A stretch of DNA of 64,000 nt from the NCBI RefSeq assembly GCF_007995065.1, contig NZ_VOQR01000001.1:3103001-3167000 (forward strand). The letters are read 5' to 3'. Every line of letters starts with the position of its first letter. Position 1 is the stretch's first letter. The translations under genes and the position numbers were made by a program. The notes below the pieces were generated by a model. The model was not told the origin of the DNA, did no database searches, and was given only the letters and a program-made list of their open reading frames with translations. This DNA comes from Sphingomonas ginsenosidivorax. GTDB lineage: Bacteria; Pseudomonadota; Alphaproteobacteria; Sphingomonadales; Sphingomonadaceae. Shown here in pieces: positions 1 through 64,000 of the stretch.

Positions 1-1
1 G

Positions 2-499
2 ATGCAGTCGGGCGAGGTCACCGGCGGCGGCCAGGGCGCACGCGTCCAGCTGATCCTGCCCAACGGCCAGACCTATCCGATCGAGGGTCGCCTGCAGTTC
101 GCCGAAGTCACGGTCGACCAGACCACCGGCGCGGTGACGCTGCGCGCGAGCTTCCCCAACCCCACGGGCATGTTGCTGCCGGGCATGTACGTCCGCGCGA
201 AGCTGGTCGAGGGTACGCAGTCCAAGGCGATCCTGGTTCCGCAGCGCGCGGTCAGCCGCGACGAGCGCGGCAACCCGACCGTGATGGTCGTCGGTGCCGA
301 CAACAAGGTCGCACCGCGCGTGCTGAAGACCGACCGAACGCAGGGCGACAACTGGATCGTCACCAGCGGCGTCAAGCCCGGCGACAGGATCATCGTCGAG
401 GGCGGCATGATGCTGCGTCCCGGCGCGGTGGTGAAGGCGACCCCGTGGAACCCCAATGCGAAGCCGGCAGCCGCCAGCGCCCCGGCACAGGGTAAGTAA
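2..499 (+). CDS. RND efflux periplasmic adaptor subunit (C-terminal part, cut by window edge)
   Basis: This is the last 165 residues of a membrane-fusion protein of the AcrA/MexA (HlyD) type, which links an inner-membrane RND pump to its outer-membrane channel. The visible part has the barrel segment with the family-typical run around GMYVRAKL, then PQRAVSRDERG and a membrane-proximal domain ending in an Ala/Pro-rich tail. The family is usually about 380-400 residues, so the N-terminal lipoprotein/hairpin part lies outside the window. The ATG at position 2 is internal, not the true start. It is 6 bp upstream of the RND permease, which with the outer-membrane factor completes a tripartite operon. 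The family call is firm; the substrate is unknown. Confidence 0.9.
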   Translation: MQSGEVTGGGQGARVQLILPNGQTYPIEGRLQFAEVTVDQTTGAVTLRASFPNPTGMLLPGMYVRAKLVEGTQSKAILVPQRAVSRDERGNPTVMVVGADNKVAPRVLKTDRTQGDNWIVTSGVKPGDRIIVEGGMMLRPGAVVKATPWNPNAKPAAASAPAQGK

Positions 500-505
500 C
501 CGCTT

Positions 506-3500
506 ATGTCACGCTATTTCATCGAACGGCCGATCTTTGCCTGGGTGATCGCGATCATCCTGATGCTCGCGGGCGTCCTGGCGATCCGGACGCTGCCGAT
601 CGCGCAGTTCCCGGCGATCGCGCCGCCCTCCATCTCGATCACCGCGACCTATCCGGGTGCGGACGCCGCCACGCTGGAGGCGACCACCACGCAGCTGATC
701 GAGCAGCAGATGAAGGGGCTCGACCACCTTCGCTACTTCTCGGCGGCGTCGAGTTCGGCCGGCACGGTCACGATCACGCTGACCTTCGAGCAGGGCACCG
801 ACCCCGACATCGCGCAGGTCCAGGTCCAGAACAAGCTGCAGGCGGCGACGCCCCTGCTGCCGCAGGAAGTCCAGCAGCAGGGCATCCAGGTCGCCAAGGC
901 GACCGCCAACTTCCTGCTGTTCGTCGGCCTGTATTCGGAGAACGGCGCGCATAACGGCGACGACCTGTCCGACTATATCGTGTCGAAGCTCCAGGATCCG
1001 CTGAGCCGCGTCAACGGGGTCGGCGACACGCTGGTGATCGGGTCGCAATACGCGATGCGCATCTGGGTCGATCCGCTGAAGCTCAACAACTACGCGCTGA
1101 CGATGGCGGACATCACCGCGGCGGTGACCGCGCAGAACGCACAGGTTTCCGCCGGGCAGATCGGCGCGCAGCCGGCTCCCAAGGAGCAGATGCTCAACGC
1201 GACCGTCTCGGTCTCGTCGCGCCTGACCACCCCGGACCAGTTCGCCAATATCAGCCTCAAGAGCAACGCGGACGGTTCGATCGTCCGCCTGAAGGACGTC
1301 GCGCGGGTCGAGATCGGTGCCGAGAACTACGGCTTCTCGACGCAGTGGAACGGCAAGCCGGGTTCGGGCCTGGGCATCAAGCTGGCGCCGGGTGCCAACG
1401 CGCTCGACACCGTGACCGCGGTCAAGGCGCGCGTCACCGAGATCGCCAAGACGTTCCCGCCCGACGTGAAGGTCATCTTCCCGTACGACACCTCGCCGTT
1501 CGTGCGCCTGTCGATCACGCAGGTGATCGAGACGCTGGTCGAGGCCGTCGTGCTCGTCTTCCTGGTGATGTTCCTGTTCCTGCAGAACTTCCGTGCCACG
1601 CTGATCCCGACGATCGCGGTGCCGGTCGTGCTGCTCGGCACGTTCGGCGTGCTCGCGCTCGCGGGCTATTCGATCAACACGCTGACGCTGTTCGGCATGG
1701 TGCTGGCGATCGGGTTGCTCGTCGATGACGCGATCGTCGTCGTCGAGAACGTCGAACGCCTGATCCAGACCGAGCATCTCAGTCCCAAGGACGCCGCGCG
1801 CAAGTCGATGTCCGAGATCAGCGGCGCGCTGGTTGGCATCGGCCTGGTGCTGTCCGCGGTGTTCCTGCCGATGGCGTTCTTCGGCGGCTCGACCGGCGTG
1901 ATCTATCGCCAGTTCTCGATCACGATCGTCTCGGCGATGGTGCTCTCGGTGCTGGTCGCGTTGATCCTGACGCCGGCGCTGTGCGCGACCATCCTCAAGC
2001 CGCACAATCCGGACAAGACCGAGGGCAACGGCCTGTTCGCGCGCTTCTTCCGCTGGTTCAACGACAAGTTCGACCGTGGCCAGGCGCGCTACGAGAACGG
2101 CGTGCGCCATACCGTCAACGGCTGGAAGCGGTCGGTGCTGGTCTATGCGCTGATCGTGATCGGGATGGCCGTGCTGTTCGTGCGGCTGCCGACGGGCTTC
2201 CTGCCCGACGAGGACCAGGGCATCATGATCGCGCTGGTCCAGGGGCCTGCGGGCTCGACCAGCGCGCGCACGCAAAAGGGTCTCGACGCGGTTCGCGACC
2301 ACTTCCTCGGCGCCGAGGGCAAGAACGTGAAGGGCGTCTACACGATCAACGGCTTCAGCTTCACCGGCACCGGCCAGAACAGCGGCATCGCGTTCATGCC
2401 GCTCAAGGACTGGGAAGACCGCAAGGGCGCCGAGAACAAGGCCCAGGCGGTCGCCGGCCGCGCGATGGGTGCGCTGTCGCAGTTCAAGGATGCGATGATC
2501 TTCGCGGTGGTGCCGCCGGCGGTGGCGGAGCTCGGCAATGCGACCGGCTTCGACCTCCAGCTCGTCGACACCACGGGGATCGGGCATGCCAAGCTGCTCG
2601 AGGCGCGCAACATGATGCTGGGGATGGCGGCGCAGGACAAGTCGCTCGCGGGCGTGCGTCCCAACTCGCTCGACGACGCGCCGCAGCTGAAGGTGACGGT
2701 CGATCAGGACAAGGCGCGGGCGCTCGGTCTCGACCTCGCCAGCGTGAACCAGACGATCAGCACCGCCTGGGGTGGGTCGTACATCAACGACTTCATCGAC
2801 CGCGGACGCGTCAAGCGCGTCTATATCCAGGCGGACGAGCCCTATCGCCAGGCGCCCGAGGACATCGGCAACTTCTTCGTCCGCGGTGCGACCGGCACGA
2901 TGGCGCCCTACAACGCCTTCACCACGCTCAGCTGGGCGCAGGCGCCGACGCAGTTGACGCGCTATAACGGCCAGCCGTCGATGGAAATCCTGGGGACGCC
3001 CGCAGCGGGCGTGTCGTCGGGCGACGCGATGGCGGCGATGGAGGCGATCCACAAGAAGCTGCCGCCGGGCACCGAGCTCGAATGGACCGGCCTCAGCTAT
3101 GAGGAACGTCTGTCGGGTGGTCAGGCGCCGGCGCTGTACGGGCTGTCGCTGCTGATCGTGTTCCTGTGCCTCGCCGCGCTGTACGAGAGCTGGTCGATCC
3201 CGGTGTCGGTGCTGCTGGTGGTGCCGCTGGGCGTGGTCGGCGCGCTGCTCGCCGCAATGCTGACCGGGCTCGGCAACGACATCTACCTGCAGGTCGGGCT
3301 GATCACGACGATCGGCGTGTCGGCGAAGAACGCGATCCTGATCGTGGAGTTCGCGGAGGAACGGATGGCCGAGGGCATGAATGCGTTCGACGCGGCACTC
3401 GCGGCGGCCAAGCTCAGACTGCGGCCGATCCTGATGACCAGCCTCGCGTTCATCTTCGGCGTGTTCCCGCTGGCGATCTCGACGGGGGCCGGTGCCGGCG

Positions 3501-3691
3501 GACAGAATGCCATCGGCCGCGCGGTGGTCGGCGGGATGTTCACGGCGACGATCCTCGCGATCTTCTTCGTGCCGATGTTCTTCCTGCTGGTGAAGCGCCT
3601 GTTCAAGCAGGACAAGGCGCACGCCCCGACCGACCATAATCGTGCCGTCGAGACCGACGCGCCCGGCCCGCAGCGGCCGCAGGAGGCTTGA
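506..3691 (+). CDS. RND multidrug efflux permease, HAE1 (AcrB/MexB) family
   Basis: Proton-driven inner-membrane pump of 1061 residues, the usual length for AcrB-like permeases. It opens with the classic N-terminus ([14 protein letters not shown]), followed by the [12 protein letters not shown] segment of the first periplasmic loop. The proton-relay aspartate pair of TM4 is present at Asp407/Asp408 ([13 protein letters not shown]), the same positions as in AcrB. Two sets of six TM segments flank large periplasmic domains. It starts 6 bp after the adaptor stop and ends 2 bp before the outer-membrane factor ATG, so the three form one operon. These pumps export hydrophobic or amphiphilic drugs and solvents; the actual substrates cannot be read from sequence. 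No local regulator gene is visible, and one may lie upstream of the window. Confidence 0.96.
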
Positions 3692-3693
3692 GA

Positions 3694-5190
3694 ATGTTCC
3701 CCCGGAAAATCGCCCTCACCTTCGCGGCCGGGCTGACGCTCGCCGGTTGCAACCTGGCGCCGAAATATGTGCGTCCCGAGCTGCCGGTACCGCCGGCGAC
3801 TCCGTCGGGGCCGGCCTATGCCGCCACCGACGCGGTGGGGGCGATCATCCCCGCCGACACCGCGTGGGAGACGTTCTTCACCGACGACCGGCTGCGCGGT
3901 GTGATCCGCACCACGCTCGCCAACAACCGCGACCTGCGCATCTCGGTCGCGCGCGTCGCGCAGGCCCGCGCGCAGTACCGCGTGCAGCGTGCCGACCTGT
4001 TCCCGACGCTCGGCGCCACGGGTAGCGCGAGCTACCAGAAGTCGCCCTTCGGCCAGGTGACCGGCGGGACCGGCACCGGGGGCGGTGTTGGCGGGGGCGT
4101 CGGCGGGGGCGGCACCGGGACGGGTGGCGGAACCGGCGTCGGGGGCGGCGCGGTCGCCAGCGGCCGCACCGACATCTACTCCGCAAACCTCGGCATCTCG
4201 GCGTGGGAGATCGACCTGTTCGGTCGGGTCCGCAACCTGACCCAGGCGCAGCAGGAATCCTATTTCGCCGCGCAGGAGAACCGCAACGCGGCGCAGGTCG
4301 CGCTGATCGCCGAGGTCGCGACCGCGTGGCTGACGATGGCGGCGGACCAGGACCGGCTGAAGATCGCGCGCGATACCGCCGCGGCGTTCGGCCAGACCGT
4401 CGAGCTGACCCAGCAGCGCTTCCGGGTCGGCATCTCGTCCGAGCTGGAGGTGCGGCAGGCGCGCACCACCTATGACCAGGCGCGCTCCGACATCGCCGAC
4501 GCGACGACTCTGATCGCGCAGGATCGCAACGCGCTCAACCTGCTCGCGGGCACGACGCTGGAGGACGCGGTGCTGCCGGCGGCGCTCGACCGGCCAGCGA
4601 CGCTCGACACGCTGCCGGCGAACCTGCCGTCCGAGGTGCTGCTGCGGCGCCCGGACATCGCGGCGGCCGAGCATCAGCTGAGGGGTGCCAACGCCAATAT
4701 CGGTGCGGCGCGCGCGGCGTTCTTCCCGAACATCTCGCTGACCGCGGCGTTCGGGACGCTGAGCCTCGGGCTGTCGAACCTGTTCGGCAGCGGCAGCCAG
4801 ACCTGGTCGGTGGCGCCGTCGGTCAGCCAGACGCTGTTCGACTTCGGCCGCAACAAGGGCAATCTGCGGTTGGCGCAGGCACAACGCGACGAACTGGTCG
4901 CGACCTATGAGCGCACCGTGCAGACGGGGTTCCGCGAGGTCGCCGATGCGCTGGCGCGGCGCGGCACGATCGGCGCGCAGCTGAGCGCGCAGACGTCGCT
5001 GCGCGACAATGCGGCAGGCGCGTTCAACCTGTCGCAGCTGCGCTTCCGCGCCGGGATCGACCCGTTCCTCAACACGCTCGATTCGCAGCGGTCGCTGTAC
5101 ACCGCGCAGCAGAGCCTGCTCGCGACGCGGCTGACGCACGATACCAATGCGGTGGAGCTGTACCGCGCGCTAGGCGGCGGGTTGAAGTAG
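3694..5190 (+). CDS. Outer-membrane efflux factor, NodT/OprM family lipoprotein, with Gly-rich insertion
   Basis: Trimeric outer-membrane channel partner of the upstream RND pump, 498 residues. The start is taken as the ATG at 3694 because an AGGAGG Shine-Dalgarno sits at 3681-3686; an in-frame TTG at 3688 is less likely. The N-terminus is a lipoprotein signal ending in the lipobox LAGC (Cys19). Two OEP repeats follow, with the typical LDLPA-like and RRPDIAAAEHQLRGANANIG segments. Odd feature: residues about 124-153 are almost only Gly, Thr and Val (GTGTGGG-type repeats), an insertion between the first helices and the beta strand IYSANLGIS. That is where the surface-facing loop of the barrel is expected, so it may be an extended extracellular loop. 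The family call is firm. Confidence 0.94.
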   Translation: MFPRKIALTFAAGLTLAGCNLAPKYVRPELPVPPATPSGPAYAATDAVGAIIPADTAWETFFTDDRLRGVIRTTLANNRDLRISVARVAQARAQYRVQRADLFPTLGATGSASYQKSPFGQVTGGTGTGGGVGGGVGGGGTGTGGGTGVGGGAVASGRTDIYSANLGISAWEIDLFGRVRNLTQAQQESYFAAQENRNAAQVALIAEVATAWLTMAADQDRLKIARDTAAAFGQTVELTQQRFRVGISSELEVRQARTTYDQARSDIADATTLIAQDRNALNLLAGTTLEDAVLPAALDRPATLDTLPANLPSEVLLRRPDIAAAEHQLRGANANIGAARAAFFPNISLTAAFGTLSLGLSNLFGSGSQTWSVAPSVSQTLFDFGRNKGNLRLAQAQRDELVATYERTVQTGFREVADALARRGTIGAQLSAQTSLRDNAAGAFNLSQLRFRAGIDPFLNTLDSQRSLYTAQQSLLATRLTHDTNAVELYRALGGGLK

Positions 5191-5202
5191 GGCGCCGACG
5201 AA

Positions 5203-5325
5203 ATCCTCCCCCGCCAGGGGGAGGTGTCGCCGGAGGTTACGGAGGGGGAGGACACGGAACCGCGGTTGCCTCTTCCTCCCCCTCCGTCAGGCTGCGCCTG
5301 CCACCTCCCCCTGGCGGGGGAGGAT
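5203..5325. repeat. Dispersed inverted-repeat element, family A (copy 1)
   Basis: Long imperfect inverted repeat between the efflux operon and the flavin reductase. The left arm begins CCTCCCCCGCCAGGGGGAGG and the right arm carries its reverse complement, CCTCCCCCTGGCGGGGGAGG. Each arm is itself a small palindrome, and CGGAGGGGGAGG / CCTCCCCCTCCG lie inside. A second copy is at 8197-8330. It sits between two convergent genes, so it could also end transcription on both strands. No protein is encoded. Confidence 0.8.
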
Positions 5326-5331
5326 AGTGGG

Positions 5332-5907
5332 TCAGTTGGCGGGTTCGCTGAGCGGTGCGAATCGCGCGACCTGGCGGCCGACGAGGCGGAGCTGTTCGAG
5401 CACGGCGGGGTCGTTGGCGCCGCCTTCGTCGTCGAACTTGGTCACCTGCGTGTTGATCGCGGCGGCGAACGGCGTCGGCCAGCCGCGCAGCGCGTGGACG
5501 ATCGAGCGCAGCGCGGCGATCGTGCTGCCGGTCGCCTGCCAGCCATAGGCGGTGGCGATCAGCCCGACCGGCATGTCCGCCAGATAGGCGCGCCCCTCGT
5601 CGCGGGCGGTCTCCTCGAGCAGGTCGAGCGCGTTTTTGACCACGCCCGAGATGCTGCCGTGATAGCCGGGACTCGCGATGATAACCGCCGAGGCCTCGCG
5701 GATCGCATCGACGAAGGCGCGTTCGTCGGGCGTGCGCGTCGTCGCCTTGGGATCGTAGAGCGGAAGCCGCGCCATGTCGGCGCCGCCGAACATCCGGGTG
5801 CGATAGCCCTCGGCCTCGACCGCATCGAGCGTGATGCGCAGTGCGCGTTCGGTCGAGGAGACGCCGCCGATGGTACCGCCGATGCCGACGACGAGAGGAA
5901 GTGCCAC
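5332..5907 (-). CDS. NADPH-dependent FMN reductase family flavoprotein
   Basis: Flavodoxin-fold oxidoreductase of 191 residues that would reduce FMN, quinones or similar acceptors using NAD(P)H. Seen: the N-terminal phosphate-binding stretch GIGGTIGGVSSTERAL, a central SPGYHGSISGVVKNALDLLE motif typical of the family (FMN isoalloxazine contact plus dimer helix), and a final helix. The start is placed at GTG 5907 because the flavodoxin strand begins directly there (VALPLVVGIGG) and a purine-rich CCGGGG lies upstream; the open frame reaches 6000 but the extra residues are low-complexity. It is transcribed divergently from the penicillin-binding protein gene. The physiological acceptor is unknown. 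Confidence 0.85.
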   Translation of the reverse strand: MALPLVVGIGGTIGGVSSTERALRITLDAVEAEGYRTRMFGGADMARLPLYDPKATTRTPDERAFVDAIREASAVIIASPGYHGSISGVVKNALDLLEETARDEGRAYLADMPVGLIATAYGWQATGSTIAALRSIVHALRGWPTPFAAAINTQVTKFDDEGGANDPAVLEQLRLVGRQVARFAPLSEPAN

Positions 5908-6051
5908 GCGAATACCCCGGTTGCTGCCCGCACGCTCTTTCCCGTTTCGCGCGCCGATGACAACCGGCAGCGACGCGAAAGATTGTGAAGGTTGCGGCAA
6001 GATGCGCTATCGCTGGCTTGTACCGACTGTTCTAGTGAAGTAACACAGCTG

Positions 6052-8184
6052 ATGGCCGACCGCTGGACTCCCCGCCCCTCCTCCGATCCAGCCCCGCCTT
6101 CCGCGTCATCGAGCGAACGCGACCGGTTGCGCGCGGCGTATGACGCGGACCGTGTCGAGCGGCTGGTGTCGCAGGACCTCGACGACCTCGCGCCCGAGCC
6201 GAAACCGCGTCGGAAGACGTCCGTCGGCCGCTGGATCGTGCGCGGCCTGGGCGTCGGAATCGTGCTGCTGATAATCGCGATCGCGTGGCTGGCGATCACC
6301 GCGCCGCTGTCGAAGTCGCTGCTGCCGCCCACCCCGCCCTCGATCACGCTGACCGCGGACGACGGCACGCCGATCGCCCGGCGCGGCGCGATCATCGGCG
6401 CGCCGGTCGATGCGGCCACGCTGCCGCCGCATGTCGTGCAGGCGTTCCTGGCGATCGAGGACCGCCGCTTCTATTCGCATTGGGGCATCGACCCGCGCGG
6501 GATCGCACGCGCGGCCTGGGCGAACATGGGATCGGGCGGCGTGCGCCAGGGCGGCAGCACGATCACGCAGCAGCTCGCGAAGAACGCGTTCCTCGATTCG
6601 GACCGCACCGCCGCGCGGAAGATCCGCGAGGCGATGATCGCGCTGTGGCTGGAGGCGTGGCTGTCGAAGGACGAGATCCTCTCGCGCTATCTGTCGAACG
6701 TCTATTTCGGCGACAATTGCTACGGCCTGACCGCGGCGTCGAAGCATTATTTCGGGCGCAAGCCCAAGGACCTGAGCATCGGCCAGGCGGCGATGCTGGC
6801 GGGCCTGGTCAAGGCGCCGTCGCGGCTCGCCCCGACGAGCAACCTGGACGGTGCGCGGCGCCGCGAGGCGGTGGTGGTCGGCGCGATGGTCTCGGCCGGG
6901 TTCCTGACCCCGCGCGAGGGCGACATGGTCAAGCCGCAGCGCGTGCTGTCGAGCGCGCCCGCGCAACTGCCGAACGGCACCTATTTCGCCGACTGGGTGC
7001 TGCCCGAGGCGCGCGACCAGGCGGGCGAGGTCAAGACCGAGACGACCGTGCAGACCACGCTCGACCGTCGCCTGCAGCGCGCGGCGGAGCGCGTCGTGGC
7101 GCGCGCCGGCCTGCGCCAGGCGCAGGTCGCTCTGGTGGCGATGCGGCCCGATGGCCGCGTCGTCGCGATGGTCGGCGGCAAGAACTATGCGAAGAGCCCG
7201 TTCAACCGCGCGACGCAGGCACGGCGCCAGCCGGGATCGACGTTCAAGCTGTTCGTCTACCTCGCGGCAATGCGCGCGGGAATGACGCCCGATTCGACGA
7301 TCGAGGACACGCCGGTCACGATCGGCGACTGGAAGCCCAAGAACAGCGACGGCCGCTATCAGGGGACGATCACGCTGCGCCAAGCGTTCGCGCGGTCGTC
7401 CAACGTCGCCGCGGCACGGCTGACGCAGCAGGTCGGCGTCAAGGCGGTGATCAAGGCGGCGCGCGACCTGGGGATATCGACGCCGATCGCCAACGAGGCG
7501 ACGATCGGGCTCGGGACGTCGACGGTGTCGCTGCTCGAGCTGACCGCGGCCTATGCGGCGATTTCCCGCGCGCAATATCCGGTCCAGCCGCGCGGTCTCG
7601 CCGATGTGCGCGAGAAGGGCTGGTACCAGTCGCTGACCGGCGGCGCGACCAAGATGCCGAACAGCGTGCACGACGAGATGCTCGACCTGTTGTCCGCATC
7701 GATCCACGGCACCGGGCGCGGCGCGGGGATCACGGTCGACGCGTACGGCAAGACGGGCACGACCTCGAACAACAAGGACGCGCTGTTCGTCGGGTTCGCC
7801 AAGGACCTGGTGGTGGGCGTCTGGGTCGGCAACGACGACAACAGTTCGAACCCGGGGCTGTCGGGTGGCGGCATCCCGGCGCGGATCTGGCGCGACTTCA
7901 TGCAGTCGGCGCTGGGGATCGCACCGGTGGTGGCGCCAGAGCCGGTGGTCGAGGCGGTCGATCCCGATGCGCTCCCCGAGGGCGAGGACGGCAATTTCGC
8001 GCTGCCCGAGGGCGAGATCGACGGAATGGGGCTGAACCTGAAGATGGGCCCGGACGGGACGATCACAGTCGGCCCGTCGCGGGACCGCGAGGAACGCCCG
8101 CCGATCGAGCGCGAGGACCGACGGGCGCTGGAGCGCGAGGATCGGCGGCTGCCCGAGGACGAAGGGCCGGGCGAGGAGAATTAG
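6052..8184 (+). CDS. Class A penicillin-binding protein (bifunctional transglycosylase/transpeptidase, PBP1 family)
   Basis: Peptidoglycan synthase of 710 residues anchored in the inner membrane. In order: a cytoplasmic Pro/Ser/Arg-rich tail, one TM segment (GLGVGIVLLIIAIAWLAI), a GT51 glycosyltransferase domain with catalytic Glu136 in EDRRFYSHWG and the QGGSTITQQLAKN motif, then a transpeptidase domain with active-site Ser396 in GSTFK, an SSN motif and KTGTTSNNKD. The C-terminal tail is rich in Glu, Arg and Asp. The ATG at 6052 was chosen over an upstream in-frame TTG at 5992 because the family normally starts shortly before the TM helix. It stands alone between repeats. The family call is certain; the exact paralogue (1a versus 1c-like) is not. 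Confidence 0.94.
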   Translation: MADRWTPRPSSDPAPPSASSSERDRLRAAYDADRVERLVSQDLDDLAPEPKPRRKTSVGRWIVRGLGVGIVLLIIAIAWLAITAPLSKSLLPPTPPSITLTADDGTPIARRGAIIGAPVDAATLPPHVVQAFLAIEDRRFYSHWGIDPRGIARAAWANMGSGGVRQGGSTITQQLAKNAFLDSDRTAARKIREAMIALWLEAWLSKDEILSRYLSNVYFGDNCYGLTAASKHYFGRKPKDLSIGQAAMLAGLVKAPSRLAPTSNLDGARRREAVVVGAMVSAGFLTPREGDMVKPQRVLSSAPAQLPNGTYFADWVLPEARDQAGEVKTETTVQTTLDRRLQRAAERVVARAGLRQAQVALVAMRPDGRVVAMVGGKNYAKSPFNRATQARRQPGSTFKLFVYLAAMRAGMTPDSTIEDTPVTIGDWKPKNSDGRYQGTITLRQAFARSSNVAAARLTQQVGVKAVIKAARDLGISTPIANEATIGLGTSTVSLLELTAAYAAISRAQYPVQPRGLADVREKGWYQSLTGGATKMPNSVHDEMLDLLSASIHGTGRGAGITVDAYGKTGTTSNNKDALFVGFAKDLVVGVWVGNDDNSSNPGLSGGGIPARIWRDFMQSALGIAPVVAPEPVVEAVDPDALPEGEDGNFALPEGEIDGMGLNLKMGPDGTITVGPSRDREERPPIEREDRRALEREDRRLPEDEGPGEEN

Positions 8185-8196
8185 GGGCAGCGACAA

Positions 8197-8330
8197 ATCC
8201 TCACCCGCAAGGGGGAGGTGGCGCCGAAGGCGACGGAGGGGGAGGTAAGCGCCGCGCTCCAAAAAAGACCGCCTCGTATCCGCCCCCTCCGTCACGCTAC
8301 GCGTGCCACCTCCCCCTGGCGGGGGAGGAT
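8197..8330. repeat. Dispersed inverted-repeat element, family A (copy 2)
   Basis: Second copy of the element at 5203-5325, placed directly after the PBP stop codon. The right arm carries the same CCACCTCCCCCTGGCGGGGG sequence and the left arm is slightly diverged (CTCACCCGCAAGGGGGAGG). A GCGCCGAAGGCGACGGAGGGG segment follows the left arm and its complement (CCCCCTCCGTCACGC) precedes the right arm. The middle is unrelated to copy 1, so the arms are conserved while the loop drifts. Confidence 0.8.
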
Positions 8331-8390
8331 CCTGGCACCGATCCGTTCCTCAATGAAGACTGGAATCTTCCCGGAGCGCGTGCTGCGTAT

Positions 8391-8534
8391 CCCAACGGGG
8401 AGACCCCAGCCTTGCTGGGGTGACGGGTGGGGTAGTGCCCCCCGCCAATTCGTCATCCCAGCGTAGGCTGGGATCTCCCCGGGGCGGGCGCAACGCTTCC
8501 CAACGGGAGACCCCAGCCTGCGCTGGGGTGACGA
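8391..8534. repeat. Dispersed short palindrome, family B (two direct copies and one inverted copy)
   Basis: Two direct copies (8391-8424 and 8500-8534) share the core GAGACCCCAGCC followed by its complement GCTGGGGTGACG, giving a hairpin of CCCAGC against GCTGGG. An inverted, diverged copy (CGTCATCCCAGCGTAGGCTG) sits between them at 8451-8480. Such short hairpins are common in the intergenic DNA of sphingomonads. No coding function is seen in this stretch. Confidence 0.7.
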
Positions 8535-8566
8535 ATGGAGGGCGCGTGGCGGCGCGGCAATCTCTC

Positions 8567-8670
8567 GCCCCTCCCTGGAAGGGAGGGGTTGGGGGTGGGT
8601 TGGCCCGCGAGGGATCGTTGCGCCTGCCCTGGGCGAACCCACCCCCTGCCCCCCCTTCCAGGAAGGGGCG
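8567..8670. repeat. Dispersed inverted-repeat element, family C (copy 1)
   Basis: The left arm begins CCCCTCCCTGGAAGGGAGGGG and runs into GGGGGTGGGTTGG; the right arm is the complement CCCACCCCCTGCCCCCC with TTCCAGGAAGGGG. The same architecture recurs at 14230-14333 and 15605-15708. It lies upstream of the threonine aldolase gene, whose ATG is at 8734. Confidence 0.8.
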
Positions 8671-8733
8671 TTCGTTGTGGCTGGTCGGCGCGTGTCGGTT
8701 GACCGCCGCACCGCGGCGCAGCATTGAACCGGC

Positions 8734-9735
8734 ATGCGATTTTTCTCCGACAATGCCGCACGCGTCCACCCGCAGGTGATGGCCGCGATCGCCGCCGCCG
8801 ATGTGCTCGATACCGCCTATGCCGGCGACGCATGGTCGAAGCAGCTCGACGCGCGATTGTCGGCGCTGTTCGAGACCGAGGTGGCGGTGCTGTGGGTGCC
8901 GACCGGCACCGCGGCGAACTGCCTGGCGCTCGCCGCGCTGTGTCCGCCGCATGGCGGGATCGTCTGCCACCGCGACGCGCATATCCAGAACGACGAGGGC
9001 GGCGCGCCCGAATTCTACACGCATGGCGCGAAACTGTTCCTGGCGGAGGGCAACGGCGCGAAGATGACGCCGGACACCATCCGCGGCGTCATCGACGCGA
9101 TCGCCAACGACGTCCACCGCGTCCAGCCGCATGCGATCTCGATCACCAACGCGACCGAATATGGCCGGGTCTACACCGTCGCCGAGGTCGCGGCGATCGG
9201 GGCGCTCGCCCGGACACGCGGGCTCGGGCTACACATGGACGGTGCGCGGTTCGCCAATGCGGTCGCGCATCTGGGCTGCTCGCCCGCCGACATCACCTGG
9301 CGCGCGGGCGTCGACGCGCTGAGCTTCGGGTTCGTCAAGAACGGCGCGATGAGCGCGGAGGCGCTGGTGTTCTTCAAGCCCGAACTCGCCGCGGTGACGC
9401 AGTATCGGCGCAAGCGCGCGGGGCTGTTGCTGTCGAAGGGGCGGTATTTGGCGGCGCAGATCCTGGCGATGCTCGACGATGATCTATGGATCGCGAACGG
9501 CCGTGCCGCCAATGCCGCGGCGGCCAAGCTCGCGGCGGCGGGTGGCGACCGCGTGATCCATGCGGTCGAGGCGAACGAGGTCTTCCTGCGCGCGACGCCC
9601 GAAGAGGCCGCGACGTTGCGCGCGCGCGGGTTCGACTTCTACGACTGGGCCGAGGGTGAAATCCGGCTGGTGACCGCGTGGGACAGCCCGGCCGAGGCGG
9701 TCGACGCGCTCGCGGATGCGATCGCCGCGCTTTGA
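8734..9735 (+). CDS. Threonine aldolase / beta-eliminating lyase family PLP enzyme
   Basis: Fold-type I PLP enzyme of 333 residues, the right length for low-specificity L-threonine aldolases, which split threonine or allo-threonine into glycine and acetaldehyde. Seen: the N-terminal FFSDNAA motif, the VPTGTAANCLAL cofactor loop, LHMDGARFANA (Asp pairs with the pyridine nitrogen, Arg with phosphate) and the Schiff-base lysine in SFGFVKNGAMSAEA, Lys202. It is cytoplasmic. The last codons overlap the start region of the following EamA transporter, suggesting co-transcription. The substrate could be another beta-hydroxy amino acid, since this family is promiscuous. Confidence 0.88.
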   Translation: MRFFSDNAARVHPQVMAAIAAADVLDTAYAGDAWSKQLDARLSALFETEVAVLWVPTGTAANCLALAALCPPHGGIVCHRDAHIQNDEGGAPEFYTHGAKLFLAEGNGAKMTPDTIRGVIDAIANDVHRVQPHAISITNATEYGRVYTVAEVAAIGALARTRGLGLHMDGARFANAVAHLGCSPADITWRAGVDALSFGFVKNGAMSAEALVFFKPELAAVTQYRRKRAGLLLSKGRYLAAQILAMLDDDLWIANGRAANAAAAKLAAAGGDRVIHAVEANEVFLRATPEEAATLRARGFDFYDWAEGEIRLVTAWDSPAEAVDALADAIAAL

Positions 9736-10675
9736 CGGACCGGTCGTGACCCCGGGCCCGGCCGCCTATGGGGCGCCCAATTCGACGCGCCCGGCGATCC
9801 TGATCCCGCTCGGGATCGTGACGCTGATCTGGGGGTCGACCTGGCTGGTGATCCGCGACCAGATCGGCGTGGTGCCGGCCAGCTGGTCGGTCAGCTATCG
9901 CTTCCTGGTGGCGGGGCTGACGATGCTCGCCTTCGCGCTGGCCAAGGGCGAGCGGTTGCGGATGGATGCGCGCGGCTGGCGCTTCGCCGCGATCCTGGCC
10001 GCCGCGCAGTTCGTGTGCAATTTCAACTTCGTCTACCGTGCCGAAGCGCATGTGACCTCGGGACTCGTCGCGGTGGTGTTCGCGCTGCTGGTGGTGCCCA
10101 ACGCGATCTTCGGGCGGATCTTCCTGGCGCAGAAGGTCGGGCGGCAGTTCATCGTCGGGTCGACCGTGGCGATGGCCGGCGTCGCGCTGCTGTTCGTTAA
10201 CGAGGCGCGGGTGGATCCGCATGGATCGACCTCAGCCCTGATCGGGATCGGCTTCACGCTGTGCGCGGTGCTGTCGGCGTCGACCGCCAACGTCATGCAG
10301 GGGACCGAGAGCGCGCGGCGCTACCCGATGGCGACGATGCTGGCGGTGGCGATGCTGATCGGCGCGGCGATGGACGCGGCCTATGCCTGGGGCACGGCGG
10401 GGCCGCCGGTGATCGAGATGCGCCTCGGCTATCTCGTCGGCGTGCTGTATCTCGGCGTGTTCGCGTCGGCGATCGCGTTCACGCTGTATTTCAGCGTGAT
10501 CCGCGTGATCGGGCCCGCCAAGGCGGCCTATTCGGGCGTGCTGACCCCGGTGATCGCGATGCTGTTGTCGACGGTGTTCGAGGGCTATCGCTGGTCGACG
10601 CTGGCGGCGGCGGGCGCGGTGCTGGCGGGGATCGGGCTGGTCATCGCGCTGAGGGCGCGCAGGCCGGCGCGGTAG
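9716..10675 (+). CDS. EamA-family (DMT superfamily) transporter
   Basis: Inner-membrane protein of 319 residues (309 if GTG 9746 is used) with ten predicted TM segments in two five-helix EamA repeats. The first begins IPLGIVTLIWGSTWLVIRDQ, which has the typical WGSTW motif. These proteins usually export amino acids or other metabolites. The ATG at 9716 overlaps the end of the threonine aldolase gene by 20 bp; GTG 9746 has a better spaced GACGGA and is an equal candidate. Coupling to an amino-acid lyase hints at amino-acid efflux, which is inference only. The 3' end overlaps the convergent epimerase gene by 91 bp. Confidence 0.87.
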   Translation: MRSPRFDGPVVTPGPAAYGAPNSTRPAILIPLGIVTLIWGSTWLVIRDQIGVVPASWSVSYRFLVAGLTMLAFALAKGERLRMDARGWRFAAILAAAQFVCNFNFVYRAEAHVTSGLVAVVFALLVVPNAIFGRIFLAQKVGRQFIVGSTVAMAGVALLFVNEARVDPHGSTSALIGIGFTLCAVLSASTANVMQGTESARRYPMATMLAVAMLIGAAMDAAYAWGTAGPPVIEMRLGYLVGVLYLGVFASAIAFTLYFSVIRVIGPAKAAYSGVLTPVIAMLLSTVFEGYRWSTLAAAGAVLAGIGLVIALRARRPAR

Positions 10676-11421
10676 TCGGCGAAGGCGGGGGTCCAGCGCA
10701 GCACGCGCCTGGCCTTGCCGTTCGCGACGCGGCGGTTCTCGGCATAGAAGCTGCGCCCCATCGGCGACAGCGTCTCGAGCGCGACGAACGGCGGCGGCGG
10801 CAGCTTCAGCAACGAGGCGGCGAACGCGGCGACGTCGTTCTGCGAGGCGGGGCGGTCGTCGGCGAGATTGTATGCGCCCGCAGGCACATCGAACGCGGCG
10901 ATGACGCCCGCGACGATATCGTCGACATGGACGCGGCTGAACACCTGGTCGGGCAGGTCGATGCGGTGCGCCTTGCCCTCGGCGACGCGGTCGAGCGCGG
11001 AGCGGCCGGGGCCGTAGATCCCGGGCAGGCGGAAGACGTGCGCGCCGAGTGCCAGCCAGTCGGCATCGGCGCGGGTGCGCGGCGGGCGGCGGCCGCCGGT
11101 CGGCGCGGTCTCGTCGATCCACGCGCCGCCGGCGTCGCCGTACACGCCGGTCGAGGACAGATAGCCGCGCCATGCCCGGCTGCGCAGGAGTGCCGGGCCG
11201 TAGCGGGCCAGCACGGGGTCGGACTCGCCCTCGGGAGGGACCGAGGACAGGATGTGCGTCGCCGCGGCGATCTCAGCGAGCACGGCGGGGCCGTCGTCGA
11301 AGCGCAGCGTGCCGTCGCGACCGTCGCGCGTGGTGCCGACGACGTGCCAGCCCTCGCCCGCCAGCCGCGCGGCGAGGCGCCCGCTGGTGTAGCCGAGGCC
11401 GAGGATGAGGAGCCGGCTCAT
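10585..11421 (-). CDS. NAD(P)-dependent epimerase/dehydratase family protein (atypical SDR)
   Basis: Rossmann-fold protein of 278 residues. The glycine motif is LLILGLGYTSGRLA, as in YeeZ-like atypical SDRs, and a later YLSSTGVYGD segment gives the SDR Ser/Tyr region, with FRLPGIYGPGRSALD after it. The YxxxK lysine is not in its classical context (Tyr is followed by GDAGG), so catalysis may differ or be lost. The last 30 codons run antisense into the convergent EamA gene. Function is unknown beyond nucleotide binding. Confidence 0.8.
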   Translation of the reverse strand: MSRLLILGLGYTSGRLAARLAGEGWHVVGTTRDGRDGTLRFDDGPAVLAEIAAATHILSSVPPEGESDPVLARYGPALLRSRAWRGYLSSTGVYGDAGGAWIDETAPTGGRRPPRTRADADWLALGAHVFRLPGIYGPGRSALDRVAEGKAHRIDLPDQVFSRVHVDDIVAGVIAAFDVPAGAYNLADDRPASQNDVAAFAASLLKLPPPPFVALETLSPMGRSFYAENRRVANGKARRVLRWTPAFADYRAGLRALSAMTSPIPASTAPAAASVDQR

Positions 11422-11454
11422 CGGGCGCGGGGTCGGGACATGGCGGTTCCTTGT

Positions 11455-11548
11455 CTTTCCGTCATCCTGGGCTCGACCCAGGATCCAGGGTTACCCCGCG
11501 GGGTGCTCGTGGCTCTGGATCCTGACGTTCGTCAGGATGGCGGAGTGG
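11455..11548. repeat. Dispersed hairpin-rich intergenic repeat (family E)
   Basis: The stretch between the epimerase start and pepN has nested palindromes: TCCTGGGCTCGACCCAGGA near 11465-11483, GGATCCAGGG matched by CTCTGGATCC further on, and ATCCTGACGTTCGTCAGGAT at 11518-11537. A related sequence (CGTCATCCCGG..., CCCAGGGTTACGAAC) is at the right end of the window. No gene is seen here. Confidence 0.65.
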
Positions 11549-11623
11549 GGGCGGACTAGCAGACCGGCCTGCCTCCGCAAGCTTTGCTGGCGACAACGGC
11601 AATCGCGCCTATATTCGGACGCT

Positions 11624-14212
11624 ATGCTCGATATCCAGACCAGCCTCGCCCAGCCGATCGTCATCCGTCGCGAGGCCTATGCGGCGCCCGACTGGCTGGT
11701 CCCCGAGGTCGCGCTCGATTTCGCGCTGGCCGCCGCCGCGACGCGGGTGCGGGCGCGGCTGTCGGTGACGCGGAACGGCGCGCACGACCGGCCGCTGCGC
11801 TTGGACGGCGCGGGGCAGCGGCCGCTGTCGGTGAGCGTCGACGGGGTCGCGGTCAACGACTGGCGGATCGAGGGCGAGGAACTGGTCGTGCCGCTGACCG
11901 GCGCCGCGCATGTGATCGAGACCGAAGTCGAGATCGCGCCCGAGCGCAACACGCAGCTGATGGGGCTGTACGCGTCGGGCGGAAACCTGTGCACGCAGTG
12001 CGAGGCGGAGGGGTTTCGGCGGATCACCTTCTTCCCCGACCGGCCCGACGTGCTGAGCGTCTATTCGGTGCGGATGACCGCGGACAAGGCGCTGTACCCG
12101 GTGCTGCTGGCGAACGGCGACCCGGTCGAGAGCGGCGAGCTGGCGGACGGGCGGCACTGGGCGACGTGGCACGATCCGTTCCCCAAGCCCTCCTATCTGT
12201 TCGCGCTGGTCGCGGGCAACCTGGCGGTCAACCGCGGCAGCTTCACGACGATGTCGGGGCGCGTCGTCGAGCTCGGCATCTGGGTGCGCGAGAGCGATTT
12301 GGCCAAGACCGATCATGCGCTCCACGCGCTGAAACTCGCGATGGAATGGGACGAGCGCGTCTATGGGCGCGAATACGACCTCGACGTGTTCAACATCGTC
12401 GCGGTGGACGATTTCAACTTCGGCGCGATGGAGAACAAGGGGCTTAACATCTTCAACTCGCGCTACATCCTGGCCGACCCGGATACCGCGACCGATTACG
12501 ATTACGACGCGATTGCCGCGGTGGTCGCGCACGAATATTTCCACAACTGGTCGGGCAACCGCATCACCTGCCGCGACTGGTTCCAGCTGAGCCTCAAGGA
12601 AGGCTTCACGGTCTATCGCGACCAGGGATTTTCCGCCGACCAGGGCAGCCGTGCGGTCAAGCGGATCGAGGATGTCCGGGGCCTGCGCGCGGCGCAGTTC
12701 CCCGAGGATGCGGGGCCGCTCGCGCACCCGGTGCGACCCGAATCCTACCAGGAGATCTCGAACTTCTACACCGCGACGATCTACAACAAGGGCGCCGAGC
12801 TGATCCGGATGATGGCGTCGATCCTGGGGCCGGAGACATTCCGCGCGGCGACCGACCTGTATTTCGACCGGTTCGACGGGACGGCGGCGACCTGCGAGGA
12901 TTATGTCGCGTGCATGGAGGAGGCGGGCGACGTCGACCTGACGCAGTTCCGGCTCTGGTATGCGCAGGCGGGGACGCCGCGGGTGTCGGCGACGCTCGAT
13001 TCCGTCGGCAGCCGCGCCACGCTGACGCTCGAGCAGCACGTGCCGCCGACGCCGGGCCAGAGCGACAAGGCGCCGATGGTGCTCCCGTTGCGCGTCAAGC
13101 TGTTCGGGGCGGAGAGCGGCACCGCGCTGACCGAGGAGCGGCTGGTGCTGTTCGACCGCGCGCGCGACACGATCATTTTCGAGGGGCTGGCCGAGCGGCC
13201 GGTGCTGTCGATCAATCGCGGCTTCTCCGCGCCGGTGATCGTCGAGAGCGACCGGTCGGCGGCGGACCTCGCCTTCCTGAGCGCGCATGACGACGATCCG
13301 TTCGCGCGGTACGAGGCGATGCAGCAGCTGATGCTCGACACGCTGGTGGCGAGCGCGGTGCACGGCCGCGCGGATCACGAAGGCGTGATCGCGGCGGTCG
13401 CGAACACGCTCGACGATGCCGGGCTCGATCCGGCGTTCGTCGCGGAGGCGGTGCTGTTGCCGTCCGAGAGCTTCATCGGCGACCAGATGGCGGTGGTCGA
13501 CCCCGACGCGATCTTCCGCGCGCGCGAGGCACTCCGCCGCGATCTCGGCCGGCGGCTCGATGCGCAGTGGCGGCGCGCGCTGGCGCAGGGCGTCGCGCCC
13601 TATGCCTACACGCCCGAGGCGAAGGGGTTCCGGCGGCTGCGCAGCGTGGCGCTCGGCTATATCGCGGCGAGCGGCGCGGCGGACGCGGCCGAGCTCGCCT
13701 TCGCGCAGTTCGAGGCGGCGGACAACATGACCGACCGCCAGGGGGCGCTGACGACGCTCGTCAGCGGGACGTCGGACCTGCGGATCGCGGCGCTCGACAT
13801 CTTCTACAATCGGTACAGCGACAACGCGCTGGTGCTCGACAAATGGTTCCAGGTGCAGGCGCTGGCGTCGCGCGACGACACCGGCGCGGTGGTGGCGGCG
13901 CTGACGCGGCACCCGGACTTCACGCTGGCGAACCCGAACCGGGCGCGGGCGCTGGTGGGGGCGTTCTCGGCGAACCAGCGCGCCTTCCATGCGGCCGACG
14001 GCAGCGGGTACCGACTGCTCGCGGACCAGCTGATCGCGCTCGACCGGCTCAACCCGCAGACCGCCGCGAAGCTGTTGCCGCCGCTGGGGCGCCGGCGGAG
14101 GTTCGACGCGGCGCGGTCGGGGCTGATGCGCGCCGAGCTGGAGCGGATCGTGGCGACGCCGGGGCTGTCGAAGGATGTGTTCGAGCAGGCGTCGAAGAGC
14201 CTGGAGGGGTAG
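11624..14212 (+). CDS. pepN: Aminopeptidase N (M1 family zinc metalloprotease)
   Basis: Cytosolic exopeptidase of 862 residues that removes N-terminal residues from peptides. The exopeptidase motif GAMEN is at residues 267-271 and the zinc motif HEYFHNW at 303-309, with the third ligand Glu326 (HExxH-x18-E). Domain order is that of PepN: a beta-rich N-terminal domain, thermolysin-like catalytic domain, a small DUF3458 Ig-like domain and a long helical C-terminal domain. The open frame extends back to 11405, but that part crosses a dispersed repeat and is non-conserved in character, so the ATG at 11624 was chosen. It is a single gene flanked by repeats. Confidence 0.95.
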   Translation: MLDIQTSLAQPIVIRREAYAAPDWLVPEVALDFALAAAATRVRARLSVTRNGAHDRPLRLDGAGQRPLSVSVDGVAVNDWRIEGEELVVPLTGAAHVIETEVEIAPERNTQLMGLYASGGNLCTQCEAEGFRRITFFPDRPDVLSVYSVRMTADKALYPVLLANGDPVESGELADGRHWATWHDPFPKPSYLFALVAGNLAVNRGSFTTMSGRVVELGIWVRESDLAKTDHALHALKLAMEWDERVYGREYDLDVFNIVAVDDFNFGAMENKGLNIFNSRYILADPDTATDYDYDAIAAVVAHEYFHNWSGNRITCRDWFQLSLKEGFTVYRDQGFSADQGSRAVKRIEDVRGLRAAQFPEDAGPLAHPVRPESYQEISNFYTATIYNKGAELIRMMASILGPETFRAATDLYFDRFDGTAATCEDYVACMEEAGDVDLTQFRLWYAQAGTPRVSATLDSVGSRATLTLEQHVPPTPGQSDKAPMVLPLRVKLFGAESGTALTEERLVLFDRARDTIIFEGLAERPVLSINRGFSAPVIVESDRSAADLAFLSAHDDDPFARYEAMQQLMLDTLVASAVHGRADHEGVIAAVANTLDDAGLDPAFVAEAVLLPSESFIGDQMAVVDPDAIFRAREALRRDLGRRLDAQWRRALAQGVAPYAYTPEAKGFRRLRSVALGYIAASGAADAAELAFAQFEAADNMTDRQGALTTLVSGTSDLRIAALDIFYNRYSDNALVLDKWFQVQALASRDDTGAVVAALTRHPDFTLANPNRARALVGAFSANQRAFHAADGSGYRLLADQLIALDRLNPQTAAKLLPPLGRRRRFDAARSGLMRAELERIVATPGLSKDVFEQASKSLEG

Positions 14213-14229
14213 CCACGTCGAGGCAAACC

Positions 14230-14333
14230 TCCCCTCCCTGGAAGGGAGGGGTCGGGGGTGGGTTGGCCCGTTGCAAAACGCAGCGCCAGCCCCGAGCCTA
14301 CCCACCCCCAGCCCCTCCCTTTCAGGGAGGGGA
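14230..14333. repeat. Dispersed inverted-repeat element, family C (copy 2)
   Basis: Arms CCCCTCCCTGGAAGGGAGGGG and CCCCTCCCTTTCAGGGAGGGG with inner GGGGGTGGGTTGG / CCCACCCCCAGCC, matching the copies at 8567 and 15605. It lies between convergent genes (pepN and the CsaA-like gene) and could act as a bidirectional terminator. Confidence 0.8.
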
Positions 14334-14339
14334 GCAGAA

Positions 14340-14699
14340 TCAGAACAACCTTCCGCCGTTCGGGACGGGCACGCTCGGCCCGATCAATACCACCTTGCCG
14401 TTCTCGTCCGGAAACCCCAGCGTCAGGACCTCGGACTTGACCGGGCCGATCTGGCGCGGGGGGAAATTGACCACTGCGGCGACCTGGCGGCCGACCAGCG
14501 TGTCGGGCGTGTAATGCTCGGTGATCTGCGCGGAGGATCGCTTCACGCCGATCTCGGGGCCGAAATCGATCCGCAGCTTGAACGCGGGCTTGCGCGCCTC
14601 TGGAAAGGGTTCGGCCTCGACGATCGTGCCGACGCGGATGTCGACGCGCGCGAAGTCGTCGAAGACGATCTGCGCAGCGATCCCCTCAGAAATCGACAT
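14340..14699 (-). CDS. csaA: CsaA-like tRNA-binding-domain protein
   Basis: Small OB-fold protein of 119 residues matching the whole length of CsaA, a homodimeric protein with tRNA-binding and reported secretion-chaperone activity. Seen: FDDFARVDIRVGTIVEAEPFPEA at the N-terminus, the KLRIDFG strand, the RQVAAVVNFPPRQIGPVKSE segment and the terminal PNGGRLF-type tail. It overlaps the 3' end of the upstream GST-family gene by 14 bp, so the two are co-transcribed on the minus strand. Confidence 0.88.
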   Translation of the reverse strand: MSISEGIAAQIVFDDFARVDIRVGTIVEAEPFPEARKPAFKLRIDFGPEIGVKRSSAQITEHYTPDTLVGRQVAAVVNFPPRQIGPVKSEVLTLGFPDENGKVVLIGPSVPVPNGGRLF

Positions 14700-15360
14700 T
14701 GTCGTAATGCGCCGGCGGGTTGATCATCTCCATCCGCTCGCTGAGCAAAGGGCGGAAGCTCGGGCGGCTCTTCAGGCCGCGATACCAGCGGGCGGTCTGC
14801 TCGTGCCCCTTCCAGTCGATCCCGCCGAGATAGTCGGTGACCGAGATCTGTGCGGCCGCGGCGAGATCGGCGAGCGTCATCGTCGCGCCACCCAGCCAGT
14901 TGCGATGGTCGAGCAGGTAATCGATGTAATCGAGATGGCCGACCGCGGCCTTCATCGCCTCGCGCAGGCCCTTGGCGTCGGGCGCGGTGCGGTGCGCGAG
15001 GCGCTTGACCATCCGTTCGTGGAGCAGCGGCCCGGTGACGTCGCGGTAGAAATTGGTGTCGAACCAGGTGACCAGACGGCGCGTCTCGGCGCGGTTGGTC
15101 GCGGTGCCGTTGATCATCGCCGCCTTTTCGACGGTTTCCTCGAAGAATTCGCAGATCGCCATCGAATCGATCAGTGGTGCTACGCCGCGCGCCTTGTCGA
15201 CCATCACCGGGGTCTGGCCGGCGGGGTTCATGTCGAGGAATTCGTCGCGGTGCTCCCAGGGCGATTCGCGGACGAGTTCATAGCCGACGCCCTTCTCGCC
15301 GAGCAGCAGGCGGACTTTGCGCGAGAAGGGACACAGGGGGAATTGATAGAGCTGCCACAT
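14686..15360 (-). CDS. Glutathione S-transferase family protein, FzlA-like (putative FtsZ-binding division factor)
   Basis: 224 residues with a thioredoxin-fold N-terminal half (LYQFPLCPFSRKVRLLLGEKG, NPAGQTPVM) and an all-helical GST C-terminal half. Several features point to FzlA rather than a detoxifying GST: the N-terminal PxCPFSRKVRL context, and the short conserved C-terminal tail PPAHYDNVDF, which corresponds to the FtsZ-contacting tail of alphaproteobacterial FzlA (from memory of that family). In Caulobacter FzlA binds and curves FtsZ filaments at the division site. No enzymatic role is inferred. Co-transcribed with the CsaA-like gene. Confidence in the GST fold is high; the FzlA assignment is moderate. 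Confidence 0.8.
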   Translation of the reverse strand: MWQLYQFPLCPFSRKVRLLLGEKGVGYELVRESPWEHRDEFLDMNPAGQTPVMVDKARGVAPLIDSMAICEFFEETVEKAAMINGTATNRAETRRLVTWFDTNFYRDVTGPLLHERMVKRLAHRTAPDAKGLREAMKAAVGHLDYIDYLLDHRNWLGGATMTLADLAAAAQISVTDYLGGIDWKGHEQTARWYRGLKSRPSFRPLLSERMEMINPPAHYDNVDF

Positions 15361-15423
15361 GGCGCACGTTTAGGCGGTGGGGGGTGCGGGTGTCCATGCG
15401 GTGCGTTCGCGGATGGGGTGATT

Positions 15424-15557
15424 TGGTTCACGCGGAGGCGCGGAGACGCGGAGGAGGGTTCGCCCGGAACGGGCGTTCCTCCTTGCAACGTGCATTGGGT
15501 GAAGGTCGCTTCGCGACGAGCGCGCCACCTCCGCGTCTCCGCGCCTCCGCGTGAACC
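15424..15557. repeat. Long inverted repeat, family D (potential large hairpin)
   Basis: The left arm starts GGTTCACGCGGAGGCGCGGA and continues with GACGCGGAGG; the right arm is its reverse complement, running through CCTCCGCGTCTCCGCGCCTC to CCGCGTGAACC. The arms are about 30 nt with near-perfect pairing and enclose about 70 nt that includes CGCCCGGAACGGGCG. Placed upstream of the FzlA-like gene and about 50 nt before a family C repeat. Confidence 0.8.
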
Positions 15558-15604
15558 CTCTCAACGCTCACGGCCGCACGACGACGTGGGAGTGTGCCAT
15601 GCGC

Positions 15605-15708
15605 CTCCTCTCCCTGGAAGGGAGGGGTCGGGGGTGGGTCGGCTCGTTGGAATCCCTAGCGCCTGCCCCAGGCGAACCCACCCCCAGCCCCTCCCTTTCA
15701 GGGAGGGG
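15605..15708. repeat. Dispersed inverted-repeat element, family C (copy 3)
   Basis: Third copy: CTCCCTGGAAGGGAGGGG with GGGGGTGGGTCGG on the left and CCCACCCCCAGCCCCTCCC TTTCAGGGAGGGG on the right. It ends 9 bp from the gltB stop codon, so it probably forms the end of the glt transcript. Confidence 0.8.
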
Positions 15709-15716
15709 AGCAGTCG

Positions 15717-20221
<4,505 letters not shown>

Positions 20222-20225
<4 letters not shown>

Positions 20226-20695
20226 GCCAACCATTCCTTCTTGTCGACGTATTGGAGCGCGCGCTGTGTGGCGGCGCGGAGAATCTGGGTCGAATGGGCC
20301 GCCTCGACCAGCTTGGCGAACCGCGCTTCGCTGGTCAGCGGATAATCATGGACCAGACGATTGCGGAGTTTGACGACCATCATCCAGTCGTCGGCGCTGT
20401 CGATGATCCGCAGCGATTCCATCCGGTTGGCGACATCGCGGGCGTACATGTCCTTGGTATTCACGGCGCGCGCCTGAAGGATGGTCCGGAACAGCCGCAT
20501 CAACTGGTCTTCGAGCTGCTCGACCGTTTTCAGCAAAGCGCGTGATCCGACACGCCCGTGTTCCGTCATAGCTTCGAACGCGGTCAGATCGGTTGGCACG
20601 GTACCGAGCAGCCGCATATCCTCGTCGAGGGCGACAGTAAGTGCCTGCACGCGGTCACAGATGACCGCCAGGATATCGTCTTCGGGCGTCGTCAC
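20222..20695 (-). CDS. HEPN-domain protein, HepT-like putative toxin RNase
   Basis: 157-residue all-helical protein. It carries RNRLVHDYP, an exact R-x4-H-x-Y motif (Arg111, His116, Tyr118), the active-site signature of HepT-type HEPN ribonucleases, whose Tyr is the residue adenylylated by the partner MNT antitoxin in the Shewanella system. Translation starts at GTG 20695, overlapping the stop of the MNT gene (GTGA). Its own stop overlaps the gltB start (ATGA). So a toxin-like gene is translationally coupled on both sides inside the glutamate synthase operon. Whether it is an active toxin or a domesticated regulator cannot be told from sequence; all three motif residues are intact. Confidence 0.82.
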
Positions 20696-20988
20696 AGCAC
20701 GATACCGTCACGGTAGGCGATCCGTTCGAACCCGCGCGGCGTACCGCCACGGATCGTGAGCACGACATCGACCTTTTGCGGGTCGATCCGTTGGAACAGC
20801 CTGTGCTCGAATAGCCAACGGACATGCCCTTCGTCGGCGATCGCATCGACCTCGATGTGGAGGTCGATATCGCCGCCGCGTCCGGCGTCGTCGATTCGGC
20901 TTCCGAACAGGCGCACGACCGCAGAGTCGCCGAACGTTTCCGCGGCGGTCTCCTTGATCGCATCGACCTCTTCGGGTTTGAGCCTCAC
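20692..20988 (-). CDS. MNT-domain minimal nucleotidyltransferase (MntA-like antitoxin)
   Basis: 98-residue protein of the polymerase-beta nucleotidyltransferase superfamily. The signature GSR...DID is at residues 29-42 (Gly29-Ser30, Asp40 and Asp42), with a third acidic residue at Asp74 in KVDVVL, so the catalytic triad looks complete. In MntA/HepT systems this enzyme neutralises the HEPN toxin by adding AMP to its Tyr. GTG 20988 is preferred because it overlaps the gltD stop as GTGA and has AAGG upstream; ATG 21027 would add 13 charged residues. The stop overlaps the HEPN start by 4 bp. Pairing and gene order fit a type VII toxin-antitoxin module. Confidence 0.82.
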   Translation of the reverse strand: MRLKPEEVDAIKETAAETFGDSAVVRLFGSRIDDAGRGGDIDLHIEVDAIADEGHVRWLFEHRLFQRIDPQKVDVVLTIRGGTPRGFERIAYRDGIVL

Positions 20989-22427
20989 GCCGCGTGCCTT
21001 GCGCTCGCCGCCTTCGCCTTCAGCCATTTGTGCATCGTTGCCGCAACGTCGCGGCCGTCGCGGATCGCCCAGACGACGAGGCTCGCGCCGCGGACGATGT
21101 CGCCGGCGGCGAACACGCCGTCGAGCGAGGTCATCAGCGTCTTGCCGTCGACCAGCACGGTGCCCCAGCGGCTCACACCCAGTTCGGGCGTCGCGAACAG
21201 CGTCGGCAGGTCCTCGGCGTCGAAGCCGAGCGCCTTGATGACCAGATCGGCATCGACCGCGTAGTCGCCTGCGGGATCGGGTTCGGGGGCGCGGCGGCCG
21301 CTGGCGTCGGGGGCGCCGAGGCGCATCTTGCGGACCGTGACGCTCGACACCGTGTCGCCACCGTCGAAGCTCTGTGGGCCCGACAGCCAGACGAACTCGA
21401 CGCCCTCTTCCTCGGCGTTGGCGACCTCGCGCTGCGAACCGGGCATGTTCGCGCGGTCGCGGCGATAGAGGCATTTCACCGACTTGGCGCCCTGGCGGAT
21501 CGCGGTGCGGACGCAGTCCATCGCGGTGTCCCCGCCGCCGATCACGACAACGTCCTTGCCCTCGGCATTGAGGCTGCCGTCGTCGAACGCGGGGACGGCA
21601 TCGCCGAAGCCCTTGCGGTTCGACGCGACGAGGAAGTCGAGCGCCGCGACCACGCCGTTCGAGCCCGCACCCGGCAGGTCCATCGCGCGCGCCTTGTACA
21701 CGCCGGTCGCGATCAGGATCGCATCGTGGCGCTGGCGCAGATCGTCGAGGCTGGCATCGTCGCCGACCGCGAAGCCTTCGTGGAAGACGATGCCCGCCGC
21801 CTTCAGTCGCTCGACGCGGCGCATGACGATCGGCTTTTCGAGCTTGAAGCCGGGGATGCCATAAGTGAGCAGCCCGCCCGCCCGGTCGTAGCGGTCATAG
21901 ACATGGACGTCGTAGCCATGCCCGCGCAGATATTCCGCCGCAGTCAGGCCTGCAGGCCCCGCGCCGATCACGCCGACCGACTGGCCGCGCGAGGTGCCGG
22001 GGACCAGCGGCTCGACCCAGCCATTCTCCCACGCGGTGTCGGTGATGAACTTCTCGACCGATCCGATCGTCACCGCGCCGTGGCCGGTGAATTCGATGAC
22101 GCAATTGCCCTCGCACAGCCGGTCCTGCGGGCAGATGCGGCCGCAGATCTCGGGCATCGTCGAGGTCGCGTTGCTCAGCTCATAGGCTTCGCGCAGGCGC
22201 CCTTCGGCGGTGAGCCGGAGCCAGTCGGGGATATGGTTGTGGAGCGGGCAGTGCACCGAGCAATAGGGGACGCCGCATTGCGAACAGCGCCCGGCCTGGT
22301 CCTCCGCCTGCACGACGGCATAGCGATCGGCGATCTCGCGGAAATCCTCCGCCCGGATCTCAGCTTCCCGCTTGCCGGGGTAGGATTGCTCCCGCCCGAC
22401 GAATTTCAACATAGATTCGTTCGCCAT
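20985..22427 (-). CDS. gltD: Glutamate synthase (NADPH) small subunit
   Basis: Beta subunit of GOGAT, 480 residues. It takes electrons from NADPH through FAD and passes them via two 4Fe-4S clusters to GltB. Seen: N-terminal cysteine cluster CSQCGVPYCSVHCPLHNHIP and a second Cys set near CGRICPQDRLCEGNC, the FAD motif GVIGAGPAGLTAAEYLRG, the NADPH motif VVIGGGDTAMDCVRTAIR and the C-terminal GDIVRGASLVVWAIRDGR. ATG 22427 was chosen over ATG 22448 because GGTGGAGG lies 5-6 nt before it. It is first in the operon; the usual order gltB-gltD is reversed and a HEPN/MNT pair is inserted between. Confidence 0.96.
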   Translation of the reverse strand: MANESMLKFVGREQSYPGKREAEIRAEDFREIADRYAVVQAEDQAGRCSQCGVPYCSVHCPLHNHIPDWLRLTAEGRLREAYELSNATSTMPEICGRICPQDRLCEGNCVIEFTGHGAVTIGSVEKFITDTAWENGWVEPLVPGTSRGQSVGVIGAGPAGLTAAEYLRGHGYDVHVYDRYDRAGGLLTYGIPGFKLEKPIVMRRVERLKAAGIVFHEGFAVGDDASLDDLRQRHDAILIATGVYKARAMDLPGAGSNGVVAALDFLVASNRKGFGDAVPAFDDGSLNAEGKDVVVIGGGDTAMDCVRTAIRQGAKSVKCLYRRDRANMPGSQREVANAEEEGVEFVWLSGPQSFDGGDTVSSVTVRKMRLGAPDASGRRAPEPDPAGDYAVDADLVIKALGFDAEDLPTLFATPELGVSRWGTVLVDGKTLMTSLDGVFAAGDIVRGASLVVWAIRDGRDVAATMHKWLKAKAASARHAA

Positions 22428-22580
22428 GTGCGCCTCCACCTGCGCCAATATTGCGCGCTGGAGGCTTTGTCACGGCGGAAAACGGCATTTACGTAACTAT
22501 TACTGACATATTTAATTGGTGAAGCGGGTTGGTCTTGCTTCGATCCAAATATGATCCACTATATTGATACCGTGCCGGAC
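22428..22580 (-). promoter_or_regulatory. Leader and promoter region of the gltD operon, with a near-palindrome
   Basis: Gap between the gltD start and the uppP stop. It holds a near-palindrome GCGCCAATATTGCGC at 22442-22456, right upstream of the gltD ribosome binding site and placed where an operator would overlap the transcript start. Further upstream, 22490-22560 is strikingly AT-rich for this genome (ACGTAACTATTACTG, ATATTTAATTGG, CAAATATGATCC), as expected of a promoter. No exact -35/-10 pair could be assigned. Confidence 0.4.
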
Positions 22581-23390
22581 CTACTTGGTGAGGAGCCAGA
22601 CCAGGGCTGCCGACCCGGCCGCAATTCGGTACCAGGCGAACGGTACGAACCCGTGCTTCGTCACGATCCCCACGAACCATTTCACCACGAGCAGCGCGAC
22701 GACGAACGCGACCGCGAAGCCGACTGCGATGCCGAGGACGCCGACGCCCTGCCCGCTCGCGAGCGTGTCGCGGTTCTTGATCAGTTCGAGCGCACTGGCC
22801 CCGAGCATCGTCGGGATGGCGAGGAAGAAGCTGAATTCCGCCGCGGTGCGCCGCTCGACGCCGAGCGCCAGCGCGCCGAGGATCGTCGCGCCCGAGCGGC
22901 TGACGCCGGGGACCATCGCCAGGCATTGCAGGAAACCGATGCCGACCACGGTCCTGAGCGGCAGGTCCGCCACGCCGCTGACGTCGCTGCGCGGCGCGAA
23001 CCGCTCGACCGCGAGGATCGCGAAGCCGCCGACGACCAGCGCGATCGCGACGACCTCGGCATTGCCGAGCAAGGCCTCGATATATTTATGGAGCGCGAGG
23101 CCGATGACCGCGGCGGGGATGAACGCGACGACCAGGTTGCGCAGGAACAGCCAGGATTTGGGCTCGCGCTTCACCAGCCCCATCGCGACCGCCCAGAAGG
23201 TCCGCCAGTAGAGCACGACGATGGCGAGGATCGCACCCAGCTGGATGACGACGTTGAACACCTCCCAGCGCCCAGCGTCATAGCCGAGCAGGCGCGTCGC
23301 GAGGATCAGGTGGCCGGTCGACGAGACGGGCAGGAATTCGGTCACCCCCTCGACGATGCCGAGCAGGATGATCGTGAGGAGTTCGCTCAC
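22581..23390 (-). CDS. uppP: Undecaprenyl-diphosphate phosphatase (BacA/UppP)
   Basis: Polytopic inner-membrane enzyme of 269 residues that dephosphorylates undecaprenyl diphosphate so the lipid carrier can be reused in peptidoglycan and O-antigen synthesis. The two family motifs are present: EGVTEFLPVSSTGH (residues 14-27, with catalytic glutamates) and PGVSRSGATI (161-170, with the essential Arg). Start GTG 23390 overlaps the stop of the upstream dehydrogenase gene by 4 bp (GTGA), which fixes both start and operon membership. About eight TM helices. Confidence 0.95.
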   Translation of the reverse strand: MSELLTIILLGIVEGVTEFLPVSSTGHLILATRLLGYDAGRWEVFNVVIQLGAILAIVVLYWRTFWAVAMGLVKREPKSWLFLRNLVVAFIPAAVIGLALHKYIEALLGNAEVVAIALVVGGFAILAVERFAPRSDVSGVADLPLRTVVGIGFLQCLAMVPGVSRSGATILGALALGVERRTAAEFSFFLAIPTMLGASALELIKNRDTLASGQGVGVLGIAVGFAVAFVVALLVVKWFVGIVTKHGFVPFAWYRIAAGSAALVWLLTK

Positions 23391-24331
23391 GCCGCGTGCG
23401 TCTCTGCGCGACGGCCGAACCGCCCGGCCTTGCGGAACCGCACCAGCCAGCCGGGCGCGACCGCGTCGAGCGGTGTCGCGGTGATGCCGAACGCCTCGAG
23501 CCCGCGCGCGCCGGGCGCCGCGACATTGTCGGCCTGCAGCATCTGCCACTGGTCCCAGGTGATCGGTGCGCCGGGCAGGAAGCCCGCGCGCGCGATCAGC
23601 GCGCCGACCGCGTCGGGGATCTCGACGATCGACACGTCGCGGCCGATCGTCTTGGCGAGCCAGCGGTTGAGCGCGCCCATGGTGATGACGTCGGGACCAC
23701 CGAGGTCGAAGGTCTCGCCCGCATAGGCCTCGGGCGTGGCGATCGCGGCGGCAATCGCATCGGCGACGTCGGCGGCGAACACCGGCTGGAATTTCGCCGA
23801 GGCGCGCAGCACGGGAACGACCGGCGATTTCGCGATCATCCCGGCGAAGCGGTTGAGGAACGCATCCTCCTGCCCGAACACGATCGACGGGCGCAGGATC
23901 GTCGCTGCGGGGAACGCCGCGCGCACCGCCGCCTCGCCGTCGCCCTTGGAGCGGCCATAGGCCGACGCCGAACGCGAATCGGCACCGATCGCGGAAATAT
24001 GGACGAGCGCCTCGACGCCGGCCGCCGCGGCCGCCTTCGCCACCGCGGCGGCGCCATCGACATGGACGCCCTGGAAATTGCCCGCGAGCACGCCGACGAG
24101 GTTCACGACCGCGTCGGAGCCCTGCACCGCGCGTGCGATCGTATCGGGCTTGGTCACGTCGACGCCGACGAACTGCGTCTGCCCCAGGCCACCCAGCGGC
24201 TTGAGATACACCGCCTGTCTGGGATCGCGCTGCGCGATCCGCACGCGGGCGCCGCGCTTGAGCAGGGCCTGTGCGACGTATCGGCCCAAAAAGCCTCCGC
24301 CACCGATCAGCGTCACCAGCTTGTCGTTCAT
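23387..24331 (-). CDS. Complex I NDUFA9-subunit-like NAD(P)-dependent atypical SDR
   Basis: 314-residue Rossmann protein beginning LVTLIGGGGFLGRYVAQAL, with a YGRSKGDGE tetrad segment (Tyr125, Lys129) and ILRPSIVFGQEDAFLNRFA, which is typical of the NDUFA9-like group in alphaproteobacteria. In mitochondria the homologue is an accessory subunit of respiratory complex I; in bacteria the role is not settled. It lies directly upstream of and overlapping uppP, a pairing I have the impression is common in sphingomonads. Start ATG 24331. Confidence 0.85.
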   Translation of the reverse strand: MNDKLVTLIGGGGFLGRYVAQALLKRGARVRIAQRDPRQAVYLKPLGGLGQTQFVGVDVTKPDTIARAVQGSDAVVNLVGVLAGNFQGVHVDGAAAVAKAAAAAGVEALVHISAIGADSRSASAYGRSKGDGEAAVRAAFPAATILRPSIVFGQEDAFLNRFAGMIAKSPVVPVLRASAKFQPVFAADVADAIAAAIATPEAYAGETFDLGGPDVITMGALNRWLAKTIGRDVSIVEIPDAVGALIARAGFLPGAPITWDQWQMLQADNVAAPGARGLEAFGITATPLDAVAPGWLVRFRKAGRFGRRAETHAA

Positions 24332-24437
24332 CGTACTCGTCCTCTTGGCCGTCCCTTGACCGTTTCGCTCCCTTGCCGAGCGAACGGCGTGTTGACAAGC
24401 ATAGAGACCCTCCCCTAGAGGCGCCCTCCTACCCCGT

Positions 24438-24524
24438 GCCCGGATGGCGGAATTGGTAGACGCACCAGCTTCAGGTGCTGGCGATCGCAAGGTCGTGGAG
24501 GTTCGAGTCCTCTTCCGGGCACCA
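24438..24524 (+). tRNA. tRNA-Leu (anticodon CAG)
   Basis: 87-nt class II tRNA. The acceptor GCCCGGA pairs with TCCGGGC, followed by discriminator A and an encoded CCA at 24522-24524. The D arm has GGCGGAATTGGTAGACGC; the anticodon stem CCAGC/GCTGG encloses the loop TTCAGGT, giving anticodon CAG for CUG codons. There is a long variable arm (GATCGCAAGGTCGT) and the T arm GAGGTTCGAGTCCTC. A-G discriminator identity and the long arm fit leucine. No tRNA-adjacent integrase was seen. Confidence 0.97.
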
Positions 24525-24527
24525 TTT

Positions 24528-24557
24528 GCATCAGGTCGCGCAGCGCCCGCCTGATGC
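24528..24557 (+). terminator. Hairpin downstream of tRNA-Leu (possible terminator)
   Basis: GCATCAGG pairs perfectly with CCTGATGC, leaving a 14-nt GC-rich loop, 3 nt after the tRNA CCA. Position favours a terminator, but no T-run follows, so it is weak by Rho-independent rules. Confidence 0.4.
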
Positions 24558-24638
24558 TGAATTTCGCGGCGATTGTCGCGGCCCCGCCCCCTTGAATCTT
24601 CGACTGGCGAGCATCGTCTGGATGCGGCATGCTGTGGC

Positions 24639-24965
24639 ATGGCATCGGACACGCGCACCGTCGGCTTCATCGTCGACCAGCTGGCATCGGCCGGCGTTTC
24701 CGCAAAACCGATGTTCGGCGAATATGGCCTGTATTGCGACGGCCGGATGGTCGCGATGGTGTGCGACGACCGGCTGTTTCTCAAGCCGACCGACGCCGGG
24801 CGCGCGTTTGCGGGCGCGGTCGAGGAGGCATCGCCCTATCCCGGCGCGAAGCCGTGCCTGGTGATCGATCCCGACCGATGGGACGATAGCGACTGGCTGG
24901 GCGAACTCGTCCGCCTCACCGCCGCGGCGCTACCGCTGCCCAAGCCGAGCAAGGCAAAGCGATAG
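24639..24965 (+). CDS. TfoX/Sxy N-terminal-domain protein
   Basis: 108-residue protein matching the TfoX N-terminal domain alone: VDQLASAGVSAKPMFGEYGLYCDGRMVAMVCDDRLFLKPT is the domain core with the MFGEYG motif. In Gammaproteobacteria TfoX/Sxy co-activates competence genes; stand-alone N-terminal domains in alphaproteobacteria have no proven role. ATG 24639 puts the start just before the domain. The C-terminus is Lys/Pro-rich. Confidence 0.82.
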   Translation: MASDTRTVGFIVDQLASAGVSAKPMFGEYGLYCDGRMVAMVCDDRLFLKPTDAGRAFAGAVEEASPYPGAKPCLVIDPDRWDDSDWLGELVRLTAAALPLPKPSKAKR

Positions 24966-24982
24966 CGGCGCACGGCGCGAGT

Positions 24983-25786
24983 TTACGTCGCGACGGTCAT
25001 CACCGAGCCCGAATCGACGCGCAGCCCGGCGCCGTTGATGAAGCTCGCCTGCTCCGAACACAGGAACACGATCGCGGCGGCGACCTCGTCCGCGCGGCCG
25101 CGGCGCTTGAGCGTCATGCCGGGGCGCTCTTCCTCGAGAAAGCTTTCGATCGCCTCGTCCATCGACGTGCCGTTTTCCGCCGCGCGCTTTTCCATCATCG
25201 CATCGGTCATCGGCGTCTCGATGAACGCCGGCGAGACGCTGTTGACCAGCACGTTGTCGCAGCCATAGGCCTTGGACAGGCCCTTCGCGAGGTTGAGGAT
25301 CCCGGCCTTGGAGGCGCAATAGGCGAGCTCGTCGACATAGGGCTGCACCGCGTCCTCGGATGCCAGCAGCACGATCCGCCCCCATCCCCTTGCGCGCATC
25401 GCCGGGATCGCCTCGCGGCACATCCGCACCGCGCCCATCAGGTTGATGTCGAGCGTCTCCTGCCAGCCGGCATCGTCGACCTCGAGGAAATCGCCGGTCG
25501 CGCCGGTGACGCCCGCGGAATTGACGTAGATGTCGGGCGCGCCCATCCGCTCCTCGAGCTCGGCGAACAGCCGGCGAACGTCGTCGAGCTTGGTCACGTC
25601 GGCCTCGATCGCGATCACCTCGCCCAGCGAGGACAGGTCGGCGAGGCTCTTCGCCAGGTCGCCGCCGGGCTTGTCGGTGATCGCGACGCGCACACCTTCC
25701 GCGAGCAGCAGCCGCGCGGTCTCCTTGCCCATACCCGAATCCGCGCCGCTGATCAGCGCAATGCGCCCCTTGATGCCGAAATCCAT
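24983..25786 (-). CDS. SDR family oxidoreductase
   Basis: Classical short-chain dehydrogenase of 267 residues. Cofactor loop ISGADSGMGKE (residues 12-22), NSAG motif at 89-92, catalytic Ser143, Tyr156 and Lys160 (YCASK), and a C-terminal FINGAGLRVDSGS typical of 3-oxoacyl-ACP reductase-like SDRs. Start ATG 25786 has AGGAGA 6-8 nt upstream. Residues 200-230 carry a longer acidic insertion than common FabG. Substrate unknown; it could act on a secondary alcohol or ketone. Confidence 0.88.
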   Translation of the reverse strand: MDFGIKGRIALISGADSGMGKETARLLLAEGVRVAITDKPGGDLAKSLADLSSLGEVIAIEADVTKLDDVRRLFAELEERMGAPDIYVNSAGVTGATGDFLEVDDAGWQETLDINLMGAVRMCREAIPAMRARGWGRIVLLASEDAVQPYVDELAYCASKAGILNLAKGLSKAYGCDNVLVNSVSPAFIETPMTDAMMEKRAAENGTSMDEAIESFLEEERPGMTLKRRGRADEVAAAIVFLCSEQASFINGAGLRVDSGSVMTVAT

Positions 25787-25899
25787 GCCGTGTCTCCTGC
25801 GTTCGGCACAAGAAGAGCCGGCACGGCCTGGGGTTCCGCAGCCATGCCCGGACATGGGCGTTATCATGCGCAGCCACGGCAAGGCGGCAAGGAGCGACG

Positions 25900-26802
<903 letters not shown>

Positions 26803-26808
26803 CGCGTG

Positions 26809-27939
26809 CTACTTTCCGGTCGGGCTCGCGGCGTTGACGTCGTCGGGCGGCGAGACCGCGCGCAGCGTCTGGCGCTGTGCGTCAGGGTCGATCCGGCGCG
26901 TCCGGACGAACGGCGGCAAGGCCTCGCGTGTGCCGCTCTTCAGCGCGCGGACGATCCCCTCGATCACACGCAGGTCGGCGACGCCTTCCTCCGCATCGGG
27001 CTCGGGGTCGCGATCGTCGAGGATGCAGTCGGAGAAATAGCGCATCTCGCCGCCGAACTGGTCGGTCGCCTTGAACGTCTCCTGCGAGGTCTTCTCGCCG
27101 ATCCGGCGGGTCTGGGCGATGCCGTCGCCGAACCCGTAGGCCGGGTCCATGTGGATGCTGCCCTTGGTGCCCGCGATGGTCAGGCTGTCGACATTGTTGG
27201 CGTAATAGGAGACCGTGAACTGCGCCAGCTTGTCGCCCGGCATCCGCAGCGTCACCGCGATGGTGTCGTCGAAATCGCCCAGCCCCGAGTCCGCGTGCCG
27301 CACGCCGACCGCCGATTCGACCGCGAGCGGCTCCGCGCCGAACAGATAGCGGATCGCGTTGATCGGGTACGGCGCCATGTCGAACAGCGGGCCGGCCTGG
27401 ATGCCGTTCTGCGCGCGGTGGTTGGCGGGATCGACCTTCTGCGTGAAGCACGAGGTGAAGGCGATCAGCTCGCCCAGTTCGCCGGCGCGGATCCGCGCGA
27501 TCGCGTCGAGCGTGCCGGGTTCGAAGTGCAGCCGGTACGCGACCATCAGCTTGGCCGACGACGCCTCCGCCGCGACGCGGATCTTCTCCGCCAGCGCGAC
27601 CGAGATCTCGAGCGGCTTCTCGCTCAGCACATGGATCCCGGCGGCGAGCGCGGGGATCGCGAACTCGGCGTGGCGCCAGTTGGGCGTGGCGAGATACACC
27701 GCATCGATCTCGCCCGACGCCAGCAACGCGTCGAACTGCTCGTAGGCATAGGTGTGCGCGACGCCGTAGCGCTTGCCCAGCACGCGCGCCTTTTCGGGGT
27801 CGCTGGTGACGATCGCGGTCAGCTCCGAATTGCCCGTGTGCGCGATGCCCGGCATCATCGCCCGCTGCGCGATGTCGCCGGCGCCAACGACGGCGTAGCG
27901 GACTTTCCTGGTCAGCCCGAGGGCGGATGCGATGCTCAT
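26809..27939 (-). CDS. Gfo/Idh/MocA family oxidoreductase
   Basis: 376-residue NAD(P)-dependent sugar or polyol dehydrogenase. The Rossmann half carries YAVVGAGDIAQRAMMPG and the family lysine motif SEKPLE; the C-terminal alpha/beta half has AGPLFDMAPYPINAIRYLFG with the Asp and substrate-binding residues. It resembles glucose-fructose oxidoreductase-like proteins, but no export signal is seen. Start ATG 27939. The substrate is not predictable. Confidence 0.9.
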   Translation of the reverse strand: MSIASALGLTRKVRYAVVGAGDIAQRAMMPGIAHTGNSELTAIVTSDPEKARVLGKRYGVAHTYAYEQFDALLASGEIDAVYLATPNWRHAEFAIPALAAGIHVLSEKPLEISVALAEKIRVAAEASSAKLMVAYRLHFEPGTLDAIARIRAGELGELIAFTSCFTQKVDPANHRAQNGIQAGPLFDMAPYPINAIRYLFGAEPLAVESAVGVRHADSGLGDFDDTIAVTLRMPGDKLAQFTVSYYANNVDSLTIAGTKGSIHMDPAYGFGDGIAQTRRIGEKTSQETFKATDQFGGEMRYFSDCILDDRDPEPDAEEGVADLRVIEGIVRALKSGTREALPPFVRTRRIDPDAQRQTLRAVSPPDDVNAASPTGK

Positions 27940-28097
27940 GAAATCTCCGGCGATAGGGGTAATGCTACCGAACGCGCCGGACGCTTGGCGTTTCCCGGAG
28001 ATTTGTCAGGCGAGGGTTGGCCGACGACCTCGTGCTCCCCCTTGGAAGATCGGTTTCGGCCACTCCGAAGCGATTCCGCGCGGTCCCGCCCCCGGCC

Positions 28098-28649
28098 TCA
28101 CGCCCAGTCCGGAATGGCCGGATCGGATCCGGAGGCGGGTGTCAGGGTGCGGGTGACGATGACGTTCGAGGGGTCGTCGGGGTCGGTCGATACCGTGAAC
28201 CCCATGTCGCGCTCGACCGCGAGCGCGCCGTGGTTCTCGCGGCTCTCGATCGATTGCAGCGTCCGGATGCCCTTCGCCGCGGCATAGCGCGCGATATGGT
28301 CGAGCAGGGTCCACCCCAGCCCCTTGTTCTTGAAGTCCTTGTGGAGCGCGATCGCCACTTCGCCGCGCGCCATCGCGGCATCGCACGCGAGCATGGCGGT
28401 CCCGACCATCGTCGCGCCGTCCGCGGTGAAGGCCAGGAAATCCTCGGTCTGGCGATGGTCGACATGCGTCAGCGCGGTGATCTGGCTTTCACCCACGACG
28501 TTCAGCCCGGTCAGGAACCGGAACCGGAGATCCTCTCGGGTCACGTGCGTGAAGAACTCGGCGACCGTCGCGGTGTCCGCCGGCTGCGCGGGGCGGACAT
28601 GGATCCGGAAGCCGGTGCGCGTCGTCAGGTGTCGGTTCCAGTCGTCCAT
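28098..28649 (-). CDS. GNAT family N-acetyltransferase
   Basis: 183 residues with the GNAT acetyl-CoA core: FLAFTADGATMVGTAML (strand 4), EVAIALHKDFKNKGLGWTLLDHIARYA with the Q/RxxGxG/A-type loop as KNKGLG, and IRTLQSIESRENHGALAVERDMGF. It resembles the acetyltransferase domain used by GNAT-regulated acyl-CoA synthetases and stress GNATs. ATG 28649 chosen as the first ATG before the domain. A FixJ-like box lies about 100 bp upstream, though in reverse orientation, so it may be a member of the oxygen-regulated island. Target unknown; protein lysine acetylation is possible. Confidence 0.85.
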   Translation of the reverse strand: MDDWNRHLTTRTGFRIHVRPAQPADTATVAEFFTHVTREDLRFRFLTGLNVVGESQITALTHVDHRQTEDFLAFTADGATMVGTAMLACDAAMARGEVAIALHKDFKNKGLGWTLLDHIARYAAAKGIRTLQSIESRENHGALAVERDMGFTVSTDPDDPSNVIVTRTLTPASGSDPAIPDWA

Positions 28650-28748
28650 GTGGGTCTTCCCGGTCTGCCCGCCCGAACACCCGGCAAGGGACCCTGCGGA
28701 TGCGGCTGTGCCTCGGCCTCGGTTAGCGCCCATCGCGCACCGTGTAGT

Positions 28749-28764
28749 TGCGTAGTTTCCGATG
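28749..28764 (+). promoter_or_regulatory. FixJ-like 16-bp box 1 (TGCGTAGTTTCCGATG)
   Basis: One of eight matches to TRSGTARTTYCCGACG in the 28-42 kb island. It lies 99 bp upstream of the GNAT start but reads away from it; it is the only copy so oriented. A partial second half-site (GTGTAGTT) precedes it. Confidence 0.5.
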
Positions 28765-28785
28765 GGCATCGGGCGCGATCGGCCG

Positions 28786-30357
28786 CTACCGGTGCAGCGT
28801 CCGGATCGCGTCGACGATCACCTGCGGGCTGTGCAGCCCCTGGTAGACGGGGGGGGGCGCCTTGTTCAGCTTGAGCAAGCCGTAGACCGCGGTCATCGCG
28901 CTCCGCACCGAATATTCGACCGTGAACACCACGTCGTCGGGCTGTTCGGCAAATTGGCCGAGAAAGGCGAGATTGGTCGAACCGTCGGGTACCACCAGCG
29001 GCCGGTCGCCGCCCGACCGGACCATGAACTGGCTGGTGATATAGGGCATGGTGCACGGGATGCAGGTCGACGCGGCGATGATGGTGTCCTGGTCGGCCTG
29101 CGCGAAATGCAGATGGCCGAGCACCTCCTCGAGGATCTCCGCGCCGCTACAGTCGGCCATCGGTTTCCTGACGAAATTGCCCGGACGATCGTGGAACAGC
29201 CCATAGCCCCACCACACCGCGACGCCCTGCGGTTGGTCGGGGAAGAACGGCTGGTGGTAGATCGAGATCGTGATCAGCCAGTTGGAATCCTTGAACGTGA
29301 TCAGGCCGCCCATGCCGGCCGGCTGCCCGCTGAAGGCTTCCATCAGGTCGAGGAACAGCGGATCGCGGACCGTGACCGTGTAGGAAATCCAGGACGATTC
29401 CGCGATCACGCCGTTGAACGCCGCGGGGTTGCCGAACTGCGGGCGCGCCTGCGCCAGCTTCTCCCAGAGACGCCATGCGCCCGATGCCCCGTATCGCTCG
29501 ATACCCGGTGCTTCGGTCATCGAACCGAACCGCTTGTCCGCGGTCATCGAGCCGTTGGTGACGAACACCAGATCGCCGGTCCTGACCGGGATACGCTCGG
29601 TGACGCCGCCCCGGCTGGTGACCAGCCCGGTGACGGTGATCGCATCGCTTCCCGACGCGAAGCCCAGGTCGTCGACCCGCACGCCGAAGTGGAAGCGGAC
29701 GCCGCGATCGGTCAGCCAGGTCTTCAGCGGTACGGCAAAGCTGTCATATTGATTGTAGAGGCTCCGGTAGATGCCGTCCTGCGTGTCGATCGTCGAGAAA
29801 TGGTGGACGAAGCGCCGCAGATACCGCCGGAACTCGATCGCGCTGTGCCAGCGTTCGAACGCGAACAGCGTGCACCATTCGAACCAGAAATTGGTCTCGA
29901 AGAAATGCTCGCCGAAACAGTCGGTGATACGCTTGCCGTCGAGCAGCGCCTCGGGCTCGGCGATGAGCGCGACGAGCTGGATCCGGTCGCGTTCGCTGAA
30001 CCCCATCGTGTGGAAATCCGGGACGCGACCGTCGCGGTCGACCAGCCGGACCTTGTTGTGCCACGGCCATTTGGCGTTGGCCTGGTCGGTTTCCTCCTTG
30101 ACCGAGATGTTCGGGTTGGTCGCCGACGGGATCGACGCCAGCAGGTCGAAGGTACATTGGTACATCGATTCGAACATGCGGCTGCCGCTCATGAAATAGC
30201 CGTGCTCGGCATCGCCATGCGCGTCGAAGGCGCCGCCGAATGCGTGGCTCTCCTCGAAGATCACGATGTCCTTGCCCGACACGCCGCCGTCCCGGATGAG
30301 GAAGACCGCCCCCGCGAGCGCCGCGATGCCGCTGCCGACGAAATAATAATGGCTCAT
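28786..30357 (-). CDS. ohyA: Oleate hydratase (myosin-cross-reactive-antigen family)
   Basis: FAD-dependent hydratase of 523 residues that adds water to the cis-9 double bond of unsaturated fatty acids such as oleate, giving 10-hydroxystearate. Seen: N-terminal FAD loop VGSGIAALAGAVFLIRDGG, EESHAFGGAFDAHG, NFWFEWCTLFAFERWHSA and YNQYDSFAVPLKTWL, all hallmarks of the MCRA family, and a C-terminal YSVRSAMTAVYGLLKL. ATG 30357 places the FAD motif right at the N-terminus. A FixJ-like box lies 109 bp upstream. Its place in a stress island suggests membrane or fatty-acid adaptation under low oxygen, which is inference. Confidence 0.95.
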   Translation of the reverse strand: MSHYYFVGSGIAALAGAVFLIRDGGVSGKDIVIFEESHAFGGAFDAHGDAEHGYFMSGSRMFESMYQCTFDLLASIPSATNPNISVKEETDQANAKWPWHNKVRLVDRDGRVPDFHTMGFSERDRIQLVALIAEPEALLDGKRITDCFGEHFFETNFWFEWCTLFAFERWHSAIEFRRYLRRFVHHFSTIDTQDGIYRSLYNQYDSFAVPLKTWLTDRGVRFHFGVRVDDLGFASGSDAITVTGLVTSRGGVTERIPVRTGDLVFVTNGSMTADKRFGSMTEAPGIERYGASGAWRLWEKLAQARPQFGNPAAFNGVIAESSWISYTVTVRDPLFLDLMEAFSGQPAGMGGLITFKDSNWLITISIYHQPFFPDQPQGVAVWWGYGLFHDRPGNFVRKPMADCSGAEILEEVLGHLHFAQADQDTIIAASTCIPCTMPYITSQFMVRSGGDRPLVVPDGSTNLAFLGQFAEQPDDVVFTVEYSVRSAMTAVYGLLKLNKAPPPVYQGLHSPQVIVDAIRTLHR

Positions 30358-30466
30358 GGGATACGCACCTGACGGGAGGGAGGATCGCGGAACGAGGGAC
30401 CTGCGTGCCGCGCTGTCGCCGACCACGGGGTCGCCGCATGTGACGAGGATAAGGTGCCGGGCGAAG

Positions 30467-30482
30467 CGTCGGGAACTACGTA
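30467..30482 (-). promoter_or_regulatory. FixJ-like 16-bp box 2 (TACGTAGTTCCCGACG) upstream of ohyA
   Basis: Minus-strand match to the island consensus, 109 bp upstream of the oleate hydratase ATG and pointing at it. It contains a full TACGTA palindrome. Confidence 0.65.
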
Positions 30483-30516
30483 CGGCTCGTGCGGGCACGC
30501 CGGCCGGGGGTGCGCG

Positions 30517-31218
30517 TCAGACCGCTGTTCCGAACAGCGCGCCGACGCCGGCGGTCACCGCCATCGCCAGTGCCCCCCAGAAGGTCACCCGCACGGCGCC
30601 GATCACGACCGGCGCGCCGCCGGCCTGCGCCGCCAGCGCGCCCAGCAGCGCCAGCGACAGCAGCGAGGTCAGCGCGACGAACGCGATGAGGTTAGCGCCG
30701 GCGGCAAAGTGAACGACCAGCACGGGAAGCCCCGCCCCGGCCGCAAAGCTTGCCGCCGAGGCGAGCGCCGCCTGGATCGGCCGGGCGCGCAACGCGTCGG
30801 AGAGCCCGAGCTCGTCGCGGGCATGCGCGCCGAGCGCGTCGTGCGCGCTCAACTGATCCGCCACCGTCGCGGCCAGAACCGGGTCGAGGCCGCGGCCCAC
30901 ATAGATCGCCGCGAGTTCACCCCGTTCGCCGACCGCGTCCGCGGCAAGCTCGGCGCGTTCCCGCCGCAGATCGGCCTTCTCGGCATCCGCCTGCGAATGG
31001 ACGGAGACATATTCCCCCGCCGCCATCGACATCGCGCCGGCGACCAGTCCTGCCGCTCCCGCGGTCAGGACGGCCTGGCGCGTACCGTGTGCGGCCGCCA
31101 CACCCAGGATCAGGCTCGCGGTGGACAGGATCCCGTCGTTCGCGCCCAGCACGGCCGCCCGCAGCCATCCGACGTCCTGCGTCGCGTGCCGCTCGTAATG
31201 TCCGGCCGATGGGACCAT
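30517..31218 (-). CDS. VIT1/CCC1 family membrane protein (putative Fe/Mn transporter)
   Basis: 233 residues with about five TM helices. The N-terminal WLRAAVLGANDGILSTASLILGV is the VIT/CCC1/nodulin-21 hallmark, followed by AGAMSMAAGEYVSVHSQADAEKADL, which leads into the metal-binding cytoplasmic helices. The family moves Fe2+ or Mn2+ out of the cytosol. Start ATG 31218 follows GGAG. It has a FixJ-like box 97 bp upstream. Moving iron during an oxygen shift would fit the island, but this is inferred. Confidence 0.88.
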   Translation of the reverse strand: MVPSAGHYERHATQDVGWLRAAVLGANDGILSTASLILGVAAAHGTRQAVLTAGAAGLVAGAMSMAAGEYVSVHSQADAEKADLRRERAELAADAVGERGELAAIYVGRGLDPVLAATVADQLSAHDALGAHARDELGLSDALRARPIQAALASAASFAAGAGLPVLVVHFAAGANLIAFVALTSLLSLALLGALAAQAGGAPVVIGAVRVTFWGALAMAVTAGVGALFGTAV

Positions 31219-31315
31219 ACGGAAATCTCCAGAGCATAAGCGAGGCGACCGTCCGTCACGACGACCGACCGCGATCTCCACGCCGGTCTTATCGATGCGG
31301 TCCACCGGCGACAAA

Positions 31316-31331
31316 GCTCGGGAACTACGCA
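31316..31331 (-). promoter_or_regulatory. FixJ-like 16-bp box 3 (TGCGTAGTTCCCGAGC) between VIT gene and fixL
   Basis: Minus-strand match to the island consensus in the divergent region between the VIT-family gene (97 bp away, box pointing at it) and the sensor kinase. It could serve both directions. Confidence 0.65.
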
Positions 31332-31358
31332 GCTCATCCCAGCGACAAGGAGTTCCCG

Positions 31359-31481
31359 ATGTGTGAAACCACAATGGCGAGGCGGCACGCGGGGCAGCAT
31401 TGCAGCAATGCAACGCCATCGGACTCCGCTTGTGGCGCGCCCGCATGGGCATCGCGCCCATCCCGGGCCCTTCCCCGGTGA
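31359..31481 (+). CDS. Possible 40-residue leader peptide upstream of the FixL-like kinase
   Basis: An AAGGAG Shine-Dalgarno at 31347-31352 is followed 6 nt later by ATG 31359 and a 40-codon frame (begins MCETTMARRHAGQHC) with three cysteines and two histidines. It ends 60 bp before the chosen kinase start. The ribosome site is better than that of the kinase itself, so it may be a translated leader affecting fixL expression. It could also be chance; no homologue is known to me. Confidence 0.3.
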   Translation: MCETTMARRHAGQHCSNATPSDSACGAPAWASRPSRALPR

Positions 31482-31540
31482 CCGGGGACGCTTCCCTGCC
31501 CCCGGCAAGCGCTGAGCAGTCCGACAGGAAGAATGCCGAG

Positions 31541-33025
31541 ATGCTCGAAGAGCTTGGCCTGCTGATCGACGGCGCCACCAATTACGCGATCTACATGCTC
31601 GATCCCGAAGGCCGGGTGACGATCTGGAACTGCGGCGCGCAGAAGATCAAGGGCTGGAACGAAGCCGAGATCATCGGCCAGGACTTCTCGATCTTCTATT
31701 CGCCCAGCGACGTCGCGGCGGGCAAGCCACGGCGCGACCTGGAGCGTGCCAGCCTCGCGGGCAGCATCGAGGAGGAAAGCTGGCGGATCCGCAAGGATGG
31801 GTCGGAATTCCTCGCCAGCGTGACGATCACCGCGCTGCGCAGCGGCAATGGCGCGCTGCGCGGCTTCGGCAAGGTGATCCGCGACATCACCGACCAGAAG
31901 GCCGCCGCCGCGGCGGTGTCGCGTCGCGAGCATCACCTGCGCTCGATCCTCGCGACCGTGCCCGAGGCGATGATCGTGATGAACGGCAGTGGCACGATAT
32001 CGTCGTTCAGCAGCACCGCCGAGACGATGTTCGGCTACCGCGAGGCCGAGGTCCTCGGTCGCAATGTCGGCATGCTGATGCCGGAGTCCGAACGCGCGAT
32101 GCACGCCGGCCACCTGCGCACCTATCTGGAAACCGGCGTGCGCCACGTCATCGGCAGCATCCGCGTGACCACGGCGCGGCGCTCTGACGGCGAGGAATTC
32201 CCGATCGAGCTTGCCGTCGGCGAGGTCTCGATCGGGGGCGAGCGGATCTTCACGGGCTTCATCCGCGACCTGACCTCGCGCCGCGAGGACGACCGCAAGA
32301 TGCGCGAGCTTCAGTCCAGGCTGGTCCACGTCTCGCGCGTCAGTGCGATGGGAACGATGGCGTCGATGCTCGCGCACGAGATCAACCAGCCGCTGACCGC
32401 GATCGCGGCCTATCTCGAGACCACGCGCGACATGATCGGCGACAGCAAGGACGGCCTGCTCGTCGAGATATCGGAGGCGCTGCAGCTTGCCGCGGCGCAG
32501 ACGCTGCGCGCCGGGGAGATCATCCGCCGGCTGCGCTCGTTCGTCGACGGCGGCGACACCGGGTTCCGGCTGGAACGGCTCGACGCGCTGGTGAACGAGG
32601 CGACCAGTCTCGGCCTGCTCGGGGTACGCGAGGCCGGGATATCCGTCACGATGACGATCGACGCGGGCCTGGGCCAGGTCTTCGTCGATCGCATCCAGAT
32701 CCAGCAGGTGCTGGTCAACCTGATCCGCAACGCGATCCAGGCGATGGCGACGGCACCGACCAGGCATCTGACGATCGCCACCGCGCCCGATCGCGACGGC
32801 TGTGCGCGGGTTAGCGTGGGCGACACCGGGGCCGGCATCGATGCCGCGGTTCGCGAACGGCTGTTCGAGGCGTTCGCGACCACCAAGGAGAGCGGCATGG
32901 GCCTTGGCCTCTCGATATGCAGGACCATCATCGAGGCGCATGGTGGTCGGATATGGGCAGAGGCGGGTCCGGCCGGGGGCACCGTCTTCCACTTCACCGT
33001 TCCGTTCGCTGGGGAAGACCAATGA
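31541..33025 (+). CDS. fixL: FixL-type oxygen-sensing PAS/haem histidine kinase
   Basis: 494-residue cytosolic sensor: PAS domain 1 (about 10-110), PAS domain 2 (about 135-245), a HisKA phosphoacceptor and HATPase domain. PAS 2 aligns with the Bradyrhizobium FixL haem domain (PESERAMHAGHLRTYL, then HVIGSIRVTT): His188 falls on the haem-ligating histidine (His200 there) and Arg208 on the oxygen-sensing arginine (Arg220). The phospho-acceptor is His279 in LAHEINQPL; the N, G1 and G2 boxes are intact (NLIRNAIQA, DTGAGI, GMGLGLSI). The start is ATG 31541 with AGGAAG 9 nt upstream; in-frame ATG 31445 is an alternative. The stop overlaps fixJ (ATGA). Confidence 0.9.
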   Translation: MLEELGLLIDGATNYAIYMLDPEGRVTIWNCGAQKIKGWNEAEIIGQDFSIFYSPSDVAAGKPRRDLERASLAGSIEEESWRIRKDGSEFLASVTITALRSGNGALRGFGKVIRDITDQKAAAAAVSRREHHLRSILATVPEAMIVMNGSGTISSFSSTAETMFGYREAEVLGRNVGMLMPESERAMHAGHLRTYLETGVRHVIGSIRVTTARRSDGEEFPIELAVGEVSIGGERIFTGFIRDLTSRREDDRKMRELQSRLVHVSRVSAMGTMASMLAHEINQPLTAIAAYLETTRDMIGDSKDGLLVEISEALQLAAAQTLRAGEIIRRLRSFVDGGDTGFRLERLDALVNEATSLGLLGVREAGISVTMTIDAGLGQVFVDRIQIQQVLVNLIRNAIQAMATAPTRHLTIATAPDRDGCARVSVGDTGAGIDAAVRERLFEAFATTKESGMGLGLSICRTIIEAHGGRIWAEAGPAGGTVFHFTVPFAGEDQ

Positions 33026-33645
33026 CCGATACGCCCACCATCGTTCATATCGTCGACGACGACGACGCCATCCGCCAGTCGATCGGCTTCCTGCTGCGCA
33101 AGGCGGGCCATGTCGTGAAGACCTATGCATCGGGTACCGAGTTCCTGCGAACGGTCGACCGCGAGACGCAGGGCTGCATCCTGCTCGACGTCCGCATGCC
33201 CGGGATCGACGGGCTCGAGGTCCAGAGCCGGCTGTCGTCGCAGGGGATCGGGCTGCCGGTGATCATGCTCACCGGGCACGGCGACGTGACGCTGGCCGTC
33301 CAGGCGATCAAGGCCGGGGCGCTGGAATTCCTCGAAAAGCCGTTCGAGCGCGCCGCGTTGCTCGCGGCCATCGACGAGGCGTTCCGCCACGCGGCGCGCA
33401 CCGCGCGCGACCATGTGGCGGCCGCGGAGGCGGTCGTCAGGCTTGCCGCGCTCACCCCGCGCGAGCGCGACGTGCTGGACGGCATGGTGCTTGGACGTCC
33501 CAACAAGCTGATCGCGTTCGATCTCGGGATCGCGACCCGCACCGTCGAGGTCCACCGCGCGAACCTGATGGACAAGGTCGATGCGCGCAGCCTGTCCGAC
33601 GTCCTGCGCATCGCCTTTGCGGCGGGGCTGGGCGCGAAGGGCTGA
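33022..33645 (+). CDS. fixJ: FixJ-type LuxR-family response regulator
   Basis: 207-residue two-domain regulator. The receiver has VDDDD (residues 11-15), phospho-acceptor Asp56 in LLDVRMPG, Thr in MLTGHGD and Lys in LEKPF. The linker leads to a LuxR/FixJ HTH (LTPRERDVLDGMVLG, then TRTVEVHRANLMDKV). Overlap by 4 bp with the fixL-like gene makes it the cognate partner. In rhizobia FixJ binds sites with a GTA-x-TTTCC core; eight such boxes surround this pair. It probably turns on the island when oxygen falls. Confidence 0.92.
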   Translation: MTDTPTIVHIVDDDDAIRQSIGFLLRKAGHVVKTYASGTEFLRTVDRETQGCILLDVRMPGIDGLEVQSRLSSQGIGLPVIMLTGHGDVTLAVQAIKAGALEFLEKPFERAALLAAIDEAFRHAARTARDHVAAAEAVVRLAALTPRERDVLDGMVLGRPNKLIAFDLGIATRTVEVHRANLMDKVDARSLSDVLRIAFAAGLGAKG

Positions 33646-33730
33646 GCCTCGCCCCACCCTCGTCTTCTACGTACAGACAATGGACGGCGTTGGATGCGAT
33701 CCGTGTGGCTCACAAGGATTTGGCATCATC

Positions 33731-34141
33731 ATGAAGGATCTTACCCCGCCGGAGAGCATCGGCGTGTCGCTGGTCGACGGCGACAGCGACATCCGCCATG
33801 CCCGCCAGATCATGTTGCGCTCGGAACGCTACGACGTCCGGGCCTATGCGACGTGCGCCGCACTGCTGGCCGATCCGCGCTCGCGCGACTACGGATGCAT
33901 CATCGTCGACACCGACATGCCCCAGGTCGACGGACTCGCGCTTCTGCGGGCGATGCGGGCGAGCGGCTGGCGCGGCAAGGGCATCCTGCTCGACGGCCTG
34001 AACAACGACGGCAGCCTCGCGCGCGAGGCGGCCCGGAATGGCGACACGGTGTTCGATCGCAATATCGGCGATCGCCCGCTGGTGGCGGCGATCGCCGCCT
34101 CGGTCGATCGCGGCTGGGGCAGCTGGAACGCCGCGGGGTAA
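33731..34141 (+). CDS. Stand-alone receiver-like protein with degenerate switch residues
   Basis: 136-residue CheY-like protein. The acidic pocket (VDGDSD) and Asp60 of IIVDTDMP remain, but the switch Thr/Ser is replaced (ILLDGLNN instead of a T-G pair) and the conserved Lys-Pro pair is DRN. It may therefore not undergo the normal phosphorylation switch and could act as a decoy, an anti-regulator or a FixT-like inhibitor of the neighbouring kinase. It lies 85 bp after fixJ on the same strand. Start ATG 33731. Role is unproven. Confidence 0.7.
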   Translation: MKDLTPPESIGVSLVDGDSDIRHARQIMLRSERYDVRAYATCAALLADPRSRDYGCIIVDTDMPQVDGLALLRAMRASGWRGKGILLDGLNNDGSLAREAARNGDTVFDRNIGDRPLVAAIAASVDRGWGSWNAAG

Positions 34142-34219
34142 CCCAGAAATCAAGGCGCACGCGCATCGGCGGCGGCACCCTCGGTGACGACGGTCCGCGC
34201 GAGGGCCTGTCCATCCCCC

Positions 34220-36874
34220 TCACGATCGATCCGGAGCGCCCGCCGGCCTGACGGGCCGCCGCCAGCGCGCCACGACATGCTTGGTCACTTCGGTGACGAC
34301 GACGGTCGTGGCGGTGGCGCCGAGACAGAACCACAGCGTGGCGACCGACACGGGCGCGGTGCCGACGACGCGCCCGAGCGCCGGCCAGAACATCGCGAGC
34401 AGGTGCAGCGAGAGCGCGACACCGACACCCAGCAGCAGCCAGGGGTTGGAGAAGGGCGGCTCGCGCAGGATCGAGCGTCGCTCGCTGCGCATGCACAGCA
34501 CATAGACGTTCTGGAACAGCACCGTCATCAGCAGCACCGCGTTCTGGATCGCGGCGAGCGGCGCGCCCTGCCGGTGCATGCCGTCGACCAGGATCAGCGC
34601 CAGACCGGTCATCACGATCGCGGGCGGGATCATCAGCGCGATCGCGCTGCGGTCGAGGATCGGCTCGTCGGGCCGCCGCGGCGGTCGGCGCAACTCGTCG
34701 CCCTCGCCGCGGCCGAACCCCAGCATCACGTCCTGCGCGCCGTTGGTGACCAGGTTGAGCCACAATAACTGCACCGCGGTCAGCGGCATCGGCAGGCCGA
34801 GCGCGACCGATCCCAGGAACATGCCGATCTCCGCTATCCCCGTCGCGAGCAGGATGATGACGATCCGGCGGACATTGGCATAGGTGATGCGCCCTTCCTC
34901 GACACCCGCCACGATCGACGCGAAATTGTCGTCCGCCAGCACCAGATCGGCCGCGTCGCGCGCCACGTCGGTGCCGCCGACGCCCATCGCGACGCCGATA
35001 TGCGCGGCGCGCAGCGCGGGCGCGTCGTTGACCCCGTCGCCGGTCACCGCGACCAGCTCGCCGCTCGCCGCCAGGATGCGGACGATCTCCAGCTTCTGCA
35101 CCGGCTCGATCCGCGCGAAGACCCGCCCGCCCAGTACCAGCGCGGCCAGATCCGCCGGAGCGTCGCTCAGCGCGCTCATCTGTGCGCCGGTGACGACCTG
35201 TGCCGCGTCGACGCTGAGGCCCAGGCCGCGCGCGATCGTCAGCGCGGTGCCCGGATGGTCGCCGGTCACCATCCGCACGCCGATCCCGGCGCGCGCGCAC
35301 GACGCGATGGCGGCGGGAACCTCCGGGCGAACCGGATCGATCAGCCCGATCCAGCCGAGGAAGACGAGCCCGGTCGGATTCATCGCGTCGATCGTCGTCG
35401 CACCGTCGGACGCCGCGACCGCGATGATCCGGTAGCCGTCGCCGGCCATCGCACTGGCCGTCGCGATCGCAGCGGCATCGATCGGACCGCACATCGGCCG
35501 GACGACCTCGGGTGCGCCCTTGGCGAAGACGTAGCGGCCCTGCCCCTCGTCGATCGCGACCGTGGAGAATTTGTTGGCCGGCTCGTACGGTAGCGCGGGC
35601 TGCCGCGCCGCGGTGCGAAGCGCGGGCAGGTCGACGCCGCAATCCGCCGCGAAGCGCAGCAGCGCGACATCGACGGTATCGCCGAGCGGCGCGCCATCCG
35701 CCCCGATCGACGCTTCGTTGCACAGTGCGCTTGCCCGCGCGATCGCGGCGAGCACGTCCGTATGCGACGACCAGTCCGACCGGTCGAACGCGGATCCGTC
35801 GGCCAGCAGCACACGCTCGACCGAGAGGATGTTCCGCGTCAGCGTGCCGGTCTTGTCGCTGGCGATGATCGTGCACGCGCCCAGGCCCTCGACCGCCGGG
35901 AGCGAGCGGACGATGACGTTGCGCGCGGCCATCCGCCGGGTGCCGGCGGCAAGCGCGACGGTGACCGCGATCGACAGCCCTTCGGGGATCGCCGACACCG
36001 CCAGGGCGACCGCCAGCAGCAGGATCTGGTCGCCCGGCCGCCCCTGGAGCAGCAGGATCACCGCGAAGGGGATGATCAGGGCGATCGTCGCGATGCTGAT
36101 CTGGCGGGCGAGGCGGTCGAGCCTGAGGCTGAGCGGCGGTGGCGTCGCCCGGGTCGACCGCATCGATGCGTCGATCGCGCCGAGCGCGGTGTCGGCGCCG
36201 GTCGCCACGACGATCCCGACGGCGCGACCCTGGTCGATCATCGTGCCGGCCAGCACCATGGTCGCCCGGTCGGCGGGCGGCGTGTGCTCCGCGACCACCG
36301 CGTCCGCGTCCTTCGCGACGGTCCGCGATTCCCCGCTGAAGGTCGATTGATCGACACGCAGCCCGGTGCTCGACGACAGCCGCATGTCGGCCGGCACCGC
36401 CATCCCGCTTTCCAGCAGGGCGACATCCCCGACGACGACATCGCGCACGTCCACCACCCCCCGCACCCCGCCGCGCCGGACGGTGGCCGTGTGCCCGATC
36501 ATGCCGCGCAGGGCATCGAGGCTCGCGGCGGCCCTGCCTTCCTGAAAGGTGCCGATGGCGGCATTGATCACCAGCACGACACCGATGAATGCCGCGTCGG
36601 TGCGATGGCCGAGACCGAGCGAAATCGCCGCGGCCGCGATCAGCAGGTAGATCAGCGGGCTGTTGAACTGGCGGACGAACAGCAGCACCGGCGACGGCGT
36701 CGGCGAGCGCGCCAGCGCGTTGCGTCCATCGCGCGCCAGTCGTGCGGCGGCATCGCGGGGATGAAGGCCGTCCTCGGTGGTGCCGAGCCGGGCGGCGACG
36801 TCGATGGCCGGCATCGCATGCCATGCGACCGGCCCGTTCGCGGCCGCGACGTCGAAAGGACGCTCCACGTTCAT
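34220..36874 (-). CDS. Cation-transporting P-type ATPase (P2 type)
   Basis: 884-residue ion pump: N-terminal cation ATPase domain, actuator domain, TM4 with SAIPEGLSIAVTVALAAG (PEGL ion-binding motif of P2 ATPases), phosphorylation site Asp340 in SDKTGTLT, nucleotide domain with KGAPE, then TGDHPGT and the hinge TGDGVNDAPAL, and TM6 with NLVTNGAQD. Start ATG 36874 follows the pattern of this family. The PEGL/NGAQD combination suits Ca2+, Mg2+/Mn2+ or Na+ pumps; specificity cannot be set. It is convergent with the receiver gene. A FixJ-like box lies 137 bp upstream. P2 ATPases also occur in DosR-like dormancy regulons. Confidence 0.92.
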   Translation of the reverse strand: MNVERPFDVAAANGPVAWHAMPAIDVAARLGTTEDGLHPRDAAARLARDGRNALARSPTPSPVLLFVRQFNSPLIYLLIAAAAISLGLGHRTDAAFIGVVLVINAAIGTFQEGRAAASLDALRGMIGHTATVRRGGVRGVVDVRDVVVGDVALLESGMAVPADMRLSSSTGLRVDQSTFSGESRTVAKDADAVVAEHTPPADRATMVLAGTMIDQGRAVGIVVATGADTALGAIDASMRSTRATPPPLSLRLDRLARQISIATIALIIPFAVILLLQGRPGDQILLLAVALAVSAIPEGLSIAVTVALAAGTRRMAARNVIVRSLPAVEGLGACTIIASDKTGTLTRNILSVERVLLADGSAFDRSDWSSHTDVLAAIARASALCNEASIGADGAPLGDTVDVALLRFAADCGVDLPALRTAARQPALPYEPANKFSTVAIDEGQGRYVFAKGAPEVVRPMCGPIDAAAIATASAMAGDGYRIIAVAASDGATTIDAMNPTGLVFLGWIGLIDPVRPEVPAAIASCARAGIGVRMVTGDHPGTALTIARGLGLSVDAAQVVTGAQMSALSDAPADLAALVLGGRVFARIEPVQKLEIVRILAASGELVAVTGDGVNDAPALRAAHIGVAMGVGGTDVARDAADLVLADDNFASIVAGVEEGRITYANVRRIVIILLATGIAEIGMFLGSVALGLPMPLTAVQLLWLNLVTNGAQDVMLGFGRGEGDELRRPPRRPDEPILDRSAIALMIPPAIVMTGLALILVDGMHRQGAPLAAIQNAVLLMTVLFQNVYVLCMRSERRSILREPPFSNPWLLLGVGVALSLHLLAMFWPALGRVVGTAPVSVATLWFCLGATATTVVVTEVTKHVVARWRRPVRPAGAPDRS

Positions 36875-37011
36875 GGCGCGCGCGTCGCCGCTGGGTCGGT
36901 CGATCGGTTGGTGATCATCGCTACGTCCGATCCGGTGATGACGGCATCGCGGCCCGATGACCGGGAGCGACACGCCGATCCAGCATAGCGGAGGCGCGGG
37001 TGCGGCATCAC

Positions 37012-37027
37012 CGTCGGCAACTACGCA
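37012..37027 (-). promoter_or_regulatory. FixJ-like 16-bp box 4 (TGCGTAGTTGCCGACG) upstream of the P-type ATPase
   Basis: Minus-strand match, 137 bp upstream of the ATPase ATG, oriented towards it. One mismatch (G for the first C of TTYCC). Confidence 0.55.
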
Positions 37028-37130
37028 GGCCGTCCGGGCGCGCCTCCCCGATCGCGCGCGGCACCCCACGCGTGGTTTTCGGATCGACTCCGTGGCGCTC
37101 GGCGCCAGGTCGGGCATTGTCGAGGGTCGG

Positions 37131-37146
37131 TAGGTACTTCCCGACG
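37131..37146 (+). promoter_or_regulatory. FixJ-like 16-bp box 5 (TAGGTACTTCCCGACG) upstream of the stress-protein gene
   Basis: Plus-strand match, 59 bp before ATG 37206. With box 4 it forms a divergent pair between the ATPase and the YflT-like gene. Confidence 0.6.
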
Positions 37147-37205
37147 CTGGTACCGCTTCACGCGACTTCTACGGTTTCGGACCGTGCAAATCCGAGGAAC
37201 ACCCG

Positions 37206-37787
37206 ATGCAATTCCCCCATTCGATCGTCGCCGTGTTCGACAGTCACGACGAAGCCGATGCGGCCGTGAAGGCCCTGGCGGCGTCGGGCTTCGCGTTTCG
37301 CCGCCTGAGCGTCGTCGGCAAGGGCTATCACACGAGCGAGACCGCGACCGGCTTCTACACCAGCGGCGATCGCATCCGCTTTTGGGGATCGCGCGGCGCG
37401 CTGTGGGGCAGCCTGTGGGGGCTGTTCATGGGCGGGCTGTATGCGACGGTACCGATGGTCGGGGGCGTCGTGCTGCTCGGCCATCTCGCTGCTGCGGGCG
37501 TGTCCGCGATCGAGGGTGCCGTCGCATTCGGCGGCGCCGGTGCGCTCGCGGCCGGTCTCGCGAGCCTCGGTATCCCGGAGGAGAGCATCATCATCTACCA
37601 GGCCGAAGTGACCGCCGACGGCTTCCTGGTCATGGCGCACGGCACGGCGGCGGAAATGGAACGCGCCCGCGCGACGCTCGAGACGCTGACACCGCGCCGC
37701 ATCACCGTGCACGGTGCGAACGTCGATCCGGGTACACCGGCAGAGGACGCACCGGCCCCGGCCGCAGCGGGCGACCGGACAGCCTAA
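37206..37787 (+). CDS. YflT-like general stress protein with glycine-zipper region
   Basis: 193-residue protein of the general-stress-protein 17M/YflT type: a ferredoxin-like N-terminal domain (VAVFDSHDEADAAVKALAASGF), a hydrophobic Gly-rich middle (WGSLWGLFMGGLY, GGVVLLGHLAAAG, GGAGALAAGL) that could be membrane-inserted or a glycine zipper, and a second small domain. ATG 37206 has GAGGAA 6-8 nt upstream. Function unknown; the family is stress-induced. It carries FixJ-like box 5. Confidence 0.8.
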   Translation: MQFPHSIVAVFDSHDEADAAVKALAASGFAFRRLSVVGKGYHTSETATGFYTSGDRIRFWGSRGALWGSLWGLFMGGLYATVPMVGGVVLLGHLAAAGVSAIEGAVAFGGAGALAAGLASLGIPEESIIIYQAEVTADGFLVMAHGTAAEMERARATLETLTPRRITVHGANVDPGTPAEDAPAPAAAGDRTA

Positions 37788-37854
37788 GGGCGGTGGATGG
37801 CGCAAGCGACGCGCGTGCGGGGAGCGGCTGCGTCGTCCTGCGCCCCCTCTCGCC

Positions 37855-37870
37855 TGCGTAATTTCCGACG
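37855..37870 (+). promoter_or_regulatory. FixJ-like 16-bp box 6 (TGCGTAATTTCCGACG) upstream of the universal stress protein gene
   Basis: Plus-strand match, 75 bp before GTG 37946. It follows the intergenic region after the stress-protein gene, so the universal stress protein gene may have its own promoter. Confidence 0.65.
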
Positions 37871-37945
37871 CTGGTGGCGTGCCCCCGCCCCTGCGACACC
37901 CCGGCTACCGGGCATTGGCGAGACCGGCCCCTTGGGAGATATCGT

Positions 37946-38767
37946 GTGACCTACGCTACGCTGATGGTGCATCTGGATGCGGGCTGTTCCAACGCGGCGC
38001 TGCTCGCGACCGCCGCCGTGCAGGCCGAGCGGTTCGGCGCGGGCGTGATCGGGGTCGCCGCAGCGCAGCCCGTGCAGATCGGGACATGCGACGGCTATTA
38101 TTCCGGAGACTTTGCGGCCGCCGAACGCGGCATCGTCGATGCCGCGCTCGAACGGGCGCAGTCGGAGTTCCGGGACTGCGCCGTGCTCGCGCCCTATGCC
38201 CGTGAATGGCGCTCGATCCCCACGCTGGCGCCGATCGCCGATGTCGTCGCCGCCGAGGCGCGATCCGCCGACCTCGTGATCGCCGGGATCGGCAAGCGTA
38301 GCGAGACTATCGGCAACACGCATGCGGACATCGGCGACCTCGTCCTGCGGGCAGGCCGGCCCGTGCTCGTCGTCCCCCCGGCCGCCGCACCGGCTGTGTT
38401 CGAGACCGTGATGGTCGCGTGGAACGATTCGCGCGAATGCCGCCGCGCAGTCGCCGACGCGCTCCCTTTCCTGAAACGCGCCGACCGTGTCGTCGTCGCG
38501 GCCGTGACGGCGGAGATGAGCGAGGCGCATATCGAGGTCGGCCAGGTCGTCGCATGGCTCGAACGACACGGCGTCACCGCGGACCGGCACCTGTCCCCCG
38601 CGGGGCGCAGCGTCACCGAGCGGCTTTCGACGATCGCGACCGAACACGACGCCGACCTGATCGTTGCCGGGGCCTATGGCCACAGCCGGATCCGCGAATG
38701 GGCATTCGGCGGCGTGACGCGCGACATGCTGCTCGGCGGCAATCGCTGCGCGTTGCTGTCCAACTGA
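37946..38767 (+). CDS. Universal stress protein, tandem UspA domains
   Basis: 273-residue cytosolic protein with two UspA-like halves. The second half ends in VAGAYGHSRIREWAFGG, the ATP-binding G-x2-G-x9-G-G motif; the first half is more diverged (VIAGIGKRSETIGN). GTG 37946 follows GGGAGAT; an ATG is not near. USPs of this kind are a core part of oxygen- and stationary-phase regulons. FixJ-like box 6 sits 75 bp upstream. Confidence 0.9.
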   Translation: MTYATLMVHLDAGCSNAALLATAAVQAERFGAGVIGVAAAQPVQIGTCDGYYSGDFAAAERGIVDAALERAQSEFRDCAVLAPYAREWRSIPTLAPIADVVAAEARSADLVIAGIGKRSETIGNTHADIGDLVLRAGRPVLVVPPAAAPAVFETVMVAWNDSRECRRAVADALPFLKRADRVVVAAVTAEMSEAHIEVGQVVAWLERHGVTADRHLSPAGRSVTERLSTIATEHDADLIVAGAYGHSRIREWAFGGVTRDMLLGGNRCALLSN

Positions 38768-38802
38768 ACTCCGGGCGTCGGCGCACCGTGATCGAATGAG
38801 GA

Positions 38803-38818
38803 TAGGTAATTCCCGAGG
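38803..38818 (+). promoter_or_regulatory. FixJ-like 16-bp box 7 (TAGGTAATTCCCGAGG) upstream of phosphoketolase
   Basis: Plus-strand match, 110 bp upstream of the phosphoketolase ATG at 38929 and pointing at it. Acetate kinase follows in the same direction. Confidence 0.65.
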
Positions 38819-38928
38819 CTGCTTCGCCATTCTGCAGCCGCGTAGGGTCGAGCCTCAGATATCCTGAAGCAGGCTCGCCGCCTCGACCTCGGGGTCGCGG
38901 CGCCGTCCCAACACGTTGGAATTCACCG

Positions 38929-41316
38929 ATGGACGCGATCGTAGCACGACGGCCCGAGGGTTTGAGCGACGCCGAGCTGAACGGGCTCGACGCCTATTGG
39001 CGCGCCTCCAACTATGTCTCGGTCGGGCAGCTCTATCTCTACGACAATCCGCTGCTGCGCGAGCCGCTGACCCTTGCGCATGTGAAGCCGCTGGTGGTCG
39101 GCCACTGGGGCACGAGCCCGGGCCAGAATTTCATCTACACGCATCTCAACCGCGCGATCGTCGCGCACGACCTGACCATGCTCTATGTCGCGGGACCGGG
39201 GCATGGCGGCCCGGCGATCGTCGGCCAGACCTATCTCGAGGGCTCGTACAGCGAGGTCTACCCGAATGTCGGCCAGGACGTCGCCGGCCTCAAGACGCTG
39301 TTCAAGCAATTCTCGTTCCCGGGCGGTATTTCCAGCCACGTCGCGCCGTCGACGCCGGGATCGATCCACGAGGGCGGCGAGCTCGGCTATTCGCTGGCGC
39401 ACGCGTTCGGCGCGGTGTTCGACAATCCCGACCTGATCGTCGCCTGCGTGGTCGGCGACGGCGAGGCCGAGACCGGGCCACTGGCGACCGCCTGGCATTC
39501 GAACAAGTTCCTCGATCCCGTGGGCGACGGAGTCGTCCTGCCCATACTCCACCTCAACGGCTACAAGATCAGCAGTCCGACCGTGCTGGCGCGGATCCCG
39601 CACGACGAACTGGAACAGTTCTTCCGGGGGTGCGGGTGGGACCCGATCTTCGTCGAGGGCAGCGATCCGATGCCGATGCACCGGCAGATGGCCGCCGCGA
39701 CCGACCAGGCGATCGCCCGGATCCACGCCATCCAGGCCGAGGCCCGCGGCAGCGGCCTCGACCGGCGCCCCGCCTGGCCGATGATCGTGCTGCGGTCGCC
39801 AAAGGGCTGGACCGGGCCGAAGACCGTCGACGGACGGCCGGTCGAAGGCACGTTCCGCTCGCATCAGGTACCCTTGATCGTCGACGCCGCGCACCCCGGA
39901 AACGTCGCGCTGCTCGAAGACTGGATGAAGAGCTATCGCCCCGACGAGCTGTTCGACGAGAGCGGACGGCTGATCCCGGACCTCGCCGCGCTCGCACCCA
40001 GGGGCGACAGGCGGATGGGATCGAACCCGCACGCCAATGGCGGTACGTTGCTGCGCGACCTGCGCATGCCCGACTTCCGCGACCATGCGGTCACGATCGA
40101 CGCGCCGGGATCATGCGAGGCGCAGGACATGCGCGTGCTCGGCTATTTCCTGCGCGACGTCGTCAGCCTCAATCAGGCGACGCGCAATTTCCGGATCTTC
40201 GGGCCCGACGAGACGCTGTCGAACATGCTCAGCGGCGTGTTCGACGTCACCGACCGCCAATGGGACGCAGAGACCGTGGCGGGCGACGAATCGCTCGCCC
40301 GGTCGGGACGCGTGCTCGACGGCATGCTCAGCGAGCACCAGTGCCAGGGCTGGCTCGAAGGCTATCTGCTGACCGGTCGGCACGGCGTGTTCGACAGCTA
40401 CGAGGCGTTCATCCGCATCGTCGATTCGATGGTCAGCCAGCATGCGAAATGGCTGAAGGTCACGGCCGAGTTGCCGTGGCGGCGCGACATCGCCTCGCTC
40501 AACTACCTCCTGTCGTCGCATGTCTGGCAACAGGACCATAACGGTTTCACGCACCAGGACCCCGGCTTCCTCGACCATGTGATCACCAAGAAGGCCGATA
40601 TCGTCCGCGCCTATCTGCCGCCGGATGCCAATTGCCTGTTGTCGGTGGTCGATCACTGCCTGCGCAGCCGGCATTATGTGAACGTCGTGATCGCCGGCAA
40701 ACACGCGCTGCCGCAATGGCTGACGATGGACCAGGCGATCGCGCACTGCACGCAAGGGATCGGCATCTGGCAATGGGCGAGCAACGACCAGGACGGCGAA
40801 CCCGATCTGGTCATGGGCTGCTGCGGCGATACGCCGACGCTGGAAGTGCTGGCCGCGGTCTCGATCCTGCGCGAGCACCTGCCCGAACTCCGCGTGCGCG
40901 TGGTCAACGTCGTCGACCTGATGCGGCTCCAGCCCTGCGCCGAGCATCCGCATGGCCTGAGCGACGCCGACTATGACTCGCTGTTCACCCGCGACGCGCC
41001 GATCGTCTTCGCGTTCCACGGCTATCCCGGGCTCGTGCAGCGGCTGACCTATCACCGCGCCAATCGCAACCTGCGCGTGCGCGGCTATCAGGAGGAAGGG
41101 ACGATCACGACGCCGTTCGACATGCGCGTGCAGAACGGGATCGATCGCTTCCATCTGGTCCAGGACGCGATCGACGCACTGCCCGCGCTCGGCAGCCGGG
41201 GCGCCTATCTCAAGCAGCAGATGCGCGACGCGCTGGTCGAGCATGATCGCTACATCGCGGCGCATGGCGAAGACCTGCCCGAGATCCGCGGCTGGACATG
41301 GGGTGCGGTCGCGTGA
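38929..41316 (+). CDS. xfp: Phosphoketolase (xylulose-5-phosphate/fructose-6-phosphate)
   Basis: TPP enzyme of 795 residues. It cleaves xylulose 5-phosphate or fructose 6-phosphate with phosphate into acetyl phosphate and a C3 or C4 sugar phosphate. N-terminal [41 protein letters not shown] and the TPP-binding [19 protein letters not shown] are diagnostic of the family. Together with acetate kinase 40 bp downstream it gives a redox-neutral route from sugar phosphate to acetate plus ATP, useful when respiration is limited. FixJ-like box 7 upstream agrees with that. Confidence 0.96.
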
Positions 41317-41356
41317 GATCGCATCGCCTGGTTGCCCGGGGCGCGCGTCGCAGGCC

Positions 41357-42424
41357 GTGACGACGACCGGCAACCCCGCCGATCCGGGCACGGTCGTGCT
41401 GGTCCTCAACAGCGGGTCCTCGTCGCTGAAGATCGGGCTGTACGCGGTCGGCGCCCGCGACGTCTCGGAGCTTCTCGCGGACGACCTCGAGACCGTCGCC
41501 AAGGACAACCCCTTCGCGCGGATCGATCGCCTGATCGCCGAGACCGCACTGCCCGCGCCGGCCGTGATCGGCCACCGCATCGTCCATGGTGGTCCGGCGC
41601 TGACCGACCATTGCCTCATCGATCCCGTCGTGCTGCGGCATCTCGAGGCGGCAGCGATATTCGCGCCGCTCCACGATCCCGCCTCGCTGGCGCTGATCCA
41701 CCAGGCCATCGCGCATTATCCGACGTTGCCGCAGATCGCCTGTTTCGACACCGCGTTCCACGCGAGCCTGCCGCCAATCGCGTACACGCTGCCGATCCCG
41801 CGCACGCTGCGGCGCGACGGCGTGCGTCGTTACGGCTTTCACGGGCTGTCGTGCGAATCCGCAGTGGCGGCACTGGGACCCGATCTGCCGGAGCGCGTGA
41901 TCCTCGCCCATCTCGGCAACGGCGCGAGCATCACCGCGATCCTCGGCGGGCGATCGATCGATACGAGCATGGGACTGACGCCGTCGGGCGGGATGATCAT
42001 GGGGACGCGGAGCGGCGACCTCGACCCGGGCGTCCTGCTGTTCCTGATGCGCGAGAAGGCGCTGGATGCGACGGCGCTCGAGCAGCTGATCGACCAGCAT
42101 TCCGGACTCTCGGGTATCTCCGGCAGCACCAGCGACATGCGCGTGCTCGCGGGGAAGGCGGACGGGGACGCGGACGCGCGACTTGCCATCGACATGTTCT
42201 GCTATTCGGCGAGCAAGCAGATTGCCGGCATGATCGCCGCGCTGGGGGGGATCGACCTGCTCGTCTTCACCGGCGGCATCGGCGAACATGATGCGCACGT
42301 GCGAACCGCGATCTGCGCGCGCCTGGCATGGGTGGGCGACCTTGCGGTCCGCGTGGTGCCTGCCAGGGAAAACGCGCAGATCGCCCGCCACTGTGCCGCC
42401 ATCCTGGCGCGAGAGGGCGCGTAG
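41357..42424 (+). CDS. ackA: Acetate kinase
   Basis: 355-residue kinase converting acetyl phosphate and ADP to acetate and ATP. The ASKHA signature VLVLNSGSSSLKIGLY opens the protein; RYGFHGLS, HLGNGAS, GLTPSGGMIMGTRSGDLDPG and VFTGGIGEHDA are all present. GTG 41357 is chosen as the first start before the signature; the spacing from the phosphoketolase stop is 40 bp. It is slightly shorter than the about 400-residue norm, mainly through loop deletions. It consumes the acetyl phosphate made by the upstream gene. Confidence 0.95.
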   Translation: MTTTGNPADPGTVVLVLNSGSSSLKIGLYAVGARDVSELLADDLETVAKDNPFARIDRLIAETALPAPAVIGHRIVHGGPALTDHCLIDPVVLRHLEAAAIFAPLHDPASLALIHQAIAHYPTLPQIACFDTAFHASLPPIAYTLPIPRTLRRDGVRRYGFHGLSCESAVAALGPDLPERVILAHLGNGASITAILGGRSIDTSMGLTPSGGMIMGTRSGDLDPGVLLFLMREKALDATALEQLIDQHSGLSGISGSTSDMRVLAGKADGDADARLAIDMFCYSASKQIAGMIAALGGIDLLVFTGGIGEHDAHVRTAICARLAWVGDLAVRVVPARENAQIARHCAAILAREGA

Positions 42425-42455
42425 CGCCGAACGAACGATGTGCAGCGGGATCGGG

Positions 42456-42471
42456 TACGTGTTTCCCGATG
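42456..42471 (+). promoter_or_regulatory. FixJ-like 16-bp box 8 (TACGTGTTTCCCGATG) upstream of the small-protein/L,D-transpeptidase pair
   Basis: Plus-strand match, 76 bp before ATG 42548. This is the last copy found in the island. Confidence 0.6.
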
Positions 42472-42547
42472 CCAGACGATCGGCGCCCTGCCCCCTAATC
42501 CGGTGCTCGATCGCACGCCGCCCCCGGCAGCGAGCCGGGAATTCACC

Positions 42548-42820
42548 ATGGACCCAGACGATGCGGAGCTTCGATACGTGCAGCGGCGCATGGCGCAGTC
42601 GCTGCGGATGGCGCGCGCTGCCGCCGACTGTTGCGCGCGCAAGGTCCATCAAGACCTGGCGGTCCGATATCGCAGGCGCGCGGAAGTCCTGGTCCAGACG
42701 CGCCGCGCGCGGGCTGCGAAGCCGGTCCAGGCCGGACGACCGCGCACCGCCCTGGCGTCGAGGCCCGGTGGCCGGGTGGCGGCCGCGACAATGCCGGCAC
42801 CGGCACGGCCGACGCGGTGA
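42548..42820 (+). CDS. Small basic helical protein, unknown, coupled to L,D-transpeptidase
   Basis: 90 residues, Arg/Ala-rich and strongly basic. The first half looks helical (RYVQRRMAQSLRMARAAAD) with two adjacent cysteines (ADCCARK); the rest is Ala/Pro/Arg-rich. Evidence that it is real: a FixJ-like box 76 bp upstream, GGGA before the ATG, and a stop that overlaps the L,D-transpeptidase start as GTGA. It is not recognised. It could be a small regulator or a leader for translation of the next gene. Confidence 0.55.
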   Translation: MDPDDAELRYVQRRMAQSLRMARAAADCCARKVHQDLAVRYRRRAEVLVQTRRARAAKPVQAGRPRTALASRPGGRVAAATMPAPARPTR

Positions 42821-43764
42821 GCGTTCGGTATCTCGCGATACTGCTCACGCTTGGTTGCACCACGGCCGCGGTCGGGCAGGCCGCGCCCGCGACGGTCGAT
42901 GGGCGGATCGAGCACCTCAAGCCGGGCGAGTTCCTGTGGGCGCCGCAGATCGCGCCCGCCGGTCCCGTCACCGTGATCGTCAGCCTCAAGACGCAGCGCG
43001 CCTATGCGTATCGCAACGGCGTTCCGATCGGGGTCTCGACGATCTCGAGCGGTACGCCCGACCATGCGACCCCGACCGGCGTCTTCACGGTGCTGCAGAA
43101 GGACGTCGACCATGTCTCGAACGTCTATGCCGACGCGCCGATGCCGTTCATGCAGCGGCTGACCTGGGGCGGGATCGCGATGCACGCCGGCAATCTTCCC
43201 GGATACCCGGCATCGCACGGCTGCATTCGTCTGCCCCGCGCCTTCGCCGCGCTGCTCTATCGGATAACCCGCCTGGGCATGACCGTCGTCATCACCGACG
43301 ATGCCGCGGTGCCGGTCGCGGTCCCGACCCCGCCGCTCCTGTCCGGCGCCGCCGAGCCGAGCGCGACCCCATTCGTCTGGCGCCCCGATCGCGCCCGGAC
43401 GGGGCCCGTGTCGATCGTCGTGAGCGGCCGCGATCGGCGACTGATCGTTCTGCGCAACGGCGTCGAGATCGGGTCGAGCGCGATCGCGATCGACGGCCCG
43501 GTAACGGCGACCGAGGCCTTCACGCTGGGACGCAAGGATGCTGGCGGCGCTCACTGGCTGCGGCTTCCGCTACCCGGACAGGCGCCGGACGCGGGCACCG
43601 AGCTCTCGCCCGAGGAGGCAGCGAAGGGCCATCTTCCCCCCGGCTTCGGAGAGCTGCTGGACTCGGTGCTCACGCCCGGCACCACCCTGCTGGTCACCCG
43701 CGACACGCTGAAGGATTCCGGCACCGGCGCGCCCGTGACGGTGATCGCGCCGGATGGCCCGTGA
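42817..43764 (+). CDS. L,D-transpeptidase (YkuD domain), exported
   Basis: 315-residue periplasmic cell-wall enzyme. The N-terminus is a signal peptide (RYLAILLTLGCTTAAVGQAAPA). The YkuD domain runs from about residue 50, with catalytic Cys136 in SHGCIRLPRAF and the upstream His123 of IAMHAGNLPG. It cross-links peptidoglycan or attaches proteins to it. The C-terminal part (from VWRPDRARTGPVSIVV) looks like a second beta-rich module of similar style without the catalytic motif. GTG 42817 overlaps the stop of the small upstream gene. 3-3 cross-linking is often raised in non-growing cells, which would suit the island. Confidence 0.9.
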   Translation: MSVRYLAILLTLGCTTAAVGQAAPATVDGRIEHLKPGEFLWAPQIAPAGPVTVIVSLKTQRAYAYRNGVPIGVSTISSGTPDHATPTGVFTVLQKDVDHVSNVYADAPMPFMQRLTWGGIAMHAGNLPGYPASHGCIRLPRAFAALLYRITRLGMTVVITDDAAVPVAVPTPPLLSGAAEPSATPFVWRPDRARTGPVSIVVSGRDRRLIVLRNGVEIGSSAIAIDGPVTATEAFTLGRKDAGGAHWLRLPLPGQAPDAGTELSPEEAAKGHLPPGFGELLDSVLTPGTTLLVTRDTLKDSGTGAPVTVIAPDGP

Positions 43765-43818
43765 GGCGGCGGTTCGCCTGCCCCGCCTGATGAGCCGCAT
43801 CGCGCTAGCTGGGGGCGA

Positions 43819-45603
43819 GTGCATGCCGGGCTTGCGTACAGGCGCCGACCGGTGAACCGCCTGGCCACGCGCGTACGGGTCTTCGCGGGGGTCGCATCCT
43901 GGGTCGCGGGGTTCGTCGATGCCGTCGGATTTCTCGCGCTCGGCGGCTTCTTCGTGTCGTTCATGAGCGGCAACACCACGCGGATGGGCGTCGGTTTGGC
44001 GGACCACGGGCAGGACGGGCTGGTCGCCGCCGGGTTGATCGGCTGTTTCGTCCTCGGCGTGGTCCTAGGATCCACGATCAGTCGGATCTCGGGCGATCGA
44101 CGCCGCACCTGGGTTTTGCTCGTCGTGGCCGCTTTGCTCAGCGCGTCGGTCGCGTTGCACGCCGGTGGCGGGCGCAGCGTCGCGTTCATCGCGATGGCGC
44201 TGGCGATGGGTGCGGAAAATGCCGTCTTCGAACGCGACGGCGAAACGCAGATCGGGCTGACCTATATGACCGGCACGCTCGTGAAGCTCGGCCAGCGACT
44301 GGCAGGCGCGGCCGCGGGGGGCGAGCGCTGGGCGTGGCTACCCTATCTTGCGCAGTGGCTGAGCCTGGCAACCGGAGCGGTATGCGGGGCGCTGCTCTAC
44401 CCCTGGGTCGGCATGGCCGCGCTGGCGGTGCCGATCATGGTGGTGCTGGCACTCGCCATCGCCGCGCTACGGCTCGATCATGGTAGATCGGCCCCGGCGC
44501 TCTCCTCAAGGGGAGCGCGTGATCCCGCCACGACTCCCCCGCCTCCCGTCCATCGCACCAAAAAGGAAACCGTCATGGCCAAGACAATGCAGGCTGCCGT
44601 CGTCACGGCTTTCGGACAGCCGCTGGTCCTCCGGGACCTGGCGATCCCCACGCCCGGTCCCGGCCAGATCCTGGTCAAGACCGAGGCATGCGGCGTGTGC
44701 CACACCGACCTCCACGCCGCCCGGGGCGACTGGCCGGTCAAGCCCAACCCGCCCTTCATTCCCGGGCACGAGGCGATCGGCATCGTCGTTGCATGCGGCG
44801 CGGGCGTGACCACGGTCCGGGACGGCGACCGGGTCGGCGTGCTGTGGCTCTATTCCGCCTGCGGCCACTGCGAATATTGCCTGTCCGCCTGGGAGACCGT
44901 GTGTGCCGAGGCCGAGTTCGGAGGCTATACGCGGAATGGCGGCTTCGCCGACTACCTGCTCGCCGATCCGGAGTATGTCGCGCATATCCCGCAGGGCCTG
45001 ACCGCCCATGAGGCGGCGCCGCTGATCTGTGCCGGGGTCACCACCTACAAGGGGATCAAGGAAACCCAGGCCCGGCCGGGCGAATGGGTCGCGATCTCGG
45101 GATGTGGCGGCCTCGGCCATCTGGCGATCCAATATGCCAAGGCGATGGGCCTCAACGTGGCCGGGATCGACATCGACGACGGCAAGCTCGCGCACGCTAC
45201 GAGGCTCGGTGCCGACCTCGTCATCAATGCGAAGACCCAGGATCCGGCAGCGGTGCTCAAGGCGGAAACCGGCGGCGGTGCGCACGGCGTGCTGATCACG
45301 GCACCCTCGCTCGCCGCGTTCAAACAGGGCGTCGCGATGACCCGCAAGCGCGGCACCTGCGTACTCGTCGGCCTGCCGCCGGGCGAGTTCCCCGTCCCGC
45401 TGTTCGACGTCGTCGCCAATTGCATCACGGTGCGCGGATCGTTCGTCGGCACGCGCAAGGACATGGCCGAATGCCTCCAGTTCGCTGCCGACGGAAAGGT
45501 GAAGGCGGACATCGAGTTGCAGCCCTTGTCCGCCATCAACACGGTGTTCGATCGCCTCGAGCACGGCGACGTGCCGTCGCGTGTCGTGCTCGATTTCTCG
45601 TAG
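43819..45603 (+). CDS. YoaK/DUF1275 membrane protein in one open frame with an alcohol dehydrogenase
   Basis: The frame starting at GTG 43819 (or GTG 43852) encodes about 240 residues of a YoaK-like DUF1275 membrane protein: VFAGVASWVAGFVDAVGFLAL, FVSFMSGNTTRMGVGL and GLTYMTGTLVKLGQ are family motifs, with about six TM helices. No stop codon follows. A Ser/Pro-rich stretch (PATTPPPPVHRTKKE) leads without interruption into the alcohol dehydrogenase at 44575, giving 594 codons. Either a genuine membrane-tethered fusion is made or the YoaK stop has been lost while ADH still starts on its own strong ribosome site. Preceding GGGGGCGA favours GTG 43819. Confidence 0.7.
   Translation: MHAGLAYRRRPVNRLATRVRVFAGVASWVAGFVDAVGFLALGGFFVSFMSGNTTRMGVGLADHGQDGLVAAGLIGCFVLGVVLGSTISRISGDRRRTWVLLVVAALLSASVALHAGGGRSVAFIAMALAMGAENAVFERDGETQIGLTYMTGTLVKLGQRLAGAAAGGERWAWLPYLAQWLSLATGAVCGALLYPWVGMAALAVPIMVVLALAIAALRLDHGRSAPALSSRGARDPATTPPPPVHRTKKETVMAKTMQAAVVTAFGQPLVLRDLAIPTPGPGQILVKTEACGVCHTDLHAARGDWPVKPNPPFIPGHEAIGIVVACGAGVTTVRDGDRVGVLWLYSACGHCEYCLSAWETVCAEAEFGGYTRNGGFADYLLADPEYVAHIPQGLTAHEAAPLICAGVTTYKGIKETQARPGEWVAISGCGGLGHLAIQYAKAMGLNVAGIDIDDGKLAHATRLGADLVINAKTQDPAAVLKAETGGGAHGVLITAPSLAAFKQGVAMTRKRGTCVLVGLPPGEFPVPLFDVVANCITVRGSFVGTRKDMAECLQFAADGKVKADIELQPLSAINTVFDRLEHGDVPSRVVLDFS
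44575..45603 (+). CDS. adhP: Zinc-dependent alcohol dehydrogenase (AdhP type)
   Basis: 342-residue NAD-dependent medium-chain dehydrogenase. The catalytic zinc site is CGVCHTDLH with GHEAIG, the structural zinc site CGHCEYCLSAWETVC, and the NAD loop SGCGGLGHLAIQYAKAMG; all agree with AdhP ethanol-active enzymes. ATG 44575 has AAGGAAA about 6 nt upstream, a good internal start even though the open frame continues back through the YoaK protein. It would reoxidise NADH by reducing acetaldehyde, in line with the fermentative phosphoketolase route. Confidence 0.93.
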   Translation: MAKTMQAAVVTAFGQPLVLRDLAIPTPGPGQILVKTEACGVCHTDLHAARGDWPVKPNPPFIPGHEAIGIVVACGAGVTTVRDGDRVGVLWLYSACGHCEYCLSAWETVCAEAEFGGYTRNGGFADYLLADPEYVAHIPQGLTAHEAAPLICAGVTTYKGIKETQARPGEWVAISGCGGLGHLAIQYAKAMGLNVAGIDIDDGKLAHATRLGADLVINAKTQDPAAVLKAETGGGAHGVLITAPSLAAFKQGVAMTRKRGTCVLVGLPPGEFPVPLFDVVANCITVRGSFVGTRKDMAECLQFAADGKVKADIELQPLSAINTVFDRLEHGDVPSRVVLDFS

Positions 45604-45993
45604 ATGCGCGGGGGTTGATCGGCGGGGATCAGACGGCGTTTGGTCCGCGGGGGATGCAGGATTCGCCGACCTGGCTCGGGACCAAGCTTCCGCTGCCGGG
45701 CGCTATCGCGAATGGCAGAGCTGGCGGTCGTCGCGTTTCCTCTGGTTCGCGACGCGCGGCGTTAGGCCAGCATCAATGCCGGGAGCCCAAACGACCTCTT
45801 GCGGCTTCTCACGTTTCAGGTGTTCTCTGCGCGGCGGACCGCTGACGGCACACCTGTCGCTACATCGGACAAGACCATAGGCGGACGCCAAGAAGCCCCC
45901 CGACTTCCGTCATTCATTCTCGAACCCGACATGAGCGGGTCGAGCCGCTGCGCCCTGTTCCTGCAGTGCCATTCTCTGCTATCGCACTTGGCA
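45604..45993. other. Intergenic region with no recognised gene
   Basis: 390 bp between the alcohol dehydrogenase stop and the start of the His-rich protein. Open frames exist but none has a ribosome site or recognisable product; one gives an aromatic and basic stretch (REWQSWRSSRFLWF) that could be a worn transposase fragment, but this is too weak to claim. The promoter of the czc operon should lie in its right half. Confidence 0.5.
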
Positions 45994-46326
45994 ATGCGTA
46001 GGCTCCTGCCCTTCCTTGCCTGTCTGATGCTCGTCCTGACCGCCTGGGTCGGGGTGGCGCATGCGGCTGAGATCGGGGGGTGCATCGAGACCAGCCAGTA
46101 CGGGGCCGCGTCGCATGTCGATGGCGACGGCGACCAGGTCGCGGGCGATGCCGACAAGGGCTATCCGCACCATCACGGCAGCTGCCATGCCCATCATATG
46201 AGCGCGCCGGATGCCGACACGCTGTCCGGCATGACCGGCCCGGCCGGCTCCACGCTTGTGTCCTTCGACGACGCCGCACTCGTCGGCCGCGATGCCGACG
46301 CCGCGCTGAGACCGCCACAGGCCTGA
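45994..46326 (+). CDS. Exported His-rich small protein at the head of the czc operon
   Basis: 110 residues with a signal peptide (LLPFLACLMLVLTAWVGVAHA) and a mature part carrying two regions: an acidic stretch and the cluster YPHHHGSCHAHHM with five histidines and a Cys, a likely metal-binding site. The ATG at 45994 is the last one before the signal; ATG 45931 is in frame too. It lies 55 bp before czcC. The arrangement suggests a periplasmic metal buffer or sensor for the efflux pump. The family is not otherwise recognised. Confidence 0.65.
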   Translation: MRRLLPFLACLMLVLTAWVGVAHAAEIGGCIETSQYGAASHVDGDGDQVAGDADKGYPHHHGSCHAHHMSAPDADTLSGMTGPAGSTLVSFDDAALVGRDADAALRPPQA

Positions 46327-46381
46327 CACGTCGATCGGGTGCGCCGTGCGCGCCCTCGTCCCCGTCGTCAGGAGCATTCCC

Positions 46382-47641
46382 ATGCATCGAATCGTCGCGG
46401 CCGTCATGGCCGCAGGGGTCTGCGCATCGTCGCTGCAGGCCCAGACCCGTCCGCCGGCCTTGGACCCGGTCCTAACGCTCGCCGACGCGCTGGCCCGCGC
46501 GGGCGCCGCCTCGCCCTTCCAGGATGCGGCATCCGCAGGCGTCCGGGCCGCCGAAGCGCAACGCCGCGTCGCCGGGCTTCGCCCGAACCCGTCGATCATT
46601 GCCGAGGCCGAGAACGTCGCCGGAACCGGCATCTACCAAGGGCTGCGCTCGTCGGAAACCACCGTCGGGTTAGCCCTGCCGCTCGAACGCGGGGGCAAGC
46701 GCGGCGCCCGGATCGCGGTCGCCGATGCACAGATCGGCCGCGCCGGTCTCCAGGGCGACATAGCACGCGCCGACCTCCGCCTGCGCGTCACGCAGACCTA
46801 TGTCATCGCCCTCGCCGCGCAGCGCCGTCTCGGCATCGCCCGCGACCAGCGCGGCATCGCTGCCGAGGTCCTGCGCGTCGCCAGCGTACGGGTGCGGGCC
46901 GGTCGAGCCTCTCCGCTCGAGGAACAGCGCGCCGATGTCGCGCGCGTGGCCGCCGATGGCGCCTTGGAGCGCGCCGAACGGTCGGCGGCCGTCGCCTCGG
47001 CGAACCTCGCCCGACTGCTCGGCATAGCCGTCGGAGTGCTCGACGACGCGTGGTTCCAGCGCGTGGATATCGTCCGCGAGTCCCCGGCGCCCGGCGCGAC
47101 GGGCACGCTGACCGCAGCCGCCGCCCGCGCCGATCTCGACACCGCCACCGCACAGGTCCGCCTCGCGCGCAGCCAGCGCGTGCCGGACCTCACGCTCAGT
47201 GCCAGCGCGCGCAGGCTTGAACAGACTAACGACGTCGCGGCGGTCTTCGGCGTCTCGATCCCGCTCACCGTTTTCAACGGTGGCCGTTCGGCCGTCGCCG
47301 TGGCCGACGCCCAGGGCGATCAGTCGGACGCGCTGCGGCGCGTGGCGCTGCTCGACGCCGAACAGGATATCGCCGGCGCGCAGGCCGATGCGGCGAACGC
47401 CGCTACGACGGCGCGCAACGCCGCCGGCCCTGCCCTCGCCGCTGCGCAGGAGGCGGCCCGGATCGCGCGGATCGGCTACCGCGAAGGCAAGTTCGGCCAG
47501 CTCGACCTGCTCGACGCCGAACGGACGCTGCTCGAGACCCGGACGGCGGCGATCGATGCGCTCGCCGCCTATCACGACGCACAGGCCCGTCTCGAGCGGC
47601 TCACCGCCGCCGCGCCCTCGCCCAAGGACACCGATCGATGA
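46382..47641 (+). CDS. czcC: CzcC-like outer-membrane factor of heavy-metal RND efflux
   Basis: 419-residue TolC-family channel with signal peptide (IVAAVMAAGVCASSLQA). Two OEP repeats; residues such as RPNPSIIAEAENVAG and ERGGKRGARIAVADAQIG mark the CzcC/CnrC branch. ATG 46382 has AGGAG 8 nt upstream. The stop overlaps czcB by 4 bp (ATGA). First of the three core pump genes, exporting divalent cations such as Co, Zn or Cd. Confidence 0.9.
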   Translation: MHRIVAAVMAAGVCASSLQAQTRPPALDPVLTLADALARAGAASPFQDAASAGVRAAEAQRRVAGLRPNPSIIAEAENVAGTGIYQGLRSSETTVGLALPLERGGKRGARIAVADAQIGRAGLQGDIARADLRLRVTQTYVIALAAQRRLGIARDQRGIAAEVLRVASVRVRAGRASPLEEQRADVARVAADGALERAERSAAVASANLARLLGIAVGVLDDAWFQRVDIVRESPAPGATGTLTAAAARADLDTATAQVRLARSQRVPDLTLSASARRLEQTNDVAAVFGVSIPLTVFNGGRSAVAVADAQGDQSDALRRVALLDAEQDIAGAQADAANAATTARNAAGPALAAAQEAARIARIGYREGKFGQLDLLDAERTLLETRTAAIDALAAYHDAQARLERLTAAAPSPKDTDR

Positions 47642-48792
47642 ACAGCGCAATCCTGCGGGCGATCGCGCCCGTCATCATGGCCCTCGCCGTCGCAGGCTGC
47701 GGCCGCTCGCCCGAGCAGGAGAGCAACGCCGGCGCGCAAGCGAACGATGACAAGGACAGGCGCGCAGGCGATCCCGCCGTCGCCAGTCTGTCGGTCCAGC
47801 AGATCGCCGATGCCGGCATCGAGGTGACCCGCCCGACGGTGGGGGGCGTGGCCGGCGCGATCGAGCTGCCGGCGACGATCGAGGGCGATCCGCAGCGCGT
47901 GCAGGTCGTATCCGCCCCGATCGGCGGCCGACTGGTCTCGCTCACCCGCAATCTCGGCCAGTCGATTGGGCGTGGCCAGACGCTGGCGATCATCGAAAGC
48001 CGCGAGGCGGCGGCGCTCAACGCCGAAGTGGAAGCGGCCGGTGCGCGGTCCGCGCTCGCCCGGTCGAACCTGCGGCGCGAACAGCGCCTGTTCGCCGAAC
48101 GCGTATCGCCCGAACAGGATCTCGTCGCAGCCCGCACCGCCGCGACCGAGGCCGGCATCGCGCTACGTCTCGCGCGGCAGCAGCTGTCGGCGACCGGTGG
48201 CGGCGGCGGTGCGCTCAACCGCATCGCGGTGCGCTCACCGATTGCCGGCCAGGTGATCGCGCGGTCCGCGACGCTCGGCCAGCAGATCGCCGCCGACGCC
48301 GAGCTGTTCCGCGTCGCCAACCTCGGCACGGTGTCGGTGACGATGTCGCTTGTCCCCGCGGACGCGGGACGCGTGAAGCCCGGCACGCGCGTCGAGGTGA
48401 CATCCGTAGGCCGCCGCCAGGACGGACGCGTCACCTTCGTCTCGCCGATTCTCGACGAGACCACGCGTCTGGTTCCCGTGATCGCGACGATCGACAATGC
48501 GGGCGGCACGTGGCGCGTCGGCGAGACGGTCGGCGTGTCGGTCCTGCTCCCGGCCAGCGGCGACCGCAGCGTCGCGGTGCCCTCCGCCGCCGTGCAGATG
48601 ATCGGCGACCGGCCGCACGTGTTCGTCCGTACCGCGACCGGCTTCCGGGCCGTACCGGTGACGCTTGGCCGCACCAATGGCGGTGCGGTGACTGTCACCG
48701 CCGGTCTCACCGGCGACGAGCGCATCGCCTCGACCAATTCGTTCACGCTCAAGGCCGAACTCGGCAAGAGCGCCGCGAAGGACGAGGACTAG
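47638..48792 (+). CDS. czcB: CzcB-like periplasmic adaptor of heavy-metal RND efflux
   Basis: 384-residue lipoprotein adaptor: lipobox LAVAGC (Cys21), a lipoyl/hairpin region (SAPIGGRLVSLTRNLGQSIGRG, long helix AEVEAAGARSALARSNLRRE), beta-barrel and a membrane-proximal domain. It joins CzcA and CzcC. It lacks the N-terminal His-rich metal-binding extension seen in some CzcB. ATGA overlap with czcC; czcA follows 3 bp after. Confidence 0.92.
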   Translation: MNSAILRAIAPVIMALAVAGCGRSPEQESNAGAQANDDKDRRAGDPAVASLSVQQIADAGIEVTRPTVGGVAGAIELPATIEGDPQRVQVVSAPIGGRLVSLTRNLGQSIGRGQTLAIIESREAAALNAEVEAAGARSALARSNLRREQRLFAERVSPEQDLVAARTAATEAGIALRLARQQLSATGGGGGALNRIAVRSPIAGQVIARSATLGQQIAADAELFRVANLGTVSVTMSLVPADAGRVKPGTRVEVTSVGRRQDGRVTFVSPILDETTRLVPVIATIDNAGGTWRVGETVGVSVLLPASGDRSVAVPSAAVQMIGDRPHVFVRTATGFRAVPVTLGRTNGGAVTVTAGLTGDERIASTNSFTLKAELGKSAAKDED

Positions 48793-48795
48793 GCC

Positions 48796-51700
48796 ATGCT
48801 GTCCCGCATCGTAACGCTCGCCGTCGAGAAGCGCTGGCTCGTCCTCCTCCTGACGCTCGCCGCGGCGCTTGCCGGGGTCTTCGCGATCCAGCGGCTGCCA
48901 GTCGACGCCGTCCCCGACATCACCAACAACCAGGTGCAGATCAACGTCGTCGCGCCCGCTTTGTCGCCCGACCAGATCGAGAAGCAGGTCGCGTTCACGG
49001 TCGAGACCGCGCTCGCCGGCATTCCCGGTCTCGAATATAGCCGCTCGCTCAGCCGCAACGGGTTCGCGCAGGTCACCGCCGTGTTCGACGAGAAGACCGA
49101 CATCTATTTCGCGCGCGCGCAGGTGGCGGAACGGCTGCGGACCGCCGAGGCCGATCTGCCCGACGGCGTGACGCCCGAGATGGGGCCGATCGCCACCGGC
49201 CTCGGCGACATCTTCATGTGGACGGTCGAATATCGCGAGCTCGACCAGGTCAACCACCGAAACGGCGAGCCCGGCCTGCAGAAGGACGGCAGCTACATCA
49301 CCCCCGAGGGCGACCATCTCGTCTCCGAACCCGACAAGGCGACCTATCTGCGCACCGTGCAGGACTGGATCGTCACGCCGCAGCTCAAGAGCAGCGCGGG
49401 CCTCGCCGGCGTCGACAGCCTGGGCGGCTATACCAAGCAATATCTCGTCGTCCCTGACATCCAGCGGATGGCGGCGATGACAATCACGCTGCAGGACCTC
49501 GCCACCGCGCTCGAGCGCAACAACACGAGCGCCGGCGCAGGAATCGTCGACCGCAACGGCGAAGGTCTCGCGGTCCGCGCCGACGGCCGCGTCCGCAACG
49601 CCGACGAACTCGCCCGCACCGTCGTCGCGACGCGCGAGAGCGTGCCGATCCTGCTCAACCAGATCGCCACCGTCCGCACCGGCCAGGCACTGCGCATGGG
49701 GTCGGCGTCGGAGAACGGTCACGAAGTCGTCGTCGGCACCGCGGTGATGCGGATCGGCGAGAACAGCCGCACCGTCTCGACCGGCGTGGGCAAGCGGCTG
49801 GAGGAGATCGGCCGTGCGCTCCCCGTCGACGTCGTCGCGAAACCCGTGCTCAACCGCACCGAGCTGGTGAATTCGACGATCGCGACCGTCGGCCGCAATC
49901 TCGCCGAAGGGGCGGTGCTGGTCATCGTCGTTCTGTTCGTGCTGCTCGGCAATTTCCGCGCCGCGCTAATCGCCGCGCTGGTGATCCCGGTCACGATGCT
50001 GCTCACCGGCATCGGCATGCTGAAGGCGGGCGTGTCTGCGAACCTGATGAGTCTGGGCGCACTCGACTTCGGCCTGATCGTCGACGGCGCCGTCATCATC
50101 GTCGAGAATGCGCTGCGTCGCCTCGGCGAGGCACAGCATGGCAGTGACGGACCGCTGCCGCTTCGCGACAGGCTGGACCTGGTCGCTGCATCGGCACGCG
50201 AGATGATCCGGCCGTCGGTCTATGGCCAGGCGATCATCATCCTCGTCTACGCCCCGCTGCTGACCTTCACCGGCGTCGAGGGCAAGATGTTCGAACCGAT
50301 GGCGCTGACCGTCATCATCGCGCTCGTCTTCGCCTTCATCCTGTCGATGACGTTCGTCCCCGCGGCCATCGCGATCTGGCTGAGCAAACCGGTCGACGAG
50401 ACGGAGAGCCGCATCGTCGGCTGGTTACGCCGCCGCTACGCGCCGGGGCTCGGCAAGGCGATGCGCCGCCCGGGCCTGACGCTCGGGATCGCGGTCGGCG
50501 CGCTCGCCATCGCCGGCGTCGCCTTCACTACGCTCGGCCAGGAGTTCCTTCCGCAGCTCGACGAAGGCAACATCCTCGTCCAGGCGGTCCGCATCCCCGG
50601 CACCTCGGTCGACCAGAGCCAGGCGATGCAGTTCCAGGTCGAGAAGATGCTCGCACGCCAGCCCGAGGTCCGCTTCGCCTTCTCGCGCACCGGCACGTCC
50701 GAGATCGCGAGCGATCCGATGCCGCCCAACGCGACCGACACCTTCGTCATCCTGAAGCCGAGGGCCGAATGGCCCGACCCGGGCCTCGCCAAGGAGGCGC
50801 TGGTCGACCGGATTGAGACGCGGCTCTCGACGCTGCCCGGCAATGCGTACGAGATTACCCAGCCGATCCAGATGCGCTTCAACGAACTGATCGCGGGCGT
50901 GCGCGGCGACATCGCGGTCAAGGTGTTTGGTGACGACTTCGGGGGCATGAACGCCGCCGCCGAGCGCATCGCCAATGTCCTGCGCGGCACGCGCGGCGCG
51001 GTCGACGTGCGCGTCGAACAGACGGAAGGGCTGCCAATGCTCGACATCCGGCCGAACCGCATGGCGATGTCGCGGATCGGCGTCACTGCGGGGGACGTGC
51101 AGGATACGGTTGCGGCAGCGATCGGCGGGCGCGAGGCCGGGCTGATTTTCGAAGGCGACCGCCGCTTCCCTGTCGTAATCCGCCTGTCCGAGGCGTCGCG
51201 TTCCGACCTGACGCAGGTGGCGCAGGTGCCGGTGCCGACCTCGGCGGGCGGGTTCGTGCCGCTGTCGACCGTCGCCGACATCGCGGTCGTCGACGGCCCC
51301 AACCAGATCAGCCGCGAGAACGGCAAGCGACGCGTGGTCGTCCAGGCGAACGTCCGCGACCGCGACGTCGCCGGCGTCGTGGCCGACGCGCGCGCCGCGA
51401 TCGACGCGCAGGTGAAGATGCCGCCGGCCACCTATGTCGAATGGGGCGGCCAGTTCGAGAACCTCGCCTCGGCACGCGACCGGCTGCTGCTCGTCGTGCC
51501 GGTCTGTTTCGCGGTCATCATGCTGCTGCTGTACGGCGCGCTCGGATCGGTCCGCGACGCGGTGATCGTCTTCACGGGCGTGCCGCTCGCGCTGGTCGGC
51601 GGCGTGCTCGCACTGGTGCTGCGCGGCATGCCCTTCTCGGTCTCAGCGGCGGTCGGCTTCATCGCGCTGTCGGGGATCGCGGTGCTCAACGGGCTGGTCA

Positions 51701-52008
51701 TGGTGTCGTCGATCCACGACCTGATGGCCAATGGCATGGAAAGGGTCCGCGCCGCGCACGACGGCGCGCTCGCCCGGTTGCGCCCCGTGGCGATGACCGC
51801 GCTCGTCGCCAGCCTCGGCTTCGTCCCGATGGCGCTCGGCCACGGGGCCGGCGCCGAAGTGCAGAAGCCGCTTGCGACCGTCGTCATCGGCGGGCTCATC
51901 TCGGCGACGCTGCTGACGCTCTTCGTCCTCCCGACGCTCTACGCGCGGTTCGGCGACGGCGGCGTTCTACTTTCGGTCAATCTGCGCCGTCGAGGATCCG
52001 TCCAATGA
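48796..52008 (+). CDS. czcA: CzcA-like heavy-metal RND efflux pump (HME family)
   Basis: 1070-residue proton-driven transporter with two sets of six TM segments. The HME signature in TM4 is LGALDFGLIVDGAVIIVEN (Asp424, Asp430), the DFG/DGxxxxxEN pattern of Zn/Co/Cd pumps (HME1-type). N-terminal LPVDAVPDITNNQVQI and the metal-path regions are typical. It is 3 bp behind czcB. The narrow metal range cannot be set from sequence. No CzcR/S two-component regulator is seen in the window. Confidence 0.95.
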   Translation: MLSRIVTLAVEKRWLVLLLTLAAALAGVFAIQRLPVDAVPDITNNQVQINVVAPALSPDQIEKQVAFTVETALAGIPGLEYSRSLSRNGFAQVTAVFDEKTDIYFARAQVAERLRTAEADLPDGVTPEMGPIATGLGDIFMWTVEYRELDQVNHRNGEPGLQKDGSYITPEGDHLVSEPDKATYLRTVQDWIVTPQLKSSAGLAGVDSLGGYTKQYLVVPDIQRMAAMTITLQDLATALERNNTSAGAGIVDRNGEGLAVRADGRVRNADELARTVVATRESVPILLNQIATVRTGQALRMGSASENGHEVVVGTAVMRIGENSRTVSTGVGKRLEEIGRALPVDVVAKPVLNRTELVNSTIATVGRNLAEGAVLVIVVLFVLLGNFRAALIAALVIPVTMLLTGIGMLKAGVSANLMSLGALDFGLIVDGAVIIVENALRRLGEAQHGSDGPLPLRDRLDLVAASAREMIRPSVYGQAIIILVYAPLLTFTGVEGKMFEPMALTVIIALVFAFILSMTFVPAAIAIWLSKPVDETESRIVGWLRRRYAPGLGKAMRRPGLTLGIAVGALAIAGVAFTTLGQEFLPQLDEGNILVQAVRIPGTSVDQSQAMQFQVEKMLARQPEVRFAFSRTGTSEIASDPMPPNATDTFVILKPRAEWPDPGLAKEALVDRIETRLSTLPGNAYEITQPIQMRFNELIAGVRGDIAVKVFGDDFGGMNAAAERIANVLRGTRGAVDVRVEQTEGLPMLDIRPNRMAMSRIGVTAGDVQDTVAAAIGGREAGLIFEGDRRFPVVIRLSEASRSDLTQVAQVPVPTSAGGFVPLSTVADIAVVDGPNQISRENGKRRVVVQANVRDRDVAGVVADARAAIDAQVKMPPATYVEWGGQFENLASARDRLLLVVPVCFAVIMLLLYGALGSVRDAVIVFTGVPLALVGGVLALVLRGMPFSVSAAVGFIALSGIAVLNGLVMVSSIHDLMANGMERVRAAHDGALARLRPVAMTALVASLGFVPMALGHGAGAEVQKPLATVVIGGLISATLLTLFVLPTLYARFGDGGVLLSVNLRRRGSVQ

Positions 52009-52067
52009 GGGGAACGGCGAATGTCAGTGCACGTGCGAAGGCACAGCGCGATCCCGAATGATTCCCT

Positions 52068-52085
52068 CGGGTGGTTTTCCACCCG
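52068..52085 (+). terminator. Hairpin 60 bp after czcA (possible terminator)
   Basis: CGGGTGG pairs perfectly with CCACCCG across a TTTT loop. No T-run follows, but its place after the last czc gene fits an operon end. Confidence 0.5.
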
Positions 52086-52286
52086 ACAATCCGCGCGGCG
52101 GTGGGCCATCCTAGTCTAAGATTGCAGCGGCTCCTCAAGGTGCGCACGCGCGAACATCGTTCGTGCAACGCTGAAAAGCTCGATCATGCGATATTCGAGA
52201 ACGTAAGCGCGGATTCACGTCCCGGAAGGAGTGACTAGGGCTGTGATTTCCAGATGGCTCCAGTTGCAGCATGGAGTAGCGTACCT

Positions 52287-52994
52287 TCATCCGGGTGGAT
52301 CTGCCTGCGCGGGCCTTCCGCACGCTAGCCGACGGTATGCCACCAGATGCTGCATGAAGCAGCCGTCGTCATGTACGCGCACGTGGTGGAATCGGCCTTC
52401 GAACAGCGCCTCGAAACAGCGCGTCGGCGGACTCATCATGCGATGAAGACCGCCGGTGTCTCGATAGATCCAGTGGTTCGACTGCCCGGCACGGCGAGAG
52501 CGAAATCCGGTCGTCTTGGCGAAGCTGGAGCTGTCGAACGTGTCGATCGCTTCGATCGGCAGCACTTCGATATAGATCGATCCGTCAGGCCTGAGCGCCG
52601 AGACCGCCTTGGTAAGGAGCGTGGCGATCTGCGACCAGTCGGCCAGATAGCAATAGGCCCCCCAGAACACGGTAATCAGATCGAAGGCGTCAGGCGTCGG
52701 TTCGAAGGTGCGCAGATCATCACAAACGAAGGTGGCATGAGGCGCGGCAATGCGCGCCTTGGCTAGCTGCGATGCGCTTGCATCCACGCCGGTCATCTGC
52801 GCCCGCCCCGCCAGGTGAGCAAAATGCCAAGCCTGTCCACAGGCCAGATCGAGCCAACGGGTCTGCGGGCCGCGGTCCAGCAAGAAGTCGAGTATTCTCA
52901 GATTGGCCGCGTGCTTGGCAGGCCATGGATCGATGTAGAGCGCGGCATAGGTATCGCAGTAACCCCGCGAATAAATCTCGCTGACTGCCGTCAT
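52287..52994 (-). CDS. Class I SAM-dependent methyltransferase
   Basis: 235-residue Rossmann-type methyltransferase. Motif I is LDLACGQAWH (SAM-binding), the acidic loop is TGVDAS, followed by DAFDLITVFWGAYCYL and LRPDGSIYIEVL. The C-terminal part carries aromatic and His residues that may bind the substrate. ATG 52994 overlaps the stop of the upstream gene (ATGA); an in-frame TTG at 53000 is not needed. Last gene of the five-gene operon; it may methylate a peptide or small molecule made there. Confidence 0.87.
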   Translation of the reverse strand: MTAVSEIYSRGYCDTYAALYIDPWPAKHAANLRILDFLLDRGPQTRWLDLACGQAWHFAHLAGRAQMTGVDASASQLAKARIAAPHATFVCDDLRTFEPTPDAFDLITVFWGAYCYLADWSQIATLLTKAVSALRPDGSIYIEVLPIEAIDTFDSSSFAKTTGFRSRRAGQSNHWIYRDTGGLHRMMSPPTRCFEALFEGRFHHVRVHDDGCFMQHLVAYRRLACGRPAQADPPG

Positions 52995-53962
52995 GGCCAA
53001 TACTCTGCAGATGCAGTGGCACCATGGCGAACGGGTTTGAGATAAACATAGGGGGCGTTTTCACCGGCACGCATCCTGACGCCAAGAAACGCGATTTCGG
53101 CTGTCTGTGCAGCGGCGGCATGCGCAACGTTGTCAGCAAAGCCTGAAGAGATCGCGCAGAACTGATCAAGCGTGGCTAGGCACCCTTGCGCATCCAGCCC
53201 GAGGCAGTGGTTGCACAGATCAAGCTTGCTACCGCGCCCGTCACCTGTGACGGCAAACGTGCTGCAAAAGGTCAACGCACCCGCCGAGGCGCGGCTTAGT
53301 GCTCCCTCATGGCTTCCGAACCGCCAGAGCGGCAGATCGAAACCGATCTCGCGCGGAATGCTCTGCATGCCGACGGGCGGCTTCCAATAAATGTTCACCG
53401 AAAGATTGCCGGTCCGTGACCCCTGCATGCTGTACGCCTGCACGGTGCAGACCGCGTGAATCGCTGTGACCGCCGCGCGATGCTGGTCGATGTTGGCTTC
53501 CGCGATCAGCCGCTCGGCCTGTTCATCGGGGCTGCGGCTGCGTGCTGTGACATAGATGGCCACCCCTGCACGGCTTGGATCCGCAGCGAGCCAGATATCG
53601 CCGCTGCGGCGTTCGGACACCTGTTCGAACGAGGGTGCGAGCATGGCCATGAACCGGCGGCAGCGATCGGCTGCACGGGCGCTGCACCGACTCTGAAGCT
53701 GGGCAAAGGCGGCAAGATTGGAGCCCTGCCGGTCAACTTCGTCGCGGCCCAGACGAAACGGATCGACGATCAATCGTACGCTGCGATGTCCGTCGCCCGT
53801 GTCGGCAATAGCGATCTGGAACGGCGTGCCATCATTGTTGAGGGTCGAATGCCATAACGTCGGATCATCGTCCGGCCTGACTTGCCGAAACAGCGCATGG
53901 ACACCACGAGCCGCAGGCACCGTGGCCTCGACATGGTGCAGCAAGTTCAGGTGATCGTCCAT
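52991..53962 (-). CDS. Cys-containing protein of unknown family
   Basis: 323 residues, not recognised. Visible: an N-terminal region with STLNNDGTPFQIAIAD then VRLIVDPF; beta strands repeating a pattern (VAIYVTARS, LSVNIYWKPP, APYVYLKPV); a Cys cluster DLCNHCLGLDAQGC; and an FDLPLWRFGSHEG loop. The DGxPF...VRxxxxP arrangement and repeated YxKP strands faintly recall ABBA-fold aromatic prenyltransferases, but the usual Glu is Gln here and I would not assign that function. ATG 53962; overlaps the upstream membrane-protein gene by 16 bp and the methyltransferase by 4 bp. Confidence 0.6.
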   Translation of the reverse strand: MDDHLNLLHHVEATVPAARGVHALFRQVRPDDDPTLWHSTLNNDGTPFQIAIADTGDGHRSVRLIVDPFRLGRDEVDRQGSNLAAFAQLQSRCSARAADRCRRFMAMLAPSFEQVSERRSGDIWLAADPSRAGVAIYVTARSRSPDEQAERLIAEANIDQHRAAVTAIHAVCTVQAYSMQGSRTGNLSVNIYWKPPVGMQSIPREIGFDLPLWRFGSHEGALSRASAGALTFCSTFAVTGDGRGSKLDLCNHCLGLDAQGCLATLDQFCAISSGFADNVAHAAAAQTAEIAFLGVRMRAGENAPYVYLKPVRHGATASAEYWP

Positions 53963-54417
53963 GTAGCGATCCCGCTCTCGTCGAGGTGGAGGAAGAACAA
54001 CATCCCGGTCAGCGCCGCGAGCCCGAGATTGCGCAGCGCCACGGCTGGACCCGATGTGTGGCCGGCAAGCAGCGGACTGCACTGACACCGGAAGGGCCGC
54101 TTCAGTAGCGCTAGGCGCAGCGACAGCGCGGCAAAGATCAACAGTAGCGCAATCGCGCCTGCAGACCCGATCCTAATGCCCAACCGGCTCCACGCGATAA
54201 GTAGGATCCCGCCGATTGTGATCTCCGCCGTTAAAAGGCCGTTGCTTACCAAGCGGACCAGAAGCGGATTGTGTATCCCGTGGTGGCGCACCATCCGCTC
54301 TAGGCTTGATCGCCGCATCGCCTTGGAAACGCCTGCGCTCAGGAAGATCATGCCGATAAGGACTTTCAACCCGACCGCCAGCCACCACACGCCATGGGCT
54401 ATCAGGGGGTCCCGCAT
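53947..54417 (-). CDS. MauE/DoxX-like redox-associated membrane protein
   Basis: 156 residues with four predicted TM helices. The first helix block (VGLKVLIGMIFLSAGVSKAM) and RMVRHHGI are typical of DoxX/MauE, as is the RCQCSP pair of cysteines in the second loop. MauE is needed to keep disulphide-containing periplasmic proteins, such as methylamine dehydrogenase, properly folded. Here it lies 12 bp after the Gly-rich gene and overlaps the unknown gene. It suggests disulphide handling of an exported product. Confidence 0.8.
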   Translation of the reverse strand: MRDPLIAHGVWWLAVGLKVLIGMIFLSAGVSKAMRRSSLERMVRHHGIHNPLLVRLVSNGLLTAEITIGGILLIAWSRLGIRIGSAGAIALLLIFAALSLRLALLKRPFRCQCSPLLAGHTSGPAVALRNLGLAALTGMLFFLHLDESGIATWTIT

Positions 54418-54429
54418 GATCGGCCGACG

Positions 54430-55092
54430 TCAGGGAATCTGCACCAGGATCGCCGATCCGAGCGACCCGTTCGCGCCATTGGCGCCGGTATCGCCGGGAG
54501 CTCCTGGATTGCCCTGAGCCGCCGCGTTGCCGGTGCCGCCGCGCCGGCCACCCTGCCCCGGCGAACCGCCGGGACCGCCTGCGCCACCGGTACCCCCCTG
54601 GCCGCCGCCCATCACCGCCGTATAGCTCGGTATCGGAACCCCGGTCTGGTAGCGGATCACGACGGTGCCACCGTTTCCGCCCTTACCGCCGTTTCCGCCG
54701 CGGCCGCCCGTCGCTCCATCGCCGCCGCGCCCCCCATTCTCGTCCGACTCGCAGCCCTGACCGTTTCCGCCATTGCCGCCGCTGCCACCGGCTCCGCCCG
54801 GGCCGCCCATGCCGCCGTTGCCGCCGCCGCCGCCCGACCCTTCCACGTTGAAGCCGGTCAGGAATTCGGAAACGGAGATGGTCAGCGAACCGCCGTCCTG
54901 CCCGGCAAAGCCGTTCGTCCCGTTCGACCCCGGCGAGCCGTTGTTGCCTGGGCCACCACCCGTGCCGGCATCGTCGCCGTCCCAGTGGCATGCGGCATTC
55001 TGCCCTTGTCCGCCCGAGCCGCCTTGCTGGCCACCCGTGCCGTTGGTTCCGTTGGCACCCGGCGTGCCGTTGAGGAGGATATTAAAAGACAT
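54430..55092 (-). CDS. Collagen-like glycine-rich protein
   Basis: 220 residues, about 45 percent Gly, with Gly-X-Y stretches ([44 protein letters not shown]) and much Asn, Thr and Ser. A non-repetitive core [16 protein letters not shown] and a strand [20 protein letters not shown] interrupt them, and there are two cysteines ([15 protein letters not shown]). It starts MSFNILLNG and has no classical signal peptide. The ATG has AGGAG 7 nt upstream. It is the likely structural or substrate product of this operon; similar Gly-rich proteins form fibres or surface layers. The biological role is unknown. Confidence 0.75.
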
Positions 55093-55115
55093 GGCAATCT
55101 CCTGAAATCGGTCGC

Positions 55116-55721
55116 TCAAAGTCCTTTGAAGCTGGCTGCGTGCACGGTGGAATGAGTGCCGGACTTGAATTTTATGCGCCCGGTTTTCTCGACGGTGATG
55201 TGATGGGCAAACAACGCCGCGGACTGGACATTCAGCGTCGCACCCTTGCCCACATGGATGTTCTTGAACAGAAAGATCTGGATCTTGATACCGGCGGTCT
55301 TGATCCACTTGTCGACCGCTTCGATCTGTCTCCGATCGATACGCTTGCTGTCACCGAAGACATATTCCGCGCTGATGTCGTACAGGCGTTTGGTGGTTGC
55401 CACGTCTTGCGCCGCGGCCCCGGCCAACACCAGCGGCGGAATGCGCTGCGACAAGGGCACGCGGTCTCCCAGCGTAGGGCGGATTGGTGTTTGCGGCCTT
55501 GCCTGGGGGTCGGTTTCCTCCACGGCGTCGTCGGGAATGCCCATGACCTGCTTGACGCGCCGAATCGAATCGAGCGTCATGCGGTCCAGATAACTCTTGA
55601 AACGGTCGTTGCGCGGATCGAGGTCTATCGTTGTTCCGGCCTCGACGTTGAGGTCTTCGAGATTCCCGTCATGCACTAGCCCGATAGACTTCAGTCTTTC
55701 GGCGATAGACAATTCTGGCAT
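55116..55721 (-). CDS. Putative parallel beta-helix protein, first gene of the Gly-rich operon
   Basis: 201 residues, not recognised. The N-terminal half is charged ([38 protein letters not shown]) with a helical hairpin; the C-terminal 60 residues repeat short hydrophobic strands ([33 protein letters not shown]) of a parallel beta-helix or bactofilin-like shape. Start ATG 55721 has AGGAGA 7 nt upstream. The Gly-rich gene follows after 23 bp. It could nucleate or anchor the Gly-rich protein. Confidence 0.6.
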
Positions 55722-56430
55722 TGCTTTTCTCCTGCGCTGAAAGTGCAAAGACGTTCTCCAGCGTGGCATAGCCGCGCAGGATAGCGCCAGTTACCGAGCG
55801 TCGGGCATAACAATCCACCCACCATAACAGATGATGGTAGCCCAGACTGCAGAGCCGTGCTTGTTGACACACCCTATATATTGATGGCGCTCTCATCGAG
55901 TCGCTCACAATAGTGTTGTGTGACTGATCAATTCGGGAGTCAAATCATACTGAAGCAAATACCAGCCTGATTGATCCGTAATCGACTATCAATGTGGGCT
56001 ACCCGATCAGCCTCGACTGTAACGGATTTGTTTTGTTTGGATTTAGTCAGTTAATGCGATCTAAATCGCGCCAAGTGACGTCTGCTGGACTTGAAAGCGG
56101 AATACGTGGAGAGGCCTCAGGTACACCATCAACGCTGGCTAGCCAGGGCAGCGCAACGTCTTGATGTGCTCTGGCAGATGCTATGACAGCTTCCGGAAAG
56201 AGGGTCACAGACCGAAGGGTTGGGACGGGATCGCGAAGCGGACGGACTGTTTCAGCGTTGGAACTTATGCAGATTTGGTCAGGACGGGATGGTCGGGATC
56301 GCGGCCCTGAACGACTAGCGCAAGCAGAGAGCCGCCGACTTCGCAGCGGCGCTGACCCGGTTCCGGACGTACGGCGACAGTTTCGTTTCTACCAATCTCG
56401 GCCTTCCGATCATCAATAGGCCTTTACCCT
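55722..56430. other. AT-rich intergenic region upstream of the Gly-rich operon
   Basis: 709 bp with no convincing gene. One stretch (55921-55980) is only about 42 percent GC against two thirds elsewhere. It contains TTGTTGACACACC and CCCTATATATTGATGG near 55861-55886, and several poly-T/A runs near 56025. A 78-codon frame at 56183-56419 has no ribosome site and odd composition; I do not call it. Probably acquired DNA that holds the operon promoter. Confidence 0.55.
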
Positions 56431-57258
56431 TCAGACTAGCCAATCCGCCGTGATCTCGCCCCTATGCCCCTCCGGCGCCAGCGCGGCGCGCAGCGCTTCC
56501 AGCAGGGGCGGTAGCGCCTGGGTGAAGGCGAAGGGTGGGTTGACGATGTAAAGGCCTGCACCGTTGTAGATGTCGGGCTGATCGCTGTCGTACAACCAGT
56601 GCTCGATCTGCAGCAATTTGGGTATGCCGAGCCTGCGCAACTGGTCCTTCCACCGCTCGTGCGTGGTGCGCTCTTTCAGCGGGTACCAGATCACCGTCAC
56701 GCCGTGCGCCCATTTGCGGTGCGCGGCGGCGAGGGTTGCCGTGATGCGGGCGCGCTCATCGGGCTGTTCGTACGGCGGGTCGACGACCACGACGCCGCGC
56801 GCGGTTCGCGGCGGCACCATCGCCAGCCATAGCTCGTAGGCGTCGCGCTCGTGCACGGCAGCGGCGGTGCCGCGCATCACGCCGCGAAGCGTATAGGCGT
56901 CATCGGGGTGTTTTTCGTTCAAGACGAGCACATCCTGCGGGCGCAGAAGCTGCGCCAGGACCCGCGGCGAACCGGGGTAGAGGCGTGGCTGGACGTCGAC
57001 ATTCACCGCCTCCACGACGGCGCGATAGTCTGCCAGCAAGGGGTTCGGGTCGGCAAAGGCCCTGAGCACGCCCTGCGTGGCCTCGCCGGTCCGTCGGGCC
57101 GCCTCACCGTCGAGATCGTACAGCCCGCAGCCGGCGTGCGTGTCGATCAGGGTCAGCGCGCCCGGCTTTTGCTGCAAGGCCCGCACCAGCGCGATCAGCA
57201 GGCTGTGCTTCACGACGTCGGCGCTGTTGCCCGCATGGAAGGAATGGCGATAATTCAT
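56431..57258 (-). CDS. rlmJ: 23S rRNA (adenine(2030)-N6)-methyltransferase RlmJ
   Basis: 275-residue SAM methyltransferase that makes m6A2030 in 23S rRNA before subunit assembly. The whole protein follows RlmJ: N-terminal NYRHSFHAGNSADVVKH, DTHAGCGLYDL in the SAM site, VVVVDPPYEQ as catalytic motif IV, and IWYPLKERTTHERWKDQL. ATG 57258 starts the family signature. It is a stand-alone housekeeping gene. Confidence 0.95.
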   Translation of the reverse strand: MNYRHSFHAGNSADVVKHSLLIALVRALQQKPGALTLIDTHAGCGLYDLDGEAARRTGEATQGVLRAFADPNPLLADYRAVVEAVNVDVQPRLYPGSPRVLAQLLRPQDVLVLNEKHPDDAYTLRGVMRGTAAAVHERDAYELWLAMVPPRTARGVVVVDPPYEQPDERARITATLAAAHRKWAHGVTVIWYPLKERTTHERWKDQLRRLGIPKLLQIEHWLYDSDQPDIYNGAGLYIVNPPFAFTQALPPLLEALRAALAPEGHRGEITADWLV

Positions 57259-57478
57259 TGCGGCTCAAAACCCTGACGATCTGTCGTCATCCGTGCCGCC
57301 CGCCGCGGTTGCGACGCGCGAGGCGACGGATGGGACGAATCCGGTGCTCGTATAAAGCCGGGCGGCAACCTTCAACGCACTTCTTCGCAAGGTCCCGAAC
57401 CGCGCGCGCGGTCGCGCGCCACCGTGACCGCAGCCGCCGCCCGCGTCGATCCGGGACGACTATGGGCGGCGTCGCGAC

Positions 57479-60382
57479 CTAGAACGAGTAGCGGGCACCG
57501 AGGAAGAACTGGCGGCCGCTGTGCGTCAGCACGTTGAGCCGGTTGGTCTCGTCCACGAACTGGTCGTTGACCTGGTCGGTCAGGTTCACGGCCTCGAGGC
57601 TCAGCTTCAACGAGTCGGTGACGTTATACGACATCTGCGCGTCGAAATTGGTCGTGCTGTTGGTGCCGTTATACGCGTTGCCCTCGGTACCCGGGACCGC
57701 GGTCAGGTATTTCGAGCGATAGGCGACCGAGCCGCGGATCGAGAATTTCTCGGTCTCGAAGTAGAGCGTGCCGTTGGCGGCATGCTTCGACAGCCCGATC
57801 AGCGGTTCGGTGACGGTCGCGGCGCTCGTCGCGGAGATCAGGTAATCGATGTCGGACTTCACATAGGTGTAGTTGGCGAGCACGCCGAAGTTCGACAGGA
57901 TGCCGGGCAGGAAGCTGAAGGGCTGCTGGATGTTGACCTCGAACCCCTGCAACCGGCCGCCGCTCGAATTGACCGGCTGGCTGACGATGAAGACGTCGGT
58001 CGGCGACGCGGTGGTGCCCGTCAGCAGCGATGCGGGCAGCCCCAGCGCGCTGAACGGCACCCCGGTGCTGAGCGTCTGGACGAAGCTGCCGATGTCCTTG
58101 CGGAACGCCGACACCGCATAGATCGCGCCGCGCGTCGGATACCATTCGATCGACGCGTCGTAGTTGGTCGACGCGGTCGGCTTGAGGTCGGGGTTGCCGC
58201 TGCTGAAGCTGCGGTTGCCACCCGACACGTTGAGGCTGCCGCCCGGCGTGATCGACGAGATGCCGGCGCGCGCCAGCGTCTTGGCCGACGCGAGGCGGAC
58301 GAGCAGCTTGTCGGTGACGTCCATCACCAGATTGCCCGACGGCAGCCAGCGATGATAGCTGCGATCCGCCGCGACGAGGTTGATCGCCGCGCCCTGGCTC
58401 GCATAGCCGGTCGAATATTGGTCGGTCTTGACGTAGCGGACGCCGAGGTCGCCGCGGACCGGCACGCCCAGGTCGGCGAAGTTGAACTCGCCCATCCCCC
58501 AGCCGCCCAGATCGTCCTCGCGCACGGTGATGAACGATCCGCGTGCGGTCGCGTTCTCGATGCCGCCGGTCGCATAGAGCGGGTTGCTGTAGATACCGTA
58601 GAGGCTGGCGAACTTGGCCAGGTCCGGGACGACGAACGCTGTGGGAGTGCCGCCGGGGACGTCGAGTCCCTTGCCGAAGCCGGAGAACAATGTCGTCGCC
58701 GCTGCGACCTGCGCCGGGGTCAGTGTGGTGACCACGGTCTCCCCCGACAGGCGACGCTGCTCGGTCGAGCTGTATTCGAACCGCCGCCAGTCGGCGCCCG
58801 CCTTCAGCTTGAGCGCCGGCGAGACCGTCCATTCGACGAAGCCCTTGGCGTTGGTGAAACTGTTGTCGACCGTCTGCGGGCGGATCCGCACCTCGGACGT
58901 GCCGTTGACGAAGCCGAAGCTCGCCGGGTTGCTGACGTCGACGCCGGGCCTGATCAGCGGGAACCGCGTCGTGAAATCGTACTGGAAATTGTTTGTGTTG
59001 GCCGCGTCGAGCGTGACGGTGGTCTGTACCGGGTTGCTGAACTTCGAGTCCGCATAGCCGACGACGCCGCCGAACTTGATGCTGTCGCCGATCTTCTGGT
59101 CGAGCGTGGCCGTAACCTGGTAGAAATCGGTCGTCAGCTCGTCGTAGCGCGCCTGCGTGCGCAGATCGACGCCGTCGAAGGTGCCGCTGATGATGTTGTT
59201 GTCGCCGTCGACCACGCCGGTGCGGATCGTCGTCTGCGGCTTGCCGGTGCCCGAGCGGCTGAAGCTGATCGCCTGCAGCTGCGACTCCTTCCGCGTGCCG
59301 TCGAGCCGCGAATAGAGCGCATCGATCGAGAGCAGGGTCTTGGAGGTCGGCTGGAACTGCACCGACCCGGCGGCGCCGAGGCGCTTCTGGAAGATGTCGT
59401 AGCTGACCAGCCCGGGGATGCGCGGGTGGTAGAGCGCGGTCTCGGGATTGGCGTCGTTGATCTGTGCGAGCGTCTTGCCGGGCAGCGTCGAGGCGGCGTT
59501 GAACCCGCCGTTGAACCCGCCATAGGTCCAGCGCGTGATGTTCGCGCCCTCTTCGCGGACGCTGCGCTCCTCGTACGCGACCGAGAGCAGCACGCCGAAC
59601 GTCTTTTCCGGGTTGGACGCGGTGATGAGGCCGGAGAATTTGGGCGTCGCGCGCTTGCGCAGGTCGTTGTAGCTCGCCTGGGCGGACACCACCGCCGTGG
59701 GTTTGCGGTAATCGAACGGCCGCGCGATCTGCAGGTCGACGGTGCCGCCGAGCGACCCTTCCTCGACGTCGGCGGTCGCGGTCTTGCGGACCGCAAGGCT
59801 ATTGAAGAGGTCCGACGAGAAGATGTTGAAGTCGAACCCGCGACCGCGGTTCACGCCGCCCGAATTGTCGGTGCCGCCGGTGGTGCCGATCGCTTCCATG
59901 CCGTTGATGCGGACGCGGGTATATTCGGGGCCTAGCCCGCGGACCGCGATGCTGCGGCCTTCGCCGTTGACGCGGGTGATCGCGACGCCGGGAATGCGCT
60001 GCAGCGACTCCGCGAGGTTGAGGTCGGGGAATTCGGCGATGTCCTCCGCCTTGATCACGTCGACCGCGGCCGTCTGGTTGCGCTTGATCCCGAGCGCGCT
60101 GGTCAGGCTCGCGCGAAAGCCCGTAACGACGATGTCGGGCGCGGAGGCGTCGGCCGCGGCCGCGTCGATCGTCCCGGGAGCGCCGGCGACCGGCTGTTCG
60201 GGCGGCAGCGCGGGCGATGCCGGCGGCGTATCGGTGTCGGTGGTGTCGCCGGGCGCGCGAGCGTCCTTCTGCGCGTTGGTCTCGGGCGCCGCCTGCGCGT
60301 GGGCGACCGACACGATCAGCATCGATGCGGATAGCGCACTGCCGATAGCGAGCACGGACTTGAAACGATGAATGCCGGTCAT
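57479..60382 (-). CDS. TonB-dependent receptor (sphingomonad carbohydrate type)
   Basis: 967-residue outer-membrane active transporter. Signal peptide with SVLAIGSALSASMLIVSVAHAQA; a Thr/Pro/Ala-rich spacer; a plug domain with DIVVTGFRASL, IKAEDIAEFPDLNLAESLQRIPG and VRGLGPEYTRVRINGMEAIG; then a 22-strand barrel ending in RQFFLGARYSF with the terminal aromatic residue needed for BAM insertion. Start ATG 60382 has GGGAG upstream. It belongs to the large group used in Caulobacter and sphingomonads for oligosaccharide uptake; the neighbouring sugar-acid transporter supports that. Confidence 0.95.
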   Translation of the reverse strand: MTGIHRFKSVLAIGSALSASMLIVSVAHAQAAPETNAQKDARAPGDTTDTDTPPASPALPPEQPVAGAPGTIDAAAADASAPDIVVTGFRASLTSALGIKRNQTAAVDVIKAEDIAEFPDLNLAESLQRIPGVAITRVNGEGRSIAVRGLGPEYTRVRINGMEAIGTTGGTDNSGGVNRGRGFDFNIFSSDLFNSLAVRKTATADVEEGSLGGTVDLQIARPFDYRKPTAVVSAQASYNDLRKRATPKFSGLITASNPEKTFGVLLSVAYEERSVREEGANITRWTYGGFNGGFNAASTLPGKTLAQINDANPETALYHPRIPGLVSYDIFQKRLGAAGSVQFQPTSKTLLSIDALYSRLDGTRKESQLQAISFSRSGTGKPQTTIRTGVVDGDNNIISGTFDGVDLRTQARYDELTTDFYQVTATLDQKIGDSIKFGGVVGYADSKFSNPVQTTVTLDAANTNNFQYDFTTRFPLIRPGVDVSNPASFGFVNGTSEVRIRPQTVDNSFTNAKGFVEWTVSPALKLKAGADWRRFEYSSTEQRRLSGETVVTTLTPAQVAAATTLFSGFGKGLDVPGGTPTAFVVPDLAKFASLYGIYSNPLYATGGIENATARGSFITVREDDLGGWGMGEFNFADLGVPVRGDLGVRYVKTDQYSTGYASQGAAINLVAADRSYHRWLPSGNLVMDVTDKLLVRLASAKTLARAGISSITPGGSLNVSGGNRSFSSGNPDLKPTASTNYDASIEWYPTRGAIYAVSAFRKDIGSFVQTLSTGVPFSALGLPASLLTGTTASPTDVFIVSQPVNSSGGRLQGFEVNIQQPFSFLPGILSNFGVLANYTYVKSDIDYLISATSAATVTEPLIGLSKHAANGTLYFETEKFSIRGSVAYRSKYLTAVPGTEGNAYNGTNSTTNFDAQMSYNVTDSLKLSLEAVNLTDQVNDQFVDETNRLNVLTHSGRQFFLGARYSF

Positions 60383-60682
60383 GGCGATCAGACTCCCCTC
60401 GGGGCGGCGCATTATCGCGCTTTGCCCAGTGCCGGCTTCGATGCGAGCCGGTCCGTGGAGTCTCGGTAGACCCGCGCGGGGCCGATACGCCAATCTCAAT
60501 CAGGCATGGATCGTTGCCGATCCTGCACCGATCCGTGCCGAGCCCGTTCGGTGCCATCGTGCCAAGTCCTGGCTTGATCGACGCCGATTTCGACTTGGAC
60601 GGCGGCCCCCTGCCCCGGTAGCGTCGGGGCCAGAGTTCGCATGCCCCCGCCAGAGCGGGCAGCGCCCAGCAGGAGAGAGTGC
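60383..60682. promoter_or_regulatory. Divergent promoter region between the TonB receptor and MFS genes
   Basis: 300 bp with no gene. It contains partly repeated motifs GATCGTTGCCGATCC, GCACCGATCCGTGCC and GTGCCATCGTGCC near 60510-60560, which could be operator half-sites for a sugar-acid regulator, and ribosome sites for both genes. No regulator gene is visible in the window. Confidence 0.4.
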
Positions 60683-62056
60683 ATGACCGACACCGCCGTC
60701 CCCGGCACCGCGCGTCCAGCCGCCACCAGCGGGCCCGCGGCGCGCCCGACGCGCGTGCGCTACAGCGTCATCGCGCTGATCTTCCTGATCACCTCGATCA
60801 ACTATGCCGATCGCGCGACCTTCTCGATCGCGGGCAGCGCCGCCTCCGCCGAACTCGGCCTGTCGCCGGTGCAGATGGGCTATATCCTGTCGGCGTTCGC
60901 CTGGGCCTATGTGCTCGCGCAGGTGCCGGGCGGGCTGCTGCTCGACAAGTTCGGGACCAAGCGGGTCTATGCCGTCGCGATCGCGACCTGGTCGCTGTTC
61001 ACCGCGACCCAAGGGTTCGTCGGACTGGGGTTCGTCGGGCTGGTGCCGGGGCTTTCGGTGCTGGCCACGCTGTTCTGCCTGCGCTTCCTGGTCGGCGTCG
61101 CGGAGGCCCCCTCCTTCCCCGGCAATGCGCGGATCGTCGCGGCCTGGTTCCCGGGCGCCGAACGCGGCACCGCGTCGGCGATCTTCAATTCGGCGCAGTA
61201 TTTCTCGCTGGTGGCGTTCGCGCCGCTGATGGGGTGGCTGGTGCACAGCTTCGGCTGGCGGTCGGTCTTCTACGTGATGGGCGTGCTCGGGCTGCTCGCG
61301 ACGGGCGTGTTCCTGGCCTATATCCACAGCCCGATCCGGCACCCGCAGATCAACGCCGCCGAGCTCGCGCATATCGAGGCGGGCGGCGGGCTGATCCGCA
61401 TGGAGGAAGCGGTCGCGGTCCGCGCACCCTCGTTCACCTGGACCAACATCCGCCAGCTGCTCGCCAACCGCATGCTGGTCGGCATCTATCTCGGCCAATA
61501 TTGCATCAACGTGCTGACCTATTTCTTCGTGACCTGGTTTCCGATCTACCTCGTCAAGGAACGCGGGTTCGACATCATGCACGCCGGCTTCGCCGCTGCC
61601 GCGCCCGCGCTGTGCGGGTTCGCGGGCGGGCTGGTCGGCGGCTATGTCTCCGACCTGCTGCTCAGGCGGACCGGCTCGATCGACATTGCCCGCAAGGGGC
61701 CGCTGCTGGTCGGCATGCTGCTCGCGAGCCTGATCATCGCCTGCGTGTTCGTACGATCGGAATGGCTGATCATCACGCTGATGGCGGTCGCGTTCTTCGG
61801 CAAGGGCGTCGCGTCGCTCGGCTGGGCGGTGGTGTCCGACGTCGCGCCCAAGGAGCTGGCGGGGCTGACCAGCGGCGTGTTCAACATGTTCGGCAACGTC
61901 GCCGGTATCGTCACGCCGATCGTCATCGGCTATATCGTCGCGGCGACCGGATCGTTCGACTGGGCGCTGGTGTTCGTCGGCGCGCACTGCCTGCTGACGA
62001 TCGTCGCCTATTTCGGGATCGTCGGCCCCATCCGCCGCGTCGAGCTCGCCAAGTGA
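60683..62056 (+). CDS. MFS transporter, hexuronate/glucarate (ExuT/GudP) type
   Basis: 457-residue inner-membrane symporter with 12 TM helices. SINYADRATFSIAG is the anion:cation symporter family signature at TM1; GYILSAFAWAYVLAQVPGGLLLDKFGTK and PGNARIVAAWFPGAERGTAS match the D-galactonate/glucarate/hexuronate group. ATG 60683 follows AGGAGA 8 nt upstream. It probably carries a sugar acid taken in through the divergent receptor. The stop overlaps the next gene (GTGA). Confidence 0.92.
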   Translation: MTDTAVPGTARPAATSGPAARPTRVRYSVIALIFLITSINYADRATFSIAGSAASAELGLSPVQMGYILSAFAWAYVLAQVPGGLLLDKFGTKRVYAVAIATWSLFTATQGFVGLGFVGLVPGLSVLATLFCLRFLVGVAEAPSFPGNARIVAAWFPGAERGTASAIFNSAQYFSLVAFAPLMGWLVHSFGWRSVFYVMGVLGLLATGVFLAYIHSPIRHPQINAAELAHIEAGGGLIRMEEAVAVRAPSFTWTNIRQLLANRMLVGIYLGQYCINVLTYFFVTWFPIYLVKERGFDIMHAGFAAAAPALCGFAGGLVGGYVSDLLLRRTGSIDIARKGPLLVGMLLASLIIACVFVRSEWLIITLMAVAFFGKGVASLGWAVVSDVAPKELAGLTSGVFNMFGNVAGIVTPIVIGYIVAATGSFDWALVFVGAHCLLTIVAYFGIVGPIRRVELAK

Positions 62057-63882
62057 TCGATCGTCGCATGCTGCTGGGCGGTGCCGCCGCGCTCGCCGCC
62101 CTCCCCGCCCGCGCGCGGACCGCACCCGCCGCGCTGGTGGTGAGCACGCCGATGGCGGCACCCGAATGGGCGGTACTGCAGCGCCGGCTTCTCACGGCGA
62201 ATGCGGCGGCCTGCGAGGCGTTCTACGCCAAATATGTCGACGGCCGCGACCAGCTGAAGGTCTTCGCGCGCTGGGGCGCGAATGACGGGCCCGACGACGC
62301 GGCGGAGGCGACCAACGACTGGGCGCTGCTCCACGCGCTCGGCGGGTCCGACCGTATTCTGACGCTGACGCAGCGCTTCTGGGAAGGCCACCTCAGGCAA
62401 TACACAGCGGCGCGGACCGTCGACGTGCCGATCGCGCGCGCGGGCATGTACTACCGCGAATTCCCGGTGCAGATGGACTGGCAGCACAATGCCGAGGGGC
62501 TGACGACGTTCAACTCGATGGGGCTGTCGGCGCCGCGCGATGCGAAGCTGCTCGAGCGGACGCGGCGCTATGCCGATTTCTACACCGGTCGCGATCCGAC
62601 GGTGAAGAATTACGACCCCCGCCTGCGCATCATCCGCAGCCTGCTCAACGGCAGCCGCGGCCCGAAGCTCACCGCCGCCACCGCGCTCGACTGGGCGGGC
62701 GATCCGTTCGCGGCGGGCGAGCGCTTCCACATGGAGCATGGCGAGACGACCTATGCGCAGACGCTCGCGCATTATGCCGATTATGGCGACGTGGTCGGCG
62801 ACAATCCGCTCAACCTGCAGGCGACGACGCTGGGATTGAACGCCTATGCGCTGGGCGGCGGCGATCGGTATCGCGCCTGGGCGCTCGACTATCTCGACGC
62901 CTGGGTGACGCGCGCCGCGAAGAACGACGACATCGTCCCGAGCCATGTCGGGCTCGACGGGACGGTCGGCAAGGATTGGTGGACGGGCACCTATGGCTGG
63001 GGCTTCTCGCCAAAGGTGCCGCAGACCGGCAAGCGCGAGAACCGCAACCGCGTCCCCCGATCGATCACCGCGTTCATGAACGGCACGCTGCTGACCGGCG
63101 ACCGCGCCTATATCGACGTCTGGCGCAGGCAGTCGGCGCGGCTGAACGGTCTCGCGCGAACGATCGACGGCACGCTGCAGACGCCGACGATGCACGGCGC
63201 GCAAGGCTGGTATGGCTGGCAACCGGGCGCCTATCGCACCAACGGGTTCGAAATCTGGTACGTGACGCAGGACCCCGCCGATCGCGCGGCGGCGGGCGAG
63301 ACGCCCTGGGTGTCGTTCCTCGAGGGGCAGAACCCGGACTATCCGACCACCGCGCTCGCGGCGGACCTCCAGCACGTCGCCGATCGCATCGCAGCGGCGA
63401 AGGCCGACCCGACGACGCCCGAGACCCGGCTCGCCGACTGGCCGATCGACATCAACCCGGCGAGCGTGAAGAGCCTCGTCCAGCTGATGACCGGCGGCCT
63501 GCACATCGCCCGCCCCCCCTGGTCGAAGACGAGCCCCCCGCAGGGCGGCGTACCGCTGCATTGCCGGCTGCGCTATTTCGATCCCGACCGCCGCCGCGCA
63601 GGCGTGCCGGAGGATGTCGCGGCACTGGTGCACACGCTCGGCGACATGACGACCGAGGTGACCCTGGTCAATCTGGGCCGGCAGGCGCGGACCGTCGTTG
63701 TGCAGGGTGGCGCCTATGCGGAGCACCGGATCGAGGCGGTCGAGGTCGCAGGGACATCGGCCACCGTCGGCGGGGCGGCGTTCACGATCCGGCTCGAGCC
63801 GGGGTGCGGGGCGCGGATGACGCTGGCGATGCGGCGCTACGCCAATCGGCCGACGCTGGCGTTTCCCTGGGACCGTGCCTAA
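62053..63882 (+). CDS. Secreted alpha/alpha-barrel-like protein of unknown function (Tat signal)
   Basis: 609 residues. The N-terminus is a probable Tat signal (DRRMLLGGAAALAALPARA). The rest has repeated helical hairpins with aromatic and acidic clusters: WGANDGPDDAAEATNDWALLHALGG, WEGHLRQYT, YYREFPVQMDWQHNAEG, MEHGETTYAQ and DWWTGTYGWGFSP, which suggest an alpha6/alpha6 toroid like that of polysaccharide lyases and glycosidases. A smaller beta domain lies at the C-terminus. The start is GTG 62053, overlapping the MFS stop (GTGA). With the receptor and the sugar-acid transporter it may be a new lyase or hydrolase; no catalytic residue can be named. Confidence 0.75.
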   Translation: MIDRRMLLGGAAALAALPARARTAPAALVVSTPMAAPEWAVLQRRLLTANAAACEAFYAKYVDGRDQLKVFARWGANDGPDDAAEATNDWALLHALGGSDRILTLTQRFWEGHLRQYTAARTVDVPIARAGMYYREFPVQMDWQHNAEGLTTFNSMGLSAPRDAKLLERTRRYADFYTGRDPTVKNYDPRLRIIRSLLNGSRGPKLTAATALDWAGDPFAAGERFHMEHGETTYAQTLAHYADYGDVVGDNPLNLQATTLGLNAYALGGGDRYRAWALDYLDAWVTRAAKNDDIVPSHVGLDGTVGKDWWTGTYGWGFSPKVPQTGKRENRNRVPRSITAFMNGTLLTGDRAYIDVWRRQSARLNGLARTIDGTLQTPTMHGAQGWYGWQPGAYRTNGFEIWYVTQDPADRAAAGETPWVSFLEGQNPDYPTTALAADLQHVADRIAAAKADPTTPETRLADWPIDINPASVKSLVQLMTGGLHIARPPWSKTSPPQGGVPLHCRLRYFDPDRRRAGVPEDVAALVHTLGDMTTEVTLVNLGRQARTVVVQGGAYAEHRIEAVEVAGTSATVGGAAFTIRLEPGCGARMTLAMRRYANRPTLAFPWDRA

Positions 63883-63889
63883 TTCCCGT

Positions 63890-64000
63890 CATCCCGGAAC
63901 CGCTTCGGCTCGTCCGCGCAGCGACCGGTATGGCCCGTGCTCCTGCGAACGCAGGAGCCCAGGGTTACGAACGACCCCGACCGTGACTCCTGGGCTCCTG
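63890..64000. repeat. Dispersed hairpin repeat at the right edge of the window
   Basis: After the last stop codon comes CGTCATCCCGGAAC, then GCTCCTGCGAACGCAGGAGC (perfect 8-bp hairpin) near 63939-63958, CCCAGGGTTACGAACG and, at the edge, ACTCCTGGGCTCCTG. Related pieces (CGTCATCCTGGG, ATCCAGGGTTACC) are at 11455-11548. No gene is seen here. Confidence 0.65.

Follow-up and report, generated by a model that had tools for sequence, protein, structure and literature searches.

A predicted direct FixJ regulon of stress and fermentation genes around a fixL/fixJ pair in Sphingomonas ginsenosidivorax

Gene content of the cluster and its repeated boxes

The window (the whole stretch of 64,000 nucleotides that was analysed) contains a gene cluster which begins on the reverse strand with a GNAT acetyltransferase ORF (28098..28769, likely start 28649), an oleate hydratase of the MCRA family (28786..30357) and a VIT-family transporter (30517..31218, ATG at 31218). 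On the forward strand these are followed by FixL (31400..33025; two PAS, HisKA and HATPase domains, with an uncertain start at 31445 or 31541), FixJ (33022..33645; receiver and GerE helix-turn-helix domains) and a single receiver-domain protein (33731..34141), and an earlier note on this DNA had likewise placed a complete fixL/fixJ pair inside the cluster. A P-type cation ATPase (34220..36874) is encoded on the reverse strand and, on the forward strand, a YflT/ActD-like stress protein (37206..37787), a universal stress protein (Usp; 37964..38767), a phosphoketolase (XFP; 38929..41316), an acetate kinase ORF overlapping the XFP end (41243..42424), and a 90-aa ORF without a Pfam match (42548..42820), which overlaps the gene for an L,D-transpeptidase (YkuD; 42817..43764) by 4 bp. 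The cluster is not considered a recent foreign island, as its GC content does not stand out from the flanks and the sole tRNA, at 24438, is located away from its edge. The host genome contains no nifH above the curated cut-off, in agreement with its earlier description as non-nitrogen-fixing.

Eight 16-mers are present at all of the positions that had been reported (28749, 30467, 31316, 37012, 37131, 37855, 38803, and 42456). It had been stated that all of them fit one consensus; this is strictly true of 30467..30482 (reverse strand) and 37855..37870 (forward strand), whereas one mismatch each is found in 28749..28764, 37131..37146, and 38803..38818 (forward) and 37012..37027 (reverse), two in 31316..31331 (reverse), and three in 42456..42471 (forward). 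The exact core GTARTTYCC is present in five of the eight. With up to three mismatches, the consensus has 13 matches in the window against 3.5 expected, a number reached in 0 of 100 shuffles. The genome-wide motif search that the earlier note had called for was carried out with patterns and found the strong boxes confined to the cluster: with at most one mismatch there are six matches in the 4,135,604-base genome, all six inside it, and a looser pattern, TRVGTANTTNCCNA, has eight genome matches, seven of them within these 13.7 kb (binomial 3.5e-17), as compared to two for the reversed pattern. The sole loose match elsewhere is at C1:2596779. A genome-wide FixJ regulon was rejected because strong boxes are absent outside the cluster. 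At up to three mismatches the genome has 211 matches versus 175 for the reversed pattern, and weak sites are thus uninformative by themselves. A matrix built from 93 sites of other genomes ranks exactly these eight sites at the top of the approximately 128,000 window positions scored, seven with 29.3 to 23.8 bits and 42456 with 12.8, the next position scoring 9.4. The eight boxes are real and far above chance.

Seven of the boxes read toward a start codon 59–137 bp away, as previously described, where the distances are based upon in-frame starts (30357, 31218, 36874, 37206, 37964, 38929, and 42548) chosen among candidates. Box 28749 (matrix rank 4) lies upstream of the leftward GNAT gene, yet it is inverted relative to this gene and reads antisense into the 3' end of the oleate hydratase gene; as it is wrongly oriented and has no phased -10 element (21st percentile), its role as a promoter box is doubtful.

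The FixL/FixJ pair and the oxygen signal

The second PAS domain of the window FixL matches, at 4e-38, the haem PAS domain of FixL proteins with known structures, and it keeps the proximal His and distal Arg of that domain. The best PDB match of the window FixJ is FixJ 5xso (4e-54), and the protein combines a receiver with a GerE domain and is encoded beside FixL. In the clade of related loci which carry the boxes (see below), both haem residues are kept in 32 of the 33 readable FixL proteins. Outside this clade, 32 of the 46 loci retain the haem His as well, which is hence no marker of it. The pair is a probable oxygen-sensing switch. The proposal that low oxygen is the signal gains indirect support from the kept haem residues and from related genes in Bradyrhizobium, where oleate hydratase, phosphoketolase-acetate kinase and Usp genes are, in the passages available of the published work, FixK2-dependent and microoxic.

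A FixL/FixJ regulon that is real but responds to a signal other than oxygen, such as redox state, nitric oxide or a different ligand of the PAS domain, is the alternative that survives best, although we consider it improbable. Haem PAS domains are able to bind NO and CO, and at one clade locus (L116) the FixL has lost the haem residues, yet two boxes are present by the looser pattern. Against this stand the near-complete retention of His and Arg in the clade, the microoxic expression of the Bradyrhizobium families, and the box which is located ahead of cydAB in Polymorphobacter, a relative that shares this operator. A FixJ protein need not be an activator, since that of Rhodopseudomonas palustris is reported to repress nif genes in oxygen (PMC13327599).

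Operator identity and its distribution among relatives

The core GTARTTTCC is identical to the FixJ class obtained by SELEX, GTAGTTTCCC, and sits within the Sinorhizobium meliloti fixK site, TAAGTAATTTCCCTTA, as these are given in the relevant passages of a FixJ survey (PMC4999443). The operators of FixJ differ from one lineage to another: Burkholderia dolosa FixLJ fails to induce a fixK promoter taken from S. meliloti, according to the passages on this system (PMC5234846).

In 34 related loci with a FixJ of at least 67%, 89 box cores were found versus 15 for the reversed core, whereas 46 loci with a FixJ below 67% contained 6 versus 18. Two or more boxes were present in 26/34 and 0/46 of these loci, respectively (Fisher 2.4e-14), and in the FixJ tree a clade of 35 rows, 27 of them boxed, has a support of 100/99. 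Fewer than two core boxes occur in 8 of the 34 clade loci, with no core box in L109, L113, and L118 (18–21 kb each). A same-strand start follows 20–260 bp on from 80 of 90 boxes. When counted more strictly this holds for 78 of the 90, as compared to 20.1 at random, where the highest value was 32. The gene starts in relatives are those of our own simple ORF caller. In the alignment of 20 relatives the recognition helix is nearly the same in unboxed sphingomonad FixJ, so specificity does not set the clade apart, and a change in this helix as the cause of the clade-limited boxes is unsupported in the aligned rows. Our first FixJ search, with 1.5-kb flanks that were too short, gave a box-like match in 4/30 loci, and a pattern for the whole phylum in which a CT was fixed, which finds one own site of the window only and is too strict to be useful, gave 5 matches in 4/398 genomes. 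In the family sample of 149 genomes, one genome (G053) has three matches with no more than one mismatch; they are spread across about 160 kb and were taken as noise. The assignment of the boxes as a FixJ-family operator is well supported by the published core, by a local regulon whose boxes track the FixLJ clade in related loci and by the promoter geometry described below.

The boxes could be real and be read by another regulator of the FixJ/LuxR type, either by itself or jointly with FixJ. The host genome encodes two additional FixJ-like proteins (47% and 40%), and other genera have, close to this operator, a one-piece CheB-CheR-PAS-kinase-REC-REC-HTH (GerE) protein, currently annotated as 'chemotaxis protein CheB'. 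However, this fused protein has no match in the host genome at E <= 1e-120, with partial matches only, the sphingomonad boxes track the adjacent FixLJ clade, and their core is the published FixJ core; we regard this possibility as unlikely, slightly more so than a signal other than oxygen. Counts of the fused regulator are lower bounds, as they use E <= 1e-120 and two or three candidates were scored per genome. One genome (G031) encodes the fused regulator including its C-terminus but lacks any box with at most one mismatch.

Promoter geometry

A profile of the region after the box was made from 124 sites, reduced to 100 by removing near copies (at least 75% identical), of which 93 are outside the window. 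Since the sites were picked with T..GTA.TT.CC.A, this choice accounts for part of the box conservation in the profile; the -10 region was not selected on. The conserved operator block is 18 bp in length, and A is present at +41 in 60% of the 93 outside sites. The A with its T was counted 15, 39, and 22 times at offsets -1, 0, and +1, and 1–10 times at the other 22 offsets tried. This -10-like element of the TAnnnT type, at a fixed spacing from the operator, is a new observation. Judged by its spacing, the operator would extend from about -52 to about -35; known FixJ sites are located around -57 to -31 or around -69 to -44 of a promoter.

Within the window, this element is best seen at the predicted VIT transporter promoter (matrix rank 6; TAAGAC, 31286..31291, reverse strand, 40 nt from the box start, 99.7th percentile), at the weak box upstream of the small ORF and the L,D-transpeptidase (rank 8; TAATCC, 42496–42501, forward, 99.8th) and at the predicted promoters of the P-type ATPase (rank 5; TATGCT, 36982..36987, reverse, at the phased distance, 98.6th) and phosphoketolase-acetate kinase (rank 3; TAGGGT, 38843–38848, forward, 96th). 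The scores are only fair at the predicted promoters of oleate hydratase (rank 2; 88th), the YflT-domain gene (rank 7; TACGGT, 37170–37175, forward, one base early, 86th) and Usp (rank 1; a weak -10, 71st).

A -10-like element at fixed spacing is also what would follow if the conserved string were a -35 element recognised by a sigma factor, of the ECF group or another. This is very unlikely, as an 18-bp block exceeds the length of a -35 element and matches the FixJ SELEX core, and the -10-like sequence conforms to TAnnnT. An EcfG promoter on the reverse strand should, by the EcfG consensus, have a second element upstream of the box, but none of the 25 upstream columns is above 0.12 bits. Chance or compositional repeats, for which only the 211 versus 175 genome matches speak, are refuted for seven sites by the clustering of the looser matches, the clade linkage, the phased -10 and the top eight of the outside matrix, while 42456 is carried by its -10 phase and its boxed orthologues.

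Comparison with known systems

The rhizobial FixLJ-FixK systems (S. meliloti, B. diazoefficiens) have in common with the window a haem FixL, a FixJ and the GTARTTTCC core. In the published passages, however, rhizobial FixJ acts mainly on fixK, which it is known to switch on, with few other targets in a FixJ survey (PMC4999443), whereas in the window FixJ boxes are found at the target genes themselves. The Bradyrhizobium genes named above carry predicted FixK2 boxes in the same body of work; the window contains no exact FixK/FNR site (TTGAN6TCAA), and the genome has no strong FixJ box elsewhere. A lone FixK-type site with one mismatch lies within the oleate hydratase gene, and FixK/FNR control of the cluster was rejected. 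As several of the target families are under FixK2 in Bradyrhizobium and the window lacks an exact site of this type, the FixK tier looks bypassed.

The Caulobacter FixLJ-FixK-FixT system, as far as the passages describe it, likewise combines an alphaproteobacterial FixLJ with a single receiver protein; FixT has a four-cysteine Fe-S motif, but the window receiver protein has two cysteines. In the survey passages, Caulobacterales have no nifHDK and their FixJ sites are consistently found only at fixK (PMC4999443). In B. dolosa, a FixLJ responsive to low oxygen induces fixK, and the passages on it describe no direct stress-gene operator (PMC5234846). The lxa locus of Burkholderia cenocepacia, a cluster of stress genes induced at low oxygen that includes several Usp genes and BON-domain proteins, resembles the window in part of its gene content. 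Phosphoketolase is absent from the main text of one lxa paper, whose passages name no lxa regulator or operator; this paper itself likens lxa to DosR. Mycobacterial DosR/DevR shares, in the passages on it, a NarL-type response regulator, Usp genes and a hypoxia signal, the last as predicted here, with our cluster, a likeness of function only, and the DosR-like dormancy suggested earlier is to be understood as an analogy.

Proposed regulon and its significance

We consider it likely, with a probability of roughly four in five, that the cluster is a compact direct FixJ regulon, in which FixL and FixJ act on its promoters at low oxygen. FixL would sense low oxygen via its haem PAS and phosphorylate FixJ, as suggested by homology and the kept residues. 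The binding site of FixJ would be the operator TRVGTARTTYCCGANNCT, 18 bp long and placed at the -35 edge where a -10 follows at fixed spacing, a geometry which the sequence statistics show; there FixJ would recruit RNA polymerase as a class-II-type activator. The predicted direct targets are oleate hydratase, the VIT transporter, the P-type ATPase, YflT, Usp and phosphoketolase-acetate kinase, with the small ORF and L,D-transpeptidase as a weaker candidate. The joint activation from all boxes proposed in the earlier note is partly supported; box 28749 falls outside this model. Because stress and fermentation genes bear the FixJ signal at their starts, they seem to be switched on directly, without the usual intermediate regulator, and several families reached through FixK2 in Bradyrhizobium would here be under FixJ itself. 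The likely outcome would be ATP production via phosphoketolase and acetate while respiration is limited, together with ion and membrane homeostasis and protein protection.

We also lean, by a narrow measure, towards a transferable low-oxygen persistence module that is defined by its promoter (the FixJ operator and phased -10) rather than by its sensor, which may be run by a haem FixL-FixJ pair or by the fused CheB-CheR-PAS-kinase-REC-REC-GerE protein, with the FixK tier bypassed, and which would occur in Alphaproteobacteria and a Betaproteobacterium, in several cases on plasmids. Its overlapping target families are oleate hydratase, phosphoketolase-acetate kinase, Usp, YflT, VIT, L,D-transpeptidase, P-type ATPase, and BON and PRC proteins. 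The operator hints at a function for proteins annotated only as CheB or CheR. If the direct FixJ regulon is true, it would show cleanly how a regulatory tier can be removed while the target content is kept, in a genome lacking nifH at the cut-off used, and sphingomonads would offer a model regulon, small and complete, of survival at low oxygen.

Operator sites in the window and the genome

The genome of Sphingomonas ginsenosidivorax comprises 4,135,604 bases in two contigs, and the window corresponds to C1:3103001-3167000. The earlier note had described eight 16-bp FixJ-like operators (boxes) in the cluster at 28749-42471, all fitting one consensus. All eight 16-mers are present, but only two fit it exactly; four have one mismatch, that at 31316 has two and that at 42456 three. 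At up to three mismatches the window contains 13 matches against 3.5 expected, a number reached in none of 100 shuffles. In a whole-genome pattern search, all six matches with at most one mismatch lay within the cluster. Similarly, TRVGTANTTNCCNA had eight matches genome-wide, seven of them in the cluster, against two for the reversed control. As 211 matches with at most three mismatches were found in the whole genome versus 175 for the reversed control, the box at 42456 has no standing by its letters alone. When a matrix trained on 93 sites, all outside the window, was run over the window, the eight boxes took ranks 1-8, seven of them scoring 23.8-29.3 bits and 42456 scoring 12.8 bits; the next-best position scored 9.4. 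Seven boxes read towards start codons 59-137 bp away, as had been reported. The box at 28749 does not read towards a gene start; it lies upstream of a leftward GNAT gene, yet points right into the end of the oleate hydratase gene.

The Pfam families in the cluster are GNAT, oleate hydratase (MCRA), VIT1 (start codon adopted, ATG at 31218), a FixL-like kinase, a FixJ-like regulator, a lone receiver, P-type ATPase, YflT, Usp, phosphoketolase, acetate kinase and YkuD L,D-transpeptidase. The receiver (33731-34141) follows FixJ, and one was called likewise in five of the six listed loci of related FixJ proteins (not in locus L090). It contains two cysteines and may be a feedback protein that lacks an Fe-S cluster. 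A 90-aa ORF without a Pfam match (42548-42820) overlaps the L,D-transpeptidase start, and at 43819-45603 DUF1275 (YoaK-like) and zinc alcohol dehydrogenase domains share one 594-aa open frame, representing either a fusion or two genes without an intervening stop. The earlier description of the host as non-nitrogen-fixing agrees with the nifH search, in which none of the four matches in the genome exceeded the curated cut-off. Two NifH-like proteins below it, encoded ~16 kb apart (C1:2120218-2121000 and 2137120-2137890), may be the BchL and BchX proteins encoded in a photosynthesis cluster.

Boxes and the FixLJ clade in related species

The named FixJ nearest to that of the window is from Sphingomonas faeni ALB2 (93% identity); this strain holds two boxed-clade FixLJ loci, L089 and L098, with FixJ 93% and 78% identical to the window protein. 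A FixJ scan of named genomes yielded 80 loci, which were split where FixJ identity drops from 67% to 62%. The 67% cut was chosen in the counting script after a preliminary look at a few genomes, where boxes stood beside FixJ proteins of 72-77% and none beside five of ~60%. The 34 loci with FixJ of at least 67% contained 89 GTARTTYCC cores versus 15 reversed, whereas the 46 loci below this value contained 6 versus 18 reversed. At least two cores were present in 26/34 and 0/46 loci, respectively (Fisher 2.4e-14, a value that overstates independence owing to close kin among the rows). In a FixJ tree of 85 rows, the group of at least 67% and the window protein formed one clade (35 rows, support 100/99), of which 27 were boxed, that is, with at least two core matches; the window and four rows for fused regulators (described below) had their labels assigned manually. 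On this tree 7 changes of the boxed state are needed, against 25.4 with shuffled labels, independence again being overstated by close kin.

In the 34 clade loci TNNGTANTTNCCNA had 90 matches, and for 80 of them a same-strand start followed 20-260 bp on. By a stricter count 78/90 had such a start, compared with 20.1 at random places (maximum 32 in 300 trials); 53/90 had an opposite-strand start, as expected for divergent gaps. The most frequent targets were BON proteins (19), Usp (18) and flavodoxin-fold oxidoreductases (15), followed by L,D-transpeptidase (5), P-type ATPase-like proteins (4), oleate hydratase (3), and YflT, GH130 and FAD-binding proteins (2 each); a further ten targets, VIT and GNAT among them, occurred once each, and ten boxes had no start. 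In loci L090 and L093, phosphoketolase and acetate kinase come after the flavodoxin-fold oxidoreductase. The FixK/FNR-type motif TTGAN6TCAA (exact) occurred 30 times versus 3 reversed in the 46 unboxed loci, an excess as expected for the ordinary cascade, and 8 versus 1 in the boxed clade; there was no exact match in the window.

The best solved relative of the window FixJ is FixJ 5xso, from Bradyrhizobium. Over its full length, the second PAS domain of FixL could be aligned to the haem domains of solved FixL structures, and it retains the proximal His and the Arg. Both are kept in 32 of the 33 readable clade FixL proteins, the match in locus L120 being too short to read. The FixL of locus L116 lacks both and is perhaps, on this residue evidence, a changed sensor; its locus retains two box matches. 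As the His is also kept in the best FixL match of 32/46 loci outside the clade, haem sensing is not special to it. The DNA-reading helix is nearly identical in aligned rows of boxed and unboxed sphingomonad FixJ, and the difference between these sphingomonads is, as judged from this alignment, one of box location and not of the helix.

Promoter geometry

For a box-aligned profile, 124 sites were reduced to 100 non-redundant ones. Beyond the core these show C at position 16 (66%) and T at 17 (90%). No column exceeds 0.12 bits in the 25 bases 5' of the box, and one strong column lies 3' of it, at +41, where 61% of the sites have A (0.70 bits); T stands at +40 in 42%. Among the 93 outside sites, A and T at the -10 spacing numbered 15, 39 and 22 at offsets -1, 0 and +1, and 1-10 at the remaining offsets from -12 to +12. 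If the -10 has its usual position, the box would span roughly -52 to -35. PMC4999443 quotes -69 to -44 and -57 to -31 as the regions that FixJ protects at S. meliloti fixK. Within the window, A at +41 is present in 6/8 boxes (p 3.5e-4). The -10-like element at 42456 is among the best (99.8th percentile), those for oleate hydratase (88th), YflT (86th) and Usp at 37855 (71st) are weaker, TACGGT at 37131 lies one base early, and 28749 is without a phased element (21st percentile).

A fused regulator near the same operator

In three genomes of the same family (G134, G095 and G003) boxes are present and FixJ identity does not exceed 55%. In G134 (1444 and 1476 aa) and G095 (1479 aa), ORFs near the boxes have the order CheB-CheR-PAS_10-HisKA-HATPase-REC-REC-GerE; in G003 a 651-aa ORF near the boxes shows REC and GerE only, and a full-length fused regulator lies on another contig. 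The family sample contains this regulator through its HTH in four genomes, three with boxes at up to one mismatch and one (G031) with none. Among 385 genomes of the class it was found through the C-terminal HTH in 16, three as partial matches. At least one TRVGTARTTYCCGA match occurred in 11 of these 16 versus 45/369 others (Fisher 6e-7), and none in G440, G416, G162, G328 and G182. In 9/11 a box lies within 5 kb of the regulator on the same contig, the exceptions being G422 and G463. A fragmented alphaproteobacterial genome of this sample (G470) has 16 operator matches versus 2 reversed and two full-length fused regulators.

Six annotated plasmid stretches contained 25 box matches versus 1 reversed. 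For 22 of the 25, an annotated start follows at 40-330 bp, counting only the starts copied into the comparison. In Polymorphobacter the boxed targets include cydAB, gnd and phosphoketolase; in Phyllobacterium they include oleate hydratase, an ActD/YflT gene and AdhP-phosphoketolase-acetate kinase; and in the betaproteobacterium Caballeronia, Usp and a stress protein. A Methylocystis stretch had one match. Large one-piece regulators at L070:6462-10796 and L073:8825-13264 (domains checked), and at L210:11965-16254, L213:12025-16452 and L214:11938-16371 (putative domain order), are annotated as 'chemotaxis protein CheB' or CheR family, with the same operator and targets nearby. Sphingomonas paeninsulae carries a FixLJ pair (L209) and a fused regulator (L210) on one conjugative plasmid, with boxes in both stretches. 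The two regulator types fall in separate FixJ groups of the tree, a placement that long branches make unsure. The window genome had no fused-regulator match at E <= 1e-120.

Relationship to known FixJ systems

According to PMC9104804, blr1289 (oleate hydratase), bll2518-bll2517 (phosphoketolase-acetate kinase) and bll4644 (Usp) are down 10- to 23-fold in a B. diazoefficiens fixK2 mutant, and for each gene or operon a FixK2 site is predicted. PMC6515984 reports raised microoxic transcript and protein for Bradyrhizobium oleate hydratase and phosphoketolase, and its table includes several Usp rows. Being FixK2-dependent and microoxic there, these families stand one tier below FixJ in the rhizobium, whereas in the window they appear to be direct FixJ targets. 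The FixJ targets that a comparative survey lists for Rhizobiales are fixK, nifA, fixX and one further gene, and for Caulobacterales fixK only; these are the two orders for which it names FixLJ orthologues (PMC4999443). A simple activator picture is weakened by R. palustris, whose FixJ is reported to act in oxygen as a repressor of nif genes (PMC13327599), and by B. dolosa, whose FixLJ reportedly does not induce a S. meliloti fixK promoter (PMC5234846). No direct FixJ stress regulon in sphingomonads was found in the open-licence literature searched.

The earlier reading of a FixJ regulon holds in its main part and needs correction in the consensus fit and at 28749; the term dormancy programme applies by analogy only. 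The boxes are clustered, have a promoter geometry and are linked to FixLJ as well as to the target families. The cluster appears to be a variant of the FixLJ system, a direct local regulon without the FixK tier, and not a new class of system. In the proposed mechanism, oxygen would leave the FixL haem, FixL would phosphorylate FixJ, and FixJ~P would occupy the -35 edge and activate seven promoters. The phosphoketolase and acetate kinase products suggest acetate-yielding ATP formation, and the others suggest homeostasis of fatty acids, metals and ions, cross-linking of the wall and protection of the Usp type.
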